A stretch of 64,000 bases of DNA from Burkholderia seminalis DSM 23518 (GTDB taxonomy: Bacteria > Pseudomonadota > Gammaproteobacteria > Burkholderiales > Burkholderiaceae). Under the pieces are notes generated by a model. That model saw only the letters and a list, made by a program, of their open reading frames with translations, did no database searches and had not been told where the DNA came from. Below are positions 1 to 64,000 of the stretch, piece after piece; the stretch's first letter is position 1; each line of letters starts with the position of its first letter. Both the position numbers and the translations under genes were made by a program. The stretch is from positions 186,001 through 250,000 of the forward strand of contig NZ_CADFDK010000003.1 in assembly GCF_902832885.1 (NCBI RefSeq), read 5' to 3'.

Positions 1-191
1 GCGGCGGCGGACAGCGTACGGTGACGCCGACGCGCCGGCGGGTGCGTGCCAGCCGGGCCGCGCCGCGCGATGCGCGACGGCCGACGGAGCACGACGCGAG
101 CGGGCCGGTGGCGGCGCACGACGGCCACGGCGAGGACAAGCCGTTATGGGAAGACGACCGCGGGGCGATGCCGCCGGAAGAAGGGTCGTGA
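1..191 (+). CDS. C-terminal end of an unidentified protein (partial, 5' end outside window)
   Basis: An open frame runs from the left edge (first full codon at base 3) to a TGA at 189-191. Almost every third position is G or C, as in the real genes here, and the last residues read ...PLWEDDRGAMPPEEGS. The tail is rich in acidic residues, Pro and Ala and shows no domain I recognise. It converges on treY, with a hairpin between the two stop codons, which supports a real 3' end here. Only the tail is visible, so the function cannot be assigned; it could also be chance open frame in GC-rich DNA. Confidence 0.35.
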   Translation, partial: GGGQRTVTPTRRRVRASRAAPRDARRPTEHDASGPVAAHDGHGEDKPLWEDDRGAMPPEEGS

Positions 192-254
192 GGCCGTCAT
201 CGCGCAGCGGCTGCGGCACGGCGGGGCCGGCGATCGGCCGTTGACGATCGTGTG

Positions 255-281
255 CTGCCGGCGCGCGGCACGCGCCGGCAG
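255..281. terminator. GC-rich hairpin between convergent genes
   Basis: A perfect 11-bp inverted repeat (CTGCCGGCGCG at 255-265, CGCGCCGGCAG at 271-281) with a 5-base loop lies 13 bp beyond the treY stop and about 60 bp beyond the stop of the left-edge gene. It has no T-run, so a factor-independent terminator is inferred from position and stem strength only. It could serve both strands. Confidence 0.5.
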
Positions 282-293
282 GGTGGATCGGCT

Positions 294-3059
294 TCAGCGT
301 CCGGCACGCGCCGCAACGAGCACCGCGACCGGCAACCCGCTCAGGCAGCGCTCGAGCGCCAGCACGCCGTCCGTCGCGTCGATCTCGGCGCGCCCGTCGA
401 GCCAGTCCGTCCACGGCCCTTCCATCGCGCGCGGCAGCACGACCGCCGTATCGCCCCACCGCGCGGGTTCCACGCGCGGCAAGCCGGGCGTTTCGCCGAG
501 CAACCGGCACGCGAGCCGCGTCGCGATCACCACCACGGCGGCCGTGTCGTCGCACCGCGCGAACGCGATAGCGTGACGTGCGAGCCTGCCGCGCACGCGC
601 AGCGGCGCGTACGCGCCCTCCGCGAAGGTCGCCGGCCAGCGCGCACGCAGCGCGAGCATCCGCTCGACCAGCGCCCGCTTCACGCGCGCATCGGGCCACG
701 CCGGCAGGTACGACGCGACCGGTCCGTCAACGCGCTCGGCCGCCAGCGTGGCGAACGGCACGTCGCGCCGGTTGTCCGGATCGACGAGCGAGTGATCCCA
801 GGATTCGGTGCCTTGGTACAGGTCCGGCACGCCGGGCGACGCGATCCGCAGCGCCGTCTGCGTCAGGCTGTTGACGACACCGGCCGGCGCGATCCGCGCG
901 ACGAACGCATGCAGCCGGTGCGCGAAATCGCCGGGGCCGCGCGGCGTCAGGATCGCGCGGACGAACGCGTCGCAGTCCCGTTCGTAGCGCTGCTCGGGCG
1001 CCAGCCAGTCGGTATGCCGCTTCGCTTCGCGCAGCGCCTTCGTCTGCCACTGCGCGACGCGTGCGGCGAGCGCGTCGAGACCGGCCGCATCGTCGGGGGC
1101 GAGTGCGGGCGGCCAGCAACCGACGAGCGTCTGATACAGCATCGCCTCGGCGGCCGGCCCCGGCGCCCACGCGAGGTCGCGATGCGCGCGGCCGCGGTGC
1201 GGCAGGTTCAGCGCCGACCAGTCGAGCGACACCGCGCGCCACGCATCGGGCAGCTCGCTGAGCACCGCGAGCCGCGCCCGCGTGTCCTCGCCGCGCTTGT
1301 GGTCGTGCGTGGCCGTCGCGACGAGCCCGTGCGGCACGGTGCGCGCGCGGCGCCGGTTGCGCGCATGGAACGCGCCGCGCGACAGGCTGAAGTCGCCGGC
1401 ATCGGCGCCGACCTCGTTGCGCGACAGCAGCCGGCCGTAGCGGTAGTGGGCCGTATCCTCGACGCCTTTCGCGGCGAGCGGCGCGGTGAGCTGCGCGAAC
1501 GCGATGCGCGCCGCATGGCGCTCGGCCGGCGCCGCCCGCGGCACGCGCACGACCGGCAAGCCCAGCCATGCGGCGACCCGGTCGAGCGCGAACCGGTCGG
1601 CCGGCTCGACGGCTGCCCGCGCGCTTTCGTAGGCTTGCGCGAGCACGCGGAGATCGGTGTCGGCCAGCCCGTTGCGCGGTGACGGATAGGTGCGGTACAC
1701 GGGCAGCCGCACCGCGAGTTCGCCAAGTACGCGCTGAATCGCGATCCGGCTGACGTCCCGCGTCGCGGGCGACGCGCGTGCGACGCCGTGCAGCAGCCGC
1801 GCGACCCGCGCATGCTCGGCGGCGAGCTGGCGCATCAGCACGCGCCGCTTGCCGTCGAGCACCTCTTGCGCGAACGTGCGCGATGCGCCCGACACGGCGG
1901 CCCAGTGCGCGGCGAGCGGCTCGGCGCCGGCGGGGTCGTGCAGCAGCGCGCCGACATCGTTCATGAAGTCGTAGCCGGTCGTGCCGGCGACGGGCCAGTC
2001 GGCGGGCAGCGCCTCGCCGGGCGCGAGGATCTTCTCGACGACGACGTACGGCGGTGCCCGACGCTGAGTGGCGAGTCGCGCATCCAGCCGCCGGCAGTAC
2101 GCCGGCGGATCGGCGAGGCCGTCGACGTGATCGACGCGCAAGCCGTCGACAAGCCCCGCCGCATGCAGGCGCAGCGGCAGCGCATGCACGGCGTCGAATA
2201 CCGCGTCGTCGTCGACGCGGACGGCCGCGAGCGTCGCGATGTCGAAGAAGCGCCGCCAGTTCAGTTCGTCGGCAGCCGTGCGCCACCACGCGAGCCGGTA
2301 GTGCTGGCGTTCGAGCACCTGGTGCAGGCGGATGCGCGAACGCGCGAGGCGCGGGTCGGCCCCGCGCAGCACCGCGTCGAACGCGTGCGGGCCGTGCGCG
2401 GCCGCATGATCGCGCAGCGCCGCATGCGCGGCGGCCAGCCGCGCGCTGTCGCGCGCCGGCGCGATGTCGAAGCGTTCGGCGAGGGCGTTCAGGTCCGCGC
2501 GGTTCGCGAGGCGCAGGATCTCCGCATACGTGGCGGCGGCCACCGGCAGCCGCCGTCCGGGGCATGCGACGAAGAAACGTCCGGCGGCCGCGTCGACGCC
2601 GAGCGTGATGTCGCCGGCTGCGAGCGCGTCGGCATAGGGCACGCCGAGGCACGGCAGCAGCACCTTGCCGTCGAGCGCCGGATCGGGCGGGTGCCAGTCG
2701 ATATCGAAGTAGTGCGCGTACGGGCTCGCCGGTCCCCATTCGAGCACGTCGTTCCACCAGCCGTTCGACGATCCGCCGACGCCCATGTGGTTCGGCACGA
2801 TGTCGACGATCACGCCGAGGCCCCTTGCGCGCAGCGCGTCGACGAGCCGGACGAAACCGGCTTCGCCGCCGAGTTCGGGATTGAGCATGCCGTAGTCGAC
2901 GGTGTCGTAGCCGTGCCGCGAGCCCGGCTCGGCCGTCGCGACCGGCGACAGGTACAGGTGGCTCACGCCGAGCCGCGCGAAGTAGTCGGCGTGCGCGGCG
3001 GCGTCGTCGAACGTGAAGCCCGCATGAAGCTGCAGCCGCAGCGTCGCACGCGGTGTCAT
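294..3059 (-). CDS. treY: Maltooligosyltrehalose synthase (TreY)
   Basis: This 921-residue GH13 enzyme converts the reducing-end alpha-1,4 bond of a maltooligosaccharide to alpha-1,1, giving maltooligosyltrehalose for TreZ to cleave. Near the N-terminus is GVIVDIVPNHMGVGG (conserved region I). LRVDHVDGLADP carries the predicted nucleophile D310, and VVEKILAPGE carries the predicted acid/base Glu. GTTGYDFMN follows, a stretch typical of TreY. The start is ATG at 3059, overlapping the malQ stop as ATGA, so translation is probably coupled. It is the last gene of the seven-gene operon and is followed by a hairpin. Cytoplasmic. The family assignment is secure; a separate promoter was not seen. Confidence 0.93.
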   Translation of the reverse strand: MTPRATLRLQLHAGFTFDDAAAHADYFARLGVSHLYLSPVATAEPGSRHGYDTVDYGMLNPELGGEAGFVRLVDALRARGLGVIVDIVPNHMGVGGSSNGWWNDVLEWGPASPYAHYFDIDWHPPDPALDGKVLLPCLGVPYADALAAGDITLGVDAAAGRFFVACPGRRLPVAAATYAEILRLANRADLNALAERFDIAPARDSARLAAAHAALRDHAAAHGPHAFDAVLRGADPRLARSRIRLHQVLERQHYRLAWWRTAADELNWRRFFDIATLAAVRVDDDAVFDAVHALPLRLHAAGLVDGLRVDHVDGLADPPAYCRRLDARLATQRRAPPYVVVEKILAPGEALPADWPVAGTTGYDFMNDVGALLHDPAGAEPLAAHWAAVSGASRTFAQEVLDGKRRVLMRQLAAEHARVARLLHGVARASPATRDVSRIAIQRVLGELAVRLPVYRTYPSPRNGLADTDLRVLAQAYESARAAVEPADRFALDRVAAWLGLPVVRVPRAAPAERHAARIAFAQLTAPLAAKGVEDTAHYRYGRLLSRNEVGADAGDFSLSRGAFHARNRRRARTVPHGLVATATHDHKRGEDTRARLAVLSELPDAWRAVSLDWSALNLPHRGRAHRDLAWAPGPAAEAMLYQTLVGCWPPALAPDDAAGLDALAARVAQWQTKALREAKRHTDWLAPEQRYERDCDAFVRAILTPRGPGDFAHRLHAFVARIAPAGVVNSLTQTALRIASPGVPDLYQGTESWDHSLVDPDNRRDVPFATLAAERVDGPVASYLPAWPDARVKRALVERMLALRARWPATFAEGAYAPLRVRGRLARHAIAFARCDDTAAVVVIATRLACRLLGETPGLPRVEPARWGDTAVVLPRAMEGPWTDWLDGRAEIDATDGVLALERCLSGLPVAVLVAARAGR

Positions 3060-5299
3060 GCGCCGCGCCTCGGTGAACGGCGCGCGTGTACGATGGCCGC
3101 GATGCGTTCGCGCACGTCGGCGTCGACCAGCGTGTCGATCGTGCGCGGCAGCCGCTGCCGCCAGTTCGGATGGCCGCACGGCGGCCCCGGCAGGTTCGGC
3201 TGCGCGTCGAGCGCGAGCAGATCCTCGAGCGGCACGATCGCGAGCGGCGACGGGCCGTGCGCGACGTACGCGAGGATCGCGCTCACCGGCGGTGCGGCGG
3301 CGGGCGGCACGGCGGTGCCGGCCGGTGCACAGCCGGCTTGCTGCATCGCGTGCCACAGCGCCGCGCGCTCGGTCGCGCGTGCCGCATGCGCGGCGGCGAG
3401 GCCGGGGGGCGGGACGGACGGCGGGGCGGGAGGCTGCAAGGCGTCGCCGTTTTCCGGCGGCTGCACGGGGTCGTGCCCGGACGGCGCGCTTTGCACGATC
3501 TCGTCGGCATCGTGCGCGCTGGCGTCGTCCGGCGCGGGGGCGGCCACCTCGCCCCCGGCGGGCGCGCCCGTTTCGCTGCGCGCCTTCGCGGCGTCGGCCG
3601 CGGCCTGGCGCCAGGCGAGGTCGACCCCGCGCCACCAGCCCCCGACGGTCGGCAGATCGTGCGTCGACGTCGTCGCGATGGCGTCGCGGTCCCAGGCGGA
3701 CGGCGGCCGGAATGCGCCGCCGGCGTCGCGCTCGAACCACAGCACGCGCATGCCCGCGATGCCCTGTGCGCCGAGTCGTTCGCGGAATCCGGCCGGCACG
3801 GTGCCGAGATCCTCGCCGATCGCGATCGCGCGATGGCGGGCCGCCTCGAGCGCGACGAGCCGCACGAGATCGTCCAGTGGATAGCGCAGGTAGGCGCCGT
3901 CGCGCGGCGAGCCGCCGTCCGGGACGATCCACATCCGCGCGAAGCCGAGCACGTGATCGATGCGGATGCCGCCCGCGTGCGCGAAGGCGGCGCGCAACAG
4001 GTCGACGAACGGCGCGAAGCCGTCGGCGCGCAGCGCGGCGGGCGTCCACGTCGTCACGCCCCACGCCTGGCCGGCCGCGTTGAACAGGTCGGGCGGCGCG
4101 CCGAGCGACACGCCGCGCAGCAGCGCCGTGCCGTGCGCCCACGCGTCGCTGCCCGCGCGATCGGAGCCGACCGCGAGATCGGCGATCAGCCCGGTCGCCA
4201 TGCCCGCGCCGCGCGCGGCGTGCTGCGCGTCGCCGAGCGCGCGCGATGCGCACCATTGCAGGAACGTGTGGAACGCGATCGTGTCGGCGTGCTCGTGCGC
4301 GAACGCCTCGACTTCCGCCGATCCCGGCGTGCGCCACGGCGCCGGCCACTGCCGCCAGTCCGCGCCGATCCCGTGCTCGATGCAGAACGCCTGCAGCGCA
4401 TCGAAGCGCGCATGCGCGTCGAGCGCCGCGCCGCCCGCCGCGCGAAACCGCTGGTATGTGTCGCGCGACGGGTCGTTGCCGGCGCGCCACGCGTCGAAGC
4501 ACGCACGCAGGCGGCGCAGCTTCATCGGCAGCACGCGCGGCCAGTCGATCAGCAGCGCGTCGGCCGGGCCGGCGGGCGCGTGATGCGCGCCATCGGCGCC
4601 CGGCACCGCGTCGCAGTCGAGATACGCGACGTTGTGCCAGCGCCGCGACGACGGCGAATACGGGCTGTCGTGCGCGGGAAGCGCCGGATAACCGGCGTGC
4701 GTCGGGCTGATTGCGACGGCCTGCGCGCCGTGTCGCGCCACCTGGGCGACCAGCCGCGCGAGGGCCGTGTAGTCGCCCGCGCCGTCGTCGCCGCCGCGGC
4801 GCAGGCTGTAGAGCTGGGCCGCGATGCCCCAGCGGCCGCCCGTGTCGTGCGCGTGCGCCAGGGTGTCGAACGGGCGCGCCCGCTGCGGTGCGATCGCGAG
4901 CCCGATGCGCTGCTCGCCGATGTCGAGCGCGTGATAGCCGGGCATCGAAAGGGGCGGCAGCAAGCCGTGCTCGCCGGCGCCGCCAACGCGGCCGTCGACG
5001 TGCCCGCCGGTCTCGAACGAGATCCGGAAGCGCGCGCCGGGCGGCGCGAGCGTCGCGGGCAGGGCGAGCGGCAGCCCGGCGTCGCCGGTCACGAGGCGCG
5101 GCGGCGCCGCGTTCCCGTCGGCGAGTGCCGCCGCGCTGTCGACCCGCTGGGCCGCGGTGCCGCACGGCCAGCCGAGCGCATCGACGAGCGCGGCGAGCGC
5201 GACGTCGTCCACCCGCCGCGCGACGCCGCCGGCGTCGGTCCAGTCGGTTTCGAGGCCGGCCGCGTGTGCGAGTACCGCGATCGAGACGTCGGTCGTCAT
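3056..5299 (-). CDS. malQ: 4-alpha-glucanotransferase (amylomaltase, MalQ)
   Basis: This 747-residue GH77 enzyme transfers maltooligosyl units between alpha-1,4 glucans and would recycle the short chains left by GlgX and TreZ. Visible motifs are GIRIDHVLGFARMW (nucleophile Asp), IAIGEDLGTVP (acid/base Glu) and ATTSTHDLPTVGGWW (third catalytic Asp). The N-terminal 200 or so residues form the extra beta-rich region seen in long bacterial MalQ proteins. Between the TSTHDLPT block and the C-terminal LPRTIDT region lies a low-complexity Pro/Ala/Asp-rich insert of about 55 residues (about 3395-3560). The ATG at 5299 overlaps the treZ stop (ATGA), and its own stop overlaps the treY start. Confidence 0.93.
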   Translation of the reverse strand: MTTDVSIAVLAHAAGLETDWTDAGGVARRVDDVALAALVDALGWPCGTAAQRVDSAAALADGNAAPPRLVTGDAGLPLALPATLAPPGARFRISFETGGHVDGRVGGAGEHGLLPPLSMPGYHALDIGEQRIGLAIAPQRARPFDTLAHAHDTGGRWGIAAQLYSLRRGGDDGAGDYTALARLVAQVARHGAQAVAISPTHAGYPALPAHDSPYSPSSRRWHNVAYLDCDAVPGADGAHHAPAGPADALLIDWPRVLPMKLRRLRACFDAWRAGNDPSRDTYQRFRAAGGAALDAHARFDALQAFCIEHGIGADWRQWPAPWRTPGSAEVEAFAHEHADTIAFHTFLQWCASRALGDAQHAARGAGMATGLIADLAVGSDRAGSDAWAHGTALLRGVSLGAPPDLFNAAGQAWGVTTWTPAALRADGFAPFVDLLRAAFAHAGGIRIDHVLGFARMWIVPDGGSPRDGAYLRYPLDDLVRLVALEAARHRAIAIGEDLGTVPAGFRERLGAQGIAGMRVLWFERDAGGAFRPPSAWDRDAIATTSTHDLPTVGGWWRGVDLAWRQAAADAAKARSETGAPAGGEVAAPAPDDASAHDADEIVQSAPSGHDPVQPPENGDALQPPAPPSVPPPGLAAAHAARATERAALWHAMQQAGCAPAGTAVPPAAAPPVSAILAYVAHGPSPLAIVPLEDLLALDAQPNLPGPPCGHPNWRQRLPRTIDTLVDADVRERIAAIVHARRSPRRGA

Positions 5300-7167
5300 G
5301 ATCCTGCCAGTCCGTTCGCGCGGTGATGCCGCGCATCGTGGTTGACCGCGCCGTCGCGCCACGCGATGCAGGCACGTGGCGGCATCCGCAAGTCGCGCAG
5401 CCGGTCGCGGGCGCGCGGCGGCGTCTCGAACACGAGCTTGCCGACCGGCAGCGCGGGCAGCACCGCATCGTGCGGGCCGAGGTTCAGCGCGATCGTCAGC
5501 GTGCTGCCGTCGCCGAGCCGCCAGCGCGCGACGAGTGCCTGCGGCTCGTCGTCGCCCGCGAGCAGGTCGACGCCGAGCACGTGCGCGCCGGGCAGATGCG
5601 GCGCCACGAGCGCCATGCGCACGGCCAGCGCGCTGCGGTAGAAGCGCTGCCAGGCGGCCGCGTCGGCCCAGGAGTCGTCGGGCGGGTGGTGCAGCGACGA
5701 CCGGACGAAGGTCGCGATGTCGTTCGGATCGGGAATCCGGTCGCGATGCGCGGGATCGGCGAACGCGGGAAACGCCGCGAATTCGCGGCGCCGGCCTTCG
5801 CGCACGGCATCGGCAAGCGCGCCGCGATAGTCGGTGAAGAACTGGAACGGCTGCGTGCTGCCGTCTTCCTCGCCCATGAACAGCAGCGGGATCGGCGGCG
5901 CGAGCAGCATCAGCGCGGTGACCGCGCGTACCGCGTCGTCGTTCGCGAGCGCGCGCAGGCGTTCGCCGAACGCGCGGTTGCCGATCTGGTCGTGGTTCTG
6001 CAGGAACGTGACGAACGCGGTGGGCGGCAGGTGCGCGCTCGGCTCGCCGCGCGCGGCGCCGTCGTGCAACGGCGACGGCTCGCCCTGGTACGCGAACCCT
6101 TCGGCGAGCGTGCGGGCGAAATGGCGCAGCGGCGCGTCGGCGTACGCGCGGTAATAACCGTCGCGTTCGCCGGTCAGCAGCACGTGCGCGCTGTTGTGGA
6201 AGTCGTCGTTCCACTGCGCGTCGAACCCGCCGGGGCCGAGCAGGCTCGCCGCGTTGCGCTCGTTCTCGAGCACCAGATGGATGTGGCGTGCGTCGCCCGC
6301 GTACGCGCGCACGCGGCGCGCGAGTTCGCGCAGCCACGCATCGTCGTCGATCGCGTGCGCGGCGTCGATGCGCAAGCCGTCGACGCGAAATTCGTCGAGC
6401 CAGTACAGCGCGTTGTCGATGAAGAACGCGCTCGTCTGCGGGCACGAGAAGTCGATCGCCGGCCCCCATGCGGTCTGCCGGTCCGCGCGGAAGAAGGCGG
6501 GCGCGTAGCGCGGCAGCAGGTTGCCCTCGGGGCCGAAATGGTTGTACACGACGTCGAGGAACACCTGGAGACCGAGCCCGTGCGCGGTATCGACGAGCGC
6601 CTTCAGTTCCTCGGGCCGCCCGTACGACGTGTCGGGTGCGAACGGCAGCACGCCGTCGTAGCCCCAGTTGCGCGCGCCGGGAAACGCGTTGACGGGCATC
6701 AGCTCGACCGCGGTCACGCCCAGCGCGGCGATCGACGGCAGCCGCCGTTCGACGCTCGCATAACCGCCGCAGGCGCCGACGTGCAGTTCGTACAGCACCG
6801 TCTCGTGCCACGGGCGGCCGCGCCATGCATCGTGGCGCCAGCGATAGGCGCCCGGATCGACGACCTGGCTCGGGCCGTCCACGCCGCCGGGCTGGAAGCG
6901 CGACGCGGGATCGGGCACGACGAGACCGCCGTCGAGCCGGTAGCGATACAGCGCGCCGGGGCCGCACGGCGCGACCGTTTCGAACCAGCCGTCGCCGACG
7001 GGTGTCATCGGGATCACCTGCTCGGTGTCGTCGTGCAGCTCGACGGCGGCCGCACGGCTCGCGGGCGCCCACAGCCTGAAGCGCGTGTGGCCGGCATCGA
7101 TGCAGGTGGCGCCGAACGACGAGTCGAATGCATGCGTGCCGGACGGGCCGGCGGAACGGGTTGTCAT
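5296..7167 (-). CDS. treZ: Maltooligosyltrehalose trehalohydrolase (TreZ)
   Basis: This 623-residue GH13 enzyme releases trehalose from maltooligosyltrehalose made by TreY. An N-terminal CBM48-like domain (TRFRLWAPASRAAAVELHDD) comes first. The catalytic barrel follows, with FLDVVYNHFGPEGN, LRIDAAHAIDDDAW (nucleophile D268), LVLENERNAA (acid/base Glu) and TFLQNHDQIGNRAFG. The start MTTRSAG at 7167 lies 8 bp after the glgX stop; the 3' end overlaps malQ by 4 bases. The order treZ-malQ-treY is common in Burkholderia-type operons. The function is well supported by family-specific motifs. Confidence 0.93.
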   Translation of the reverse strand: MTTRSAGPSGTHAFDSSFGATCIDAGHTRFRLWAPASRAAAVELHDDTEQVIPMTPVGDGWFETVAPCGPGALYRYRLDGGLVVPDPASRFQPGGVDGPSQVVDPGAYRWRHDAWRGRPWHETVLYELHVGACGGYASVERRLPSIAALGVTAVELMPVNAFPGARNWGYDGVLPFAPDTSYGRPEELKALVDTAHGLGLQVFLDVVYNHFGPEGNLLPRYAPAFFRADRQTAWGPAIDFSCPQTSAFFIDNALYWLDEFRVDGLRIDAAHAIDDDAWLRELARRVRAYAGDARHIHLVLENERNAASLLGPGGFDAQWNDDFHNSAHVLLTGERDGYYRAYADAPLRHFARTLAEGFAYQGEPSPLHDGAARGEPSAHLPPTAFVTFLQNHDQIGNRAFGERLRALANDDAVRAVTALMLLAPPIPLLFMGEEDGSTQPFQFFTDYRGALADAVREGRRREFAAFPAFADPAHRDRIPDPNDIATFVRSSLHHPPDDSWADAAAWQRFYRSALAVRMALVAPHLPGAHVLGVDLLAGDDEPQALVARWRLGDGSTLTIALNLGPHDAVLPALPVGKLVFETPPRARDRLRDLRMPPRACIAWRDGAVNHDARHHRANGLAGS

Positions 7168-7175
7168 GGCGATCC

Positions 7176-9290
7176 TCACGAAGGCGGGTCGAGCGGCACG
7201 GCCGCGACCGCGATCGCGGCCGCATGCGCGGCGACGTCGAGACCGTCGGCCGGCCAGGTGCGCGGGCCGGCGTCGGGCGTGGCCGTATCGACCAGCACGC
7301 GATACTCGAGCACCGGTGCGGGCGGCACGAACACGATCGTCTCGGACGACGCGTTCAGCATCACGAGCAGCGCCTCGGTGCGCCCGGTGCGGCCCGTGCC
7401 GACCCGCCGCATCGTCAGCGCGCGGCGCTCGCGGTCCTGCCACGCGGGGACGGTCAGCGCGTCGCCGTGCTCGTCGAACCAGCCGATCTCGGCCATCCCC
7501 GGCGCGCCGTCGCGATCGCCGGACGGATAGCCCGGCGCCGACATCACCGGGTACATGCGCCGCAGCGCGGCGAGCCGCGACACGAAGCGCATCAGCGTCA
7601 CGGCTTCGTCGCCGCGCGCGAGATCCCAGTCGAGCCACGACAGTTCGTTGTCCTGGCAGTACGCGTTGTTGTTGCCGTGCTGCGTGCGGCCGAATTCGTC
7701 GCCGGCCACCAACATCGGCGTGCCGAGCGCGGTGAACAGCGTCGCGAGCATCGAGCGCGCGACGCGCGAGCGTACCGCGCGAATCGCCGCATCGTCGGTC
7801 GGCCCCTCGACGCCCCAGTTCGCGCTGCAGTTGTCGTCGCGGCCGTCGCGGTTGTCCTCGCCGTTCGCGTCGTTGTGCTTGGCCGAGTACGACACGAGAT
7901 CGGCGAGCGTGAAGCCGTCGTGCGCGGTGACGAAATTGACCGACGCCCACGTATGGCGCCGGTGGTGGTTGAACAGGTCGGCAGAGCCGGCGAGCCGCGC
8001 GGCGAGTTCCGGCCGCTGCCCCGCGTCGCCGCGCCAGAAGCGCCGCACGGTGTCGCGAAAGCGGTCGTTCCATTCGGCGAAGCCGGGCGGGTGGCGGCCG
8101 AGCTGGTAGCCGCCGGGGCCGAGATCCCACGGTTCGGTGATCAGCTTGCGCTGCGAGAGCACCGGGTCCTGCCGCAACGCGTCGAAGAATCCCGCGCCGG
8201 GATCGAAGCCGTGCGCCTCGCGGCCGAGCGTGACACCGAGATCGAAGCGGAAGCCGTCGATGTTGAACGCGGTGGCCCAGTAGCGCAGCGAGTCCATCAC
8301 CATCTGCAGCACGCGCGGATGCGACAGGTTCAGCGTGTTGCCGCAGCCCGTCTCGTCGACATGAAACCGCTGGTCGCCCGGCACGAGCCGGTAGTAGCTC
8401 GCGTTGTCGAGGCCGCGCCACGACAGCGTCGGGCCGAGCTGGTTGCCTTCGGCGGTGTGGTTGTAGACGACGTCGAGCACGACCTCGATGCCGGCCGCAT
8501 GCAACTGGCGGATCGCGATGCGCATCTCGTCGAGCCGCCGCGTCGCGAGATACGCGGGCTCCGGCGCGAAGAACGCGGCCGTGTCGTAGCCCCAGTAGTT
8601 GCGCAGCCCGCGGTTCACGAGCGCGCGCTGCTGCAGGAACGCGTGGATCGGCAGCAGTTCGACCGTCGTCACGCCGATCGACAGCAGATGATCGACGAAC
8701 GCCGGATGCGCGAACGCCGAAAACGTGCCGCGTTCGGGCACGCGCAACCCGGCGCGCCGCATCGACGCGCCGCGCACGTGCGTCTCGTAGATCACGGTGT
8801 TGCGCCATGGCACGCGCGGGCGCCGGTCGGTGCTCCAGTCGAATGCCTCGTCCACCACCACGCATTTCGGCATCGCGGGCGCCGAATCGCGGCGGTCCAG
8901 CGACAGGTCCGCGCGGTTCGAATGCACACGATAGCCGAACAGCGCGTCCGACCAGCGGAACTGGCCGACCAGCTTGCGCGCGTACGGGTCGAGCAGCAGC
9001 TTGGTCGGGTTGAAGCGGTGACCATGCTGCGGCTGGTACGGGCCGTCCGCGCGAAACCCGTACACGGTGCCCGGATGGGCGTTGGGCAGGTAGCCGTGCC
9101 ACACCTCGTCGGTGCATTCGGGCAGGTCGAGGCGCGCGAGTTCCTTGCGGCCGGTCGGATCGAACACGCACAGCTGGATGCGCTGCGCGTGGGCGGAAAA
9201 TACCGCGAAGTTGGTCCCGAGGCCGTCCCAGGTCGCACCGAGCGGATAGGCGCGGCCGGCTTCGAGGCGGGCGGGCAGGGCGGTCGGCAT
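7176..9290 (-). CDS. glgX: Glycogen debranching enzyme (GlgX, isoamylase type)
   Basis: This 704-residue GH13 debranching enzyme hydrolyses alpha-1,6 branches in limit-dextrin-like glucan. It has an N-terminal CBM48 (LGATWDGLGTNFAVFSAHA). The barrel carries VVLDVVYNHTAEGNQLGP, IDGFRFDLGVTLGRE (nucleophile Asp), LITEPWDLGPGGYQLG (acid/base Glu) and FVTAHDGFTLADLVSY. MPTALPARLEAG at 9290 is taken as the start because it opens the conserved N-terminus; upstream in-frame codons are weaker. It sits 32 bp after glgB and 8 bp before treZ. Released linear chains are substrates for TreY and MalQ. Confidence 0.93.
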   Translation of the reverse strand: MPTALPARLEAGRAYPLGATWDGLGTNFAVFSAHAQRIQLCVFDPTGRKELARLDLPECTDEVWHGYLPNAHPGTVYGFRADGPYQPQHGHRFNPTKLLLDPYARKLVGQFRWSDALFGYRVHSNRADLSLDRRDSAPAMPKCVVVDEAFDWSTDRRPRVPWRNTVIYETHVRGASMRRAGLRVPERGTFSAFAHPAFVDHLLSIGVTTVELLPIHAFLQQRALVNRGLRNYWGYDTAAFFAPEPAYLATRRLDEMRIAIRQLHAAGIEVVLDVVYNHTAEGNQLGPTLSWRGLDNASYYRLVPGDQRFHVDETGCGNTLNLSHPRVLQMVMDSLRYWATAFNIDGFRFDLGVTLGREAHGFDPGAGFFDALRQDPVLSQRKLITEPWDLGPGGYQLGRHPPGFAEWNDRFRDTVRRFWRGDAGQRPELAARLAGSADLFNHHRRHTWASVNFVTAHDGFTLADLVSYSAKHNDANGEDNRDGRDDNCSANWGVEGPTDDAAIRAVRSRVARSMLATLFTALGTPMLVAGDEFGRTQHGNNNAYCQDNELSWLDWDLARGDEAVTLMRFVSRLAALRRMYPVMSAPGYPSGDRDGAPGMAEIGWFDEHGDALTVPAWQDRERRALTMRRVGTGRTGRTEALLVMLNASSETIVFVPPAPVLEYRVLVDTATPDAGPRTWPADGLDVAAHAAAIAVAAVPLDPPS

Positions 9291-9322
9291 GGGGCGAATC
9301 TCCGAGTCGAGGGAACGGGAAA

Positions 9323-11526
9323 TCACGCGGGGGTCAGCCACAGCGTCGCGAGCGGCGGCAAGCGCAGGGTCGCGGACCACGCCTCGCCATGGGCGGGCAC
9401 GGCCTCGGCCCACACGGCGCCGTCGTTGCCGGCGTTGGTGCCGCCGTACGGCGCGGCATCGGTGTTCATCAGTTCGCGCCAGTGGCCGGGGGCGGGCAGC
9501 CCGAGGCGGTAGCCGGCGCGCGGCACGGGCGTGAAGTTGCAGACGGCGACCACCAGGTGCCCGGCGTCGTCGCGGCGCGCGAACGCGAACACGCTGTTGT
9601 CGCGGTCGTCGCCGATCAGCCAGGCGAAGCCGGCCGCGTGGCAGTCGAGCGCATGCAGCGCCGGTTCGGCGGCGTAGGTCCGGTTCAGGTCGCGCACGAG
9701 CCGCTGCACGCCGCGATGGGCCGGCGCGTCGAGCAGGTCCCAGTGCGGCGTCGCATCGTGCGCGAACTCCGCCCATTGCGCGAATTCGCTGCCCATGAAC
9801 AGCAGCTTCTTGCCCGGATGCGCCCACATGAAGCCGAAGTACGCGCGCAGCGTCGCGAGCCGCTGCCATGCGTCGCCCGGCATCTTCGCGACGAGCGAGC
9901 CCTTGCCGTGCACGACCTCGTCGTGCGACAGCGGCAGCACGAAGCGCTCCGAGAACGCGTAGACGAGCCCGAACGTCATCCGGTCGTGGCGATGGCGGCG
10001 GTGGATCGGGTCTTCGTGCAGGTACGCGAGCGTGTCGTGCATCCACCCCATGTTCCATTTGAAGTCGAAGCCGAGCCCGCCGTCGCGGGTCGGCGCGGTG
10101 ACGCCCGGCCACGCGGTCGATTCCTCCGCGATGGTGACGACGCCGCCCGGCGCGGCCGCGCCGTGCAGCGTGTCGTTCAACTGGCGCAGGAACGCGACCG
10201 ATTCGAGGTTCTCGCGGCCGCCGTACCGGTTCGGCACCCATTCGCCTTCCTTGCGCGAATAGTCGCGGTACAGCATCGACGCGACCGCGTCGACGCGGAT
10301 GCCGTCGACGTGGTAGCGGCGCGCCCACGCGAGCGCCGACGCGACGAGGAACGCGCCGACTTCGGCACGCCCGACGTTGAACACGCAGGTGTGCCAGTCG
10401 GGATGCAGCCCTTCGCGCGGATCGGCATGCTCGTACAGCGCGCTGCCGTCGAACTGCGCGAGGCCGTGCGGATCGTCCGGGAAGTGCGCGGGCACCCAGT
10501 CGACGATCACGCCGATGCCGGCCGCGTGCGCGCGGTCGACGAACCGCGCGAAGCCGTCGACCGGCCCGAAGCGCGCGGACGGCGCGAACTGCGCGAGCGG
10601 CTGGTAGCCCCACGATCCGCCGAACGGGTATTCGGCGATCGGCATGAATTCGACGTGCGTGAAGCCCATCCCCTGCACGTAAGGAATCAGCCGCTCGGCG
10701 AGCTCGTCCCACGTCGCGCTGCGATTCATCTCCTCGGGCACGCGCTGCCACGACTCCGGATGCACCTCGTAGATCGACCACGGCACGCGGTAGCGGTCGG
10801 CGCGCGGCCGCGCGTGCATCCAGCCGTCGTCGTGCCACGCGAATGCGTCGAGCGCCGCGACGTCGGCGACGACGGACGCCGTGCGCGGCGGCGCTTCGGT
10901 CGCGCGCGCGCACGGATCGGCCTTGTGCGGCAGCACGCGCCCGTCGGCCGCGCGCAGCTCGTACTTGTAGCACTCGCCCGCGCCGATGCCGGGCACGAAC
11001 AGCTCCCACACGCCCGACGGCCGGCGCAGCCGCATCGGATGGCGGCGGCCGTCCCACGCGTTGAAGTCGCCGACCACCGACACACGCTGCGCGTTGGGCG
11101 CCCAGACCGCGAAGCGCACGCCGTCGGTGCCGTCGATCCGTGCGGGCGTCGCGCCGAGGCAGTCGAGCACGGCGGCCGGGTCGCCGGACGAAAGGCGCGC
11201 CAGTGCGGCCTCGTCGAGCAGCGTGCCGAACGCGTACGCGTCGTCGATCACCTGCCGCGCGTCCGGCCAGTCGATCGCGAGCCGGTAATGAGTCGCGCCG
11301 CCGTTGCGTGCGATGGTTCCCGCGAAGCAGCCTGCGCGATCGACGCACGCGAGCGTCGCGAGTTCGTCGCCGTCCGGCGCCAGCGCACGCACGCGTTCGG
11401 CGCCGGGCAGCAGCGCGCGCACGACGGTCCGGCCGGCCTGCCCGTGCGGGCCGAGGCACGCGAACGGATCGGGATGGCGGCCGGCGAGCAGCGCATCGAT
11501 ATCGGTGCGGTCGAACAACGTATCGG

Positions 11527-11530
<4 letters not shown>
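9323..11530 (-). CDS. glgB: 1,4-alpha-glucan branching enzyme (GlgB)
   Basis: This 735-residue GH13 enzyme introduces alpha-1,6 branches into the linear alpha-1,4 glucan made by GlgE. An N-terminal extension (FACLGPHGQ), the type found in GlgB proteins over 700 residues long, is followed by a CBM48 domain ([20 protein letters not shown]). The barrel has [26 protein letters not shown] (nucleophile D414), [12 protein letters not shown] (acid/base E469) and [14 protein letters not shown]. The start [10 protein letters not shown] at 11530 overlaps the treS-mak stop by 4 bases. No glgA or glgC is in the window, which fits polymer synthesis through GlgE. Confidence 0.95.
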
Positions 11531-14939
<3,409 letters not shown>

Positions 14940-14943
<4 letters not shown>

Positions 14944-17900
14944 CCATGGGCTCCCGAGGAGGGGCGGGCGACGTCCGGTGCGGGCGCCGCCGCCCGCGCG
15001 GCGTCCGGCGACGGCGCGAGCCGCCAGATTGCGTAGGGCCGCACGTGCGGATCGAGCGACACGTACTGACGATGCCCGCGCCACGTTTGCGCGTGGGCCG
15101 CATCCTGTTCGAGCGCGTCGAGCGGTTCGCCGTCGACGAGCCCGAAACCGCGCCACAGCGCGGCGTCGAGCGTGAAGTTCGCGGCCTGCGGATGCCACGG
15201 GTCGAGGCTGATCGCGACGACGACCACGCTGTCGAACGCCGGCGTCGCCTTCACGAACACGAGCACGTTGTCGTTGTCCGCCTCGACGAATGCGAGGCCC
15301 AGATGCGTCTGCAGCGCCGGGTGATCGCGCCGCGCACGGTTCAGCCGCGCGATTTCCGTGCCGATGTGCGCGGCCTTGCTCCAGTCGCGCGCGCGCAGTT
15401 CGTACTTCTCGGCGTTCGCGTATTCCTCGCTGTCCGGCAGCGGCGCCGACTCGCCGAGCTCGAAGCCCGAGTACATGCCCCACGAACCGGCCAGCGTCGC
15501 CGCGAGCGCCGCGCGGATCACGAACTGCGCGCGCGGCGCGTTCTGCAGGTGGCGCGGGTTGATGTCGGGCGTGTTGACGAAGAAGTTCGGCCGGAAGAAT
15601 TCGCGCGCGGGGCCGGCCGTCAATTCGGTCAGGTAGTCGATGAAGTCGCGCTTCGATTCGCGCCACGTGAAGTACGTGTACGACTGCGAGAAGCCGATCT
15701 TGGCGAGCCGGTACATCATCCCCGGCCGCGTGAACGCCTCGGACAGGAACACGACGTCCGGATGCCGGCCGCGCACGTCGCCGATCATCCATGCCCAGAA
15801 CGGCAGCGGCTTCGTGTGCGGGTTGTCGACGCGGAAGATCCGCACGCCCGCGTCGACCCAGAACAGCACCGCGTCGCGCAGCGCGAGCCACAGGGCCGGG
15901 AGCGCATCCGGTGCATAGAAGTCGGGGTTCACGATGTCCTGGTAGCGCTTCGGCGGATTCTCCGCGAAGCGCAGCGAACCGTCGGGGCGCCACGCGAACC
16001 AGCCGGGATGCTCGGCGAGCCACGGGTGATCGGGCGAGCACTGGATCGCGAAATCGAGCGCGATCTCGAGCCCGTGGTCGCGCGCGGCATCGACCAGCGC
16101 GCGAAACGACGCGAGCGTGCCGAGGTGCGGATGCACGGCCGTATGGCCGCCGTCGGGCGAGCCGATCGCATACGGGCTGCCGACGTCGTCCGGGCCGGCG
16201 CTCAGGCTATTGTTGCGCCCCTTGCGCGCGGTCGTGCCGATCGGATGGATCGGCGGGAAGTACAGCACGTCGAACCCCATGTCGCGAATGCGCGGCAAGT
16301 GCGCGAGCACGTCGTCGAACGTGCCGTGCCGCCGCGGATCGTCGCTCGCCGAACGCGGAAACATCTCGTACCAGCTCGAAAAGCGTGCCTTGCGGCGTTC
16401 GACGTCGACCGGGTAGGTGGTGTCGTCGTGCGTGGCGAACGGGCGGTAGCGCAGCGCCGCGAATGCGTCGGCGAGCGGCGGCGCGGCGAGCAGCGCGCGT
16501 CGCGCATCGGGCGGCGCGTCCTTGAACTCGGCGACGAGGCGCTCCATCCGCGCGCGGGCGCGCGGGTCGACCGGATCGGCGAGCTTGAGCGCGGTCGAGA
16601 GCAGCAACTGCGCCTCGCGCAGTTCGAGCGTCACGTCCTGGCCGGCCGCGTGCTTCTTGGCGACGTCGTCGACGAGCGACGCCCAGTCGTCGCGCCAGGC
16701 GATCACGCGGAATTCATGCCGGCCGAGCCGGTCGAGCGCGACGCGCGCATGCCAGCGGTCGTTCGGCCCGGCTTCGAACGGGACTTCTCGCCACGCGTCG
16801 TCGCCGTCGGCGCGCCACTGGAGCGCGGCCGCGAGATGCGCGTGACCGTCGGTGAAGATCGACGCATGGACGACGAGCGACTCGCCGATCACGCGCTTGA
16901 CCGCGAAGCGGCCGCCGTCGACCGACGGCTCGACGCGCTCGATCGCGATCCGGTCGGCCGCAAGCGCGGCCGACAACGCTTCGCGCTCGCGCGCGGCATC
17001 GGGGCGCGTCGTGACGGCGGGCGCCGGCCACGCGTGCAGCAACGCGCAGGCGCCGGGTTCGAGCGTCAACGGTGCGAGCGCGGCAGGCGGCTGCGTGTGC
17101 GCGCCCGCCTGCGTGGCGACACGCGTGAAGCCGCCGGGCACGCCGGGCAGGATCGTCGCGGGGTCGACCGTCGCCCGTGCGTCGAGAGCGGGATTCAGCG
17201 CGATCAGCAGCGCCGCGTCGTCGTGTTCGAGCGACGGGCCGGTACCGCGCAGCAGCACCGTCGCGGCCGCGCCGGGCGCGCTTAGTTGCGCGATCTCGCC
17301 GCGGGCCGCCGCGACGGGCGTCGCACGCCGCCACGCGTTCGCATCGGCGATCGCGCCCGACAGGTCGAAACGCCCGTGCTCGAACGCGGCGCGGTAGCGC
17401 CCGGCGTCGGCATCGCGCGCCATCAGCGGCACCGCGACGCCGCGCTCGAAGCCCATCGGCACGAGCCAGCCGGTGCCGACGGCCGCGGCCGTCCACAGCG
17501 CGCGGCGATATGCGCGGGCGACGGTGTCGTCCGGCGCGTCGGGCCAGTCGTCGGCGAGACGCGGGCCGTCCAGCGCGTCAGGGAACGCGATCGGCGAGCC
17601 GATGCGCCGCAGCAGCCGGTGCTCGTCCGCGAACCACGGCGCGTGCAGGTCCCACCAGCGTACCGACGAAAACACCGCGTCGAATCCGGCCGCCTCGAGC
17701 TGCGCGAGCGCGTCGCGCGCATGGCCGGGCACGCCCGCGAGCACCGCGACGTCGGGGCGGGCGCGGCGCAGCGCCGCGCGCCAGCCCGGCCACCAGTCGG
17801 CCGGCAGGTGATGCGGCGCGTCGATCAGGAAGCCGGCCGCGCCCGCATCGGCGAAGTTGGCGAGGTGCGCGCACCACCAGGCGGCCAGCGCGTCGCGTAC

Positions 17901-18332
17901 CGCTTCGTCGCCGCTGTTCGCGTGCGCGATATCGAGCGCATGCGCGGTGCCGCGCGGGTCGATCAGCGCATCGTCGTGCGTGCGCTCGACGTACCAGTCC
18001 GGATGCTCGGCGCGCAGCGGGTTGTCGCGCGCGATGCGGTCCGGCACGACTTCGAGCAGCAGGCGCAGCCCGTGGCCGTGCGCGAGCTGGGCGAGCCGCG
18101 AGAAGGTTTCGAGCGCGCTCGCGCGGGTCGCGAAGGCCTGCGCCGGCCGCCGGTAATCGGCCACGTGGCGCGGAAAGCCCGCGACGCTCGCGGCCCAGAA
18201 CGCGCCGACGAGCACGTGATCGAAACCCATGCCCGCGATATGCGCGAACGTCCGCGACCACGCGTCGAGCGGCCCGACGAGGCGGGCATCGCAGAAATAG
18301 AGGTGCGGAGCAAAAGTCGGCGTGGAGTCCAT
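14940..18332 (-). CDS. glgE: Maltose-1-phosphate maltosyltransferase (GlgE) with an extra N-terminal amylase-like domain
   Basis: GlgE extends alpha-1,4-glucan with maltosyl units from alpha-maltose-1-phosphate. The C-terminal part of about 670 residues is canonical: an N-terminal beta domain ([20 protein letters not shown]), [32 protein letters not shown] (nucleophile D836) and [13 protein letters not shown] (acid/base E865). The D-to-E spacing of 29 equals that of Streptomyces GlgE. At 1130 residues it is about 450 longer than actinobacterial GlgE. The extra N-terminal half resembles a GH13 barrel ([45 protein letters not shown]) without obvious intact catalytic motifs. The start [10 protein letters not shown] at 18332 opens the operon; its promoter should lie in 18333-18486. 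Confidence 0.92.
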
Positions 18333-18486
18333 GGCGTGGCGCGGGGCGGGTGGCGGCAGTCGATGACGCTGGTGCCTCGCAACGCGCGTGCCTGCCCCGC
18401 GGTTTCCCCGCGGGCAAGGCGCGTGCGCGACGCCGGCCGGGGCCGGGACTGTCGTTTTTACATGACTGCCGGGCACGCGCATGCAG
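18333..18486. other. Intergenic region upstream of the glgE operon
   Basis: 154 bp separate the glgE start from the stop of the small gene upstream. The region holds a GC-rich imperfect hairpin (18393-18416, TGCCCCGCGG/CCCGCGGGCA). A second inverted repeat, GCGCATG (18477-18483) and CATGCGC (18490-18496), flanks the stop codon of the upstream gene. Either could end the upstream operon. I see no confident -35/-10 pair for glgE. Confidence 0.4.
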
Positions 18487-18975
18487 TTACATGCGCGGGA
18501 TCGAGCGGATATCGGTGCTGTTGCCGCTGCCGCGATCGTCATCCGCGGCGGGCAGCGGCACGCCCGGGTCATAGCGCACCACGGCACCGTGTTCGATGCG
18601 ATGCGCGAACGGCGGCGGCGCATCGACGTCGTCGCCGAAGCGTGCGCGCACGAACGCGCGCAGCAGCGCCACGCGCGCGTCGCGGCCGTGCGCGCCGCAG
18701 GTCGACGGCCCGTCGACAAAGGTTGCGTCGCATTCCACGTCGTCGCCGTGGCGGGCGATCCGCAGGTCGTCGACGCGATCGAGCACCGTGCCCGCGTCGG
18801 CCCACGAGGTCGACGGCGCGAACGGCGCGTCGAGGTGCCGGAACGCGTCGCAGGCGGCCGTCACGACGACGGTCGGCGCGACGGCCGTGAAGCGCAGGGT
18901 GTCTTCGTCGTCCGCGCACAGCGCGCGGGCGCACCAGTAATCGAGATCCTTGCCGTCGAGGGCGTCGGTTTGCAT
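18487..18975 (-). CDS. Small phage-type protein (DUF2591-like)
   Basis: This 162-residue protein of unknown function has an N-terminal ALDGKDLDYWCARAL, which resembles the LTGxxLDYWVA signature of small bacteriophage proteins grouped as DUF2591; that match is from memory. The rest is acidic, with no membrane segment or catalytic motif that I recognise. The start MQTDALDG at 18975 is 28 bp after the stop of the EEP-family gene, so it may be the last gene of that operon. A hairpin straddles its stop codon. It may be an old phage-derived gene. Coding status is well supported by codon use and composition; role unknown. Confidence 0.7.
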   Translation of the reverse strand: MQTDALDGKDLDYWCARALCADDEDTLRFTAVAPTVVVTAACDAFRHLDAPFAPSTSWADAGTVLDRVDDLRIARHGDDVECDATFVDGPSTCGAHGRDARVALLRAFVRARFGDDVDAPPPFAHRIEHGAVVRYDPGVPLPAADDDRGSGNSTDIRSIPRM

Positions 18976-19003
18976 GGGTCGCTCCGCCGAATCGAAAAAG
19001 GGC

Positions 19004-19795
19004 TCAGCGCGCAAGCAACGTGCCCGTCGCGGGTGTCGCGCGCATCCGCGCCACCAGCGGGTAGTGGTCGGACGCATGCCGCGCCCGCGCGCTGCGATGC
19101 ACGACCACGTCGACCAGCAGCTCGCCCGGGTGGATCCAGATCCGGTCCAGCGAGAACACCGGGCACACGGTCGGGAACGTGCGCGGCGCCGGCGCGCGCC
19201 GGAACCGCGTGACGAGCCCCTGCAGCGCGCGGCCGCGCACGAACCACTCGTTGATGTCGCCGAGCAGGATCACGGGCATCGCGCCTGTGTCGAAAGCCGC
19301 GAGCAGCCGCTGCACCTGCGCGCTGCGCTCGCTCGCCGACAGCCCGAGATGGGTCGCGACCACGCGGATCGTGCCCGCGCCGCAGTCGATGTCGGCGTCG
19401 AGCGCGCCGCGCGGTTCGCGCTGGCGGAACGACAGGTCGAGCGTGCGCGCCGCGCGGATCGGGCAGCGCGACAGCACCGCGTTGCCGTAGCGGCGCTCCG
19501 GCGTGTCGATCGTCGGGCCGGCCACCGCATGCATGCCGGTCGCGTCGCGCAGGTGGGCGAGCACGTCGGGCGCGCGCGTGCCGCCGAGCGGCACTTCCTG
19601 CAACGCGATCACGTCCGCGTCGAGTTCGTCGATCACGGCGGCGATCCGGTCGGCCGCGCGCGCCGGCCACGCGCCGTAGCCGCCGCGGATGTTGTAGGTC
19701 GCGATCCGCAGGTCGCGCCCGCCCGGCGCCGCGGCGGGCGCGCCGTCGGCGGCGCCGATGATCGGCGGCGGCGCCGCGTGCGTGCTCAGCGCCAT
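19004..19795 (-). CDS. Endonuclease/exonuclease/phosphatase family protein
   Basis: This 263-residue member of the EEP superfamily (DNase I/sphingomyelinase/inositol phosphatase fold) shows the expected motifs: LRIATYNIRGG, VIALQEVPLGG (metal-binding Glu), TIRVVATHLGLS, VILLGDINEWF (Asp/Asn) and the terminal SDHYPLVARMR (catalytic Asp/His). It is a metal-dependent phosphodiesterase or phosphatase; the substrate cannot be read from sequence. Its start at 19795 overlaps the end of the upstream phospholipase D gene by 10 bases. Pairing of cardiolipin-synthase-like PLD proteins with EEP proteins is frequent in bacteria, which suggests phospholipid or phosphodiester chemistry. No signal peptide is evident. 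Confidence 0.85.
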   Translation of the reverse strand: MALSTHAAPPPIIGAADGAPAAAPGGRDLRIATYNIRGGYGAWPARAADRIAAVIDELDADVIALQEVPLGGTRAPDVLAHLRDATGMHAVAGPTIDTPERRYGNAVLSRCPIRAARTLDLSFRQREPRGALDADIDCGAGTIRVVATHLGLSASERSAQVQRLLAAFDTGAMPVILLGDINEWFVRGRALQGLVTRFRRAPAPRTFPTVCPVFSLDRIWIHPGELLVDVVVHRSARARHASDHYPLVARMRATPATGTLLAR

Positions 19796-21984
19796 CGTCT
19801 CAGCATCCTGACGAGCAGGATCGATACGCCGACCAGCGCAAGCCCGATCGCGGCGAGCCACGCGAACGCGGCGGGCCGGGGATGACTGAGCGCGGCCGTC
19901 AACTGGTGCGCGAACGTGACGGTCAGCACGATGCCGGGCAGCATCCCGATCGCCGTGCCGACCAGGAAGTCGCGCAAGCCGATGTGCGACGCGCCGGCGA
20001 CGAGGTTCACGACCGAGAACGGGGCGATCGGCAGCAAGCGCAGCACGGCCATCGCGAGCACGCCGCGCCGGCCGATGTGTTCGCTCAGCCGGTTCGCGCG
20101 TGCACCGGCCAGCCGGCGCACCGCGTCGCGCCCCAGCCAGCGGCCCAGCTCGTAGGTGACGGCCGCCGCCGCCATCGTGCCGATCGCCGCATACGCGAGC
20201 CCCGGCCATGCGCCGAACACGAGCCCCGTCACGGCGATCAGCAGCGTGACCGGGATCGCGAGCGTCGCCGCGATCACGTAGCCGGCCAGCAGCAGCACCG
20301 GCGCGGCAGGCAGTTGCGCGATGCGGGCGGCCGCATGCGACAGCGACGCGACGTTCAGGTGTGCGCCGAGCGGCGTGAAGCGCCACGCGAGCGTGAGCGC
20401 GGCGACCAGCAGCACGGCCGTGCCGAGCGCGAAAAAGCGTGCGGTGAGCGGACGATGGTGGTCGTGCGGCACGAATTCGCGGACGAACCGGTCCGGTTCG
20501 ATCGGCTGTTCCGGGTCGAGCCACGCGCTGACCGGCACGAGCGCGTCGAGCTGCGGCGCGACGGCCGGATCGAGCGTGCGCAGCGTGCGGCCCGGTTTCG
20601 CGCGCAGCCGGTCGAGCGCCGCGTTCGGCCGTTCGGCGCCCGCGAGCGCCTCGGCCACTGCCGCGGGCGTCGTGCCGAGATGTTCGGCCAGCAGCCGGTC
20701 GCGCATGCCGGCGATCGCGGCGCGGATGCGTGCATCGCCGGCCGCGACGAGCGCCACGCAGCATTCGGTGTCGAGCACCATCGAGCGGTTGTTCAGGTTC
20801 GCGCTGCCGATCACGATGCATTCGTCGTCGACGATCGCGAGCTTGCTGTGCACGTTCACGCAGGCGTCGCCGAGCCCGTCGACGTGCGGATACAGCAGCC
20901 GGTAGCGGCCGAAGCGGTCGGCCGACGCCAGCGTCGCGTGCAGCCGCGCGCGCAGCACGCCCATCGTCGCTTCCTGCAGCCAGCCGCTCTGCACGCGCGG
21001 CGCGACGACCGTCACGTCCGGCCCGTGCGCGTCGGCGAGGCGGGCGGACAGCGTCTCGCGGACCACCGCCGCGGTGAAATACTGGTTCTCGACATACAGG
21101 TGCCGGCGCGCCGCGCGGATCGTGTCCTCGACGAGCGCCTGCACCTGTCGCACCGGCTCGCGGCCGCCGTGGCGCGGTACCGTATAGGCGATGCCGAGCC
21201 GCACGTCGCGCAGGTCGACGCGCGCGTCCGGCGGCCATGGATCGTCGTCGTCCGGCCGCTCGAGGTGGCGCTGCGCACGGATCGCGATCGGGCGCCCGCA
21301 CGCCTGCAGCCAGCGTGCCCGCGCCTGCTCGCCGATCGCGGCGGCCGCATCGCCGTCGAACATCGCCTGCACGTCATGGAACGGCGCATAAGGCATTCCG
21401 TGCTCGTCCCGGCGGCGCGGGTCGCCGGCCGCGTGCGCGGGCGTGTCCCAGCGCGCCCGCGTCAGGTCGAGTCCGCCGACGAACGCGAGCCGGTCGTCGA
21501 TCACGACGAGCTTCTGATGATGCGACGCGCCGCGCGGATGCGCGTCGTCGAGCCGGAACACGATGCCGCGATGCGCGCACCAGCCGGCGCGATACACGGG
21601 CGGCCAGTCGCGCTCCAGTGCGTAGATCATCGCGAAGTCCCACGCGAGCACGTAGATGCGCAGGTTGTGGCGCGCTTCGGCGAGCGCGTGCAGGAAGGCC
21701 GCGAGCGTGTCGGGCAACCTGTCGCCGGGGGCGCCGGGCGCGAGCCGCATCCGGCTGTCGACGTCCCAGCCGACGATGAACACCGTATGGCGCGCGCGCA
21801 GCAGCGCGGCACGCAGCGTCGAGAAATACGCGTCGCCGTCGACGAGCATCGTGAAGCGGTCCGCGCCGCGGATCGCGTCGCAGTTGCGCCCGCGTTCGAG
21901 CAGGCCATGCCGCGATACGTCGCCGGGCCGGGCGGCGTCGGCGGTCGGCTCGGCGGCGCCTGTCGTGCGATCCGGCACGCTCAT
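19786..21984 (-). CDS. Phospholipase D family protein fused to a VTT/DedA membrane domain
   Basis: This 732-residue fusion has two HKD motifs, GASHHQKLVVIDDRLAFVGG and NVHSKLAIVDDECIVIGSAN, the paired catalytic sites of the PLD superfamily (cardiolipin synthase-like). The C-terminal 230 or so residues are membrane-spanning and match the SNARE-associated/VTT (DedA) domain: TGLVFGAWPGLAYAAIG, FSVVNLVAGASHIGLRDFL and GTAIGMLPGIVLTV. The enzyme half would cleave or transfer phosphatidyl groups. The VTT half belongs to a family implicated in lipid scrambling. Start MSVPDRTTG at 21984 overlaps the upstream stop as ATGA. The combination suggests membrane-lipid remodelling, which is inference. Confidence 0.88.
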   Translation of the reverse strand: MSVPDRTTGAAEPTADAARPGDVSRHGLLERGRNCDAIRGADRFTMLVDGDAYFSTLRAALLRARHTVFIVGWDVDSRMRLAPGAPGDRLPDTLAAFLHALAEARHNLRIYVLAWDFAMIYALERDWPPVYRAGWCAHRGIVFRLDDAHPRGASHHQKLVVIDDRLAFVGGLDLTRARWDTPAHAAGDPRRRDEHGMPYAPFHDVQAMFDGDAAAAIGEQARARWLQACGRPIAIRAQRHLERPDDDDPWPPDARVDLRDVRLGIAYTVPRHGGREPVRQVQALVEDTIRAARRHLYVENQYFTAAVVRETLSARLADAHGPDVTVVAPRVQSGWLQEATMGVLRARLHATLASADRFGRYRLLYPHVDGLGDACVNVHSKLAIVDDECIVIGSANLNNRSMVLDTECCVALVAAGDARIRAAIAGMRDRLLAEHLGTTPAAVAEALAGAERPNAALDRLRAKPGRTLRTLDPAVAPQLDALVPVSAWLDPEQPIEPDRFVREFVPHDHHRPLTARFFALGTAVLLVAALTLAWRFTPLGAHLNVASLSHAAARIAQLPAAPVLLLAGYVIAATLAIPVTLLIAVTGLVFGAWPGLAYAAIGTMAAAAVTYELGRWLGRDAVRRLAGARANRLSEHIGRRGVLAMAVLRLLPIAPFSVVNLVAGASHIGLRDFLVGTAIGMLPGIVLTVTFAHQLTAALSHPRPAAFAWLAAIGLALVGVSILLVRMLRRWR

Positions 21985-22319
21985 CGGGCGTCGCCGTCCC
22001 AGCCGCCGTCGATGCGCTGCAGCAGCGCGCCGCAGCGTGCGCGCAATGCCAGCAGTTCCGGCGAATCCGCGTCGAGCCGCACGTAGGCGCCGCGGTGCGG
22101 GTCGCCGTTGGCGATCGCGATGTCGTAGATGCCTTGCGCGATCGTCGTCGATGCGTTCGCGATCCTGATCCGCTCGAGCCATCCGCATTCGGCGCGATGG
22201 CAGGCGAGCCATGCGCGCAGCGCGCCCACGAGCTGGCTGGCGGTGAGCCAGTTGCCGGAGCGCATGCGCGCGGCCAGCTGGCTCGTCACGAGATAGGAAA
22301 GCAGGTCGGTCCGGGTCAC
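21981..22319 (-). CDS. Conserved-looking protein of unknown function
   Basis: This 112-residue soluble protein starts at a GTG (22319) preceded by AAGGAG at ideal spacing. The GTG overlaps the stop of the mgtC-like gene (GTGA), and its own stop overlaps the PLD start (ATGA), so it is locked into the operon. It contains LSYLVTSQLAARMRSGNWLTASQLVGALRAWLACHR and a C-terminal half with GIYDIAIANGDPHRG. I do not recognise the family. Tight coupling on both sides argues that it works with its neighbours, perhaps as a small accessory protein. Confidence 0.75.
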   Translation of the reverse strand: MTRTDLLSYLVTSQLAARMRSGNWLTASQLVGALRAWLACHRAECGWLERIRIANASTTIAQGIYDIAIANGDPHRGAYVRLDADSPELLALRARCGALLQRIDGGWDGDAR

Positions 22320-23011
22320 GCGAAGCTCCTTGGCACGTTGTCGGGTTGGCAGGTTCGTACGCAGGCGATGTTCCGCAGCGTCTCGCAGATCGCGGCAAAT
22401 TCCGGTCCGCTCGTACGCGAGAAGGAGACGGAAATGTCGTCGGTGTCGGGATCGTCGTCCGACTGCTGGACGATGAACCGCTTCACGCGCACGCGGCCGG
22501 GGCCGAGCGCCTCGTGCAGCGTGCCGAGCGTGAGGCCGCCGCGCTCGGCCACGAGCTGCAGCGTGCGCTGCTGGCGCTGCGCGATGAAGCGGCGTTCGAG
22601 CGGCTTCACGCCCGCGAGGATCGCGAGCACGATCGCCGTCGCGCCGATCGACGCCAGGTACATGCCACCGCCCGTGGCAAGGCCGACGCCGGCCACGGCC
22701 CACAGGCTTGCCGCCGTCGTCAGTCCGCGCACGACTTCGCCGCGCAGCAGGATCGATCCGGCGCCGAGAAAGCCGATGCCCGACACCACCTGCGCGGCGA
22801 CCCGGGACGGATCGAGCACGACGCCGTTTTGCCCGCGCACGTCCTCGAAGCCGAAGGTCGACACCAGCATCACGAGCGCGGCGCCCACGCACACGAGCAT
22901 GTGTGTGCGCAGCCCGGCGGCCCAGTTCAGGCGCTCGCGTTCGAGGCCGATGACGCTGCCGAGCAGCGCCGCGAGCAGCAGTCGTCCGAGCAGTTCGAGG
23001 TGGCCGATCAT
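22316..23011 (-). CDS. MgtC/SapB family membrane protein
   Basis: This 231-residue protein has the MgtC core: LLLAALLGSVIGLERER, AGLRTHMLVCVGAALVML, RVAAQVVSGIGFLGAGSI and VRGLTTAASLWAVAGVGLATG. Four to five membrane helices are followed by a soluble C-terminal ACT-like domain of about 85 residues. MgtC relatives act in low-magnesium survival, intramacrophage growth and control of the F-ATPase. The start MIGHLELLG at 23011 has GGAAGGAG upstream. It is the first gene of the PLD/EEP operon. No magnesium-sensing leader was recognised. Confidence 0.88.
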   Translation of the reverse strand: MIGHLELLGRLLLAALLGSVIGLERERLNWAAGLRTHMLVCVGAALVMLVSTFGFEDVRGQNGVVLDPSRVAAQVVSGIGFLGAGSILLRGEVVRGLTTAASLWAVAGVGLATGGGMYLASIGATAIVLAILAGVKPLERRFIAQRQQRTLQLVAERGGLTLGTLHEALGPGRVRVKRFIVQQSDDDPDTDDISVSFSRTSGPEFAAICETLRNIACVRTCQPDNVPRSFA

Positions 23012-23187
23012 GATGTGCGCTCCTTCCGGCCGGCGCGAGGCGGTTCGCCGGCGATTCGATGGACGAAAGGGACGCAAGCCGCGTGCCGGGCGGGCACGGC
23101 GCGTGCGCGCAAGGCCGCCGGCGTGCGCGGCGGTCATGCTGCGCGCATTTTTTGCACTGGTATCGCAGATAAGGACAGGAGGCCACC
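23012..23187. promoter_or_regulatory. Divergent promoter region between the mgtC-like gene and the 80-residue gene
   Basis: 176 bp separate the two divergently transcribed starts and must hold promoters for both. The right part (about 23145-23182) is less GC-rich and ends in AGGAGG (23177-23182) just before the GTG start. I could not define convincing -35/-10 pairs. Confidence 0.4.
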
Positions 23188-23430
23188 GTGCAACATCAAC
23201 AGGATGCACAGGTCCGCGACCCGTATCGCGGTCACGAGATCCTCGTGTGGGCGCGGCGCGATGAAAGCGGCGCGTGGCGCGACGAGGTGCAGGTCTATGT
23301 CGACGGCGCCCGCATCGAGATGGTCGTGCCGGCACCGGGCGGCCCCGAGTGGCTGACCGAACTTGAGGCGCTGCGCGCGGGCGTCGAGCGCGGACGTTAC
23401 CTGATCGACAAGCGCGTGGACGACGACTGA
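23188..23430 (+). CDS. Small hypothetical protein
   Basis: This 80-residue, mostly acidic protein starts at GTG 23188 with a near-perfect AGGAGG five bases upstream. The sequence contains YRGHEILVWARRDESGAW and ends in KRVDDD; it has no Cys, no membrane segment and no motif that I recognise. It looks like a small single-domain beta-rich protein. It lies 74 bp before the sdhB-like gene and may be cotranscribed. The strong ribosome-binding site makes it likely real. Confidence 0.65.
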   Translation: MQHQQDAQVRDPYRGHEILVWARRDESGAWRDEVQVYVDGARIEMVVPAPGGPEWLTELEALRAGVERGRYLIDKRVDDD

Positions 23431-23504
23431 CCGGCATCGCACTGGCGGGCCGCATGCGGCGACGGCGCGCCGTTACCGCATGCGGCCCGCATCTGGAGGC
23501 ATTG

Positions 23505-24212
23505 ATGAGCGACCCCCGCACCCTTCATATCTATCGCTACGACCCCGATCGCGACGCGCGGCCGTACATGCAGCGCTACGAGATCGACGTGAACCCGGAC
23601 GACCGCATGCTGCTCGACGTACTCGGCCGCGTGAAGCGCGACGACGAGACGCTGTCGTACCGGCGTTCGTGCCGTGAAGGCATCTGCGGGTCGGATGCGA
23701 TGAACATCAACGGCCGCAACGGGCTCGCGTGCCTGGCGAACATGCAGACGCTGCCGCGCGACATCGTGCTGCGGCCGCTGCCGGGGCTGCCGGTGGTGCG
23801 CGACCTGATCGTCGACATGACCGATTTCTTCAACCAGTACCACTCGATCCGGCCATACCTGATCAACGACATGCCGCCGCCGGCGCGCGAACGCCTGCAA
23901 TCGCCGCAGGAGCGCGACCAGCTGGACGGGCTGTACGAATGCATCCTGTGCGCGTGCTGCTCGACCGCCTGCCCGAGTTACTGGTGGAATCCGGACAAGT
24001 TCGTCGGCCCGGCGGGGCTGCTGCAGGCGTACCGCTTCATCGCGGATTCGCGCGACCTCGGGACGGCCGGGCGGCTCGACGACCTCGAGGATCCGTACCG
24101 GCTGTTCCGGTGCCGGACGATCATGAACTGCACGGACGTGTGCCCGAAAGGGCTGAATCCGACCCCGGCGATTTCGGAGATCCGGACGATGCTGGTCAGG
24201 CGGACGGTGTGA
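23505..24212 (+). CDS. Succinate dehydrogenase/fumarate reductase iron-sulfur subunit paralogue
   Basis: This 235-residue protein has the three cluster sites of SdhB/FrdB. The 2Fe-2S site is SCREGICGSDAMNINGRNGLAC, a [4Fe-4S] site is CILCACCSTACPSYWW, and the [3Fe-4S]/C-terminal site is CRTIMNCTDVCPKG. The normal role is electron transfer from the flavoprotein to the quinone in complex II. The start MSDPRTLHIY at 23505 follows CTGGAGG; an upstream in-frame start lacks a ribosome-binding site. No sdhA, sdhC or sdhD is adjacent, so this is a solitary copy. It may serve another oxidoreductase or be an extra isoform; which one cannot be told here. Confidence 0.88.
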   Translation: MSDPRTLHIYRYDPDRDARPYMQRYEIDVNPDDRMLLDVLGRVKRDDETLSYRRSCREGICGSDAMNINGRNGLACLANMQTLPRDIVLRPLPGLPVVRDLIVDMTDFFNQYHSIRPYLINDMPPPARERLQSPQERDQLDGLYECILCACCSTACPSYWWNPDKFVGPAGLLQAYRFIADSRDLGTAGRLDDLEDPYRLFRCRTIMNCTDVCPKGLNPTPAISEIRTMLVRRTV

Positions 24213-24214
24213 CG

Positions 24215-24241
24215 CAGGCACCCCGAGGCCGTCGGCGCCTG
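24215..24241. terminator. Hairpin between convergent sdhB-like and Rieske genes
   Basis: CAGGC (24215-24219) pairs with GCCTG (24237-24241), and inside it CCGA (24223-24226) pairs with TCGG (24232-24235). It fills the gap between two convergent stop codons and could terminate both strands. There is no T-run. Confidence 0.45.
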
Positions 24242-25264
24242 TTATTTCCCGGCGAACGCGTCGGCATGCGCGGCGCGATGCCGGGCTTCGGTTCGATCGC
24301 TGCCCGGATAGAACTGCCGCGCCCATCGCTGAAACACCGGGTACGGCCCGTCGCCCGCGCCCGGCGTACCGTAGCCCGTGTAGTCGCGATTGCTCCACAC
24401 CATGATGTCTTCCTTGAACACCGGCACGAGCCACAGTCGGTGCAGCAACCGGCCGAGCGCGGCGTAGACGACGCGCTGCAGCGGGGCCGGCCACCTCGAC
24501 AGCCACGAAAAGCGGAACGAGATGCCGTCCCGGAAGGTCCAGCGCAGCGGCGCGATCTGCACGCCGCACGCGAAGATCTTCGCTTCGAGGCCGATCGCCT
24601 TCATTTCATGGTCGGACGACACGCACCCGAGGCCGTGCACGCCGATCAGCGTGCTCCATCTGATGTTCTTCCACGCCATGTCCACCTGCATCGAAATACG
24701 CGGGCCGTCGATCACCGGGGCATGCGGTTTCATGTCCTTCCAGCGATGCAGCGCGCCGAAATGCTCGAGGTCGTAGCCGTTTTCCGGCAGGTTCTGCATC
24801 ACGCCGCGCAGCGTGAATGCCTGGCCGACCGGCGCCGAGAAGCCGGTCATGTCCACGTCGGGCAGTTCCCAGGTCGGCGCCAGGCCGTCGGCGTTCTGCC
24901 ACACGAATACGAAGCCGTTCCATTCGCGCACGTGCCGGGTGCGAAGCGTCAGCCCTTGGGTGCCGTGCGGGCAGCGGGCGGTGGCGCGCCGGCCGTCGGG
25001 GCCGTATGCGTAGTGATGGAACGGGCAGACGATCTGCTCGCCGTCGACCGTGCCGCCGTGGCCGAGATGCGCGCCCTGGTGCGGGCAATACGCGTCGACC
25101 GCGCAGGCGACGCCCGATGCGGTCCGGTACAGCACGACATCGCGTCCCATGAACGGCGTCGTGAGCACGCTGCCGCGCTTCAGCTCGCGGCTGAAACACA
25201 GTGCGAACCATCCGTCCGGATAGGGCAGCGGCGCGGTCTCGTCGGCGGGGCCGGTTGCATTCAT
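24242..25264 (-). CDS. Rieske non-heme iron oxygenase, terpene cluster copy 2
   Basis: This 340-residue oxygenase has an N-terminal Rieske domain binding 2Fe-2S through CPHQGAHLGHGG and CPFHH. The catalytic domain carries NGYDLEHFGALH, the D-x2-H-x4-H mononuclear iron ligands. It should hydroxylate, desaturate or demethylate a substrate using electrons from an unidentified reductase. The start at MNATGPADE (25264) is chosen for its CAGGAG at ideal spacing; an ATG at 25294 overlaps the upstream stop and is an alternative. It is the last gene of the terpene operon and a clear paralogue of the gene before it. No ferredoxin or reductase gene is nearby. A product-tailoring role is inferred from context. 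Confidence 0.85.
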   Translation of the reverse strand: MNATGPADETAPLPYPDGWFALCFSRELKRGSVLTTPFMGRDVVLYRTASGVACAVDAYCPHQGAHLGHGGTVDGEQIVCPFHHYAYGPDGRRATARCPHGTQGLTLRTRHVREWNGFVFVWQNADGLAPTWELPDVDMTGFSAPVGQAFTLRGVMQNLPENGYDLEHFGALHRWKDMKPHAPVIDGPRISMQVDMAWKNIRWSTLIGVHGLGCVSSDHEMKAIGLEAKIFACGVQIAPLRWTFRDGISFRFSWLSRWPAPLQRVVYAALGRLLHRLWLVPVFKEDIMVWSNRDYTGYGTPGAGDGPYPVFQRWARQFYPGSDRTEARHRAAHADAFAGK

Positions 25265-25290
25265 CGCGTGCTCCTGCGTCGGCTTGGCGC

Positions 25291-26343
25291 TCATCGCGAG
25301 AATGCCCGATCGACGTAGGCGACGGCTGCCGGCCCGGCGCCGTCCTGCCCGTCGGGCGCATCGCCGCCGGGCGCCGGATAGAACTGCGCGGCCCAGCGCC
25401 GGAACGTCATGATCGGCATCTCGCCGGCCATCAGCGTCGGGCGCGCGTCGTAGTCGCGGTGATGCCAGATGCGCAGGTCGCGCTTGAACTGGGGCACGAA
25501 CCACCACCGGTAAGCGGCGCTCGCGAGTACCTCGTGCAGGGCCCGGCGCAGCGGCGACGGCCACGCCGACGCGCGTTCGACGCGCAGTGCCACGAATTCA
25601 CGGCACGTCCAGCGATCGGGTTCGATCTGCGTCGGGAACAGCACGACCCGCGCATGCAGCCCGAGGTCCGGCAGTTCCATGCGCGCGGCCATGCAGCCCA
25701 GGCCGTGCATCGTGATATCCAGCAACAGCCGTTGCCCGAGCAGCACGAGCGTCGAGCGCATCGTCATCCGGTGGCCGTCGGCTTGCGGCGGCTCCAGCAC
25801 CGGATTCGACCAGCCGTGCACCGGACTGAAATGGTTGACGTCGACGCCGTTCTCGGCCGGATTCTGCAAATTGCCGTTCAGGGTGTGGCACGCGCCGCGC
25901 GGCCGCGAATAACCATCGAGGTCGAGGTCGGGCAGCGACCACGACGGCGGTGCGCCCGCACGGTCCTGCCATGCGAGCACGAGGCCGTTCCATTCGCGCA
26001 CGTGGCGGTGCCGCAGCGTGGCGGCGGGCGGCTTGCCGTCCTGCCCGGCGCGCACGCAGGTGCCGTCCGGCGCGAACGCGAGGTGATGGAACGGGCACAC
26101 GATCTCCTCGCCGCGCACGACGCCGCCGTGCCCGAGATGCGCGCCGAGGTGCGGGCAATGCGGCGCGACCGCGCGAATCAGGCCGGATGCCGTTCGATAA
26201 AGCACGACGTCCTCGCCCATGAAACGCGTGACGACGAGCGCGCCGGGTCTGACGTCGCGGCCGTAGGCCAGCGCGAACCAGCCGTCCGGATAGCGATGTC
26301 GCGAGGCGGCGGGCGCGGACACGGGAGGGATCGATGCGTGCAT
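25291..26343 (-). CDS. Rieske non-heme iron oxygenase, terpene cluster copy 1
   Basis: This 350-residue protein has CPHLGAHLGHGG and CPFHHLAFAPDG (Rieske 2Fe-2S) and NGVDVNHFSPVH (D-x2-H-x4-H mononuclear iron site). It shares the opening YPDGWFAL and much of its length with the downstream copy, so the pair arose by duplication. Its architecture is that of single-component-alpha oxygenases acting on large hydrophobic substrates (cholesterol 7-desaturase/KshA-like), a comparison from memory. The start MHASIPP is 12 bp after the terpene synthase stop. It probably oxidises the terpene made by the two upstream enzymes, or the product of its paralogue. Confidence 0.86.
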   Translation of the reverse strand: MHASIPPVSAPAASRHRYPDGWFALAYGRDVRPGALVVTRFMGEDVVLYRTASGLIRAVAPHCPHLGAHLGHGGVVRGEEIVCPFHHLAFAPDGTCVRAGQDGKPPAATLRHRHVREWNGLVLAWQDRAGAPPSWSLPDLDLDGYSRPRGACHTLNGNLQNPAENGVDVNHFSPVHGWSNPVLEPPQADGHRMTMRSTLVLLGQRLLLDITMHGLGCMAARMELPDLGLHARVVLFPTQIEPDRWTCREFVALRVERASAWPSPLRRALHEVLASAAYRWWFVPQFKRDLRIWHHRDYDARPTLMAGEMPIMTFRRWAAQFYPAPGGDAPDGQDGAGPAAVAYVDRAFSR

Positions 26344-26355
26344 GCGCGTCTCCGG

Positions 26356-27438
26356 TCACCGGTGCGAATCGTGCCGCTCCGCCGCCGCGATTTCCTCGAG
26401 CGTCGGCAGCGCCGTCATCGCGACTTCGCCGCCGGCGAAGCGCCCGCCGCCGAGATCGTCGCCGTGGTAGCGGGTGCTGAACGCGTGGAATTCCGCGTTG
26501 CCGGCGCTCATGTAGCCCAGTTCCGTCACGTACGCCTGCGTGTCGGCGTCGCCTGCCAGCTCGCCCGTCGCGATCGCGTCGCGCGCGTCCATCAGGCGGC
26601 GCTCGTTCGAGGTGCACAGCGCGGCCAGCCGGTCGAGCGCCGCCTGGACGTCCAGTTGCTCGACGCGCATCAGGATCCACACGGCATTGAATCGCTCGTG
26701 CGCGGACCACTCCTTGCGAAACGAAAACAGGTCGTTGACGAGGATCACCGAATCGATCGCCGCGTCGCGCGCATCGGCCAGTGCCGGGTGTTTCGCGAGG
26801 CGCTCGCCCATGTCGATGTCGAGCGCGTATTCGGTGAGCAGGGTGATCCAGTGCCCGAATCCCTCGACCCGGCGAAACGCCAGATAATCGGCGAGCGACA
26901 GGCGCGACGCGTCGGTCGCCGTCGGATTGGCCTGGGTGCGGATCTGGTCGCGGATGCATTCGACGAACCGCTGCCAGAAGTCCGGGCGCGCGTCGCCCGC
27001 GGTGCGCATCAGGCGCAGCGTGTCGTGCAGCAGTCGCGCGGAAGGCGCGTCGGCCGGCGGCAGCTTGCCGTCGACGGCCGCGAGGAAATGCTCGCGCAAC
27101 GTGTCGAGCCCCGCCTGATCGCCGGTGCGCGCGAGATGCGTGAACGCGTCGTCCATCAGCGTCGTGACGTGCATCATGCGGTGGATCGTGTACACGCGAT
27201 CGGGCCGCGCATTCGGGTAACACAGGCTGCCATAGGCGGGAATGCGCTGCGCGAGAAAACGGCGCGCCGCTGCCTCGCTGCGATAGTGCTGCAGGATGGT
27301 CGGGTAGTCGTCGATCGCGAGCTGCCGCTCGATCGCTTCATGCCGCTGGTGCCGTGCGACGGGCAGCGACAGACGCGGCAGCGGCAGCACCAGCGTCTGC
27401 GTGGCGCTCGCGATGCGTGGCGTTTGGGAGGCGTGCAT
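26356..27438 (-). CDS. Class I terpene synthase
   Basis: This 360-residue terpene cyclase keeps most class I landmarks. The first acidic motif is DDAFT (D96, D97). R189, exactly 46 residues before N235, fits the pyrophosphate sensor. The NSE triad NDLFSFRKE gives N235, S239 and E243, and the RY pair is R323-Y324. It would ionise a prenyl diphosphate in the cytoplasm and cyclise it. The first motif lacks the usual third acidic residue. The start at 27438 is 13 bp after the methyltransferase stop. With that neighbour, the likely substrate is a C-methylated (C16) diphosphate, as for sodorifen synthase, rather than plain FPP; this is inference. Confidence 0.85.
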   Translation of the reverse strand: MHASQTPRIASATQTLVLPLPRLSLPVARHQRHEAIERQLAIDDYPTILQHYRSEAAARRFLAQRIPAYGSLCYPNARPDRVYTIHRMMHVTTLMDDAFTHLARTGDQAGLDTLREHFLAAVDGKLPPADAPSARLLHDTLRLMRTAGDARPDFWQRFVECIRDQIRTQANPTATDASRLSLADYLAFRRVEGFGHWITLLTEYALDIDMGERLAKHPALADARDAAIDSVILVNDLFSFRKEWSAHERFNAVWILMRVEQLDVQAALDRLAALCTSNERRLMDARDAIATGELAGDADTQAYVTELGYMSAGNAEFHAFSTRYHGDDLGGGRFAGGEVAMTALPTLEEIAAAERHDSHR

Positions 27439-27451
27439 GCGAGTCTCCCGG

Positions 27452-28414
27452 TCATGCGTCCGGCTTGACCGCGACGACGCTGTAGGTCGACACCTTGTTC
27501 TTGATCAGCGCGACGGACCAGTTTTCGGCGAGCACGCGCAGTTCTTCCAGCGTGTCCGGCGCATGGTGCGGAAAATGGCGATCGATGTTGGCCTTGGCGT
27601 CCATCAGCCAGCGCGCGACGTCGATGTTCGACGGCAGCACGCGCATGTCGCGGATGGCGAACCCGGCGTCGACCAGCACCTGCCTGAAATAATCGGGCGT
27701 CTTGCGGTGTTTGCACGCGATCCGGTCGATCTCGTCCGGCGTGTCGGACTGATATTCGCTCAGATCGACGTTGTACAGATTATCCGAGATGACCACCGAT
27801 CCGCCGGGGCGCACGCGGGCATGCAGCGCGCGCATCGCCTTTTCGTACAGTGCGTTCGGGAAATGCGAGATCACGCCGCGAATGATCACGAGATCGTACG
27901 GCGTCGCGGGATCGGGCAGTCGATCGACGTCCTGGGCGTTGCACTGATAGAGGTTGATGCGGCCCGCGAGCCCGTGCTGCGCATGAAAACGTGCGCAGTA
28001 GTCGAGCTGCTCGCGACTGACGTTGACCCCGTCGAGACACAGGCAGTCGGGGAAGCGGCCGGCCAGATACTTGAGGATGTAGCCCCAGCCGCAGCCGATG
28101 TCGAGAATGCGCTCGACGCGCGCGGGAGCCGGGGCGTCGAAGCCCGCGAGGTGAAGCTGGCGTTCGAAGTAGCGCATGCCCGATTCGTCGAGCGAGATCG
28201 GCGGCGTGGAGCGGGGATCGTCGTAAACACCGAACTGGAACAGCAGGTACTCGCCGATCGCCTTGCGCCAGTCGTCCGGACTGCCGGCATAGGTCGTCTG
28301 CACTTTCCGTTCGTAATCGTTCACCGTCTCGCCATGCAGCACGCGGATAGGCAGCGCGCGCTCCAGGTGGGGCGCGCGCAGTTCGGCGCTCGCCCGTTCG
28401 CTGAGCTGATTCAT
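27452..28414 (-). CDS. SAM-dependent C-methyltransferase, probably acting on a prenyl diphosphate (SodC/GPPMT-like)
   Basis: This 320-residue class I methyltransferase has motif [18 protein letters not shown] (D105-G111), post-[12 protein letters not shown], motif [15 protein letters not shown] and motif [14 protein letters not shown]. The preceding block [13 protein letters not shown] and the length fit the C-methyltransferases that act on GPP or FPP. The start MNQLSERAS at 28414 has GAGGA at good spacing; a longer frame to a TTG at 28459 has no ribosome-binding site. It is the first gene of the operon, immediately before a terpene synthase. SodC of Serratia both methylates and cyclises FPP, and this protein may do the same. 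The substrate is inferred from context. Confidence 0.82.
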
Positions 28415-29037
28415 CGAAATCCTCGCGTCGTCTATTGCCGAAAAAACCGGACGAAACAATGCCTGCCGATTGAGCGGCAGCGCAGGTCTTCACGAGACGT
28501 CGGCACGAAAATGCGCCCGCCGATACGTGAGATCGAATAAATCGATGTAATGCTTCTGTCGAAGCGTTATGAAGGTGAAAGATCCGTGCGCATTTAAAGG
28601 TCCCCGGATAAATGGCGGAAAGGGTGCAGAGACGAAGCATCGCAACCCCGGCCCCATACCATGTGCGGGCCTTCTGGCATTGCGGGATCGCGCCGGCCAG
28701 CCGGTTCGGCGCGGTATGTCGCTTGCGTTTTCACGATTCCGATACTGCGATTGTGAAACGGAAGCGAAGTGTATTCGTTATATGAGAGGCAATTCGTTTT
28801 TTCAAGAATCTTCCAGCCTGTTTTAAAAACACCGGGAAAGCAGGCGCTAATTAAAATATTGAAATCGCAATGGTCAACGGCGATTGCGATTATTTCGATT
28901 CGATGAATCGAAGCCGGGCGCCGCGCCGCGAACGATCGCGCACGCGGCCGCCTGGCCGGACGAGGCCGGCCGCATGACGTCAGGCTCGACGGGAACGCGC
29001 GCTCGCGCCGAACGAGCCGGGCGCGGTGAACGGGCGC
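28415..29037. promoter_or_regulatory. Long, relatively AT-rich leader/promoter region of the terpene operon
   Basis: 623 bp without a convincing gene separate the methyltransferase start from the end of the HAD gene. The region is strikingly AT-rich for this genome, especially 28740-28900. It contains ATCGA-ATAAA-TCGAT (28532-28546), followed at once by GCTTC-TGTC-GAAGC (28552-28565), about 120-150 bp upstream of the methyltransferase start. These inverted repeats could be operator or leader structures. An 85-codon plus-strand frame at 28569-28826 has no coding character. No luxR-type (cep) box was recognised. Confidence 0.5.
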
Positions 29038-29712
29038 CTACGGCCGCGCGGCAATCTCGTCGAGATGCCACAGCAGGTCGGCCGGGTCGTCGTACACGCG
29101 CAGCGCGCCGGCGCGCTCCAGTTCGTCGCTGCCGTAGCCGCCCGACAGCAGCCCGACGCCGAGCGCGCGGCAGCGGGCGGCGGCCAGCATGTCCCAGATG
29201 CTGTCGCCGACCACGACGGTGTGCTCGATCGGCACGTTCAACTGCGCGGCGGCAGTCAGGAACAGGTCCGGGTCCGGCTTCGCATACTTGACCTGATCGC
29301 GCGTGACGACCACCTGCTTCGCCGGATCGACGCCGAGCGCCTCGAGATTGATGGCGGCCGTTTCCATCCGTCCGCTGGTGGCGATCGCCCAGCGGATGCC
29401 CGCGCCGGACAGCGCGGCCAGCAGTTCGCGCGCGCCCGGCAGCGGACGCACCTGCGCGCGCAGCCGCTGGTAGGCGGCCGCATGCAGCCGCGCGAGCCGT
29501 TCGACACGCTCGGCGTCGATGTCGCCCGCCGTCTCGCGCAGCAGCTGGTTCAGGAACAGGCCGCCGCTCATCCCGATCTTGCGGTGGATGCGCCATACCG
29601 ACAGCTCGATGCCCTCCGCGTCGAGCGCTTCCTTCCACGCGAGCACGTGCTGATAGACGCTGTCGACGAGCGTGCCGTCGAGATCGAACAGAAACGACGT
29701 TTCAATGCGCAT
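29038..29712 (-). CDS. HAD-family phosphatase (phosphoglycolate/beta-phosphoglucomutase-like)
   Basis: This 224-residue HAD hydrolase has motif I FLFDLDGTLVDS, an alpha-helical cap (residues about 15-85), motif II AIATSGR, and motifs III/IV KPDPDLFL and VVVGDSIWDMLAA. It dephosphorylates a small metabolite such as a sugar phosphate or phosphoglycolate; the substrate is not evident. The start MRIETSFL at 29712 has CAGGAG six bases upstream. It lies on the terpene operon strand but 620 bp upstream, so cotranscription is doubtful. It is divergent from sotB, with 230 bp between. Confidence 0.85.
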   Translation of the reverse strand: MRIETSFLFDLDGTLVDSVYQHVLAWKEALDAEGIELSVWRIHRKIGMSGGLFLNQLLRETAGDIDAERVERLARLHAAAYQRLRAQVRPLPGARELLAALSGAGIRWAIATSGRMETAAINLEALGVDPAKQVVVTRDQVKYAKPDPDLFLTAAAQLNVPIEHTVVVGDSIWDMLAAARCRALGVGLLSGGYGSDELERAGALRVYDDPADLLWHLDEIAARP

Positions 29713-29942
29713 GTGAATCTCCTGGTCCGGTGACAGGCGGGCGAAGCGTCCGCGGGAATCGTGGTCGATGGAGACATTATCGGCGCATGGCCGTGTCGTC
29801 GCCATGTCCGGCCGCCGGTACGGCGACGTGTCAGGCGCCGCTGGTACAATCGCCCGATGCGCCGGGCCGGGCCTTCTGTGCCGCTTTCCGCGCCGCGCCC
29901 GTGCCGTACACACCCCCAACCCTCGTCTCGTCGATTCCACGC

Positions 29943-31127
29943 ATGGCAACACCGGACGCCATCAGTTCCAGGCACTCGTGGTGGGGCGTACTGGCCCTGT
30001 CACTCACCGCCTTCATTTTCAACACCACCGAATTCGTGCCGGTCGCGCTGCTCAGCGCGATCGGCGACAGCCTGCAGATGCAGCCGACCGCCGTCGGCCT
30101 GATGCTGACGATCTACGCATGGGCGGTGGCCGTCGTGTCGCTGCCGCTGACCTTCGTCACGCGTCACGTCGAACGGCGCAAGCTGCTGGTCGGCGCGTTG
30201 CTGGTGTTCATCGGCAGCCACATCGTGACCGGCGTCGCATGGAATTTCACGGTGCTGATGATCGGCCGGCTCGGCATCGCGTGCGCGCATGCGGTGTTCT
30301 GGTCGATTTCCGTCCCGCTGGCGGTGCGGCTCGCGCCGAGCGACCGCAAAAGCCGCGCGCTGAGCCTGATCGCGATGGGCTCGGCGATCGCGATGGTCGC
30401 CGGCATTCCGCTCGGCCGCGTGATCGGCGAGGCGTTCGGCTGGCGCGTCACGTTCCTGATCATCGCGGGCGCCGCGGCCGGCGCGGCGCTGGTGTTGCGC
30501 GCCACGTTGCCGGTCCTGCCGAGCCAGGGCGCCGGCTCGCTGAGCAGCATCGGCGTGTTCCTGCGCAAGCCGGCCCTGGTGGCGCTCTACGCGATTACCG
30601 TCCTGGTCGTGTCCGCGCATTTCACGTCGTACACGTACATCGAGCCGTTCGTCCAGAGCGTGAACCACGCGAGCAGCAGCCGGATCACCTACGTGCTGAT
30701 CCTGTTCGGCATCGCCGGCCTGCCGGCCGCGCTCTGCTTCAATCGCGCGTACCCGCGCGATCCCGACCGGTTTCTGCTGACGTCGATCGTCGCGTTGTCG
30801 GGTTGCCTGCTGGTCCTGTTCCCGTGCGCGCTGAACATCGTCACGCTGTCCGTGCATACGCTGGTGTGGGGCGGCGCGATCGTCTGCTTCGGCCTCGCGA
30901 TGCAGGCGTGGGTGCTGAAGCTGGCGCCGGACGCGACCGACCTCGCGGTGTCGATCTACTCCGGGCTGTACAACGTGGGCATCGGCGCGGGTGCACTGCT
31001 CGGCAACCATATCGCCGGGGACTACGGGCTGCCGTGGATCGGCACGTTTGGCGGCGTGGTCGGCGCGTTCGCGGTCGGGATCGCGTGGCTCGCGTTGCGG
31101 CTTCATGCGCGGCAGGCAGTGGCTTAG
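29943..31127 (+). CDS. sotB: MFS sugar/drug efflux transporter (SotB-like)
   Basis: This 394-residue, 12-helix major facilitator matches SotB closely from the start: FIFNTTEFVPVALLSAIGD, TIYAWAVAVVSLPLTFVTRHVERRKLL (loop 2-3) and the end motif DATDLAVSIYSGLYNVGIGAGALLGN. SotB exports sugars and related compounds (arabinose, IPTG) by proton antiport across the inner membrane. The start MATPDAISS at 29943 is used because it precedes the first helix; longer frames are hydrophilic and unlike the family. It is monocistronic and convergent with the GAF-Fis regulator. Which compound it exports here is unknown. Confidence 0.88.
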   Translation: MATPDAISSRHSWWGVLALSLTAFIFNTTEFVPVALLSAIGDSLQMQPTAVGLMLTIYAWAVAVVSLPLTFVTRHVERRKLLVGALLVFIGSHIVTGVAWNFTVLMIGRLGIACAHAVFWSISVPLAVRLAPSDRKSRALSLIAMGSAIAMVAGIPLGRVIGEAFGWRVTFLIIAGAAAGAALVLRATLPVLPSQGAGSLSSIGVFLRKPALVALYAITVLVVSAHFTSYTYIEPFVQSVNHASSSRITYVLILFGIAGLPAALCFNRAYPRDPDRFLLTSIVALSGCLLVLFPCALNIVTLSVHTLVWGGAIVCFGLAMQAWVLKLAPDATDLAVSIYSGLYNVGIGAGALLGNHIAGDYGLPWIGTFGGVVGAFAVGIAWLALRLHARQAVA

Positions 31128-31164
31128 GGGCCGCGCAAGCCCGTTATCGGCATGAACGGGCCCC
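31127..31164. terminator. Hairpin between sotB and the convergent regulator
   Basis: GCCCGTT (31139-31145) pairs with AACGGGC (31155-31161) around a 9-base loop. Outer GGGGCC just after the sotB stop can pair with GGCCCC. It sits between two convergent stop codons and probably ends transcription from one or both sides. Confidence 0.5.
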
Positions 31165-31202
31165 AAGCGCCATTGTCATGCGGCCCGCTTCGTCCCGCGT
31201 CG

Positions 31203-32390
31203 TCAATGCGGCGCGTCGTATGGGAGCCCCGCCGCATCGCGCTGCCGCAGTTTCGCGTACAGCGTCGTGCGTGAAATGCCGAGTTGCCGCGCGGCCGCCG
31301 ACACGTTGCCGTCATGCTCGTCGAGCGCCCGGCGGATCGCGTCGAGCGACTGTTCGCGCAGGCTGACGCTGGCGGGTGGGCTGACGGCCGGCGCCGCGTG
31401 ACACACGTCCGCCGCGTCGGCGAGCACGTCGGCGTGGCGCGCGGCGGTCGCCCGATCGAGCGGTGCGCGCACGGTGCGCACCCAGATGTGGCTGCCATCG
31501 TCGCGCGCGATCCGCTGCGGCGTGCGCGACGGTGTCAGCAAGCGACGCTGCTGCGCGGGCGTCGCACCGGGAAACAGTTGCCGGAGCTCGACCGGTGCGG
31601 CCGGCCCTTCGGGCGCGAGGTCGAGCATCCGGCGCGCCGGACGGCTCACCGCACGCACGCGGCCGGACCCGTCGAGCGCAATGACGCCGGCGAGCGGCGT
31701 GCCGAGCCAGCGCGGATCGTATTGCACCTGCAGCAGATGGCAGTCGCGCAGCATCGCATAAAGCCGCTGCTCGGCGGACAGCGACGCATGCCGGAACGGC
31801 TCGAGCAGTTGCGCGACATTGCGCCGGCCGGTGCCGGTGATATCGAGCGCGCCGATGACTTCACCGTCGAAGCCGACCAGCGGTACCGCGAGACAGAACA
31901 CCCGCGAGAACGCGTCGAGATAATGCTGCGCGCCCGCGACGATGGTCTCGACGCCGTCGTGAATCACGCAGCTCGGCGCGGTCGTGCCGATGTTCGGTTC
32001 GACGATCCGGCGCCCGGCGACGATCGGCGTCAGCAGCGCGTCGTCGCATTGGGGGCTGCGTCGCGCGTGGACGACCGTGCCGTGCGGATTGACGCACATG
32101 ATCGTCCATTCGCTGCCGCCGAATGCGGCCCACAGCGGCTCGATTTCCTGCGCGACGCAGCGATAGAGCCGCCGGTCCGCGCGCGATTCGTCGTGCTCGC
32201 GCTGCATTTCATAACGGGCGGTTTGCCACGGCCGGAGCCCGGCATCGCGCGAGCGCAGCCACGAGCGCGCGACGCCGGCCGGCAACGCCGTGTCCGGCAG
32301 CGGCTCGCCCGCGGCGAAGCGGGCGCGGAGCCGGTCGAGGTCGACCGGCCGTGCAGGGGATTCGGGGGCCATGTTCACGCTGCGCTCCAT
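31203..32390 (-). CDS. GAF-domain/Fis-type HTH transcriptional regulator (AcoR-like, no AAA+ domain)
   Basis: This protein of about 395 residues has an AcoR-type N-terminus (GVARSWLRSRDAGL), a GAF region with IMCVNPHGTVVHA, NIGTTAPSCVIHDG and VPLVGFDGEVIGALDI, a middle PAS-like stretch, and a C-terminal Fis-type helix-turn-helix (SAAARQLGISRTTLYAKLRQR). Full-length AcoR relatives contain a sigma-54 AAA+ ATPase (GAFTGA) between GAF and HTH; it is absent here. Starts at 32390 or 32372 are possible; the second has GGAG at long spacing. It is 153 bp downstream of the alcohol dehydrogenase on the same strand and probably senses a related compound. Activation without sigma-54 contact is inferred. 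Confidence 0.85.
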   Translation of the reverse strand: MERSVNMAPESPARPVDLDRLRARFAAGEPLPDTALPAGVARSWLRSRDAGLRPWQTARYEMQREHDESRADRRLYRCVAQEIEPLWAAFGGSEWTIMCVNPHGTVVHARRSPQCDDALLTPIVAGRRIVEPNIGTTAPSCVIHDGVETIVAGAQHYLDAFSRVFCLAVPLVGFDGEVIGALDITGTGRRNVAQLLEPFRHASLSAEQRLYAMLRDCHLLQVQYDPRWLGTPLAGVIALDGSGRVRAVSRPARRMLDLAPEGPAAPVELRQLFPGATPAQQRRLLTPSRTPQRIARDDGSHIWVRTVRAPLDRATAARHADVLADAADVCHAAPAVSPPASVSLREQSLDAIRRALDEHDGNVSAAARQLGISRTTLYAKLRQRDAAGLPYDAPH

Positions 32391-32542
32391 GTGGGTCGAA
32401 GGTCCGGGCGCGCGTGCCGCGCCGGCGTGTCGAGCGAATGCGTAATATAGCCCGGTGCCCGGAATGCGGCATTTTCCTTCCCCGAGGGCGTCGTTGCGTG
32501 CCGCCGCGAGGCGTCGGCGGCACGCGCGGCGCCCGCGTGCGC

Positions 32543-33670
32543 TCAATGCGGCAAGCGCAGGATCGGCTTGAGCGTGATTCCCGTGCTGCTGTCTTCCGCC
32601 GCCTGGTTGATCTGCTCGAGAGGATAGAACTTCACCAGCCGGTCGAACGGAAACCGCCCCTGCAGATACAGTTGCACGAGTTGCGGAATGAACGTCTGCG
32701 GCACGCTGTCGCCTTCGACGATGCCGCGGATCGTGTGGCCGCCGAGCAGCAGGCTGTTCACGTCGAATTCGGCCTTCGTGCCGAGCTTCGGCGCGCCGAC
32801 CACGCCCATCGTGCCGCGCGAGCCGAGCGCGTCGATCCCTTGCGACAGCACCGCCGGCAGCCCGGTCGATTCGAGCGCATAGTCGACGCCACCGCCGGTG
32901 ATCTCGCGGATCGCGGCGACGACGTCGACTTCCCGGCTGTCGAGCGCGTGCGTCGCGCCGAGTTCCAGCGCCAGTGCGAGCCGCGACGGGACGATGTCGA
33001 CCGCGATGATCGTCGTCGCACCCGCGATGCGTGCGGCCATCACGGCACTCATGCCGACCGCCCCCGCGCCGAAGCTCGCGAAGCTGCTGCCGGGGCGCAC
33101 CGCGAGCGAGTTGATCACCGCACCCGCGCCGGTCTGGATCCCGCAGCCGAGCGGGCCGAGCAGTTCGAGCGGCGCTTGCTTCGGCACCTTGATCGCGTTG
33201 TTCTCGCGTGCGAGCGCGTAGCTCGCGAACGACGACTGCGCGAAGAAATGATCGTGCAGCGGTTGTCCGGCTTCGTCGCGGATGGCCGTCTGCCCGTCGG
33301 CGTCGGCGCCGCCGAAATTCAGCGCGAAGAACTGCCGGCAATACGCGCCGTGACCGCCGACGCACGACGCGCAGTGGCCGCACGCGCCGTAGGTGAGCAC
33401 GACGTGATCGCCGGCGGCGAGCGTCTTCACGTCCGGGCCGACCGCCTCGACCACGCCGGCGCCTTCGTGACCGAGCACGGCCGGCAGCGGTACCGGGTAG
33501 TACTGGTCGCGCACGATCAGGTCGGTGTGGCACAGGCCCGTCGCGACGACGCGTACCAGCACCTCGTCGGCGCGCGGCGCGCGGAGCCGCGCGGATTCGA
33601 TCGTGAAGGGCGCGCCGGCGGCGCGTGCGACGGCCGCGGTGACGGCGCGCGTATCGTTTTCGGTGTACAT
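32543..33670 (-). CDS. Zinc-dependent alcohol dehydrogenase (aryl-alcohol dehydrogenase type)
   Basis: This 375-residue medium-chain NAD-dependent dehydrogenase has catalytic zinc residues in GLCHTDL and GHEGAGVVEAVG. The structural-zinc cysteines are CGHCASCVGGHGAYC and the nucleotide fold is FGAGAVGMSAVMAAR. The proximal sequence and length fit benzyl- or aryl-alcohol dehydrogenases (XylB class). It would oxidise an alcohol to the aldehyde used by the next enzyme. The start MYTENDTRA at 33670 is 14 bp after the aldehyde dehydrogenase stop, so the two are cotranscribed. Its link to the benzoate operon 4 kb away is suggestive (benzyl alcohol to benzoate) but unproven. Confidence 0.87.
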   Translation of the reverse strand: MYTENDTRAVTAAVARAAGAPFTIESARLRAPRADEVLVRVVATGLCHTDLIVRDQYYPVPLPAVLGHEGAGVVEAVGPDVKTLAAGDHVVLTYGACGHCASCVGGHGAYCRQFFALNFGGADADGQTAIRDEAGQPLHDHFFAQSSFASYALARENNAIKVPKQAPLELLGPLGCGIQTGAGAVINSLAVRPGSSFASFGAGAVGMSAVMAARIAGATTIIAVDIVPSRLALALELGATHALDSREVDVVAAIREITGGGVDYALESTGLPAVLSQGIDALGSRGTMGVVGAPKLGTKAEFDVNSLLLGGHTIRGIVEGDSVPQTFIPQLVQLYLQGRFPFDRLVKFYPLEQINQAAEDSSTGITLKPILRLPH

Positions 33671-33684
33671 GGTCGGTCTCCTCG

Positions 33685-35154
33685 TCAAATCGGGTACAAC
33701 GGCGCTTCGCCCTTGATCGTCAGCCACTGCCACTGCGTGAATTCTTCCCAGTTCGCGCTGCCGCCGATGCTCGCACCATTGCCCGATGCGCCGACGCCGC
33801 CGAACGGATTGATCACTTCGTCGTTCACCGTCTGGTCGTTGATGTGCAGCAGCCCCGTGTTCAGGCGTTCGCCGATCCTCAGCGCGCGGCCGACGTCGGC
33901 GGACAGGATCGCCATCGACAGCCCATATTCGGTTTGATTGGCGAGGGTGATCGCGTCTTCGTCGGTATCGAACGGCACGACGATCGCGACCGGCCCGAAA
34001 ATTTCCTCGTCGAACGCCGGATTGCCCGGCGTGACGCCGCTCAGCACGGTCGGCTCGAAGAACAGGCCGCGATGGCCGCCGCCCGTCTCGACGCGTGCGC
34101 CCGCGCGGCGGGCTGCATCGACCACGCTCGCCGCATGGTCGCATTGTGCGGCATTGATCAACGGTCCGAGGCCGACGTCGCCGGTAGCCGGGTCGCCGAC
34201 GCGCAGGTTTTGCGCCTTCTCGACGAGCTTCGCGACGAAGCGGTCGTGGATCGCACGCTGCACGAGCACGCGGCCGGTCGCCATGCATATCTGGCCTTGA
34301 TGCAGATACGCGCCCCACGCGGTGTTGGCGACCGCGCGGTCGAGATCGGCGTCGTCGAGCACGATCAGCGAGTTCTTGCCGCCGAGTTCCAACGATACCT
34401 TCTTCAGATGGCGGCCCGCCGCTTCGCCGACCTTGCGCCCGGCCGCGGTGGAGCCGGTGAACTGGATCATCGCGACATGCGGATCGGCGACCAGCGCGGC
34501 GCCGGCCGCACCGTCGCCGGGCAGCACGTGCAGCACGCCCTCGGGCAGGCCGGCAAGCTCGAACACGCGCGCGATCGCGACACCGCCGCACACGGCGGTG
34601 CGCGGATCGGGTTTCAGCACGACCGCGTTGCCGAGCGCGAGCGCCGGTGCGACCGCGCGCAGCGCGAGGTACAGCGGGAAGTTGAACGGCGAGATCACGC
34701 CGACCACGCCGCGCGGGCGGCGGCGCGCGAGCGACAGCCGGCCGGCCGCCGACGGCAGCACTTCACCGGCTGCGCGCGACGGCAGCCCGGCTGCTTCATG
34801 CAATGCCTTGATCGTAACGGACGTTTCGAACGACGCCTTCGCGCGCGTCGAGCCGCTTTCGCGCACGAGCCAGTCGACGATCGCATCGAAATGCGTTTCG
34901 GCGACGGCCGCCGCGCGGCGCAGCACCGCCGCGCGCTCGTCGTAGGGCAGGGCGAACCATGCGGGTTGCGCGCGATGGGCGGCGATGGCGGCTTCCGCGA
35001 TGGCCGCGCCGTCGGCGAGACCGATGCGGCCGAGCGTGTTGCCGGTCGCCGGTTCGATCACGTCGGCCGCGTGCGGGCTCGCGTCCCAGCGGCCGGTGAA
35101 GATCTTGCCGCGCCAGATGTCGGCGTCGAACAGTGCGGTGTTGCTGCTATCCAT
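33685..35154 (-). CDS. NAD(P)-dependent aldehyde dehydrogenase (benzaldehyde/vanillin dehydrogenase type)
   Basis: This 489-residue ALDH has GVISPFNFPLYLALRAVAPAL (Asn of the oxyanion hole), FTGSTAAGRKVGEAAG, VSLELGGKNSLIVLDDADLD (general-base Glu), HQGQICMATGR (nucleophile Cys) and EEIFGPVAIVVPF. It oxidises an aldehyde to the acid, presumably the product of the adjoining alcohol dehydrogenase. The start MDSSNTALFD at 35154 has CAGGAG six bases upstream. First gene of the pair. Aromatic substrates fit the family and context, but sequence alone does not decide between benzaldehyde, salicylaldehyde and vanillin. Confidence 0.87.
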   Translation of the reverse strand: MDSSNTALFDADIWRGKIFTGRWDASPHAADVIEPATGNTLGRIGLADGAAIAEAAIAAHRAQPAWFALPYDERAAVLRRAAAVAETHFDAIVDWLVRESGSTRAKASFETSVTIKALHEAAGLPSRAAGEVLPSAAGRLSLARRRPRGVVGVISPFNFPLYLALRAVAPALALGNAVVLKPDPRTAVCGGVAIARVFELAGLPEGVLHVLPGDGAAGAALVADPHVAMIQFTGSTAAGRKVGEAAGRHLKKVSLELGGKNSLIVLDDADLDRAVANTAWGAYLHQGQICMATGRVLVQRAIHDRFVAKLVEKAQNLRVGDPATGDVGLGPLINAAQCDHAASVVDAARRAGARVETGGGHRGLFFEPTVLSGVTPGNPAFDEEIFGPVAIVVPFDTDEDAITLANQTEYGLSMAILSADVGRALRIGERLNTGLLHINDQTVNDEVINPFGGVGASGNGASIGGSANWEEFTQWQWLTIKGEAPLYPI

Positions 35155-35607
35155 GTGCGCTCCTGTGGAAATTCGGATCGCCGGATCGGGCAACGCGCGG
35201 CCCGCTCCAGCATGCCCGCGAGGGTAGGCGGGCAGGGCGAAACGGGGCTATCCGGGTTTCTTCCCACGCGCGGGAGGCGTATGGATTGGGGCGTGTTCGC
35301 GATGCGGTGTGCGGAAACTGAACAGTCGCTGTGAGTTTTGTTACCGCATTCTGTTTGATGACACTGCAGGTGTGGCTGGTGCGGCGGGACCGGTGCCTGA
35401 TCTGAAGGCCCGGCGTGAAAACCTGCGCGAAGACTTTCGGTCACGCGTGATCGGATCGGCCGTTATCGATCCGCAAAGGATATCTGGCGCCCCCGATTGC
35501 AGTCATTTTCAAGAATGCGCTTTGGCCTGGCAGCCCCATTCCGCAATTAACTCGAGGCGATGCCGGTGACGTGCCTGATCGATCGTGGGAGCGGGTGCGC
35601 GTGGCCA
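35155..35607. promoter_or_regulatory. Region upstream of the aldehyde dehydrogenase
   Basis: About 450 bp without an intact gene. It must hold the promoter of the ALDH/ADH pair (minus strand) and possibly further decayed LysR sequence on the plus strand. I looked for a sigma-54 pattern (GG-N10-GC) on the minus strand before the ALDH start and found none convincing. The stretch 35330-35370 is less GC-rich than its surroundings. Confidence 0.35.
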
Positions 35608-35895
35608 TGGATCTTCCGCGGAGAACCACACTTCGTGCCGTTGTCGCCGGCCTGTCTGACGGACGACACCGAGGCTGAGATCGAGGCCGTATGAGCCGGA
35701 GCCGGATTCGGCCGGTGCGCGGCGTACCTGGTTCGGCCGTACGTCCAGCAGGGGCGCCTGGTGCGCCTGTTGCCGAGCCTCGAACCGGAACCGTGGAGGC
35801 CGCACGTCTATCGGCCGCGGCCCGATGCCACGGCGTATCCGGGGGGGTACGACGAACGCGTGGCGAAGCTCGCGCACGCAACGTCGCGAGCGTAG
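35608..35895 (+). pseudogene. Remnant of a LysR-family regulator (C-terminal effector domain, interrupted)
   Basis: One plus-strand frame reads WIFRGEPHFVPLSPA, LTDDTEAEIEAV, a stop (TGA 35692-35694), then AGAGFGRCAAYLVRPYV, GRLVRLLPSLEPEPWRPH and a terminal stop at 35893-35895. This is the familiar end of a LysR effector-binding domain, where EAVRAGAGIG is usual. The internal TGA fits a CGA-to-TGA change at that Arg. No HTH domain is found upstream, where frame stops accumulate, so the gene is truncated as well. It may once have regulated the aldehyde dehydrogenase operon behind it or the alpha-galactosidase ahead of it. Confidence 0.7.
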
Positions 35896-36158
35896 CGGCA
35901 CGCCTGTCCGGTTTTACTTCAAACCGGCAATAACGACGCGGATTGTTTCCGCCTGGTCGATCAAGTGTCCAAAGAGTGGGTTTTCGCGGACGATCGCGGC
36001 AAGCATCGACGTCAACGCGATGGGCGACCGGAACACCGTCATCTCCCAATATGTGACCGCGTGCCGCAAAGATTGAAACGGGGAAACGAACGTCATTAAT
36101 CTGCGTACGCGCACGATGCTGACTGGCGTGCGTCGTTCACAACAATCGGGAGACGAAG
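35896..36158. promoter_or_regulatory. Upstream region of the alpha-galactosidase
   Basis: 263 bp without a supported gene, ending in CGGGAGACGAAG before the ATG. A 66-codon minus-strand frame (35914-36114) is open but has no ribosome-binding site or recognisable family. The promoter of the alpha-galactosidase should lie here; no clear -35/-10 was identified. Confidence 0.35.
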
Positions 36159-38360
36159 ATGAAGGGGGTCAATCATTTAGGAATGTTGATGATATGCCTC
36201 GTGGCGGCAGCGATTGGCCTGTCGGCATGCGGCGGCGACGATGTCGGTTCGTCGCCGGGAACGAACACGTCGGCGACGGGGACGACCTCGACCACCGGCA
36301 CGACGTCGACGACTGGCGGCGGCACGACCCCCACCGGTACGTCGCCGACCGCACTGCAGCAGATCGCGGTGAATCCGCCGCCGATGGGCTGGTCGTCGTG
36401 GAACAGCCTCGAGGAAAACGTCAGCTTCGATACGATCAAGGCGCAGGCCGACGGCCTGGCCGCGCTGAACGCGAACCTCGCGACGGGCAACAAGTACCAG
36501 TATGTGAACATCGACGAAGGCTGGTGGACGTCCAGAAAGCGCGACGCGAACGGCAACTTCATCCTCAACGTCGACATGAACGGCAATCCCACCAACCAGT
36601 GGCCGGGCGGGATGAAGGCGATGGCCGACTACATTCACGGCAAGGGGTTGAAGGCCGGCATCTATATCGACTCCGGGCCGCAGGGCTGCGGAAACACGAA
36701 CGGCACGCATTTCGTCGGCAGCGACTACGCGCACCACGATCACGACTTCCTGCAGTTCGCGCAGTGGGGCTACGACTTCGTCAAGGTCGACTGGTGCGGC
36801 GGCAGCGCGGCCGGATACGATCCGCAGCAAGCCTATACGGCGATCTCGCAGGCGATTCAGAAAGCCTATGTCGCCACCGGGAAGCGGCTGGTGCTGAACA
36901 TGTGCGACTGGGGCACGCTCGGCAAGAGCGGTTATCCCGACTACAACCTGGGGCCCTGGGACTGGGGCGCGGGGATCGCGACTTCGTGGCGCACGACGGG
37001 CGACATCTACGGGCCGGGGAGCGGGGTGCCGAAGTTCGGCTCGGTGCTCGGCAACTTCAACGGCAACTATCACCCCGAAGGCCAGCACACCGGTTACTAC
37101 AACGATCCGGACATGATGGTGGCCGGCATGGGCATGACGGCGGCGAACGACCTGGCGCACGTGAATCTGTGGGCCATCGCCGGCGCGCCGATGATACTCG
37201 GCAACGACCTGTCGAAGTCGCTGTCGAGCGATACGGCGAGCCTGCTCACCAATCCCGAGCTGATCGCGATCGACCAGGACATGCTGGGCCTGCAGGGCTT
37301 GAAGGTCGCGGATGCCAACGGGCAGCAGGTGTGGGCGAAGCTGCTGGCCGGCGCGGGCAAACGCGCGGTGCTGCTGTTCAATAACGGCACGGCGGCGAGC
37401 GACATCACGGTGACGTGGCAGCAACTGGGCTTCGCGGCCGGTACGTCGGCGACCGTCCGCGATGTCTGGGCGCACAAGGATCTCGGCGCGGCGACCGGTG
37501 CCTACACGGCCGCGAGCGTGCCGGCCGGCGGCACCGTGATGCTCGTGTTGAGCGGCACGGACCTGCCGTCGACCGCCTACCTGCCGGGCACGCTGTCGGG
37601 CGGCGCGACGGTCGCGGACTGCGCCGCGTGTGCGAGCGGCAAGAAGGTGACGGGCCTGGGCGCGGTGACGTTCAACAACGTGACCTCGCAAACGGCGGGC
37701 GGTTATGTCCAGATCGCCTACCTGAACACCGGGACGGAAACCGCCAGCGCACAGCTCGCGGCGAACGGCGGCAACGGCACGACGCTCGCGTTTCCGCCCA
37801 CCGGCAATACCGTCGGCACGGTAACGGTCTTTGTCAACCTGCAGTCCGGGCCGAACACGTTGACCTTGTCGGGCACCGGCGGTACGACGGCGGCACCGGA
37901 CGTCACGTCGGTCGCCGTGGTGGCCGGCCCGGTGAAGGTTCCGCCCCCGCCGCCGCTGGCTTACGAGGCCGAGGCAGCCGGCAACACGCTCGGCGGGGCG
38001 GCGCGCGTGTCGTCATGCGGCGCGTGTTCGCGCGGACAGGACGTCGGCTACATCGGCAACGGTGACGGGACCAGCAACGGCACGCTCGCGATCAACGGCA
38101 TTTCGGTGCCGGCGGACGGCACCTACAGCATCGTGATCGCCTACGTGAACGGCGATTCGACGCCGCGCAGCGCGCAGCTCGGTTTCGACGGCGCGGCGCC
38201 CGTGTCCGTGTCGTTCCCGTCGACGGGCGGATGGGGGAACGTGTCGACGGTGACGGTGACGGGCACGTTCAGGCAAGGAAGCGCCAACACGCTGAAGTTC
38301 TCGAATCCGACGGGCTGGGCGCCCGACATCGACGGTATCGGTGCGCCGGCAACGCAGTGA
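36159..38360 (+). CDS. GH27 alpha-galactosidase lipoprotein with two C-terminal CBM35-like modules
   Basis: This 733-residue secreted enzyme has a lipoprotein signal ending in IGLSAC (C24), then a Gly/Thr/Ser linker (about 28-62). The GH27 barrel shows MGWSSWNS, YVNIDEGWW, KAGIYIDSGPQGCG, YDFVKVDWCGG (nucleophile D211), WRTTGDIYGPG (acid/base D282) and YYNDPDMMV, and is followed by a beta domain. It removes terminal alpha-1,6 galactose from oligosaccharides such as melibiose or galactomannan. Two C-terminal modules of about 115 residues follow, each with a short Cys pair (DCAACASGKKV, SCGACSRGQDV). They look like tandem CBM35-type binding domains. It is a single gene; the regulator next to it is broken. 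Confidence 0.9.
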   Translation: MKGVNHLGMLMICLVAAAIGLSACGGDDVGSSPGTNTSATGTTSTTGTTSTTGGGTTPTGTSPTALQQIAVNPPPMGWSSWNSLEENVSFDTIKAQADGLAALNANLATGNKYQYVNIDEGWWTSRKRDANGNFILNVDMNGNPTNQWPGGMKAMADYIHGKGLKAGIYIDSGPQGCGNTNGTHFVGSDYAHHDHDFLQFAQWGYDFVKVDWCGGSAAGYDPQQAYTAISQAIQKAYVATGKRLVLNMCDWGTLGKSGYPDYNLGPWDWGAGIATSWRTTGDIYGPGSGVPKFGSVLGNFNGNYHPEGQHTGYYNDPDMMVAGMGMTAANDLAHVNLWAIAGAPMILGNDLSKSLSSDTASLLTNPELIAIDQDMLGLQGLKVADANGQQVWAKLLAGAGKRAVLLFNNGTAASDITVTWQQLGFAAGTSATVRDVWAHKDLGAATGAYTAASVPAGGTVMLVLSGTDLPSTAYLPGTLSGGATVADCAACASGKKVTGLGAVTFNNVTSQTAGGYVQIAYLNTGTETASAQLAANGGNGTTLAFPPTGNTVGTVTVFVNLQSGPNTLTLSGTGGTTAAPDVTSVAVVAGPVKVPPPPPLAYEAEAAGNTLGGAARVSSCGACSRGQDVGYIGNGDGTSNGTLAINGISVPADGTYSIVIAYVNGDSTPRSAQLGFDGAAPVSVSFPSTGGWGNVSTVTVTGTFRQGSANTLKFSNPTGWAPDIDGIGAPATQ

Positions 38361-38498
38361 CGTGCGCATGGCGCGGCGCCCCGCTCGCGGGCCGTCGCGC
38401 CATTCATCGGAACACGCGCGGCAAGCCGACATCGTGCGGCATCATCATGGTGCCGACGCACCCGCACGCGGTGCCCGATATTCGACTGGAGAGGCTCG

Positions 38499-38936
38499 AT
38501 GCCGATACCCCGGATTGAAACGCGCGACGCGATGGGCGACCCCGACGTGGTCTATCTCAACCCGGCGCACGTGCTGTGGATGTCGCTGCCGACCGCCGCG
38601 CACCGGCGGCCGGGCGGCACGGCCATCCGCGTGGACGACCGCGTGAAGGGCGGCGCGCTGCTGCTGGCCGACGATCCGCCGGCCGCGCAGTTGCTGCAGG
38701 ACCTCGGGCCGTTCGTGACGGTGACACTGGCGAACCCGTCGTCCGACTATCCGAACGGTGTCGTGCACGTCCGTGCGCATGCGATCGTCAAGGTCGCGAC
38801 GGACGATCACGAGAAGCCGCTGTCCGAGCGCACGCTTGGCTGGGTCCATGTCCAGGACGGCTCGGCTTTCAAGGTCGACGATTACGCCGGCGTCGCCGCG
38901 CAATGGCAGGCGACGATCGCGGCGGCCTGCCGCTGA
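38499..38936 (+). CDS. Hypothetical protein
   Basis: This 145-residue soluble protein opens with MPIPRIETRDAMGDPDVVYLN. It has a central TVTLANPSSDYPNGVVHVRAH and ends in QWQATIAAACR. The start at 38499 is preceded by GGAGAGG. Codon use is normal for the genome. I do not recognise a family; the regular alternation of hydrophobic residues suggests a small beta-rich domain. It stands alone between the alpha-galactosidase and the benzoate operon. Confidence 0.6.
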   Translation: MPIPRIETRDAMGDPDVVYLNPAHVLWMSLPTAAHRRPGGTAIRVDDRVKGGALLLADDPPAAQLLQDLGPFVTVTLANPSSDYPNGVVHVRAHAIVKVATDDHEKPLSERTLGWVHVQDGSAFKVDDYAGVAAQWQATIAAACR

Positions 38937-39186
38937 CCGACGATGGCACGGCGGCCCGTCGTGCCGCCACGGTCCGGCAGTTTTTTCCCTCAGGAAAACC
39001 CTGATCTTCCCGTATCGACCGCCGATTTCCTCGCTTATGGCCGGTGCGCGGGCGACCGCGGCGCACCGCTTCCCCCACCGTAGCGCGCATTCGCGCACAC
39101 CCCGCTCCAGCAAGGCTCCGTATCTCTCTAATTAGCCAAAATAGGTATGGTGCGTCGCAATAATACGCGCATATTGCCGAGGTTCG
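38937..39186. promoter_or_regulatory. Leader upstream of the ben-cat operon
   Basis: About 250 bp with no gene. It becomes AT-rich after 39118 (TCTCTAATTAGCCAAAATAGG), and GGTATGG and AATAATACG near 39145-39170 could form a second, poorer regulator half-site pair beside the perfect box that follows. Confidence 0.35.
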
Positions 39187-39201
39187 ATACCTGTCAGGTA
39201 T
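39187..39201 (+). promoter_or_regulatory. LysR-type operator (ATAC-N7-GTAT, BenM/CatM-like box)
   Basis: The sequence ATAC-CTGTCAG-GTAT is a perfect match to the ATAC-N7-GTAT site bound by BenM and CatM, the LysR regulators of benzoate and catechol genes in Acinetobacter. It is centred about 65 bp before the predicted transcription start, the usual activation position for this family. It predicts muconate- or benzoate-responsive activation of catB-catA-benABCD by a regulator encoded outside this window. Confidence 0.75.
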
Positions 39202-39222
39202 GAAATTCGGCGACCAAAAGTA

Positions 39223-39253
39223 TTGGACGCCCCATTTCCCCGCCGCGTATAAA
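39223..39253 (+). promoter_or_regulatory. Promoter of the catBA-benABCD operon
   Basis: TTGGAC (39223-39228) and TATAAA (39248-39253) are spaced by 19 bp (18 if GTATAA is the -10), and the LysR box lies 21 bp upstream of the -35. The long spacing fits an activator-dependent promoter. Transcription would start near 39260, at or next to the ATG at 39262, which favours the ATG at 39289 as the catB start. Confidence 0.6.
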
Positions 39254-39288
39254 TCCGTTCCATGAACAGCCCCCAAGCCGCACGCGCC

Positions 39289-40425
39289 ATGTCTTCCGCC
39301 ACCATCGAACGCATCGAAACCCGCCTCGTCGACCTGCCGACGATCCGCCCGCACAAGCTGTCGGTGGCCACGATGCACGGCCAGACGCTGATGCTCGTGA
39401 AGGTGTTCTGCAGCGACGGCGTGACGGGCCTCGGCGAAGGCACGACGATCGCCGGCATGGCGTACGGCCCGGAAAGCCCCGAGGCGATGAAGCTCGCGAT
39501 CGATGCGTACCTCGCCCCGGCGATCGTCGGCCGCGACGCCACGCGCATCCAGACGCTGATGGCCTTCCTCGGCAAGCTCGCGAAGGTCAATCACTTCGCG
39601 AAGAGCGCGCTCGAAACCGCGCTGCTCGACGCGCACGGCAAGCGGCTCGGCGTGCCCGTCGGCGAGCTGCTCGGCGGCCGCCGGCGCGATCGCCTGCCGG
39701 TCGCATGGACGCTCGCGTCGGGCGACACGTCCACCGACATCGCCGAAGCCGAGCGGATGCTCGACCTGCGCCGCCACAACGTGTTCAAGCTGAAGATCGG
39801 CGCGAAGTCGCCGGAGACGGATATCCGGCACGTGGCCGAGATCAAGAAGGCCGTCGGCGATCGTGCGTCGGTGCGCGTGGACGTGAACATGGCATGGAGC
39901 GAAACGCAGGCCGCGCGCGCGATTCCCGCGCTGGGCGATGCGGGCTGCGAACTGGTCGAACAGCCGGTCGCGTCCGCCGCGGCGCTGGCGCGCCTGATGC
40001 GCCGTTTCCCGGTCGCGCTGATGGCCGATGAAATCCTGCAAGGCCCCGACAGCGCCTTCGACATCGCGAAGCATCACGGCGCGGACGTGTTCGCGATCAA
40101 GATCGAGCAGAGCGGCGGCCTCTTCGCCGCGCAGCGCGTGGCCGCGATCGCGGATGCCGCCGGCATCGAGCTGTACGGCGGCACGATGCTCGAAGGCGCA
40201 TTCGGCACGGTGGCGTCCGCGCACCTGTTCGCGAGTTTCGCGAACCTGCAGTGGGGCACCGAGCTGTTCGGGCCGCTGCTGATCACCGAAGAGATCCTGA
40301 CGCAGCCGCTCGACTACAGCGACTTCGAACTGGCCGTGCCGGACGGCCCCGGTCTCGGCATCGAGCTCGACGAAGACAAGGTCAGGCGTTTCACCCGCGA
40401 CGGACTCGTGCGAGTCGCGCGCTAG
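39289..40425 (+). CDS. catB: Muconate cycloisomerase (CatB)
   Basis: This enolase-superfamily enzyme of about 378 residues converts cis,cis-muconate to muconolactone in the catechol ortho-cleavage pathway. Signature blocks are RPHKLSVATMHGQTLMLVKV, the catalytic FKLKIGAK (KxK), RVDVNMAW and LVEQPV and MADEIL (metal ligands Asp/Glu/Asp), IKIEQSGGL and the C-terminal GTMLEGAFGTVASAH. The start MSSATIERIE at 39289 is preferred because the predicted transcript begins near the alternative ATG at 39262. It is the first gene of the operon. catC (muconolactone isomerase) is not in the window, so the pathway continues elsewhere. Confidence 0.9.
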   Translation: MSSATIERIETRLVDLPTIRPHKLSVATMHGQTLMLVKVFCSDGVTGLGEGTTIAGMAYGPESPEAMKLAIDAYLAPAIVGRDATRIQTLMAFLGKLAKVNHFAKSALETALLDAHGKRLGVPVGELLGGRRRDRLPVAWTLASGDTSTDIAEAERMLDLRRHNVFKLKIGAKSPETDIRHVAEIKKAVGDRASVRVDVNMAWSETQAARAIPALGDAGCELVEQPVASAAALARLMRRFPVALMADEILQGPDSAFDIAKHHGADVFAIKIEQSGGLFAAQRVAAIADAAGIELYGGTMLEGAFGTVASAHLFASFANLQWGTELFGPLLITEEILTQPLDYSDFELAVPDGPGLGIELDEDKVRRFTRDGLVRVAR

Positions 40426-40477
40426 CCCGAGTCAGGCAAAGCCGTCATTCCCCCAAAATACACGTGGAGACACCATC

Positions 40478-41413
40478 ATGAGCGTCAAAGTTTTCGAAAC
40501 CCGGGAAGTGCAGGATCTGCTGAAGGCCGCGTCGAACGCGGGCGGCGCCGGCGGTCACGCGCGCACGCAGCAGGTCGTGCTGCGCCTGCTCGGCGACCTG
40601 TTCAAGGCGATCGACGATCTCGACATCACGCCCGACGAAGTGTGGGCCGGCGTCAACTACCTGAACAAGCTCGGTCAGGATGGCGAGGCAGCGCTGCTCG
40701 CGGCCGGTCTCGGTCTCGAGAAGTACCTGGACATCCGGATGGACGCCGCGGATCAGGCCGCCGGCCTCGACGGCGGCACGCCGCGCACGATCGAAGGGCC
40801 GCTGTACGTCGCAGGCGCGCCGGTTCGCGACGGCGTGTCGAAGATCGATCTCGACGCGGACGACGGCGCGGGCCCGCTCGTGATCCATGGCACGGTCACG
40901 GGCCTCGACGGCCAGCCGGTCGCGGGCGCGGTGGTCGAATGCTGGCACGCGAACTCGAAGGGCTTCTATTCGCACTTCGACCCGACCGGCGCGCAGACCG
41001 ACTTCAACCTGCGCGGCGCGGTGAAGACGGGTGCCGACGGCAAGTACGAATTTCGCACGCTGATGCCGGTCGGCTACGGCTGCCCGCCGCAAGGCGCGAC
41101 GCAGCAACTGCTGAACGGCCTCGGCCGCCACGGCAACCGCCCGGCGCACGTGCACTTCTTCGTCGACAGCCCCGATCACCGCAAGCTGACGACGCAGTTC
41201 AACATCGACGGCGATCCGCTGATCTGGGACGACTTCGCGTACGCGACGCGCGAGGAGCTGATCCCGCCCGTGGTCGGGAAGACCGGCGGCACGGCGCTCG
41301 GCATGAAGGCCGATGCCTACCAGGACATCGAATTCAACTTCGTGCTGACGCCGCTGGTGCAGGGCCAGGACAACCAGATCGTCCACCGCCCGCGCGCAGC
41401 CGCGACGGCGTAA
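40478..41413 (+). CDS. catA: Catechol 1,2-dioxygenase (CatA)
   Basis: This 311-residue intradiol dioxygenase opens catechol to cis,cis-muconate using non-heme Fe(III). The four iron ligands are visible as Y164 (GFYSHFD), Y200 (VGYGCPPQG), H224 and H226 (RPAHVHFFV), the same numbering as in Acinetobacter CatA. The N-terminal helical domain ([13 protein letters not shown] onward) is the dimer/lipid-binding region. The start at 40478 is 52 bp after catB with CGTGGAG upstream. It takes the catechol made by BenD and passes muconate to CatB. Confidence 0.95.
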
Positions 41414-41526
41414 CCGCCTGGCGGCGCGGCGCGCATGCGCCGCCGCCGGCCGGGTTTCCGCGAGATTCAACCGAAACCGATGCGAGCGTGCTTGCAGGAC
41501 GCGGCACGCGCATGGAAGGAGACAAC

Positions 41527-42885
41527 ATGTCCGCCACGATCGACCCCACCAACGAACTGGATCACCTGCTCGCCACCGCCGTGCAGGACGACAAGGAGGC
41601 CGGCGTATTCCGCTGCCGCCGCGACATCTTCACGAACGCGGAACTGTACGAGCTCGAGATGAAGCACATCTTCGAGGGCAACTGGGTGTACCTCGCGCAC
41701 GAAAGCCAGATTCCGGCCAACAACGACTACTACACGACCTGGATCGGCCGCCAGCCGATCGTGATCACGCGCGACAAGGCCGGCGAGCTGCACGCGGTCA
41801 TCAATGCGTGCGCGCACAAGGGTGCGATGCTGTGCCGCCGCAAGCACGGCAACAAGGGCAGCTTCACGTGCCCGTTCCATGGCTGGACCTTCTCGAACAC
41901 CGGCAAGCTGCTGAAGGTGAAGGACGAGAAGACGACGGAATATCCGGTGCAGTTCAACACGAACGGGTCGCACGACCTGAAGCAGGTCGCGCGCTTCGAA
42001 AGCTATCGCGGCTTCCTGTTCGGCAGCCTCAACCCCGACGTGCTGCCGCTCGAGGACTACCTCGGCGAAGCGCGCGTGATCATCGACCAGATCGTCGACC
42101 AGGCGCCGAACGGGCTTGAAGTGCTGCGCGGCAACTCGTCCTACATCTACGAAGGCAACTGGAAGATGCAGATGGAGAACGGTTGCGACGGCTACCACGT
42201 CAGCACCGTGCACTGGAACTATGCGGCGACGATGGGCCGCCGCAAGGAAGACGGCACCAAGGCCGTCGACGCGAACAGCTGGAGCAAGTCGGTCGCGGGC
42301 GTGTACGGCTTCGACAACGGCCACATCCTGCTGTGGACGCAGACGATGAACCCGGAAGTGCGGCCCGTGTACCGGCATCGCGACGAGATCCGCGCGCGCG
42401 TCGGCGACGTGCAGGCCGACTTCATCGTGAACCAGACACGCAACCTGTGCGTGTACCCGAACGTGTTCCTGATGGACCAGTTCAGCACGCAGATCCGCGT
42501 GGTGCGGCCGCTCGGCGTCGACCGGACCGAAGTCACGATCTTCTGCTTCGCGCCGAAGGGCGAGAGCGACACCGATCGCACGCTCCGCATTCGCCAGTAC
42601 GAGGATTTCTTCAACGTCACGGGCATGGGCACCGCCGACGATCTCGAGGAGTTCCGCGCGTGCCAGGCCGGTTATGCCGGCGTCACGGCGATGTGGAACG
42701 ACCTGTCGCGCGGCGCGCCGCTGTGGGTCGACGGGCCGGACGAGAACGCGACGAAGATGGGACTGAACCCGCGCATCTCGGGCGAGCGCAGCGAGGACGA
42801 AGGGCTGTTCGTGTGCCAGCACGAACACTGGGTGCACGTGATGCGCGATGCGCTGAAGAAGGAACGCGGGGAGGTGGCGGCATGA
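41527..42885 (+). CDS. benA: Benzoate 1,2-dioxygenase, large (alpha) subunit
   Basis: This 452-residue Rieske oxygenase alpha subunit hydroxylates benzoate to the 1,2-cis-diol with BenB and BenC. The Rieske site is [16 protein letters not shown]...CPFHGWTF. The catalytic iron site lies in [15 protein letters not shown] (D-x2-H-x4-H). The start [10 protein letters not shown] at 41527 follows AAGGAG. It is 113 bp after catA and overlaps benB by ATGA. The closeness to BenA/XylX families is clear; substituted benzoates may also be accepted. Confidence 0.95.
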
Positions 42886-43370
42886 GCTTCGATTACCGGA
42901 CCATTTGCACGACGCTGTATCGCGAAGCACGGCTGCTCGACGATCGCCAGTGGGACGAGTGGCTGACCTGCTATTCGGAGGACGTCACGTACTGGATGCC
43001 CGCGTGGGACGACGACGACCGGCCGACCGACGACCCGCAGAGCCAGATCTCGCTGATGTACTACCCGGACCGCGGCGGCCTCGAGGACCGCGTGTTCCGG
43101 ATCAAGACCGAGCGCAGCGGCGCATCGACGCCCGAGCCGCGTACCAGCCACAACGTGACGAACGTCGAGGTGCTGGCCGAGCGCGATGACGAAGTGGACG
43201 TGCGTTACAACTTTCACACGCTGAACCATCGTTACCGCGTGACCGACCACTTCTTCGGCACGATGTTCGTCACGTTGCGCCGGGCGGGCGATGCGCTGCT
43301 GATCTCGCACAAGAAGATCGTGCTGAAGAACGACTACATCCGGCAGGTGCTCGACGTCTATCACGTCTGA
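42882..43370 (+). CDS. benB: Benzoate 1,2-dioxygenase, small (beta) subunit
   Basis: This 162-residue ring-hydroxylating dioxygenase beta subunit (cystatin-like fold) opens with [20 protein letters not shown] and contains [19 protein letters not shown] and a terminal [19 protein letters not shown]. It has no cofactor and stabilises the alpha3-beta3 hexamer. ATG overlaps the benA stop as ATGA, so stoichiometric translation is likely. Followed by benC after 39 bp. Confidence 0.94.
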
Positions 43371-43409
43371 CGCCGTCGTTTTGTGATGAAAGGAAGTGGA
43401 GGCGACACC

Positions 43410-44432
43410 ATGTCCAGCTACACGATTGCACTGAACTTCGAGGACGGGGTAACCCGCTTCATCGATTGCAAGGCCGGCGAGAAGGTTCTCGACGCGGCCT
43501 TCCGCGCGAAGATCAACCTGCCGATGGATTGCTCCGACGGCGTGTGCGGCACCTGCAAGTGCCGCGCCGAAAGCGGCCGCTACGACCTCGGCGACGATTA
43601 CATCGACGACGCGCTCACCGAAGACGAGAAGGACGGCGGCCTCGTGCTGACGTGCCAGATGGTGCCGCAAAGCGATTGCGTGATCGCGGTGCCGACCTCG
43701 TCGGTCGCGTGCAAGACCGGCCAGAGCGGCTTTGCCGCGACGGTCACGAAGGTCGAACAGCACAACGACGCGGCCGTCGTGCTCGAGCTCGACGTCGGCG
43801 CCGCCGCGCCGGCGTTCCTGCCGGGCCAGTACGTGAACATCGACGTGCCCGCGAGCGGCCAGCACCGCTCCTATTCGTTCTCGTCGGCGCCGGCCGATGC
43901 GAAGGTCAGCTTCCTGATCAAGAAGATTCCCGGCGGCGTGATGAGCACGTGGCTCGAATCGGCGCGGCCGGGCGACACGCTGCAATTGCACGGCCCGCTC
44001 GGCAGCTTCTACCTGCGCGACGTCGCGCGGCCGCTGCTGTTCCTCGCCGGCGGCACCGGCCTCGCGCCGTTCCTGTCGATGCTCGAGGTGCTGGCGCGCG
44101 GCGGCTCGCGGCAGAAGGTGCACCTGATCTACGGCGTGACGCGCGATCTCGATCTCGTGCTGGTCGACGCGATCGAGGCCTATGCGGCGAAGCTGCCGAA
44201 CTTCAGCTTCGCGACGGTCGTCGCGGATGCCGCGTCGGACCATCCGCGCAAGGGCTGGGTCACGCAGCACATTCCGGCCGACGCGTTGAACGACGGCGAT
44301 GTCGACGTGTATCTGTGCGGGCCGCCGCCAATGGTCGACGCGGTGCGCAAGTATTTCGACGACGAAGGCGTGAAGCCGAACAGCTTCCACTACGAGAAAT
44401 TCACGCCCAACCTCACGGCAAAGGCGGCATGA
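43410..44432 (+). CDS. benC: Benzoate 1,2-dioxygenase electron transfer component (reductase)
   Basis: This 340-residue reductase has an N-terminal plant-type 2Fe-2S ferredoxin domain (DCSDGVCGTCKCRAESG and a last Cys in LTCQM). An FAD-binding domain (GQHRSYSFSSAP) and an NADH-binding domain (FLAGGTGLAPFLSML, VYLCGPPPMVD) follow. It moves electrons from NADH to the BenA Rieske centre. The start MSSYTIALN at 43410 is chosen for the GTGGAGG before it; an earlier ATG adds nine poorly placed residues. It overlaps benD by 4 bases. Confidence 0.94.
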   Translation: MSSYTIALNFEDGVTRFIDCKAGEKVLDAAFRAKINLPMDCSDGVCGTCKCRAESGRYDLGDDYIDDALTEDEKDGGLVLTCQMVPQSDCVIAVPTSSVACKTGQSGFAATVTKVEQHNDAAVVLELDVGAAAPAFLPGQYVNIDVPASGQHRSYSFSSAPADAKVSFLIKKIPGGVMSTWLESARPGDTLQLHGPLGSFYLRDVARPLLFLAGGTGLAPFLSMLEVLARGGSRQKVHLIYGVTRDLDLVLVDAIEAYAAKLPNFSFATVVADAASDHPRKGWVTQHIPADALNDGDVDVYLCGPPPMVDAVRKYFDDEGVKPNSFHYEKFTPNLTAKAA

Positions 44433-45205
44433 TCATGCAACGATTCTCCGGCAAGGTCGTCGTCGTCACCGGCGCGGCGCAGGGTATCGGCCGAGGCGTC
44501 GCGCTGCGCGCGGCGGCCGAGGGCGGCAGGGTGCTGTTCGTCGATCGCGCGGATTTCGTCGCCGAGGTGGCGGCCGAGGCGAGCGGCGGCGAGACGGCGG
44601 GCTGCGTCGCCGATCTCGAAACCTACGAAGGCGCGCAGGCGGCGATCGCATACGCGGTGCAGGCGTTCGGCGGCATCGACATCCTGATCAACGGCGTCGG
44701 CGGCGCGATTCGCATGCGCCCGTTCGCCGAATTCGAGCCGGCGCAGATCGACGCGGAAATCCGCCGCTCGCTGATGCCGACGCTTTATGCCTGTCACGCC
44801 GTGCTGCCGCACCTGATCGCGCGCGGCGGCGGCACGATCGTCAACGTCTCGTCGAACGCGACCCGCGGGATTCGCCGCGTGCCGTACTCGGCGGCGAAGG
44901 GCGGCGTCAATGCGCTGACGTCGGCGCTCGCGATGGAGTACGCGGCGCACAACATCCGTGTCGTGGCCACCGCGCCGGGCGGCACGCATGCACCGCCGCG
45001 TCGCGTGCCGCGCAATGCGGCCGGCGACAGCGCGCAGGAGCAGGCGTGGATGGCCGAGGCCGTGCGGCAGGTGACCGAGTCGACGTACTTCAAGCGCTAT
45101 GGCAGCCTCGACGAGCAGATCGCGCCGATCCTGTTCCTCGCGTCCGACGAGGCGAGCTACATCACCGGCACGGTGCTGCCGGTCGCCGGCGGCGATACGG
45201 GTTGA
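44429..45205 (+). CDS. benD: cis-1,2-dihydroxycyclohexa-3,5-diene-1-carboxylate dehydrogenase (BenD)
   Basis: This 258-residue short-chain dehydrogenase rearomatises the benzoate diol to catechol with loss of CO2, making NADH. Motifs are VVVTGAAQGIGRG (cofactor), NGVGGAIRM, the catalytic Ser in TIVNVSSNATRG and YSAAKGG (Y-x3-K), with PGGTHAPPRRVPRN typical of BenD/XylL. ATG overlaps the benC stop. It completes benzoate to catechol within the operon. Confidence 0.94.
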   Translation: MIMQRFSGKVVVVTGAAQGIGRGVALRAAAEGGRVLFVDRADFVAEVAAEASGGETAGCVADLETYEGAQAAIAYAVQAFGGIDILINGVGGAIRMRPFAEFEPAQIDAEIRRSLMPTLYACHAVLPHLIARGGGTIVNVSSNATRGIRRVPYSAAKGGVNALTSALAMEYAAHNIRVVATAPGGTHAPPRRVPRNAAGDSAQEQAWMAEAVRQVTESTYFKRYGSLDEQIAPILFLASDEASYITGTVLPVAGGDTG

Positions 45206-45290
45206 GCGGCGTGCCGCTGGACTTCGTCCATCGACCGCTTTCATCGACAACCAGACGGCCGGCGCGACGCCGCCGGCCACGGAGACCTCC

Positions 45291-45689
45291 ATGCGTGATC
45301 GCAAAGCCATCGTTCCGGCGGGAATGGAAGCGGTGTACGAGAAAATCGGCTACGCGCCGGGCCTGCAGGTCGGCGACACGCTGTACGTGTCCGGCCAGAT
45401 CGGCCGCGACGCGGCGATGCAACAGGTCGACGGCCGCGAGGCGCAGATCGTGCAGGCGTTCGAGAACCTGCGGCTCGTGCTCGAGGCGGCCGGCGCATCG
45501 TTCGGCGACGTGGTCGACCTGACGACGTTCCATACCGACATGCGCGACCTGCCGCTGTTCATGGAGGTGCGCGACCGGTATCTGCACGCCGATCCGAAAC
45601 CGGCATGGACGGCGGTCGGCGCGCACATGCTGGGCGGCTCGCCCGGTTATATCGTCGAGATCAAGGCGGTGGCGGTGTTGCGGGACTGA
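45291..45689 (+). CDS. RidA/YjgF family enamine-imine deaminase-like protein
   Basis: This 132-residue protein of the RidA family has GDTLYVSGQIGRD, QAFENLRLVLEAAGASFGDVVDLTTF and SPGYIVEIKAVAVL at the end. Classical RidA uses an Arg and Glu near the C-terminus to hydrolyse reactive imines. Here the usual IEIEA/AVA ending is close, but the conserved Arg is not obvious, so it may be one of the Rid2-7 subfamilies with other activity. Start at 45291 with GGAGACC upstream, 85 bp after benD; likely cotranscribed with the benzoate genes. Confidence 0.82.
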   Translation: MRDRKAIVPAGMEAVYEKIGYAPGLQVGDTLYVSGQIGRDAAMQQVDGREAQIVQAFENLRLVLEAAGASFGDVVDLTTFHTDMRDLPLFMEVRDRYLHADPKPAWTAVGAHMLGGSPGYIVEIKAVAVLRD

Positions 45690-45838
45690 GCGCGGCGTCG
45701 TCGCGTGCGGGACGGCACCTGCCGGGCACACGAAATGCTCGCTCGGCGATGGCGCCCGCATGCGGGCCGCACCGCAGCCGCGCGCTCGCGGCCCGTGCCT
45801 GCTCGCGCCATGACCGACAGTCTTGTCCGGGAGGCGCC

Positions 45839-46336
45839 ATGCGCGAATCGAACGAATCATCACGAGCAAGTGTGCATGCGGGCGGCGCAGCCGCGGCCGA
45901 CCGGCGGGTGGTACCGGCCAGACATCCCGTCACGCGTGCCTTCGAACGTTTCGCGTCGCACGTGACCTTGTGGGCCGGTTCGCCGATCGCGTTCGGCAGT
46001 GCAGTCGCCGTGACTGCGCTGTGGCTCGCCAGCGGGCCGGTGTTTCATTTTTCGGACACGTGGCAGCTCGTCATCAATACCGGGACGACGATCATCACGT
46101 TCCTGATGGTGTTCCTGCTGCAACGCAACCAGAACCGCGACAGCGTTGCGCTGCACCTGAAGCTCGACGAACTCGTCGCCGTGACGCGTGCGGCAAACGA
46201 CCAGCTGATCGGAATCGAGGACGCGTCGGAGGACGAGCTGCGCGAGCTTGCGCGGAACTATCTCGAACTGGCGAAGCGGGTCGCCGGCCGCGACGGTGCC
46301 GGCGGGCGGCCCGAAACGCGCCCGGAAGAGTCGTGA
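45839..46336 (+). CDS. Low-affinity iron permease family membrane protein
   Basis: This 165-residue protein has a short hydrophilic N-terminus, the block FERFASHVTLWAGSPIAF with the first helix, ALWLASGPVFHFSDTWQLVINTGTTIITFLMVFLLQRNQNRDS with the second, then a soluble HLKLDELVAVT and an acidic tail. These are the marks of the family named after yeast Fet4, although bacterial members are shorter and their transport role is not established. The start at 45839 has GGGAGG. It sits alone after the benzoate operon. Confidence 0.85.
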   Translation: MRESNESSRASVHAGGAAAADRRVVPARHPVTRAFERFASHVTLWAGSPIAFGSAVAVTALWLASGPVFHFSDTWQLVINTGTTIITFLMVFLLQRNQNRDSVALHLKLDELVAVTRAANDQLIGIEDASEDELRELARNYLELAKRVAGRDGAGGRPETRPEES

Positions 46337-46472
46337 CCGGCGCGAAGGCTCGCGTTGCCGTCGACGACGTCGGGTATCCGCTTTTTCAAGCGTTTGTCAT
46401 TTCGTCCCCGTCGGGGCCGGACGATCCGTCTGGCGGCGCGGACCGTGGAAGGCGGTTACATCGAGTGGAGGC
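46337..46472. other. Short non-coding gap
   Basis: 136 bp after the iron permease gene with no clear gene. It may hold the promoter for the doubtful small frame that follows. No hairpin of note was seen. Confidence 0.3.
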
Positions 46473-46733
46473 GTGCCGACGACCGCGCGCGAGCCCCCCG
46501 ACGCGACGTCTCCGCATGCGGAGACCGATACGCCCGACGCGCCGGGCATGCAAAGCGGGCTGCAGAGTCTCGCGGTCCTGCTGACGGCGCTGTCGCGCAT
46601 TCCGACCGAACGGTTCGGCCGCACCGTATTCACGGCCGCCGATGCGCTGCATGAAGTCGGCGCCTGGCGCCGTCGCAGCACGAACACGTTAGGGTTGCAC
46701 ACGCACCGCGTCACTCCCACGCGTGCTTGCTGA
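46473..46733 (+). CDS. Doubtful small hypothetical protein
   Basis: An 86-codon frame from GTG 46473 contains GMQSGLQSLAVLLTALSRIPTERFGRTVFTAADALHEVG, which looks like a real amphipathic helical segment. It overlaps the 3' end of the convergent response regulator by 23 bases, and GGAGGC lies too close to the GTG to be a good ribosome-binding site. It could be a small gene, the end of a decayed one, or chance. Confidence 0.3.
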   Translation: MPTTAREPPDATSPHAETDTPDAPGMQSGLQSLAVLLTALSRIPTERFGRTVFTAADALHEVGAWRRRSTNTLGLHTHRVTPTRAC

Positions 46734-47421
46734 ACTGATAACCCTTGGAGCGAATGGTCTTGATCCGTTTAGGCTCGGTCGCGTCGTCGCGCAGTTTGCG
46801 GCGCAGCTTCGAGATGCGGCCGTCGATCGAACGATCGAGGCCGTCGAACGCGATGCCGCGCAGCAGCAACGTCAGGTCGGCGCGGCTGACCACTTCGCCG
46901 GCGCGGCACGCAAGGGCCCACAGCAGGTCGAATTCGGTCGACGTCAGGCGCGGCACGCTGCCGTCGGGAAGGTGGACGCGGCGATCCGTGCGGTCGATCG
47001 AGAGCTTGCCGAACGTGAACCGCTGCGGCGATTCCGGCCGGCGGTCGGCCGGCTGCGGGCGTGCCCGCCGCAACTGCGCCTTGATCCGCGCGAGCAGGAT
47101 GCGCGGCTCGACCGGCTTGCGGAGAAAGTCGTCGGCGCCCAGTTCCAGGCCGAGCAACTCGTCGAACGGTTCGTCGCGGGCCGTCATCATGATGAGGATG
47201 CCGTCGTATTGCGTGCGCGCCGCGCGGCAGATCTCGAAGCCGTCCTTGCCCGGCAGGTTGATGTCGAGCAGCACCAGGTCCGGGCGGCTCGCGATGATCG
47301 TCGTCGCCGCGCCCGTGCCGTCGGACAGCGTGTCCACCTGGTAATGATGCTGGCGCAGATAGTCGGCGATCAGCGCGGACAGGGGGACGTCGTCTTCGAC
47401 GAGCAGGATTCGGATGGGCAT
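46711..47421 (-). CDS. OmpR/PhoB-family response regulator
   Basis: This 236-residue two-domain protein has a receiver domain (ILLVEDDVPLSALIADYL with D10/D11, phosphoacceptor D53 in LVLLDINLPGKDG, IMMTARDE and LRKPVEPRILLARI). A winged-helix DNA-binding domain follows (LTSTEFDLLWALACRAGEVVSRADL, RSIDGRISKLRRKLRDD, IRSKGYQF), most like RstA. No histidine kinase gene lies on either side, so it is an orphan here. The start MPIRILLV at 47421 is clear. Targets unknown. Confidence 0.92.
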   Translation of the reverse strand: MPIRILLVEDDVPLSALIADYLRQHHYQVDTLSDGTGAATTIIASRPDLVLLDINLPGKDGFEICRAARTQYDGILIMMTARDEPFDELLGLELGADDFLRKPVEPRILLARIKAQLRRARPQPADRRPESPQRFTFGKLSIDRTDRRVHLPDGSVPRLTSTEFDLLWALACRAGEVVSRADLTLLLRGIAFDGLDRSIDGRISKLRRKLRDDATEPKRIKTIRSKGYQFSKHAWE

Positions 47422-48020
47422 CGCGGAACGAGGGGGAAACGGGAAAGTGGCGAGCGGTCAGGCCCAGTCCGAACGCGGGGTAGCCGACGCGACGTGCATG
47501 GTACTGCGCGACATTCGGACGGAATGTGACGAAATCTGATTCGTTCGGTGAGCGTATCGATGGGGGGACCGCCGCTGCCTGGCGAAGCGGCGAATGGCTG
47601 TCGGCGTGCAGACGCACGTTTGGCCGAAACGGTCGGCGCGATAGCCGGCGCGGGGCCGGCGAGGATGCGCGATTGGGCATCCTTCAGACGAAAACGTTTG
47701 CGGAAAATCCGTTGTTCCCCCCGTCGTCTGTATGGGCAAAACCGAGGCCAGGCAAGGTTACTCGACATATCATTACAAAATATTACCAATGTCGCCGAGT
47801 ATCCGTCCCTACAATTTCGGCACCTGTCGCGCGCGCCGGACGGATCGCGATTCGTTGCAGGTGCGCGGGGCGGGGAGCCGGGTCGCGCCACACGAAATCC
47901 ACGCGGGGATCATCGCGCCGAAGGCGGCACCGCCGCCTCGAGCCGCGCTTTCCGCGCGGGCACCCGATCCGTTTCCCGTCCGGCAACACGAAGCGGATAT
48001 TCGCTTCCTTTGGGAATGGC
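47422..48020. promoter_or_regulatory. 600-bp intergenic region upstream of the response regulator
   Basis: No gene is supported. The stretch 47755-47815 is AT-rich (CATATCATTACAAAATATTACC) in contrast to the rest and could hold a promoter for either the regulator (minus strand) or the small gene at 48021. Several overlapping open frames here on both strands lack ribosome-binding sites and family resemblance. Confidence 0.35.
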
Positions 48021-48242
48021 ATGAGATTCAGAAAACGCACCAGTTATGTCGATGCAACACGGTGGTTCGCCGACGGCGATCATGACCGGGTGAAGAGCCG
48101 TCACGGCGTTTGGGCCATCGCGACGCCGGAAGGCTGGCGCACGGTGAAGCCGGGCGACTGGATCCTGCTCGATGAATGCGGAAACTGCTGGCCGATGGAC
48201 GACAGTCTTTTCAGGCATTTCTACGAACCGGCAGCGGAGTGA
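48021..48242 (+). CDS. Small phage-type protein with a PGDW motif
   Basis: This 73-residue protein reads KRTSYVDATRWFADGD, then VKPGDWILLDECGNCWPMDDSLFRHFYEPAAE. The arrangement PGDWI, a short acidic turn, WPM and a final F-x2-x-YEP resembles the small phage and prophage proteins that carry PGDWIITGVKGE...YPCKPDIFE...YEPV; this is from memory. Probably a stray phage gene kept in the chromosome. Start ATG 48021 has a poor ribosome-binding site. Convergent with the GNAT gene. Confidence 0.6.
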   Translation: MRFRKRTSYVDATRWFADGDHDRVKSRHGVWAIATPEGWRTVKPGDWILLDECGNCWPMDDSLFRHFYEPAAE

Positions 48243-48273
48243 GGCGGCCGCCGGATTAACGCGGTATTCGCGT

Positions 48274-48813
48274 CTATCGACGCCTGCGCGAGAACAGCAA
48301 CGAATCGGCGTCGTTGAAGCGGATGCGTTCCGGTTCGCCATACCCGGCCTTCTCCGCCACACGGATCGACGCGACGTTGGTCGGCGCGATCAGGCACACG
48401 CTGCGCTCGAAGCGCTGCTGCCCGTCGAGCCACGCCAGCGCGGCCGCGAGCGCCTCGGTCGCGTAGCCCTTGCCGTGCGCCCAGCTCGCGAGCGCCCAGC
48501 CGGCTTCCGGCACGCCGCGCACCGACGGCTCGATGTTCCGGTGGAAATCCGCGAAGCCGAGATCGCCGACATAGCGCCCTGACGCCTTCTCGCGAATCGC
48601 CCAGTAGCCGTAGCCGAGCAGCGGCCACAGCCCGCGATACGCGAGCATGCGCATCCACGAATCGCGCGGCGCGGACGGCTGGCCGTTGAAGATGTGCGCG
48701 ACGACCGCCGGCTCGGCCCACATCGCCGCAAGCGCGTCGAAGTCGCCGAGCGGATGGCCTTCGAGGACGAGGCGGGGCGTGTCGAGAACGGGCGGGGAAG
48801 AGACCGGCGGCAT
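48274..48813 (-). CDS. GNAT-family N-acetyltransferase (RimJ/RimL type)
   Basis: This 179-residue protein has LDTPRLVLEGHPLGDFDAL at the start, GYWAIREKASGRYVGDLGFADF (beta4), GWALASWAHGKGYATEALAAAL (the acetyl-CoA pyrophosphate loop, a GKGYAT variant of Q/RxxGxG/A) and SIRVAEKAGYGEPER. It would acetylate an amine or a protein N-terminus; the acceptor is not evident. It stands alone on the minus strand. Family assignment is firm, substrate unknown. Confidence 0.87.
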   Translation of the reverse strand: MPPVSSPPVLDTPRLVLEGHPLGDFDALAAMWAEPAVVAHIFNGQPSAPRDSWMRMLAYRGLWPLLGYGYWAIREKASGRYVGDLGFADFHRNIEPSVRGVPEAGWALASWAHGKGYATEALAAALAWLDGQQRFERSVCLIAPTNVASIRVAEKAGYGEPERIRFNDADSLLFSRRRR

Positions 48814-49033
48814 CGAGGTTTCCGGAACAGGGTTGAACAGAACAACCAGGCCGTCAAGGCGCCGAAATCATATCAAAACCCCTGCGCGGCGGTGGCGGCG
48901 TCGCGCGGCCGCTGTTGCCCGATGCAACGGGCAATCCGCATGGCCGCGGGCATCCCCGCCGTGGAACCCCGTGCGGCCGCAACCGGCAATCGGGCTCCTC
49001 CCGTGCAAGGCAAGGCCGCTCGCGGGCGGCGGC

Positions 49034-49255
49034 CTATTTCCGGCTTTTCAGGAAGGTCCGCCCTTCGGCCGTGATCGACGCGCCGGAGCGGCCGTGCACC
49101 GGATGACTGACGAAGCCGGCGCTGACGAGCTCCCGCGCGATCGACCAGCCGAGTGCCGGCGCATCGCGTCCGTAGCGGACATCGGCGAGGCGTTCCAGCG
49201 CCCAGATGGCGGAGGCGGACAGGTTGGGGGTGTTGGACATGTCGGTATCGCTCAT
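49034..49255 (-). CDS. Small winged-helix-like hypothetical protein
   Basis: This 73-residue protein contains LSASAIWALERLADVRYG, ELVSAGFVSHPVHGRSGASI and ITAEGRTFLKSRK. The helix-helix-helix-wing order and the ASITAEGRTFL end resemble small winged-helix proteins with a TxxG wing. MSDTDMSNT at 49255 is taken as the start for its GAGGAAG. It is 65 bp downstream of the HPr-like gene on the same strand and may be cotranscribed. No family name can be given with confidence. Confidence 0.6.
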   Translation of the reverse strand: MSDTDMSNTPNLSASAIWALERLADVRYGRDAPALGWSIARELVSAGFVSHPVHGRSGASITAEGRTFLKSRK

Positions 49256-49320
49256 CGCTTCCTCGGGGAGTGGAGATTCGGGGGGCGCGGCGCAATGCCG
49301 CGAGACGGGTGGCGCAAGCA

Positions 49321-49584
49321 TCAGCGCGCCTGGAGCAGCGGCAGCAGCGCGTGCAGCGCGGCTTCTTCATCGGGCCCGGTGGCCAGCACCTGGGCCGACG
49401 TGCCGCCGTGTACCTGCAGCGACGCGATGGCCGCGCTGTCCTTCGCGTTCCCGCTGAGCCCGTTCGCGATCAGCAGGATGTCGCTTTCGAAGCGGCGCGC
49501 TGCGTCGGCGGTTGCGTCGCGGGCGGCGGCACCGCGGTTGCGGTTCCACGCCGAGCCGATCTGAACGTACACAACGGTTGCCAC
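49321..49584 (-). CDS. HPr-like protein without the active-site His (Crh-like)
   Basis: This 87-residue protein aligns along its length with the PTS phosphocarrier HPr: AARRFESDI matches the start of HPr helix A/strand B, NGLSGNAK the loop with NGxxxxAK, and ATGPDEEAALHALLPLL the C-terminal helix. Counting from the shared Phe, the residue at HPr His15 is G18 and the one at Arg17 is A20, so it cannot carry PEP-derived phosphate. The position of regulatory Ser46 is D49. Start GTG 49584 has GGAGG about 12 bases upstream. It may be a regulatory HPr paralogue, like Bacillus Crh, or a decayed copy. Confidence 0.72.
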   Translation of the reverse strand: MATVVYVQIGSAWNRNRGAAARDATADAARRFESDILLIANGLSGNAKDSAAIASLQVHGGTSAQVLATGPDEEAALHALLPLLQAR

Positions 49585-49748
49585 GATGCTGGAAATCCTC
49601 CGGACGGGGGCGGGATCGATGTGCGGCGTGCACCGTCGGGCCGGGCTTTCGCGGTTTTCCGCGGGAGCGCGGCGCGCGATCCGGTGCGAACTTGCAGACA
49701 TCCTCAGTAAAGCTGCCTTCAAGTTCGCTGAATATCGTGAAGTCGAGG

Positions 49749-49789
49749 ATTATAATGCATCGGTCAGGATATGTGTATTGCATTATAAT
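49749..49789. promoter_or_regulatory. Pair of ATTATAAT boxes in inverted repeat
   Basis: ATTATAATGCA (49749-49759) and TGCATTATAAT (49779-49789) form a perfect 11-bp inverted repeat across 19 bp. The core ATTATAAT is itself palindromic, and the two cores are 33 bp apart, about three helical turns. Each contains TATAAT on both strands. They lie between the divergent HPr-like and yjdM genes and look like overlapping promoters, an operator pair, or both. Confidence 0.55.
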
Positions 49790-49917
49790 GTCGTGTGCGC
49801 CGATGGCGACCTGCGCGTCCCTGGCAGGCGTGTCCCGGTTGCATGACCGGCCGGGTGCGCAACCTGCCCGCCCGGCATTTTCCTGATCGATCCAACTCCT
49901 CCCGAATGGAAGCTGCA

Positions 49918-50256
49918 ATGAACGCCGCCCCCGCCTGCCCGCAATGCGCGATGGAAAACACTTACCCGGACGGCACGCTGACCGTCTGCGCCGACTGCGG
50001 CCATGAATGGTCGGCGGGTGCCGAAGTGGTCGACGAACCGGCGGGTGACGTCGTCAAGGATGCGAACGGCAACGTGCTGTCGGACGGCGATTCGGTCGTG
50101 CTGATCAAGGATTTGCGCGTGAAGGGCTCGTCGATCACGCTGAAGATGGGTACCAAGGTGAAGAGTATCAGGCTCGTCGGCGGCGATCACGAAGTCGATT
50201 GCAAGACCGACATGGGCGGCTTCATGCTGAAGGCCTGCTACCTGAAGAAGGCCTGA
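49918..50256 (+). CDS. yjdM: YjdM (PhnA-like) zinc-ribbon protein
   Basis: This 112-residue protein has an N-terminal zinc ribbon (CPQCAMENTY...CADCGHEW) and the conserved beta domain VVKDANGNVLSDGDSVVLIKDLRVKGSS, KMGTKVKSIRLVGGDHEVDCKTD and FMLKACYLKKA. It was once named PhnA, but the phosphonate link is not supported. The role is unknown. ATG 49918 follows GGAAG. A TATAAT at 49784-49789 is a candidate -10, though far upstream of the ATG. Confidence 0.92.
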   Translation: MNAAPACPQCAMENTYPDGTLTVCADCGHEWSAGAEVVDEPAGDVVKDANGNVLSDGDSVVLIKDLRVKGSSITLKMGTKVKSIRLVGGDHEVDCKTDMGGFMLKACYLKKA

Positions 50257-50297
50257 GCGCACGTCGCGCCCGGCCGTTTTCGCCTGATTGCCCGCCC

Positions 50298-51134
50298 ATG
50301 ATCGACGATCCAGCTTCCTACGACGCGTTCGTCAAATTCCTGGCGACGCCGCTGAACGACGGCCGGCCGTTCGTGCTGGAGACACGGCATGCGCTGTCGC
50401 TGCACTTCGATCATTTCGCGACGCAGAGCTTCATGTCGCTGCGCGATCCCGTGCGGCTCGAGCTCGGTTATACGCGCGTGATGATGGGTTTTCTGCTGCT
50501 GCAGCCCGAGCCTGCGCACATCTGCATGCTCGGGCTCGGCGGCGGCTCGCTCGCGAAATATTGCTACCGGCACCTCCCCGGTACGGCGATCGACGCGGTC
50601 GAGATCAATCCGGACGTGATCGCGCTGCGCGACATATTCAGGATTCCCGCCGATGATGCACGGTTCTCGGTGATATGCGCCGACGGCGCGGATCATGTGA
50701 ACCGGGCGGACGTCCGGACGGACGTGATCCTGCACGACGCGTTCGTCGCCGACGGCACGCCGGGCCGGTGTACCGGCCCGGCCTTCCTCGACGCGTGCCG
50801 CGCGCGCCTGGGCGACACCGGCGTGCTGGCGATCAACCTGATGGACGACGATCCGGCGCTGCCCCGGCATCTCGAGCACCTGCGAACGGTGTTCGGCGCG
50901 TCGTATACGCTGGTGCCGTGCGGCGACGACAACAACTTCGTCGCGTTCGCATGGAAGCACGACACCCGGCTGCCGTCGTTGCGGATCCTGCTCGAACGCG
51001 CGCTCGCGTGCGAGCAGGCCGGCACGCTGAAGCTGGCGGCCACGGCGAGGCGCATGAAGGCAGGGGAGAACGTCGATCCGCGGCGGCTGGCGCGGCGCGC
51101 GCAAGCGCGCGGGCGATGGGAAATCGGCGCATGA
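50298..51134 (+). CDS. Spermidine-synthase-like SAM-binding protein
   Basis: This 278-residue Rossmann protein is related to polyamine aminopropyltransferases. It has ICMLGLGGGSLAKYCYRHLPG (glycine-rich loop), AIDAVEINPDVIALRDIF (acidic ribose-binding residue) and VILHDAFVADGTPGRCTGPAFL, which takes the place of the catalytic D(S/A)xDP motif. The second Asp of the classic DxxD site is not obvious, so it may be a methyltransferase-like relative rather than a true spermidine synthase. ATG 50298 is 41 bp after yjdM, so cotranscription is possible. Confidence 0.8.
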   Translation: MIDDPASYDAFVKFLATPLNDGRPFVLETRHALSLHFDHFATQSFMSLRDPVRLELGYTRVMMGFLLLQPEPAHICMLGLGGGSLAKYCYRHLPGTAIDAVEINPDVIALRDIFRIPADDARFSVICADGADHVNRADVRTDVILHDAFVADGTPGRCTGPAFLDACRARLGDTGVLAINLMDDDPALPRHLEHLRTVFGASYTLVPCGDDNNFVAFAWKHDTRLPSLRILLERALACEQAGTLKLAATARRMKAGENVDPRRLARRAQARGRWEIGA

Positions 51135-51178
51135 CCGGCGTGTGACCGCCGTCGCGGGCGCGGCCGGTGTGGCCGCGT

Positions 51179-51364
51179 TTACTTCACGCGCTTGCCGAGC
51201 GCGCTCTTGGTCTTGTACGTGACGCCGTGCCGGTCGAGATAGTCGCGGATCAGTTGCCGGACGACTTGCGACGGCGTGAGATCCTGCTCCGCGCAGAGCA
51301 TTTCGAAGGCTTCCTTCTTCGCGGGGTCGATCAGGACGGTCAGGCGGGCGGTTTTCGTTTCCAT
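51179..51364 (-). CDS. Ribbon-helix-helix (CopG-type) DNA-binding protein
   Basis: This 61-residue protein reads TARLTVLIDPAKKEAF (beta strand and turn), MLCAEQDLTPSQVVRQLI (helices) and RDYLDRHGVTY, the arrangement of small ribbon-helix-helix repressors. It is basic at the C-terminus. No toxin gene is next to it, so an antitoxin role is doubtful. METKTARL at 51364 is the clear start. An ATTATAAT box 33-40 bp before its ATG resembles those near yjdM, which could be its operator. Confidence 0.8.
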   Translation of the reverse strand: METKTARLTVLIDPAKKEAFEMLCAEQDLTPSQVVRQLIRDYLDRHGVTYKTKSALGKRVK

Positions 51365-51396
51365 GACGGGTCGAGCGTGGTCGGTATGTTAATCAA

Positions 51397-51404
51397 ATTA
51401 TAAT
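51397..51404. promoter_or_regulatory. ATTATAAT box upstream of the RHH gene
   Basis: The same palindromic octamer found twice before yjdM occurs 33 bp upstream of the RHH start, within TTAATCAAATTATAATCGA. It includes TATAAT on the minus strand and may be the -10, an operator, or both. Confidence 0.4.
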
Positions 51405-51450
51405 CGATCCGACTTCGGTGCCGCCGCCGGAACGAGGGCCTCGGGGCCGA

Positions 51451-52209
51451 TCAGCGGCTGCCGCGGAGCAGCGCGAGCAGATCGTCGATCACGGGAACGA
51501 TCGCGAGCATTACGAGCACCGCGGCGAGCGGCACCGTCGATACGTAGCCGACATGCTTGAAGCCGATCGCGCCGGCCAGCCCGCCGACGAAGAACGACGT
51601 GAGCATCATCGCGTGAATCCTCAGTTTCGAACGGTTGGCGATCACCGCATGCGCGTCGACGTCGATGGCCGACCGGTTCCAGTAGAACAGCTTCCCGAGC
51701 TCGATGCCGAGATCGGTCACGATGCCCGTCATGTGCGTCGTGCGGATCTCCGCGCCCGAGAGCTTCGTGATCGTCGCGTTCTGCAGCCCCATGATGAAGC
51801 ACAGCAACGTCACGGTCACGGGCACGAAGAAGGTTTCCCACAGCGCGAGGTGGCTGCCGAGCAGCCCGAACAGGAGCAGCAACGCGGCCTCGACCAGCAG
51901 CGGCAGCACGAACTGGCTATGCAGCCCGCGGCGGCGCCCCCAGTTGACGAGGATCGCCGAGCAACTGGCGCCGAACAGGAACGACCCCAGCGAACTGATG
52001 CCGGCCAGGGCCAGCCGGACGTCGCCGAGCGCCGTCTGGTCGGCGATCGCGGACACGATGCCGCTCATGTGCGACGTGTACTGCTTGACCGCGAGAAAGC
52101 CGCCGGCATTGGCCGCGCCGGCGACGAAGGCCAGCGAAAACCCGAGCTGACGGTTCGCGGTCGCGCTGCGGTGTTTTCCGGTCAGGTTTCGAAAGTACTG
52201 CGCTGGCAT
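51451..52209 (-). CDS. YoaK family (DUF1275) integral membrane protein
   Basis: This 252-residue membrane protein has six or so helices: SLAFVAGAANAGGFLAVKQYTSHMSGI, the DUF1275 signature; VLPLLVEAALLLLFGLLG; TVTLLCFIMGLQNATITKLSGAEIRTTHMTG, the second signature; and a terminal pair. The function of the family is not established. MPAQYFRNLTG at 52209 is used as start, though no ribosome-binding site is evident and an upstream start is possible. It is followed by the RHH gene on the same strand. A cluster of palindromes lies about 100 bp upstream. Confidence 0.88.
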   Translation of the reverse strand: MPAQYFRNLTGKHRSATANRQLGFSLAFVAGAANAGGFLAVKQYTSHMSGIVSAIADQTALGDVRLALAGISSLGSFLFGASCSAILVNWGRRRGLHSQFVLPLLVEAALLLLFGLLGSHLALWETFFVPVTVTLLCFIMGLQNATITKLSGAEIRTTHMTGIVTDLGIELGKLFYWNRSAIDVDAHAVIANRSKLRIHAMMLTSFFVGGLAGAIGFKHVGYVSTVPLAAVLVMLAIVPVIDDLLALLRGSR

Positions 52210-52311
52210 AAGGGTTTCGCTCAATCGCCGCGGATCGCGGGCACGGACGGGAAAGCCGGCGCCGGGCGGCAGGGTGGGCACGCTGCCTGCGCCGGAGACC
52301 GGGTCTGTCGA

Positions 52312-52344
52312 ATCATGTGATGAACATGATAATGTCATTATCAT
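52312..52344. promoter_or_regulatory. Two overlapping palindromes between yoaK-like and the divergent membrane-protein genes
   Basis: ATCATGT (52312-52318) and ACATGAT (52324-52330) form an inverted repeat across 5 bp. A perfect 9-1-9 palindrome, ATGATAATG-T-CATTATCAT (52326-52344), overlaps it. The second resembles a Fur-type box with 3 rather than 1 bp at the centre. It stands in AT-rich DNA between divergent genes and is a strong operator candidate. Confidence 0.55.
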
Positions 52345-52348
52345 ACTC

Positions 52349-52377
52349 TGTTAGCCGGATGGGGCTTTCAGTACAAT
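52349..52377 (+). promoter_or_regulatory. Possible promoter of the 52451 gene pair
   Basis: TGTTAG (52349-52354) and TACAAT (52372-52377) are spaced 17 bp apart, just right of the palindromes. The -10 is good and the -35 weak, as expected if an activator or repressor acts at the adjoining palindromes. Confidence 0.35.
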
Positions 52378-52450
52378 ATGCCCGGTACGACCGGCCTGTG
52401 GCTTCGCTGCCGCGCGGCCCGCGTTTGCGATTCCTTCGACCCACCGCTTC

Positions 52451-52801
52451 ATGACCCCGATCAAGTTCATCCTTCGCTACACGGCGATCCCGTTCACGGC
52501 CATCGTGGCCGTGGTGCTCTGGACTGTCATACCATCGTCGAAAGAGATCGATGCGAGACAATATGCGGCGCTGTCGCGCGCCTACGCGAGTTTCCCGCTG
52601 CCGTTCCGGCGCGAGATCTCGGAAGCCATGGATCACGGCCGGCTCAACGACCGGCGCTACCAGGCGCTCGTGCGCGATTCGCTGGGCAACGGCGTCGCGC
52701 TGGACTGGCCCGCGTCAGGCGTCGGCGGCATCGCCGACGAACGGAATAAACTGGCCGAACTGATTCAGGCCGATTCGGATCTTCAAAGGCAACAGCAATG
52801 A
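52451..52801 (+). CDS. Small membrane-anchored hypothetical protein
   Basis: This 116-residue protein has one N-terminal membrane helix (IPFTAIVAVVLWTVI, about 12-27) and a soluble part with FPLPFRREISEAMDHGRLNDRRYQAL, an acidic helix-rich region. Its stop overlaps the start of the DUF2909 gene by 4 bases. I do not recognise the family. The pair probably acts together at the inner membrane. Confidence 0.6.
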   Translation: MTPIKFILRYTAIPFTAIVAVVLWTVIPSSKEIDARQYAALSRAYASFPLPFRREISEAMDHGRLNDRRYQALVRDSLGNGVALDWPASGVGGIADERNKLAELIQADSDLQRQQQ

Positions 52802-53010
52802 AAACCCTGCTGGTTTCTGTGGCATTCGCGATGATCATCGCGAGCTTGATCTTCGCGCTGTATTTCATGAATCACGATCGCGGCAAATCCAAGCGGATGG
52901 CGTGGTCGCTCGCGGCCCGCGTCGGGCTGTCGGTCACGCTGTTTCTGTCGCTGCTGATCGCGTACAAGCTCGGCTGGATCGAGCCGACCGGATTGCCGAT
53001 CGGACGTTGA
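52798..53010 (+). CDS. DUF2909-type twin transmembrane protein
   Basis: This 70-residue protein has two hydrophobic helices (LLVSVAFAMIIASLIFALYFM and VGLSVTLFLSLLIAYKLGWI) around a short basic loop (HDRGKSKRM). This matches the small twin-helix proteins of DUF2909, often encoded beside cytochrome oxidase genes; there are none here. ATG overlaps the previous stop (ATGA). Confidence 0.75.
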   Translation: MKTLLVSVAFAMIIASLIFALYFMNHDRGKSKRMAWSLAARVGLSVTLFLSLLIAYKLGWIEPTGLPIGR

Positions 53011-53078
53011 GCGGGGCGCCTCGCGGCATGCGGGGCATTCTCGTAAATGCGAGTTTGGTTATCTAATCGCGGTGTTGT

Positions 53079-53094
53079 GATAAGAAAACTTATC
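53079..53094. terminator. Small AT-rich hairpin
   Basis: GATAAG (53079-53084), AAAA, CTTATC (53089-53094) is a perfect 6-bp stem with a 4-base loop, between the DUF2909 gene and the 3' end of the AraC-type gene. It could end transcription or be an operator relic. Confidence 0.35.
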
Positions 53095-53195
53095 CTGACG
53101 TCGTTGATGTAAATGAATCCCGTTGGCGGAAGTGCCGCTTCGGCTGTGCCGCCGAGGCCATTCGCGGGCGCCAACAGACGCAGAGGCGACCGGCG

Positions 53196-54122
53196 CTAGC
53201 GGCCCGACCCGTCGGCCAGGCCATGCCGATACGCGCGCGGCGAACAACCCACGATGCGCTTGAATGCGTGTCCGAACGCGCTGTCCGAGTCATAGCCGAG
53301 CCGCTGCGCGATCGCCGATATCGAGACGTTCGAACGTCGCAGCTCCCGCATCGCAAGTTGTATCCGCCAGCGCAGCACGTATTCGAGCGGCCCGAATCCC
53401 AGCCGTCGCTTGAAGTGCAGCGCGAACGTCGAGCGCGACACGTGGCAGCAGGCCGCGAGTGCGTCGACGCTCCAGCGTCGCGCCGGCTCTGCGTGAATGG
53501 CGGCCAGCGCCGCGCTCACCCGCGAATCCGCGAACCCCGCAAGCCACCCGACATCGCCGTTCGCACCGTCGTCCACATAGCGCCGCAGGATCTGCACCAG
53601 CATCATGTGTCCGAGATGCCGGACCATCAGCGACCCGCCTGGCGACGACGCACCGAATTCCTGCGCGAGTTGCTGCAGCGCCCAGCGCAGCACCGCCGCC
53701 TGTTCGGAGCCGCCGTTCACGACGACGACGGGCGGCAGGCTGCCGAGCAGCAGCGGCATGCCTTCTTCGTACACGAAGCGGCCACCGATCAGAAAGCAAT
53801 CCGCCGGCTCGCCAAAGTGCGCGATACCGCGTTCGACGTTCCGATAGACGTCGGCGGCCGGCACCGGGGCGAGCGCGGGATCGCTCGCCAGCGAAAACGC
53901 GCGCGGCGAAGCGAGCAGGAAACAATCCCCCGGGCGCAGCCGGACAGGCGGCCCCGCTCCGTCGACGGTCAGCCAGCAGCTTCCTTCGACCACCGCGTTG
54001 AACTTGACCCCGTCGGGCGGCGGAATCGCGACTGCCCACGCACCGCCGGCGCGCAGACCGGTGAAAAACGAATCGCGCGTTTCCAGCAGCGACAGCACTT
54101 CCGACAGCGGATCCATGCGCAA
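53196..54122 (-). CDS. AraC-family transcriptional regulator
   Basis: This 308-residue regulator has an N-terminal cupin-type domain (FNAVVEGSCWLTVDGAGPPVRLRPGDCFLLASPRAF). Two C-terminal helix-turn-helix motifs follow, WSVDALAACCHVSRSTFALHFKRRLG and ISAIAQRLGYDSDSAFGHAFKRIVGCSPRAYR. ATG at 54122 or 54116. It is divergent from the SDR gene with 133 bp between and is probably its regulator, since this pairing is frequent. The effector is not evident. Confidence 0.9.
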   Translation of the reverse strand: MRMDPLSEVLSLLETRDSFFTGLRAGGAWAVAIPPPDGVKFNAVVEGSCWLTVDGAGPPVRLRPGDCFLLASPRAFSLASDPALAPVPAADVYRNVERGIAHFGEPADCFLIGGRFVYEEGMPLLLGSLPPVVVVNGGSEQAAVLRWALQQLAQEFGASSPGGSLMVRHLGHMMLVQILRRYVDDGANGDVGWLAGFADSRVSAALAAIHAEPARRWSVDALAACCHVSRSTFALHFKRRLGFGPLEYVLRWRIQLAMRELRRSNVSISAIAQRLGYDSDSAFGHAFKRIVGCSPRAYRHGLADGSGR

Positions 54123-54255
54123 CTCCCGGACGATCTCGACGAAAAACCGGATTCTATTGCATTCACAGTCCGGGTGCGTGCCCCGAGAATGGGCTCGTGC
54201 GGTGACGTGACCGGCGGGCGGCCGCGTGCCGTGCGTATCATTCCTGGAGCCTTCA
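54123..54255. promoter_or_regulatory. Divergent promoter region, AraC regulator/SDR
   Basis: 133 bp between divergent starts. It holds an AT-rich core at 54148-54170 (TTCTATTGCATTCACAG) and CTGGAG before the SDR start. The AraC protein probably binds here. No clear repeat was found. Confidence 0.4.
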
Positions 54256-55221
54256 ATGACGAGCAGGCAACACCCCCTTCATTCCGGATTCGGCGCCGCG
54301 TCGACGGCGAGCGATGTATTGGCCGGTCTCGACCTTCGAGGCAAAACCGCCATCGTCACAGGCGGCCATTCGGGTCTCGGCCTCGAGACCACGCGCGCAC
54401 TGGCGCAGGCCGGCGCGCACGTCATCGTCGGCGCGCGGAGCGCCGATGCCGCGCGCGACGCGACGCGCGGGATGGCCGGCGTCGAGAGCGCGGCACTCGA
54501 CCTCGCCGATCTCGCGAGCGTCGCCGCATTCGCCGCGCGGTTCGTCGACGCGCGGCGCGACGTGCATATCGTCATCAACAGCGCGGGCGTGATGGCGTGC
54601 CCCGAGACGCGCGTCGGCGACGCCTGGGAAGCGCAGATCGCCGTCAATCATCTCGGCCACTATGCGCTGGTCAACCGGCTGTGGCCCGCGCTCGCGCATG
54701 GGCACGGCGCCCGCGTGGTCGCGGTGTCGTCGCTCGGGCACCGGCTTTCGCCGATTCGCTGGGATGACGTTCAGTTTGCGCACGGCTACGACAAATGGCT
54801 CGCGTACGCGCAGTCGAAGACCGCCAATGCGCTGTTCGCGGTGCAACTCGACGCGCTCGGCGCCCGGTTTGGCGTCCGCGCGTACTCGTTGCATCCGGGC
54901 AAGATCGCGACGCCGCTGCAACGTCATCTCACCCGCGAGGAGATGATGGCGCAGGGCTGGGTGGACGAGCACGGCGTGCCGATCGACCCGACTTTCAAGA
55001 CGCCGGCGCAGGGCGCGGCGACGCAGGTGTGGGCCGCAACGTCGCCGCGCCTCGCCGAAATCGGCGGCGTTTACTGCGAGGATTGCGACATCGCGGTGGT
55101 GACGCGCGGCAACGAGGAGTCGGGCGTGCGACCGCACGCGATCGATCGGGAGGATGCTGAACGTCTGTGGGCGTGGTCCGCTGCGTTGACGGGTGTCGAC
55201 GCCTTCGCGCCACGCCGCTGA
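54256..55221 (+). CDS. Short-chain dehydrogenase (retinol dehydrogenase-like oxidoreductase)
   Basis: This 321-residue SDR has an N-terminal 35-residue lead, then LRGKTAIVTGGHSGLGLETTRAL (cofactor loop), VHIVINSAGVMACPE (NNAG-type), VVAVSSLGHRLS (catalytic Ser) and WLAYAQSKTANALFA (Y-x3-K). The long C-terminal region (IATPLQRHLTREEM, GVYCEDCDIAVV) matches the light-dependent protochlorophyllide reductase/retinol dehydrogenase group. The start MTSRQHPLH at 54256 follows GGAG. Substrate unknown; the adjacent AraC gene is likely to regulate it. Confidence 0.88.
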   Translation: MTSRQHPLHSGFGAASTASDVLAGLDLRGKTAIVTGGHSGLGLETTRALAQAGAHVIVGARSADAARDATRGMAGVESAALDLADLASVAAFAARFVDARRDVHIVINSAGVMACPETRVGDAWEAQIAVNHLGHYALVNRLWPALAHGHGARVVAVSSLGHRLSPIRWDDVQFAHGYDKWLAYAQSKTANALFAVQLDALGARFGVRAYSLHPGKIATPLQRHLTREEMMAQGWVDEHGVPIDPTFKTPAQGAATQVWAATSPRLAEIGGVYCEDCDIAVVTRGNEESGVRPHAIDREDAERLWAWSAALTGVDAFAPRR

Positions 55222-55450
55222 CGCCGGAGCGAACGCCGGGAACCGCTCGGGCCCGGGCCGGGATGGCGAGTCGGCGCACGGGTTCTGCCGGAACGGCGCG
55301 GCGGACTGAGCGTTGTCTCTGCGCGCCGCGAGCGGATGGTTTCGTGCGCGGGCATCATCGTGACCGTGCGTCGCCGGCCCATCCGGCGCCGACACGGCAG
55401 CCATGCGCGACCATTCCCGGCGCACGCATAACAAAAGCTGAAATCGGCTT
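55222..55450. other. Non-coding gap before the flavoprotein gene
   Basis: About 230 bp with no gene. The last part contains AAAAGC (55433-55438), which pairs with GCTTTT (55447-55452) across 8 bp and overlaps the -35 that follows, so it may be an operator. Confidence 0.4.
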
Positions 55451-55479
55451 TTCACGTGCGCGGGACGCGTCCCTATACT
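55451..55479 (+). promoter_or_regulatory. Promoter of the acyl-CoA dehydrogenase-like gene
   Basis: TTCACG (55451-55456) and TATACT (55474-55479) are spaced by exactly 17 bp, a good sigma-70 promoter, about 63 bp before the ATG. The inverted repeat AAAAGC/GCTTTT (55433-55452) overlaps the -35 and may bind a regulator. Confidence 0.55.
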
Positions 55480-55542
55480 TTGCGATGCCGCGATCGCACT
55501 TCGCCGCGACGCACCCGATCACCTCCCACAAGGATTTACCCG

Positions 55543-56760
55543 ATGACTGCCCGTGATGCCGTCGATCCACGCGACGCGTTGCGCGACGCGCTCGCCACGC
55601 TGCCCGATCTCGCGAACGCGATCGGCCAGGATGCCGCGCAACGCGAGGCGCGCCGCGAACTGCCGTTCGAGGGCTTCGCGATCTTTCGGCGCTCGGCACT
55701 GGGCGCGCTGCGGATTCCGGTGGCACGCGGCGGCCTCGGCGGCACGCTGGTCGATCTGTTCGATACGATCGCGACGCTGGCCGCCGCCGATTCGAATCTC
55801 GCGCACGCCTTGCGCATTCACTACGACCAGACCGAGACGCTGCGGCTGTCGCCGCGCACACCGTTCAACGACGTGCAGCTCGAACGCGTGCTGGCCGGCG
55901 CGATCTTCGGCGGCGCGTCGACCGAGCTCGGCACGTCGCGGCCGGGCGAAAACACGACCGTGTTGCGCCGGGACGGCGATCACCATCGGGTCACGGGACG
56001 AAAATACTATTCGACGGGCACCGCGTTTGCCGATTTCGCGCGCATCAACGTGGAAAACGAGCAGGGCGACGCGCTGGCCGTGATCATTCCCGTCGCGCGC
56101 GACGGCGTGCAGGTGCTCGACGACTGGGACGGGATGGGGCAGCGCATGACGGCGAGCGGCAGCCTGCTGCTCGACAACGTGCAGGTGTTCGCGGACGAAG
56201 TGACCGCGCGCGACGGGTCGACGCTCGTCGGCCGCCATTGCGGCGCGCTGCGGCAGCTGCATCTCGTCGCGACGGCGGCGGGCATCGTGCGCAACGTGGT
56301 GGCCGATACACGTCGCTACGTGCTCGTGCACGGACGCCCGGCGCTGCACAGCCCGGCGCCCACCGCGCACGACGACCATTTCGTCCAGCAGGTCGTCGGC
56401 GAGCTGTCTGCGCACAGCCACGCGATCGACGCGCTCGTGCGCGAAAACGCACGGGCGCTCGATCGCTCCGCCGACGCGATCGAAGCGGGCGACGCCGACG
56501 CGCATGCGCACGTGCTCGACAGCGCGCTCGCGACCGCGCGCACGCAGCTGATCGTCAGCAAGCTCGCGCTGCATGCGGCCGAGCGGCTGTTCGAAGTCGG
56601 CGGCGCGTCGGCGACGGCGCGCGCGCACAACTTCGACCGGCACTGGCGCAACCTGCGCACGATCTTCAGTCACAACCCGCTGCTGCACAAGGCACGCGTG
56701 ATCGGCGACTACGAACTGAACGGCGTGACGACGCACCTGACCGAAGGGCGCGTGTTCTGA
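55543..56760 (+). CDS. Acyl-CoA dehydrogenase-family flavoprotein (DszC/SfnC-like)
   Basis: This 405-residue flavoprotein has the acyl-CoA dehydrogenase fold: IPVARGGLGGTLVDLFDTIATLAAADSNLAHAL, FGGASTELGTSRPGENTTVL, RVTGRKYYSTGTAFADFARI and the C-terminal LFEVGGASATARAHNFDRHWRNLRTIFSHNPLLHKARVIGDYELNG. That ending is typical of the DszC/SfnC monooxygenase-like group rather than fatty-acid enzymes. It would use reduced FMN and oxygen on a sulfur-containing compound. The start MTARDAVDP at 55543 fits the promoter upstream. Convergent with an SfnG-like monooxygenase, which supports a sulfur role. Substrate inferred. Confidence 0.82.
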   Translation: MTARDAVDPRDALRDALATLPDLANAIGQDAAQREARRELPFEGFAIFRRSALGALRIPVARGGLGGTLVDLFDTIATLAAADSNLAHALRIHYDQTETLRLSPRTPFNDVQLERVLAGAIFGGASTELGTSRPGENTTVLRRDGDHHRVTGRKYYSTGTAFADFARINVENEQGDALAVIIPVARDGVQVLDDWDGMGQRMTASGSLLLDNVQVFADEVTARDGSTLVGRHCGALRQLHLVATAAGIVRNVVADTRRYVLVHGRPALHSPAPTAHDDHFVQQVVGELSAHSHAIDALVRENARALDRSADAIEAGDADAHAHVLDSALATARTQLIVSKLALHAAERLFEVGGASATARAHNFDRHWRNLRTIFSHNPLLHKARVIGDYELNGVTTHLTEGRVF

Positions 56761-56790
56761 TCGCACCAGGCCGGTTGCCGCGGCCGGACG

Positions 56791-57978
56791 TCAGCGCCGC
56801 AAGCCGGCTTCGCGCAGCAACGGCAGCACGCGTTCGCCGAAGAAGTCGAGGTCGGGCCTGAAGTCGTAGAAGCTCAGCTGGATACCGTCGATGCCGGCGC
56901 GGTGCAGCCGCACGATGGTGTCGGCGACTTCGTCGGGCGAGCCCGTGATCGAGATGTTGCCGCCGATCGCACGCGCGGCCGTCTGCGAACGCTGGTCGAA
57001 GCCGCCGCGCCACGCATGCGCGTCGCTGTCGAAACGGTGAAAGCTGCCTTCGTCCGCGTGCGCGACGATCGCGTCGCGGTACGCGCGCGCTTGCGCCGCC
57101 GTCTCGCGGCAGATCACGAGCGGATTGAGCAGCGTGCGGATCGTCCGGCCGCGTGCGGCAGCGGCCGCCTTCACGCGGGCAGTATGCGCGGGCAGCGCGT
57201 CGATCGCCCGTTCGGCGTCGGGGCCGGCCGGGCTCGTGACGAACACGATGTCCGAATAGCGCGCCGCGAATTCGATGCCGGCGTCGGAGCCCGTTGCGTT
57301 GATCAGCAACGGGCGGCCGTAACGCGGCTTCGGCGTCACGAATGCGCCGCCCAGGCGCCAGTTCGACAGTGCCGGCGTATAACTGAAGTTGTCCGGTTGC
57401 GCCCACAACTGCTGGACCGCATCGAGGAATTCCGCGGCCATCTCGTAGCGTCGGTCGTGCTCGATCCGGTTCCAGCCGAACATCTCGTGTTCGATCGCGC
57501 GATGACCCGTCACGACGTTGATGCCCCAGCGCCCGCGCGAGATGTGATCGAGCGTCGCGGTGAATTTCGCGAAATGCAGCGGATGCCACGGCCCGTAGAG
57601 CACGTGGCTCGTCGCGACGAGGATGATCCGCTCGGTGCGCGCGGTCAGCGCGGCCAGCGTCATGAACGAGTCGAGCGCCTGGCCGTCGAACACGCCGCCG
57701 TAGCCGCCTTTCGGCAGCCACTGCGACAGCGCGAACACCAGATCGAAGCCGAGTGCCTCGGCGCGCACGACCAGATCGGCGTTGTAGTCGAAGGTCCAGT
57801 CGGTGGAACGCGGCAAGGTCGACGCGCTCCATCCGCCGGCCTGGATCGGCAGGAACAGCCCGAGCATCAGCGGCTGCGCGAGCGCTCGCGACACGGGGCT
57901 GTCGGGGAAATCCGCCGGTGAACGGACGTCGACGAACGGCGACGGCGCGAGCGGGGCGGCAAGGGAGGTGTCGCTCAT
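56791..57978 (-). CDS. FMN-dependent monooxygenase of the bacterial luciferase family (SfnG/SsuD-like)
   Basis: This 395-residue luciferase-like enzyme has LGLFLPIQAGGWSAST, WTFDYNADLVVRAEALGFDLVFALSQWLPKGG, AALTARTERIILVATSHVLYGPWHPLHFAKF, DHISRGRWGINVVTGHRAIEHEMFG and YGRPLLINATGSDAGIEFAARYSD. The NVVTG and ATGSD blocks are the family hallmarks. Its closest functional relatives are dimethyl-sulfone and alkanesulfonate monooxygenases. The start MSDTSLAAPL at 57978 follows CAGGAG. It needs an NAD(P)H:FMN reductase, not encoded here. A role in getting sulfur from organosulfur compounds is inferred from family and neighbours. Confidence 0.85.
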   Translation of the reverse strand: MSDTSLAAPLAPSPFVDVRSPADFPDSPVSRALAQPLMLGLFLPIQAGGWSASTLPRSTDWTFDYNADLVVRAEALGFDLVFALSQWLPKGGYGGVFDGQALDSFMTLAALTARTERIILVATSHVLYGPWHPLHFAKFTATLDHISRGRWGINVVTGHRAIEHEMFGWNRIEHDRRYEMAAEFLDAVQQLWAQPDNFSYTPALSNWRLGGAFVTPKPRYGRPLLINATGSDAGIEFAARYSDIVFVTSPAGPDAERAIDALPAHTARVKAAAAARGRTIRTLLNPLVICRETAAQARAYRDAIVAHADEGSFHRFDSDAHAWRGGFDQRSQTAARAIGGNISITGSPDEVADTIVRLHRAGIDGIQLSFYDFRPDLDFFGERVLPLLREAGLRR

Positions 57979-58157
57979 GGCTTGCTCCTGGCGAGGGTGG
58001 CGCGCGCCGGGCAACGGCGACGGGCGCGACGCCCGTCCGGTTCGGCGTTCACGCAGGCGGCCTCGCGCGGCGAAACGCACATTCTCGGCAACCGGGCACG
58101 GCGCGGCAAACAACGAATCCCGCTTTGCTTATCGCGCCGCCCCCGATACGCGTGCCG

Positions 58158-59342
58158 TCAGAACTTCACGCGCAGCCCGCTGACGAACGCGAGCTGCCGG
58201 TTCGTCGACGACGCGCTGCCGATGTTCGAGATCGCGGCGATCTTGCGATAGCCGCCCGACGTGGCCGTGCTCGCATCGCCGGCCGCGAGCTGGTAGATGC
58301 CCGATACGTAGATGTCGGAGCGCTTCGACAGCGCATAGTCGAACCCGAGCGTGAACTGGTGCCAGCGCGGCTTCAGCGTCTGGCCGCCGGTGCCCGGCAG
58401 GCCGCTCGCGCGCCCGTCGGTGAACGTATAGACGCCGATCAGCGTGGCGGCCGGCGTGATCTGGTAGCGCGCGTTCACGTCGTAGTTGTTGAACTTGCGC
58501 GACGAGCCGTCGACATAGTCGAGTTGCGTGCGACTCCAGGCAAAGCCGACCGTCGCGCGGCCGAGCGCGTAGTTCGCGCCCAGCGCCCCGATCTGCTGCT
58601 TGAGCACGCCGCCGTTCAGCCCGTAGAAGAATGCGCCGCTGTAGTCGTTGCCGGTGGTCGAGGTCGCGCCGCCCACCGCGCCGCTTGTGTTCGACGTCGC
58701 GTTCGGGTGATTGAACCGCACGTAGCCGCCGCCGACCGACAGCGGGCCGTTCACGTAGTTCGCCGATGCACCCCACGCGTTGTTGTTCGAGAAACCCGTG
58801 CCCGCTCCGCCGTTCGCCTGGTTGCTGAATGCATAGAGCAGGTCGGCCGTGAAGCCGGCGATCGTGTCGCTGCGGAACTTCACCGCGTTGTTCAGCCGGA
58901 AGCTCTGGTTCAGGTTGTCGTTGTCGCCCACGTGAGTGGCCGGCGACCAGAAGCCGGCGCCGGAGTACTGCGCGACGAGGTCGGTGATCGGCTCGTACTG
59001 GCGGCCGAACGTCAGCGTGCCGAGGCCCGACCTGGCGAGACCCACGTACGCGGAGCGGCCGAACAGTCGGCCGCCCTGGCCGAGGCCGCCGTCGCTCGGC
59101 CGGAACCCGCTTTCGAGCGTGAAGACCGCCTGCAGGCCGCCGCCAAGATCTTCCGCGCCTTTCAGGCCCCAGCGGCTGCCGCTCAGCTTGCCGCTCGTCT
59201 GCTGGATGTTGCTCGCGCCGCCCTGGTTGTTCGTATACGCGATGCCGGCGTCGACGACGCCGTACAACGTCACCGAGCTCTGCGCGTACGCACTGACCGA
59301 ACCGATCGAAACCAAACCCAGTACTACCGATTTTTTGATCAT
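58158..59342 (-). CDS. Gram-negative trimeric porin
   Basis: This 394-residue outer-membrane protein has a signal peptide ending SVSAYA (about residue 20) and the burkholderial porin opening QSSVTLYGVVDAGIAY. It continues with GSRWGLKGAEDLGGGLQAVFTLESGF, a constriction-loop region FGRQYEP, alternating beta strands and a final Phe (LRVKF). It forms a 16-strand diffusion pore, of the OpcP/Omp38 type. ATG 59342 is preceded by AGAGGA. It lies between two sulfur-metabolism-like genes and may admit sulfonates or sulfones; this is a guess. Confidence 0.93.
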   Translation of the reverse strand: MIKKSVVLGLVSIGSVSAYAQSSVTLYGVVDAGIAYTNNQGGASNIQQTSGKLSGSRWGLKGAEDLGGGLQAVFTLESGFRPSDGGLGQGGRLFGRSAYVGLARSGLGTLTFGRQYEPITDLVAQYSGAGFWSPATHVGDNDNLNQSFRLNNAVKFRSDTIAGFTADLLYAFSNQANGGAGTGFSNNNAWGASANYVNGPLSVGGGYVRFNHPNATSNTSGAVGGATSTTGNDYSGAFFYGLNGGVLKQQIGALGANYALGRATVGFAWSRTQLDYVDGSSRKFNNYDVNARYQITPAATLIGVYTFTDGRASGLPGTGGQTLKPRWHQFTLGFDYALSKRSDIYVSGIYQLAAGDASTATSGGYRKIAAISNIGSASSTNRQLAFVSGLRVKF

Positions 59343-59832
59343 CGCTATCCTCTGTTTTTTATGGGTACGTCCGTGAGGATCACGATGCTATTGACGACAG
59401 ACGCGCCGATGAACGGTCGATCCGTGGTTTGTAAATCGTCGCGCGGCCGATTTGTAATGTGCAGGGTCGCCGGCCCGGCATGTCCGTCGTGATCGCGTCC
59501 GGCGTGCATGCTGCGGCGAACACATCGCCTGGACCGCATACGGCGGGCAGCGGTAACCCGTGCGTGATGTCATATCGATCGATGAAATCGTTCGATATCC
59601 GCAATATGTGCAGACCCGACCGCGATGTTTTTATGCAACGCCCGCTAGGCGGCGTAGCACCGATGCGCTATGCGGTCCCGCATATCGATTCCGCAAAACG
59701 TTGGTAGGGCCGCACGACGCGTGACGGTAGAGTCGGGCATCCGGTCGCGGGCCGGCATGCGCCGGGAATCGACGCGCACACGGGTGCAAGCGTCCCGGCC
59801 GGGTGGATCAACGAACATGGGAGCCGATTGAC
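59343..59832. promoter_or_regulatory. Divergent upstream region of the porin and DUF3088 genes
   Basis: 490 bp without a supported gene. It includes the promoters of both. The left end has CATAAAAAACAGAGGATAGCG in the porin direction. A plus-strand 82-codon frame at 59459-59707 has no ribosome-binding site and no family resemblance. No repeats of note. Confidence 0.4.
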
Positions 59833-60177
59833 ATGAGTCGCGATGTACTGTTTCTGCTGGAACCGGGCTTTGCCGATCCGAAGCATCCGGGCCAACGCTT
59901 CGTCTGTCCGCATGGACTGTCGATCGAAGGACTGCTGGCGAGCGCGCCCGATCGTGCCGGCCGCCTCGACGTGAAACGCGTCGGGTTCGAGTGGCCGCGG
60001 GCCGCGGTGATCGACGCGCTCGACGATACCCATCAGGGCCTGCCGGTCCTCGTGCTCGGCCGCGACCAGCCGGCGCCCGACGACGCGCAGACGCTCGGCG
60101 ACGTGCGCTTCGTCACCGACGCGCGCCGCATTCTCGAGCTGCTGGCCGAGCGCCACGGATTTCCGGCGCTGCATTGA
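59833..60177 (+). CDS. DUF3088 family protein
   Basis: This 114-residue protein contains LFLLEPGFADPKHPGQRFVCPHGLSIEGLLAS, VKRVGFEWPRAAVIDALDDTHQGLPVLVLG and the C-terminal RFVTDARRILELLAERHGFP. This is the DUF3088 pattern, a thioredoxin-fold-like small domain with a conserved C/H pair (VCPHG). It is 42 bp before the SsuA-like gene on the same strand and probably cotranscribed. Function unknown; the sulfur-related setting suggests a redox or sulfur-transfer role. Confidence 0.8.
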   Translation: MSRDVLFLLEPGFADPKHPGQRFVCPHGLSIEGLLASAPDRAGRLDVKRVGFEWPRAAVIDALDDTHQGLPVLVLGRDQPAPDDAQTLGDVRFVTDARRILELLAERHGFPALH

Positions 60178-60219
60178 CACGCCGGTTCCGGCAACCCATT
60201 CAATCGACAGGAGCATCCG

Positions 60220-61218
60220 ATGTCGTCAATCTCGGCGTCACGCCGCCGCCTGCTGCTCGCCGGCGCCGCGGTCGTGGTGGCACCCCTGGCCGCGAGGTCC
60301 GTGTTCGCGGCGCCGGCCGTCAACACCGATCTCGCCGGCACGACGTTGCGCGTCGCGACCTACAAGGGCGGCTGGCGCGCGCTGCTGCAGGCGGCCGGGC
60401 TCGGCGACACGCCGTACCGGATCGACTGGCGCGAGCTGAACAACGGCGTGCTGCATATCGAGGCGCTCAATGCCGATGCGCTTGATATCGGTTCGGGCAG
60501 CGAAATCCCCGCGGTGTTCGCCGCGCGCCAGAAAGCCGACGTGCGGTTCATTTCGCGGGTGCGCGAAGACCTGAACAACCAGGTCACGCTCGCGCGCAAG
60601 GACACGCCGATCCGCAGCATCGCGGCGCTGAAGGGCAAGCGCGTCGGCTATGTGCGTGCGACGACGTCGCACTATTTTCTGTATCGCCAGCTGACGGAGG
60701 CCGGCCTCGGTTTCGACGACATCCAGCCGATCAACCTGTCGCCGACCGACGGGTTGTCTGCGTACGATCGCGGCGACATCGACGCGTGGGCGATCTACGG
60801 CTACAACGGCCAGCTCGCGCGCAATCGCTACGGCGCGCGCGTGCTGAAGACGGGGAAGGGCTATCTGTCGGGAAATTTTCCGGTGTACGCGAATCCCCGG
60901 GTGCTCGACGATGCGCGCCGGCGCGCGGCCACCGCCGATCTGCTGCTGCGGTTCCGGCACGCGTATGCGTGGGCGAACGGGCGCTTCCGCGACTATGCGC
61001 TCGCGCAGAACCGCGAGACGCGCGTGCCGGTTGCCGATCTCGTCGCGATGTTCGACCAGCGCAGCGAAGACTTCGCGCTACTGCCGGTGACGCCCGACGT
61101 GGTCGCGCAGCATCAACAGGTCGCCGATGTGTTTACCCGGATCGGCGTACTCGACGGGCCGGCCAACGTCGCACCGTTGTGGGATACGTCGTTCAATTCG
61201 GTGGTTGTGGCGGGGTGA
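60220..61218 (+). CDS. ABC transporter substrate-binding protein, aliphatic sulfonate (SsuA/nitrate/taurine) type
   Basis: This 332-residue protein has a twin-arginine-like signal (SRRRLLLAG, cleavage near VFA-AP). The NMT1/SsuA-like fold follows: LRVATYKGGWRALLQAAG, VLHIEALNADALDIGSGSEIPAVFAA, LKGKRVGYVRATTSHYFLYRQLTEAGL and DIDAWAIYGYNGQLARN. It would bind sulfonate-type compounds in the periplasm. No permease or ATPase gene is adjacent, so it must share an ABC complex encoded elsewhere or have lost its partners. ATG 60220 follows GACAGGAG. Confidence 0.88.
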   Translation: MSSISASRRRLLLAGAAVVVAPLAARSVFAAPAVNTDLAGTTLRVATYKGGWRALLQAAGLGDTPYRIDWRELNNGVLHIEALNADALDIGSGSEIPAVFAARQKADVRFISRVREDLNNQVTLARKDTPIRSIAALKGKRVGYVRATTSHYFLYRQLTEAGLGFDDIQPINLSPTDGLSAYDRGDIDAWAIYGYNGQLARNRYGARVLKTGKGYLSGNFPVYANPRVLDDARRRAATADLLLRFRHAYAWANGRFRDYALAQNRETRVPVADLVAMFDQRSEDFALLPVTPDVVAQHQQVADVFTRIGVLDGPANVAPLWDTSFNSVVVAG

Positions 61219-61226
61219 CGCGCCGC

Positions 61227-61273
61227 CGCCGGGCGCTGCTCATGTGAACGGGCGATGCGACGGGCCCGGCGGA
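61227..61273. terminator. Hairpin between convergent genes
   Basis: CCGCCGGGC (61227-61235) and GCCCGGCGG (61265-61273) are perfect 9-bp arms with a 29-base loop, between the SBP stop and the stop of the convergent membrane-protein gene. It could end both. Confidence 0.45.
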
Positions 61274-61274
61274 A

Positions 61275-61595
61275 TCAGGAGAACGTCGTCGCGACCATGA
61301 TGCCGAATACCAGCCCGATCGCGATCCCGCTGAGCCGGCCGTAAATCGACGCGCGAACATTGTCGTCGAGCACGAACGGCGAGCGCTTGTGCTTCCAGAT
61401 CGTGCTCAGTGCCACCGGGCGGGTGAGCAGCGCGATGCATGCGATCAGCACGGGCGTGGCGATGAGCATCGCGATGCGCTGCCCGTTCCAGTCGACGCCG
61501 TGCATGGCGAGCGAAACCAGCGCGGCGAGCGGCACCTCGACGCACAGGCCGAGCAACGAGCCGCTGACGAATGAATCTCCCGGGGACTGGAACAT
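61275..61595 (-). CDS. Small integral membrane protein (DUF2798-like)
   Basis: This 106-residue protein has three hydrophobic segments: SFVSGSLLGLCVEVPLAALVSLAMHG, IAMLIATPVLIACIALLT and IYGRLSGIAIGLVFGIMVATTFS. Its first part is like small DUF2798 membrane proteins, a weak match. MFQSPGDSFV at 61595 has AGGA at good spacing, whereas a longer in-frame extension is Pro/Arg-rich and unlike a membrane protein. Function unknown. Confidence 0.65.
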   Translation of the reverse strand: MFQSPGDSFVSGSLLGLCVEVPLAALVSLAMHGVDWNGQRIAMLIATPVLIACIALLTRPVALSTIWKHKRSPFVLDDNVRASIYGRLSGIAIGLVFGIMVATTFS

Positions 61596-62060
61596 GATCG
61601 GTCCTGGCGTTCGAATGAAATCGGCAACGCGGTCGAGCTGCCGAGGGAAAACTTCACGGCCGGCGCCCGCGGCCGGTCGACCGTGGGCGGCATCGGCGAG
61701 GATGACGGCCGGATGGTAAGGCAAATTGCCGGCCGGTTGTCGGTCATTCAAGCTATTTAACAAATGCCCGGCGCCGCGGCATTTTCATCCCGCATCGGGC
61801 GCCGGCGCGATCGTGATCGTCGGGCAATCGGGCCGGGTACGACGCACCGGCGTGCGTCTTCAGGAATCCGTCGTTCTTCATTACAATCGGACATCGCTTG
61901 TCGAGCGAACGGATGCGTCGATACGAAGCCGCTGAAATGGATTCACCGCGATATCGTATGACGATAACGAATATTCGATTGCTGCCCGGCAACCGGTCTC
62001 GCGCGCAAGAACCTGCAGCCGGACTGACTCGATACGCGCCACCTTTTCGCCACCACACGC
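61596..62060. promoter_or_regulatory. Divergent intergenic region
   Basis: 465 bp between the small membrane protein and the glycosyltransferase-like gene. It is less GC-rich at 61740-61780 and 61950-61985 (ATATCGTATGACGATAACGAATATTCG), the latter about 80-110 bp before the ATG and a likely promoter area. No gene supported. Confidence 0.4.
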
Positions 62061-63335
62061 ATGAACACGTCCGATAACAACGAGACCAGCCGCCGCCATC
62101 TCGTCGCCTTCGCGATCGACGACAACCGGCAAGCCTGGTACGAGATGGTCATTCCGTTCATCGTCTCGCTGCGCGCGACGGACTACCGCGGGCGCATCGG
62201 CGTCATCGGCTACGGCTTGTCCGCCGACAAGCAGCAGCGGCTGCGCGATAACGGTATCGAAGTCTATGCCGGGGCAGGCGTCGGCGACCTTTCGTGGGAT
62301 CGCTACATCTCCGCGGCCGCGGTCTTCGACGCCGATCCGGAACTGCAGACGCTCGCGCTCTACGACGCCGATATCTGGTTCCCGGGGCCGCGATTCGATA
62401 TCTTCGACGTCGCGACCGATGACGATCTGCTGCACGTCGCGCCCGATGCCCACTTCTGCGCGTTCGTGATGTCGCCGATCATCGGCGAGCGGCGGGACGC
62501 GCTGGTCCGTCAGTGCGTCCAGGACGTACTCGATCGGGTCGGGCATCCGTTGCAGGCGGGGCTTGTCGTGGGCGGCCGAGCGCCGTGGGCGCGGTTTGCG
62601 CAGTATGTCCGCGAGCAGGCTGGACGCATCGGCCTGGACTTCGCCGGGATCCACGGGCTCGATACGACGTTCCTGCATCTGTGGGGCGGGCTGGGGCAGG
62701 TTCGCCTGGTCGGCTGCGAACAGAATTTCGTCACGAAATGGGGGCTTCACGAGCGGCACGATTTCGATGCCGTGCAAATCCTGCTCGAGCATCAGGGCAA
62801 GCCGATCCGCGGCCTGCACATGACGGGCGACGTGCGCTTCCTCAATCACTGGCGATATCTGTCTCGCGATGCCGAGCAGGCGATCGCGCTCGGCCAGGCG
62901 TTCGCGTTGCCGCCCGAACCCGGCATGCGGGAACAGCCGGCCGCCCTCGACGCGCTTCCGCTCGAACGCCTCGCCGCCAACGGGCTGGCGCTCGTGGCCG
63001 CGCACGAGGACGTGCTGCCGGATGTCCCGCGTCTCGCCGCGGGAGCGTCGTTCCGGCACCCGCAGGGCAGTGCGCTCAATGCATGGGCGTCGCACACGGT
63101 CGAATTCGAGGTGACGCGCGAACGGACGGTGCTGGACATCGGGCTGTCGCACCTGAGCGGCCAGCCGTCGGCGCCCCGGGCGCATGTGGCGCGCAATGGT
63201 GAAAGCGTCTCGCTGCAGGCGCCGTACAAGATCAGCGTCTCGACGCAACCGGGCGACCGCATCGTGTTGAGCGCGCTCACGTTGCCGGGGCAGGCATGCC
63301 ATACCGCGTGGGATATCGTCGTGCGACACGCGTGA
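62061..63335 (+). CDS. Glycosyltransferase-like protein with a DxD motif
   Basis: This 424-residue soluble protein opens with LVAFAIDDNRQAWYEMVIPFIVSLRATDYRGRIGVIGYGLSADKQQRL, as in GT8-type nucleotide-sugar transferases. LALYDADIWFPGP is a DxD motif (D102-D104), followed by a QAGLVVGGRAPWARF region and a long C-terminal beta-rich part (HTVEFEVTRERTVLDI...). The family and sugar donor are not certain. The first 280 residues look catalytic and the last 100 look like a binding or structural domain. Next to a convergent methyltransferase gene. No signal peptide. Confidence 0.65.
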   Translation: MNTSDNNETSRRHLVAFAIDDNRQAWYEMVIPFIVSLRATDYRGRIGVIGYGLSADKQQRLRDNGIEVYAGAGVGDLSWDRYISAAAVFDADPELQTLALYDADIWFPGPRFDIFDVATDDDLLHVAPDAHFCAFVMSPIIGERRDALVRQCVQDVLDRVGHPLQAGLVVGGRAPWARFAQYVREQAGRIGLDFAGIHGLDTTFLHLWGGLGQVRLVGCEQNFVTKWGLHERHDFDAVQILLEHQGKPIRGLHMTGDVRFLNHWRYLSRDAEQAIALGQAFALPPEPGMREQPAALDALPLERLAANGLALVAAHEDVLPDVPRLAAGASFRHPQGSALNAWASHTVEFEVTRERTVLDIGLSHLSGQPSAPRAHVARNGESVSLQAPYKISVSTQPGDRIVLSALTLPGQACHTAWDIVVRHA

Positions 63336-63386
63336 TGCCGCGGCTGCCAGGCATGCAGTAGGCCGATACGTGCCGGCGCGGATGCG

Positions 63387-64000
63387 TCAGGCGGCGAAGA
63401 TCCGGCGCTGGTAGTCGAGGATCAGGCGATCGATGTCCTGCGCGGCGCGCGGCGGCTGGCTTTTCGGTTCGAGCCAGAGCCATCGCATCATCCGGTAGCG
63501 CGCCTCGACGCACATCAGCCAGGCGTCCCAGTCCGACCAGTGGCGCAGCAGCGGGATATTGCGAATGTCCCGCAATCCGTCGCGGATCTCGTACACGTGG
63601 AAATGCTGGCTCGCGCGCTGGCTCAATTCGTCGAATGCGCGGGCGGCCTGCTCCGGGTCGGACAGCAGGAAATCGTGGATCTCGATGATCACGTGGCTGC
63701 CGGAGAGCTGTTCCAGCAGCGTGTCGTCGAACAGGTCGAATTCCGCGCCTTCGATATCGCACAGGATGACGCGTTCGGCCGGCGCGCCGCCGCGCTCCGA
63801 CAGGATCGCCGGCAGGTCGCGATCGGCCTTGCCGTAGACCGCGACGCGATCCGCCAGCCCCATCTCCGCGGCGCGGTGCTGGATGGCCTGGCGGCGCTGC
63901 TCGTCCATCTCGAAGCACAGGCTGCGGGCAAAGACGTTGTTCCGGACCAGGCCGATGCCGAAGATCCCGTCGGCGGCCCCGAGATCGACCAGCACCTTGT
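63387..64000 (-). CDS. FkbM-type methyltransferase (partial, 5' end outside window)
   Basis: At least 204 residues of a SAM-dependent methyltransferase are visible. They begin inside motif I (KVLVDLGAADGIFGIGLV), followed by CFEMDEQRRQAIQHRAAEMGL and VILCDIEGAEFDLFDD, the post-motif typical of FkbM-like enzymes (DIEGxE). A C-terminal part has WDAWLMCVEARYRM. The gene is convergent with the glycosyltransferase-like gene. Its N-terminus lies beyond base 64000. Such enzymes methylate sugars, polyketides or polysaccharides. Confidence 0.75.
   Translation of the reverse strand, partial: KVLVDLGAADGIFGIGLVRNNVFARSLCFEMDEQRRQAIQHRAAEMGLADRVAVYGKADRDLPAILSERGGAPAERVILCDIEGAEFDLFDDTLLEQLSGSHVIIEIHDFLLSDPEQAARAFDELSQRASQHFHVYEIRDGLRDIRNIPLLRHWSDWDAWLMCVEARYRMMRWLWLEPKSQPPRAAQDIDRLILDYQRRIFAA

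Follow-up and report, generated by a model that had tools for sequence, protein, structure and literature searches.

The sod-type clusters are the closest described systems to the locus analyzed here. In Serratia plymuthica, the sodABCD cluster contains a SodC-type FPP C-methyltransferase gene adjoining the gene of a class I terpene synthase. A genome comparison by Duell et al. in 2019 (PMC6366047) described B. pyrrocinia and B. singularis as carriers of sod-like clusters, in which a SodC-type methyltransferase occurs with a terpene synthase, and named Rieske proteins for clusters of this sort in B. pyrrocinia, P. chlororaphis and Serratia sp. FS14. As sod-like clusters with Rieske proteins have been in print since then, the cluster type itself is already known. 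The published clusters differ in gene content (PMC6366047), and three terpene cyclase genes are given there for B. singularis TSV85. The pgrAB genes, which are the sodA/sodB equivalent, were described as dispensable in E. coli (PMC13022886). The methyltransferase family is also shared with the Greek-philosopher C16 and the chlororaphen/grimophan C17 clusters of Pseudomonadota (PMC12723460, PMC13022886). The C17 clusters described in the latter contain at least two methyltransferases, whereas a single one is found in the locus presented here. The main text of PMC13022886 does not use the words "Rieske", "oxygenase" or "dioxygenase". In the sections of this literature that were covered, the homoterpene products mentioned are hydrocarbons, together with alcohols and a diol formed by the terpene synthase itself.

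The window is a stretch of 64,000 nucleotides from Burkholderia seminalis DSM 23518. It contains four co-directional genes on the minus strand, spanning positions 28414-24242 and separated by 13, 12 and 26 bp. The first gene, MT (28414-27452, 320 aa; Pfam Methyltransf_25/23), is assigned to a SodC-type FPP C-methyltransferase/cyclase and the second, TS (27438-26356, 360 aa; Terpene_syn_C_2, 1.6e-27), to a class I terpene synthase of a DDxxT clade. These are followed by two genes for KshA_C-type Rieske non-haem iron oxygenases, R1 (26343-25291, 350 aa; Rieske 8e-16 and KshA_C 2e-19) and its paralogue R2 (25264-24242, 340 aa; Rieske 2.2e-17 and KshA_C 2.5e-8), which are 43-46% identical. An alternative ATG of R2 at 25294 would give a 4 bp overlap with R1. 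A sequence-only reading of this DNA had claimed four same-direction genes with short gaps, among them one for a class I terpene synthase and a paralogous pair for Rieske oxygenases, and this description is confirmed.

The GC content at the third codon position is 0.83-0.88 in the four frames, a range typical of true genes in high-GC genomes, and chance open reading frames are ruled out by this codon periodicity together with conservation. A long antisense frame (25201-27468, plus strand) has its GC maximum at the wrong codon position. The order MT-TS-R1-R2, with the genes at the compared loci located by profile searches, is repeated in B. sp. MS389, B. anthina, genome G026, B. sp. TSV86 and B. 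singularis (strain LMG 28154, locus L009), which argues that the arrangement is not due to chance. According to a legend in Duell et al. (PMC6366047), B. pyrrocinia is the one exception to sodCD synteny, whereas the genes MT and TS lie next to each other in the present locus.

MT is classed as a SodC-type enzyme on several grounds. It shares 64% identity with the S. plymuthica methyltransferase (locus L037), and its nearest PDB chains are 9sls (2.3e-169), 9sm0 (2.7e-168) and 24uw, the "FPP-methyltransferase VbFPPMT" (2.3e-129). Six chains of the FPP-methyltransferase kind match at 2.3e-169 to 4.6e-87, the following chain at 5.9e-8 and UbiG at 3.3e-3. No relevant paper on the codes 9SLS, 9SM0, 9SM1 and 9SM3 was found in the open-licence PMC literature. 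A grouping with ubiquinone-type (UbiG) or O-methyltransferases, one of the outcomes that would have contradicted the sequence-only reading, is rejected, as the UbiG model scores 33 bits against an NCBIfam cut-off of 103, and chains of the FPP-methyltransferase family reach 565.6 bits. A 2-methylisoborneol-type (GPP) pathway was also discarded, with no such model among the 25 listed of the 26 NCBIfam matches of MT or among the nine of TS. The SodC residues probed by mutation are Y39, E42, H45, W46, F56, Y61, H191, N219, D237, L239, C241, D272, E297 and W306 (PMC7862628). In MT, 11 of these 14 are identical, including the Y39/H191 dyad and W306, and the departures are E42 to S, H45 to D and L239 to I. 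The E42 and H45 sites are highly variable across the 47 methyltransferase rows examined, and the same letters as in MT occur at both in the Pseudomonas lini enzyme at locus L015; a P. lini methyltransferase is listed within characterised homoterpene pathways (PMC12723460). At the third site, the SodC exchange L239A reduced the activity and led to new products (PMC7862628). The methyltransferase tree was computed by a quick method only.

TS contains all three class I motif regions intact (DDAFT at 96, NDLFSFRKE at 235 and RY at 323). It shares 79 of 348 aligned residues (23%) with the SodD-type synthase of S. plymuthica (L037). The latter was missed by a single-sequence search with TS at E 1e-5 and recovered by an iterated profile. 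The SodD-clade metal motif (DDEFCDEG-type) is not present in TS, which has DDAFT in its place. In a quick tree, from which one of the 41 synthase frames (L032:3530-4597) was excluded, TS falls in a different deep clade from SodD (SH-aLRT 99). All 16 members of the TS clade have the metal motif D-D/E-x-x-T, where the third acid of DDxxD is replaced by T, and the clade includes a synthase of Variovorax locus L032, which also has Rieske oxygenases. As judged from these comparisons, TS belongs to a separate DDxxT-motif clade and is not a SodD orthologue. The sequence-only reading had placed MT among prenyl-diphosphate C-methyltransferases, as the matches above bear out, and had seen in MT and TS the same enzyme pair as SodC and SodD. 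The second proposal holds for MT and fails for TS. Compared with sodABCD, the locus has two additional Rieske oxygenases, and neither sodA (IDI) nor sodB (DXS) is found in the inserted segment, which has no room for them. The operon is classified as sod-like only, because TS lies outside the SodD clade and sodA/sodB are absent; the dispensability of pgrAB and the variable content of the published clusters are compatible with this term.

The cofactor and metal sites of both oxygenases are intact. The ligands of R1 are CPH-X17-CPFH from residue 63, N-x2-D-x2-H-x4-H from 165 and Asp at 289, and those of R2 start at 60 and 162, respectively, with Asp at 286. The 2Fe-2S ligands (CxH-X17-CxxH) and the 2-His-1-Asp iron site are invariant in an alignment of 22 sequences that contains R1 and R2. 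KshA, the oxygenase of 3-ketosteroid 9-alpha-hydroxylase, has the same Rieske plus KshA_C architecture, and 4qdf is the top PDB match for both proteins. However, R1 and R2 are distant from it (E 1.7e-20 and 4.2e-16), the best stretch lies within the N-terminal half only, and both genes are located in a terpene operon.

The genomic surroundings of related oxygenases connect them to terpene synthases. Among 65 Burkholderia genomes, all 19 oxygenase matches above 200 bits have a synthase gene within 8 kb, and for 16 of them a methyltransferase gene is also nearby. As a control, the surroundings of weaker oxygenases (14-18 kb each) were inspected at ten loci in ten other Burkholderia genomes, and no synthase and no methyltransferase was found there at E 1e-3. 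In two Burkholderia genomes (L094, L095), a tandem pair of subfamily oxygenases lies beside a synthase with no methyltransferase in the 18 kb fetched. Loci with both methyltransferase and synthase number 33, a count that includes L039, whose methyltransferase match is weak (47% over part) and under the E 1e-40 profile limit. R1/R2-type oxygenases are present in 18 of the 33, with carriers in six genera, and the other 15 lack them in the flanks that were fetched, which shows that such pathways do not generally require oxidation. With at most five candidates scored per genome, the subfamily was detected at E 1e-75 in 2 of 399 genomes of the order, both times in sod-type clusters.

In the oxygenase tree, which excludes two fragments (L030, L032) and in which the 16 unlinked rows represent 13 distinct sequences, synthase-linked and unlinked members are split at 100/100 without L063. 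When this long, partial oxygenase from the genome under study is included (among the weak loci L063-L068 of that genome, L063 alone fell within the score and span limits), the support drops to 84/61. By sequence and neighborhood, R1 and R2 belong to a distinct Rieske subfamily tied to terpene synthases, and this linkage is a new finding of the present analysis.

The operon is best read as a pathway to a C16 terpene that is tailored by Rieske enzymes. It is probably a sod-type homoterpene operon in which MT and TS would build the C16 skeleton and R1 and R2 would oxidise it, and its predicted product is an oxygenated C16 homoterpenoid. MT would use SAM to methylate FPP and then cyclise it to a presodorifen-type pyrophosphate (C16), for which alpha-PSPP is a guess. 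TS, of a non-SodD clade, would ionise this pyrophosphate and cyclise it to a C16 skeleton that is not predictable from sequence. Since TS is far from SodD, it is gene linkage alone that suggests its use of PSPP. Subsequently, R1 and R2 may introduce hydroxyl groups into the skeleton or oxidise it in another way, and two sites or two successive steps are probable. Their electrons would come from a reductase encoded elsewhere, and by Pfam no reductase partner gene is found among the four genes of the insert. We lean slightly towards a wider view, in which the Rieske subfamily would form a module specialised in tailoring homoterpenes derived from presodorifen, giving doubly oxidised C16 homoterpenoids here, and would act on unmethylated terpenes in the methyltransferase-free clusters. 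To our knowledge, no such class of doubly oxidised C16 homoterpenoids is known. If the whole subfamily indeed oxidises such skeletons, genome mining restricted to methyltransferase and synthase would yield intermediates and not the natural end products.

Alternatively, the substrate of the oxygenases could be the pyrophosphate intermediate, or their reaction on the C16 terpene could be a desaturation or a rearrangement, and the end product might then be free of oxygen. The existence of both oxygenase-bearing and oxygenase-free loci, as well as the position of oxygenase genes between those of the methyltransferase and the synthase in L012, L024, L038 and L055, would fit this explanation. On the other hand, the sequence of reactions is not fixed by how the genes of an operon are arranged, and the closest solved relatives of R1 and R2 are the 3-ketosteroid 9-alpha-hydroxylase oxygenases, which introduce a hydroxyl group into an already completed polycyclic ring system. 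This explanation is regarded as unlikely.

The operon is a clean insertion of about 4.8 kb (24211..29033) between convergent sdhB and HAD-phosphatase genes, and these flanking genes are near-contiguous in relatives. In all four aligned unoccupied sites, homology stops at 24205-24210 and restarts at 29033-29034. The HAD phosphatase and the MFS transporter beyond it lie outside the insertion and are rejected as cluster members. The insert is filled by MT, TS, R1, R2 and about 0.6 kb upstream, which leaves scant space for more catabolic genes and weighs against the view that R1 and R2 initiate a degradative or detoxifying route for a terpene and have no part in making one. In steroid degraders, oxygenases of the KshA type serve catabolism (PMC4064121), but R1 lies 12 bp and R2 26 bp behind the preceding gene of the operon, and their relatives track synthase genes in other genera, so that a degradative role appears quite improbable. 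An oxidised C15 sesquiterpenoid, formed if TS takes plain FPP and MT serves another product, has some precedent in the tandem pairs of L094 and L095 but is very improbable, as each of the other 15 synthases assigned to the TS clade is near a SodC-type methyltransferase, although these loci were collected by methyltransferase and are biased in this respect.

The region upstream of MT (28415..29037, minus strand) probably holds the promoter and operator of the operon. A scan for a sigma-70 consensus promoter found none in this region, and the number of terminator-like sites in a scan was near chance level. The region is AT-richer, with a GC content of 0.55 at 28500-28999 compared with 0.60-0.75 in the remaining 500-base windows of 20000-33000. 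It is conserved in four Burkholderia species, among which 60-column stretches have up to 87% of their columns invariant.

The operon's four genes lie on the minus strand at exactly the coordinates of the sequence-only reading, which had proposed homoterpene biosynthesis there. They encode the methyltransferase (MT, 28414-27452; Pfam methyltransferase), the terpene synthase (TS, 27438-26356; Terpene_syn_C_2) and two paralogous Rieske oxygenases, R1 (26343-25291) and R2 (25264-24242), both with Rieske and KshA_C domains. The intergenic gaps are 13, 12 and 26 bp, and codon periodicity singles out all four frames as coding. Judged from its genes, the locus is a real and probably working sod-like homoterpene operon, with an oxygenated C16 compound as its predicted end product. 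The minus-strand alpha-amylase, GlgB and GlgE domain matches at 294-18719 apparently mark a glycogen/maltosyl gene group with no relation to it.

The cluster type is already known, since the available portions of Duell et al. 2019 (PMC6366047) report 28 sod-like clusters, including those of B. pyrrocinia and B. singularis, and a 2023 review, as far as available, restates these findings (PMC10491745). The clusters fall into eight groups, distinguished by oxidoreductases or by additional MTs or TSs, and Rieske proteins are named for Serratia sp. FS14, P. chlororaphis and B. pyrrocinia (PMC6366047, same portions). Within the accessible parts of the open-access literature searched, no oxidised product of a sod-like cluster was found described. 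Homoterpene alcohols and one diol are known from Streptomyces, where the synthase itself forms them (PMC12929941, in part). The specialist interest lies in the terpene-linked Rieske subfamily and in the testable prediction of an oxygenated C16 end product.

The closest PDB chains to the MT are 9sls, 9sm0, 24ux, 24uw, 9sm1 and 9sm3 (E 2.3e-169 to 4.6e-87), 24uw being titled 'FPP-methyltransferase VbFPPMT'; the chain after these six stands at E 5.9e-8 and UbiG at 3.3e-3. The MT shares 64% identity (tblastn) with the Serratia plymuthica MT (L037); an alignment of the two has 208 identical residues out of 315. It keeps 11 of the 14 active-site residues of the S. plymuthica enzyme SodC reported, in the text available, as probed by mutation (PMC7862628), the changes being E42 to S, H45 to D and L239 to I. 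Sites E42 and H45 vary widely over 47 MT rows, and the S/D pair recurs in P. lini (L015) and P. fluorescens (L012, L013), so these two changes are not strong evidence against function.

At the W306-equivalent site the window MT and SodC both have W, while in four loci with two MTs (L029, L031, L032 and L057) the first MT has V or L; C17 clusters are described as proceeding via gamma-PSPP, a presodorifen-type pyrophosphate (PMC13022886, in part). The pattern has exceptions on both sides: W in the first MT of L007, likewise a two-MT locus, and L in the MT at each of L030, L033-L035 and L058-L060, loci with a TS of the window TS's clade. The alpha form as product of the window MT is therefore only a guess.

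Two further arrangements were met among the MT loci. In Burkholderia territorii LMG 28158 (L007:9016-11049), an unbroken 677-aa frame carries a TS domain (94-283) and then a second-type MT domain (462-563); it is a natural TS-MT fusion, adjoining a separate SodC-type MT. Ten Photorhabdus species (L017-L023, L025-L027) possess a SodC-type MT with F or L at the W306 site and no TS in the fetched flanks by tblastn with the TSs of this analysis, the only matches being to the MT itself through the fused L007 query. An oxygenase query gave three 49-aa matches there (E 1.7e-4 or worse), and ORFs near the L017 MT resemble, by eye, rpoD and dnaG. The Photorhabdus enzyme is a candidate orphan or re-purposed methyltransferase.

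The TS contains the metal-binding and class I motifs DDAFT, NDLFSFRKE and RY. A quick tree of 40 synthases, all taken from MT loci, places it in a 16-row clade (SH-aLRT 99), separate from that of the S. plymuthica synthase, to which it is 23% identical (79/348). All 16 members (12 from the alignment, four read separately) have D-D/E-x-x-T in place of DDxxD, so the absent third acid is a clade trait and not a lesion. No TS product could be assigned from the literature examined.

In both oxygenases the 2Fe-2S and iron ligands are intact, and they are invariant across 22 aligned sequences; the nearest PDB entries, distant ones, are 3-ketosteroid 9-alpha-hydroxylase oxygenases. The 43 MT loci examined (35 from the genome collection, seven from further Burkholderia genomes, and the window) were chosen by likeness to the window MT and are a non-random sample. 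A TS is present in 33, the remaining ten being all Photorhabdus. In 18 of these 33, the flanks that were fetched (about 8-9 kb at most) hold at least one R1/R2-type oxygenase; these loci come from Burkholderia, Achromobacter, Pseudomonas, Serratia, Collimonas and Variovorax, and 12 of the 18 have at least two, one of them truncated by the locus end.

The link of this subfamily to terpene synthases is also seen from the oxygenase side. R1 gives 19 matches above 200 bits in 65 Burkholderia genomes, the next being an oxygenase piece in L095 at 139.7 bits. MT and TS both lie within 8 kb of 16 of the 19. The other three, which adjoin a TS and show no MT within the fetched 18 kb, are in two Burkholderia loci, L094 (6778-10107, G041) and L095 (7828-11028, G026), where a tandem Rieske pair directly adjoins the TS; the first oxygenase of the L095 pair is in pieces. 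This arrangement suggests a non-methylated terpene served by the same module for tailoring. As a control, ten 14-18 kb loci around weaker oxygenases, from ten further Burkholderia genomes, contained neither a TS nor an MT at E 1e-3. At E 1e-75 the subfamily occurs in two of 399 genomes sampled from the order, the window's own and G202, whose match corresponds to the sod-like Achromobacter locus L011. In the tree, 33 TS-linked oxygenase rows separate from the 16 unlinked rows, which comprise 13 different sequences, at 100/100 when the long partial row L063, from the window's own genome, is left out, and at 84/61 with it. R1 and R2 form separate six-species clades, each at 100/100, so the pair predates the split of the six species and is not a recent duplication.

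The MT is found at E 1e-80 in 12 of the 65 Burkholderia genomes. The operon is flanked by sdhB, whose end is at 24212, and by a HAD-phosphatase gene ending at 29038; the two genes are neighbours in 13 of these genomes. Four carry the operon at this junction (G000, G026, G037, G039), six have 9-22 bp between the match ends (G012, G020, G038, G042, G054, G060) and two have 292 bp (G063, G064). The site is reused, because in G041 a 3.3 kb stretch with an alpha-galactosidase gene (L088:2589-4874; G041:C3) replaces the operon there. Against four unoccupied sites, homology stops at 24205-24210 and returns at 29033-29034; in these alignments the operon is a clean insertion. G038, G042 and G060 carry related operons at other genomic positions. 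No tandem repeats were found in 23000-30000. An inverted repeat at 28894-28912, TTCGATTC-GAT-GAATCGAA, has arms of 8 bp around a loop of 3 bases and separates the operon from the HAD-phosphatase gene. It is conserved across four aligned species, with one changed arm base in L005, and is a candidate operator or terminator.
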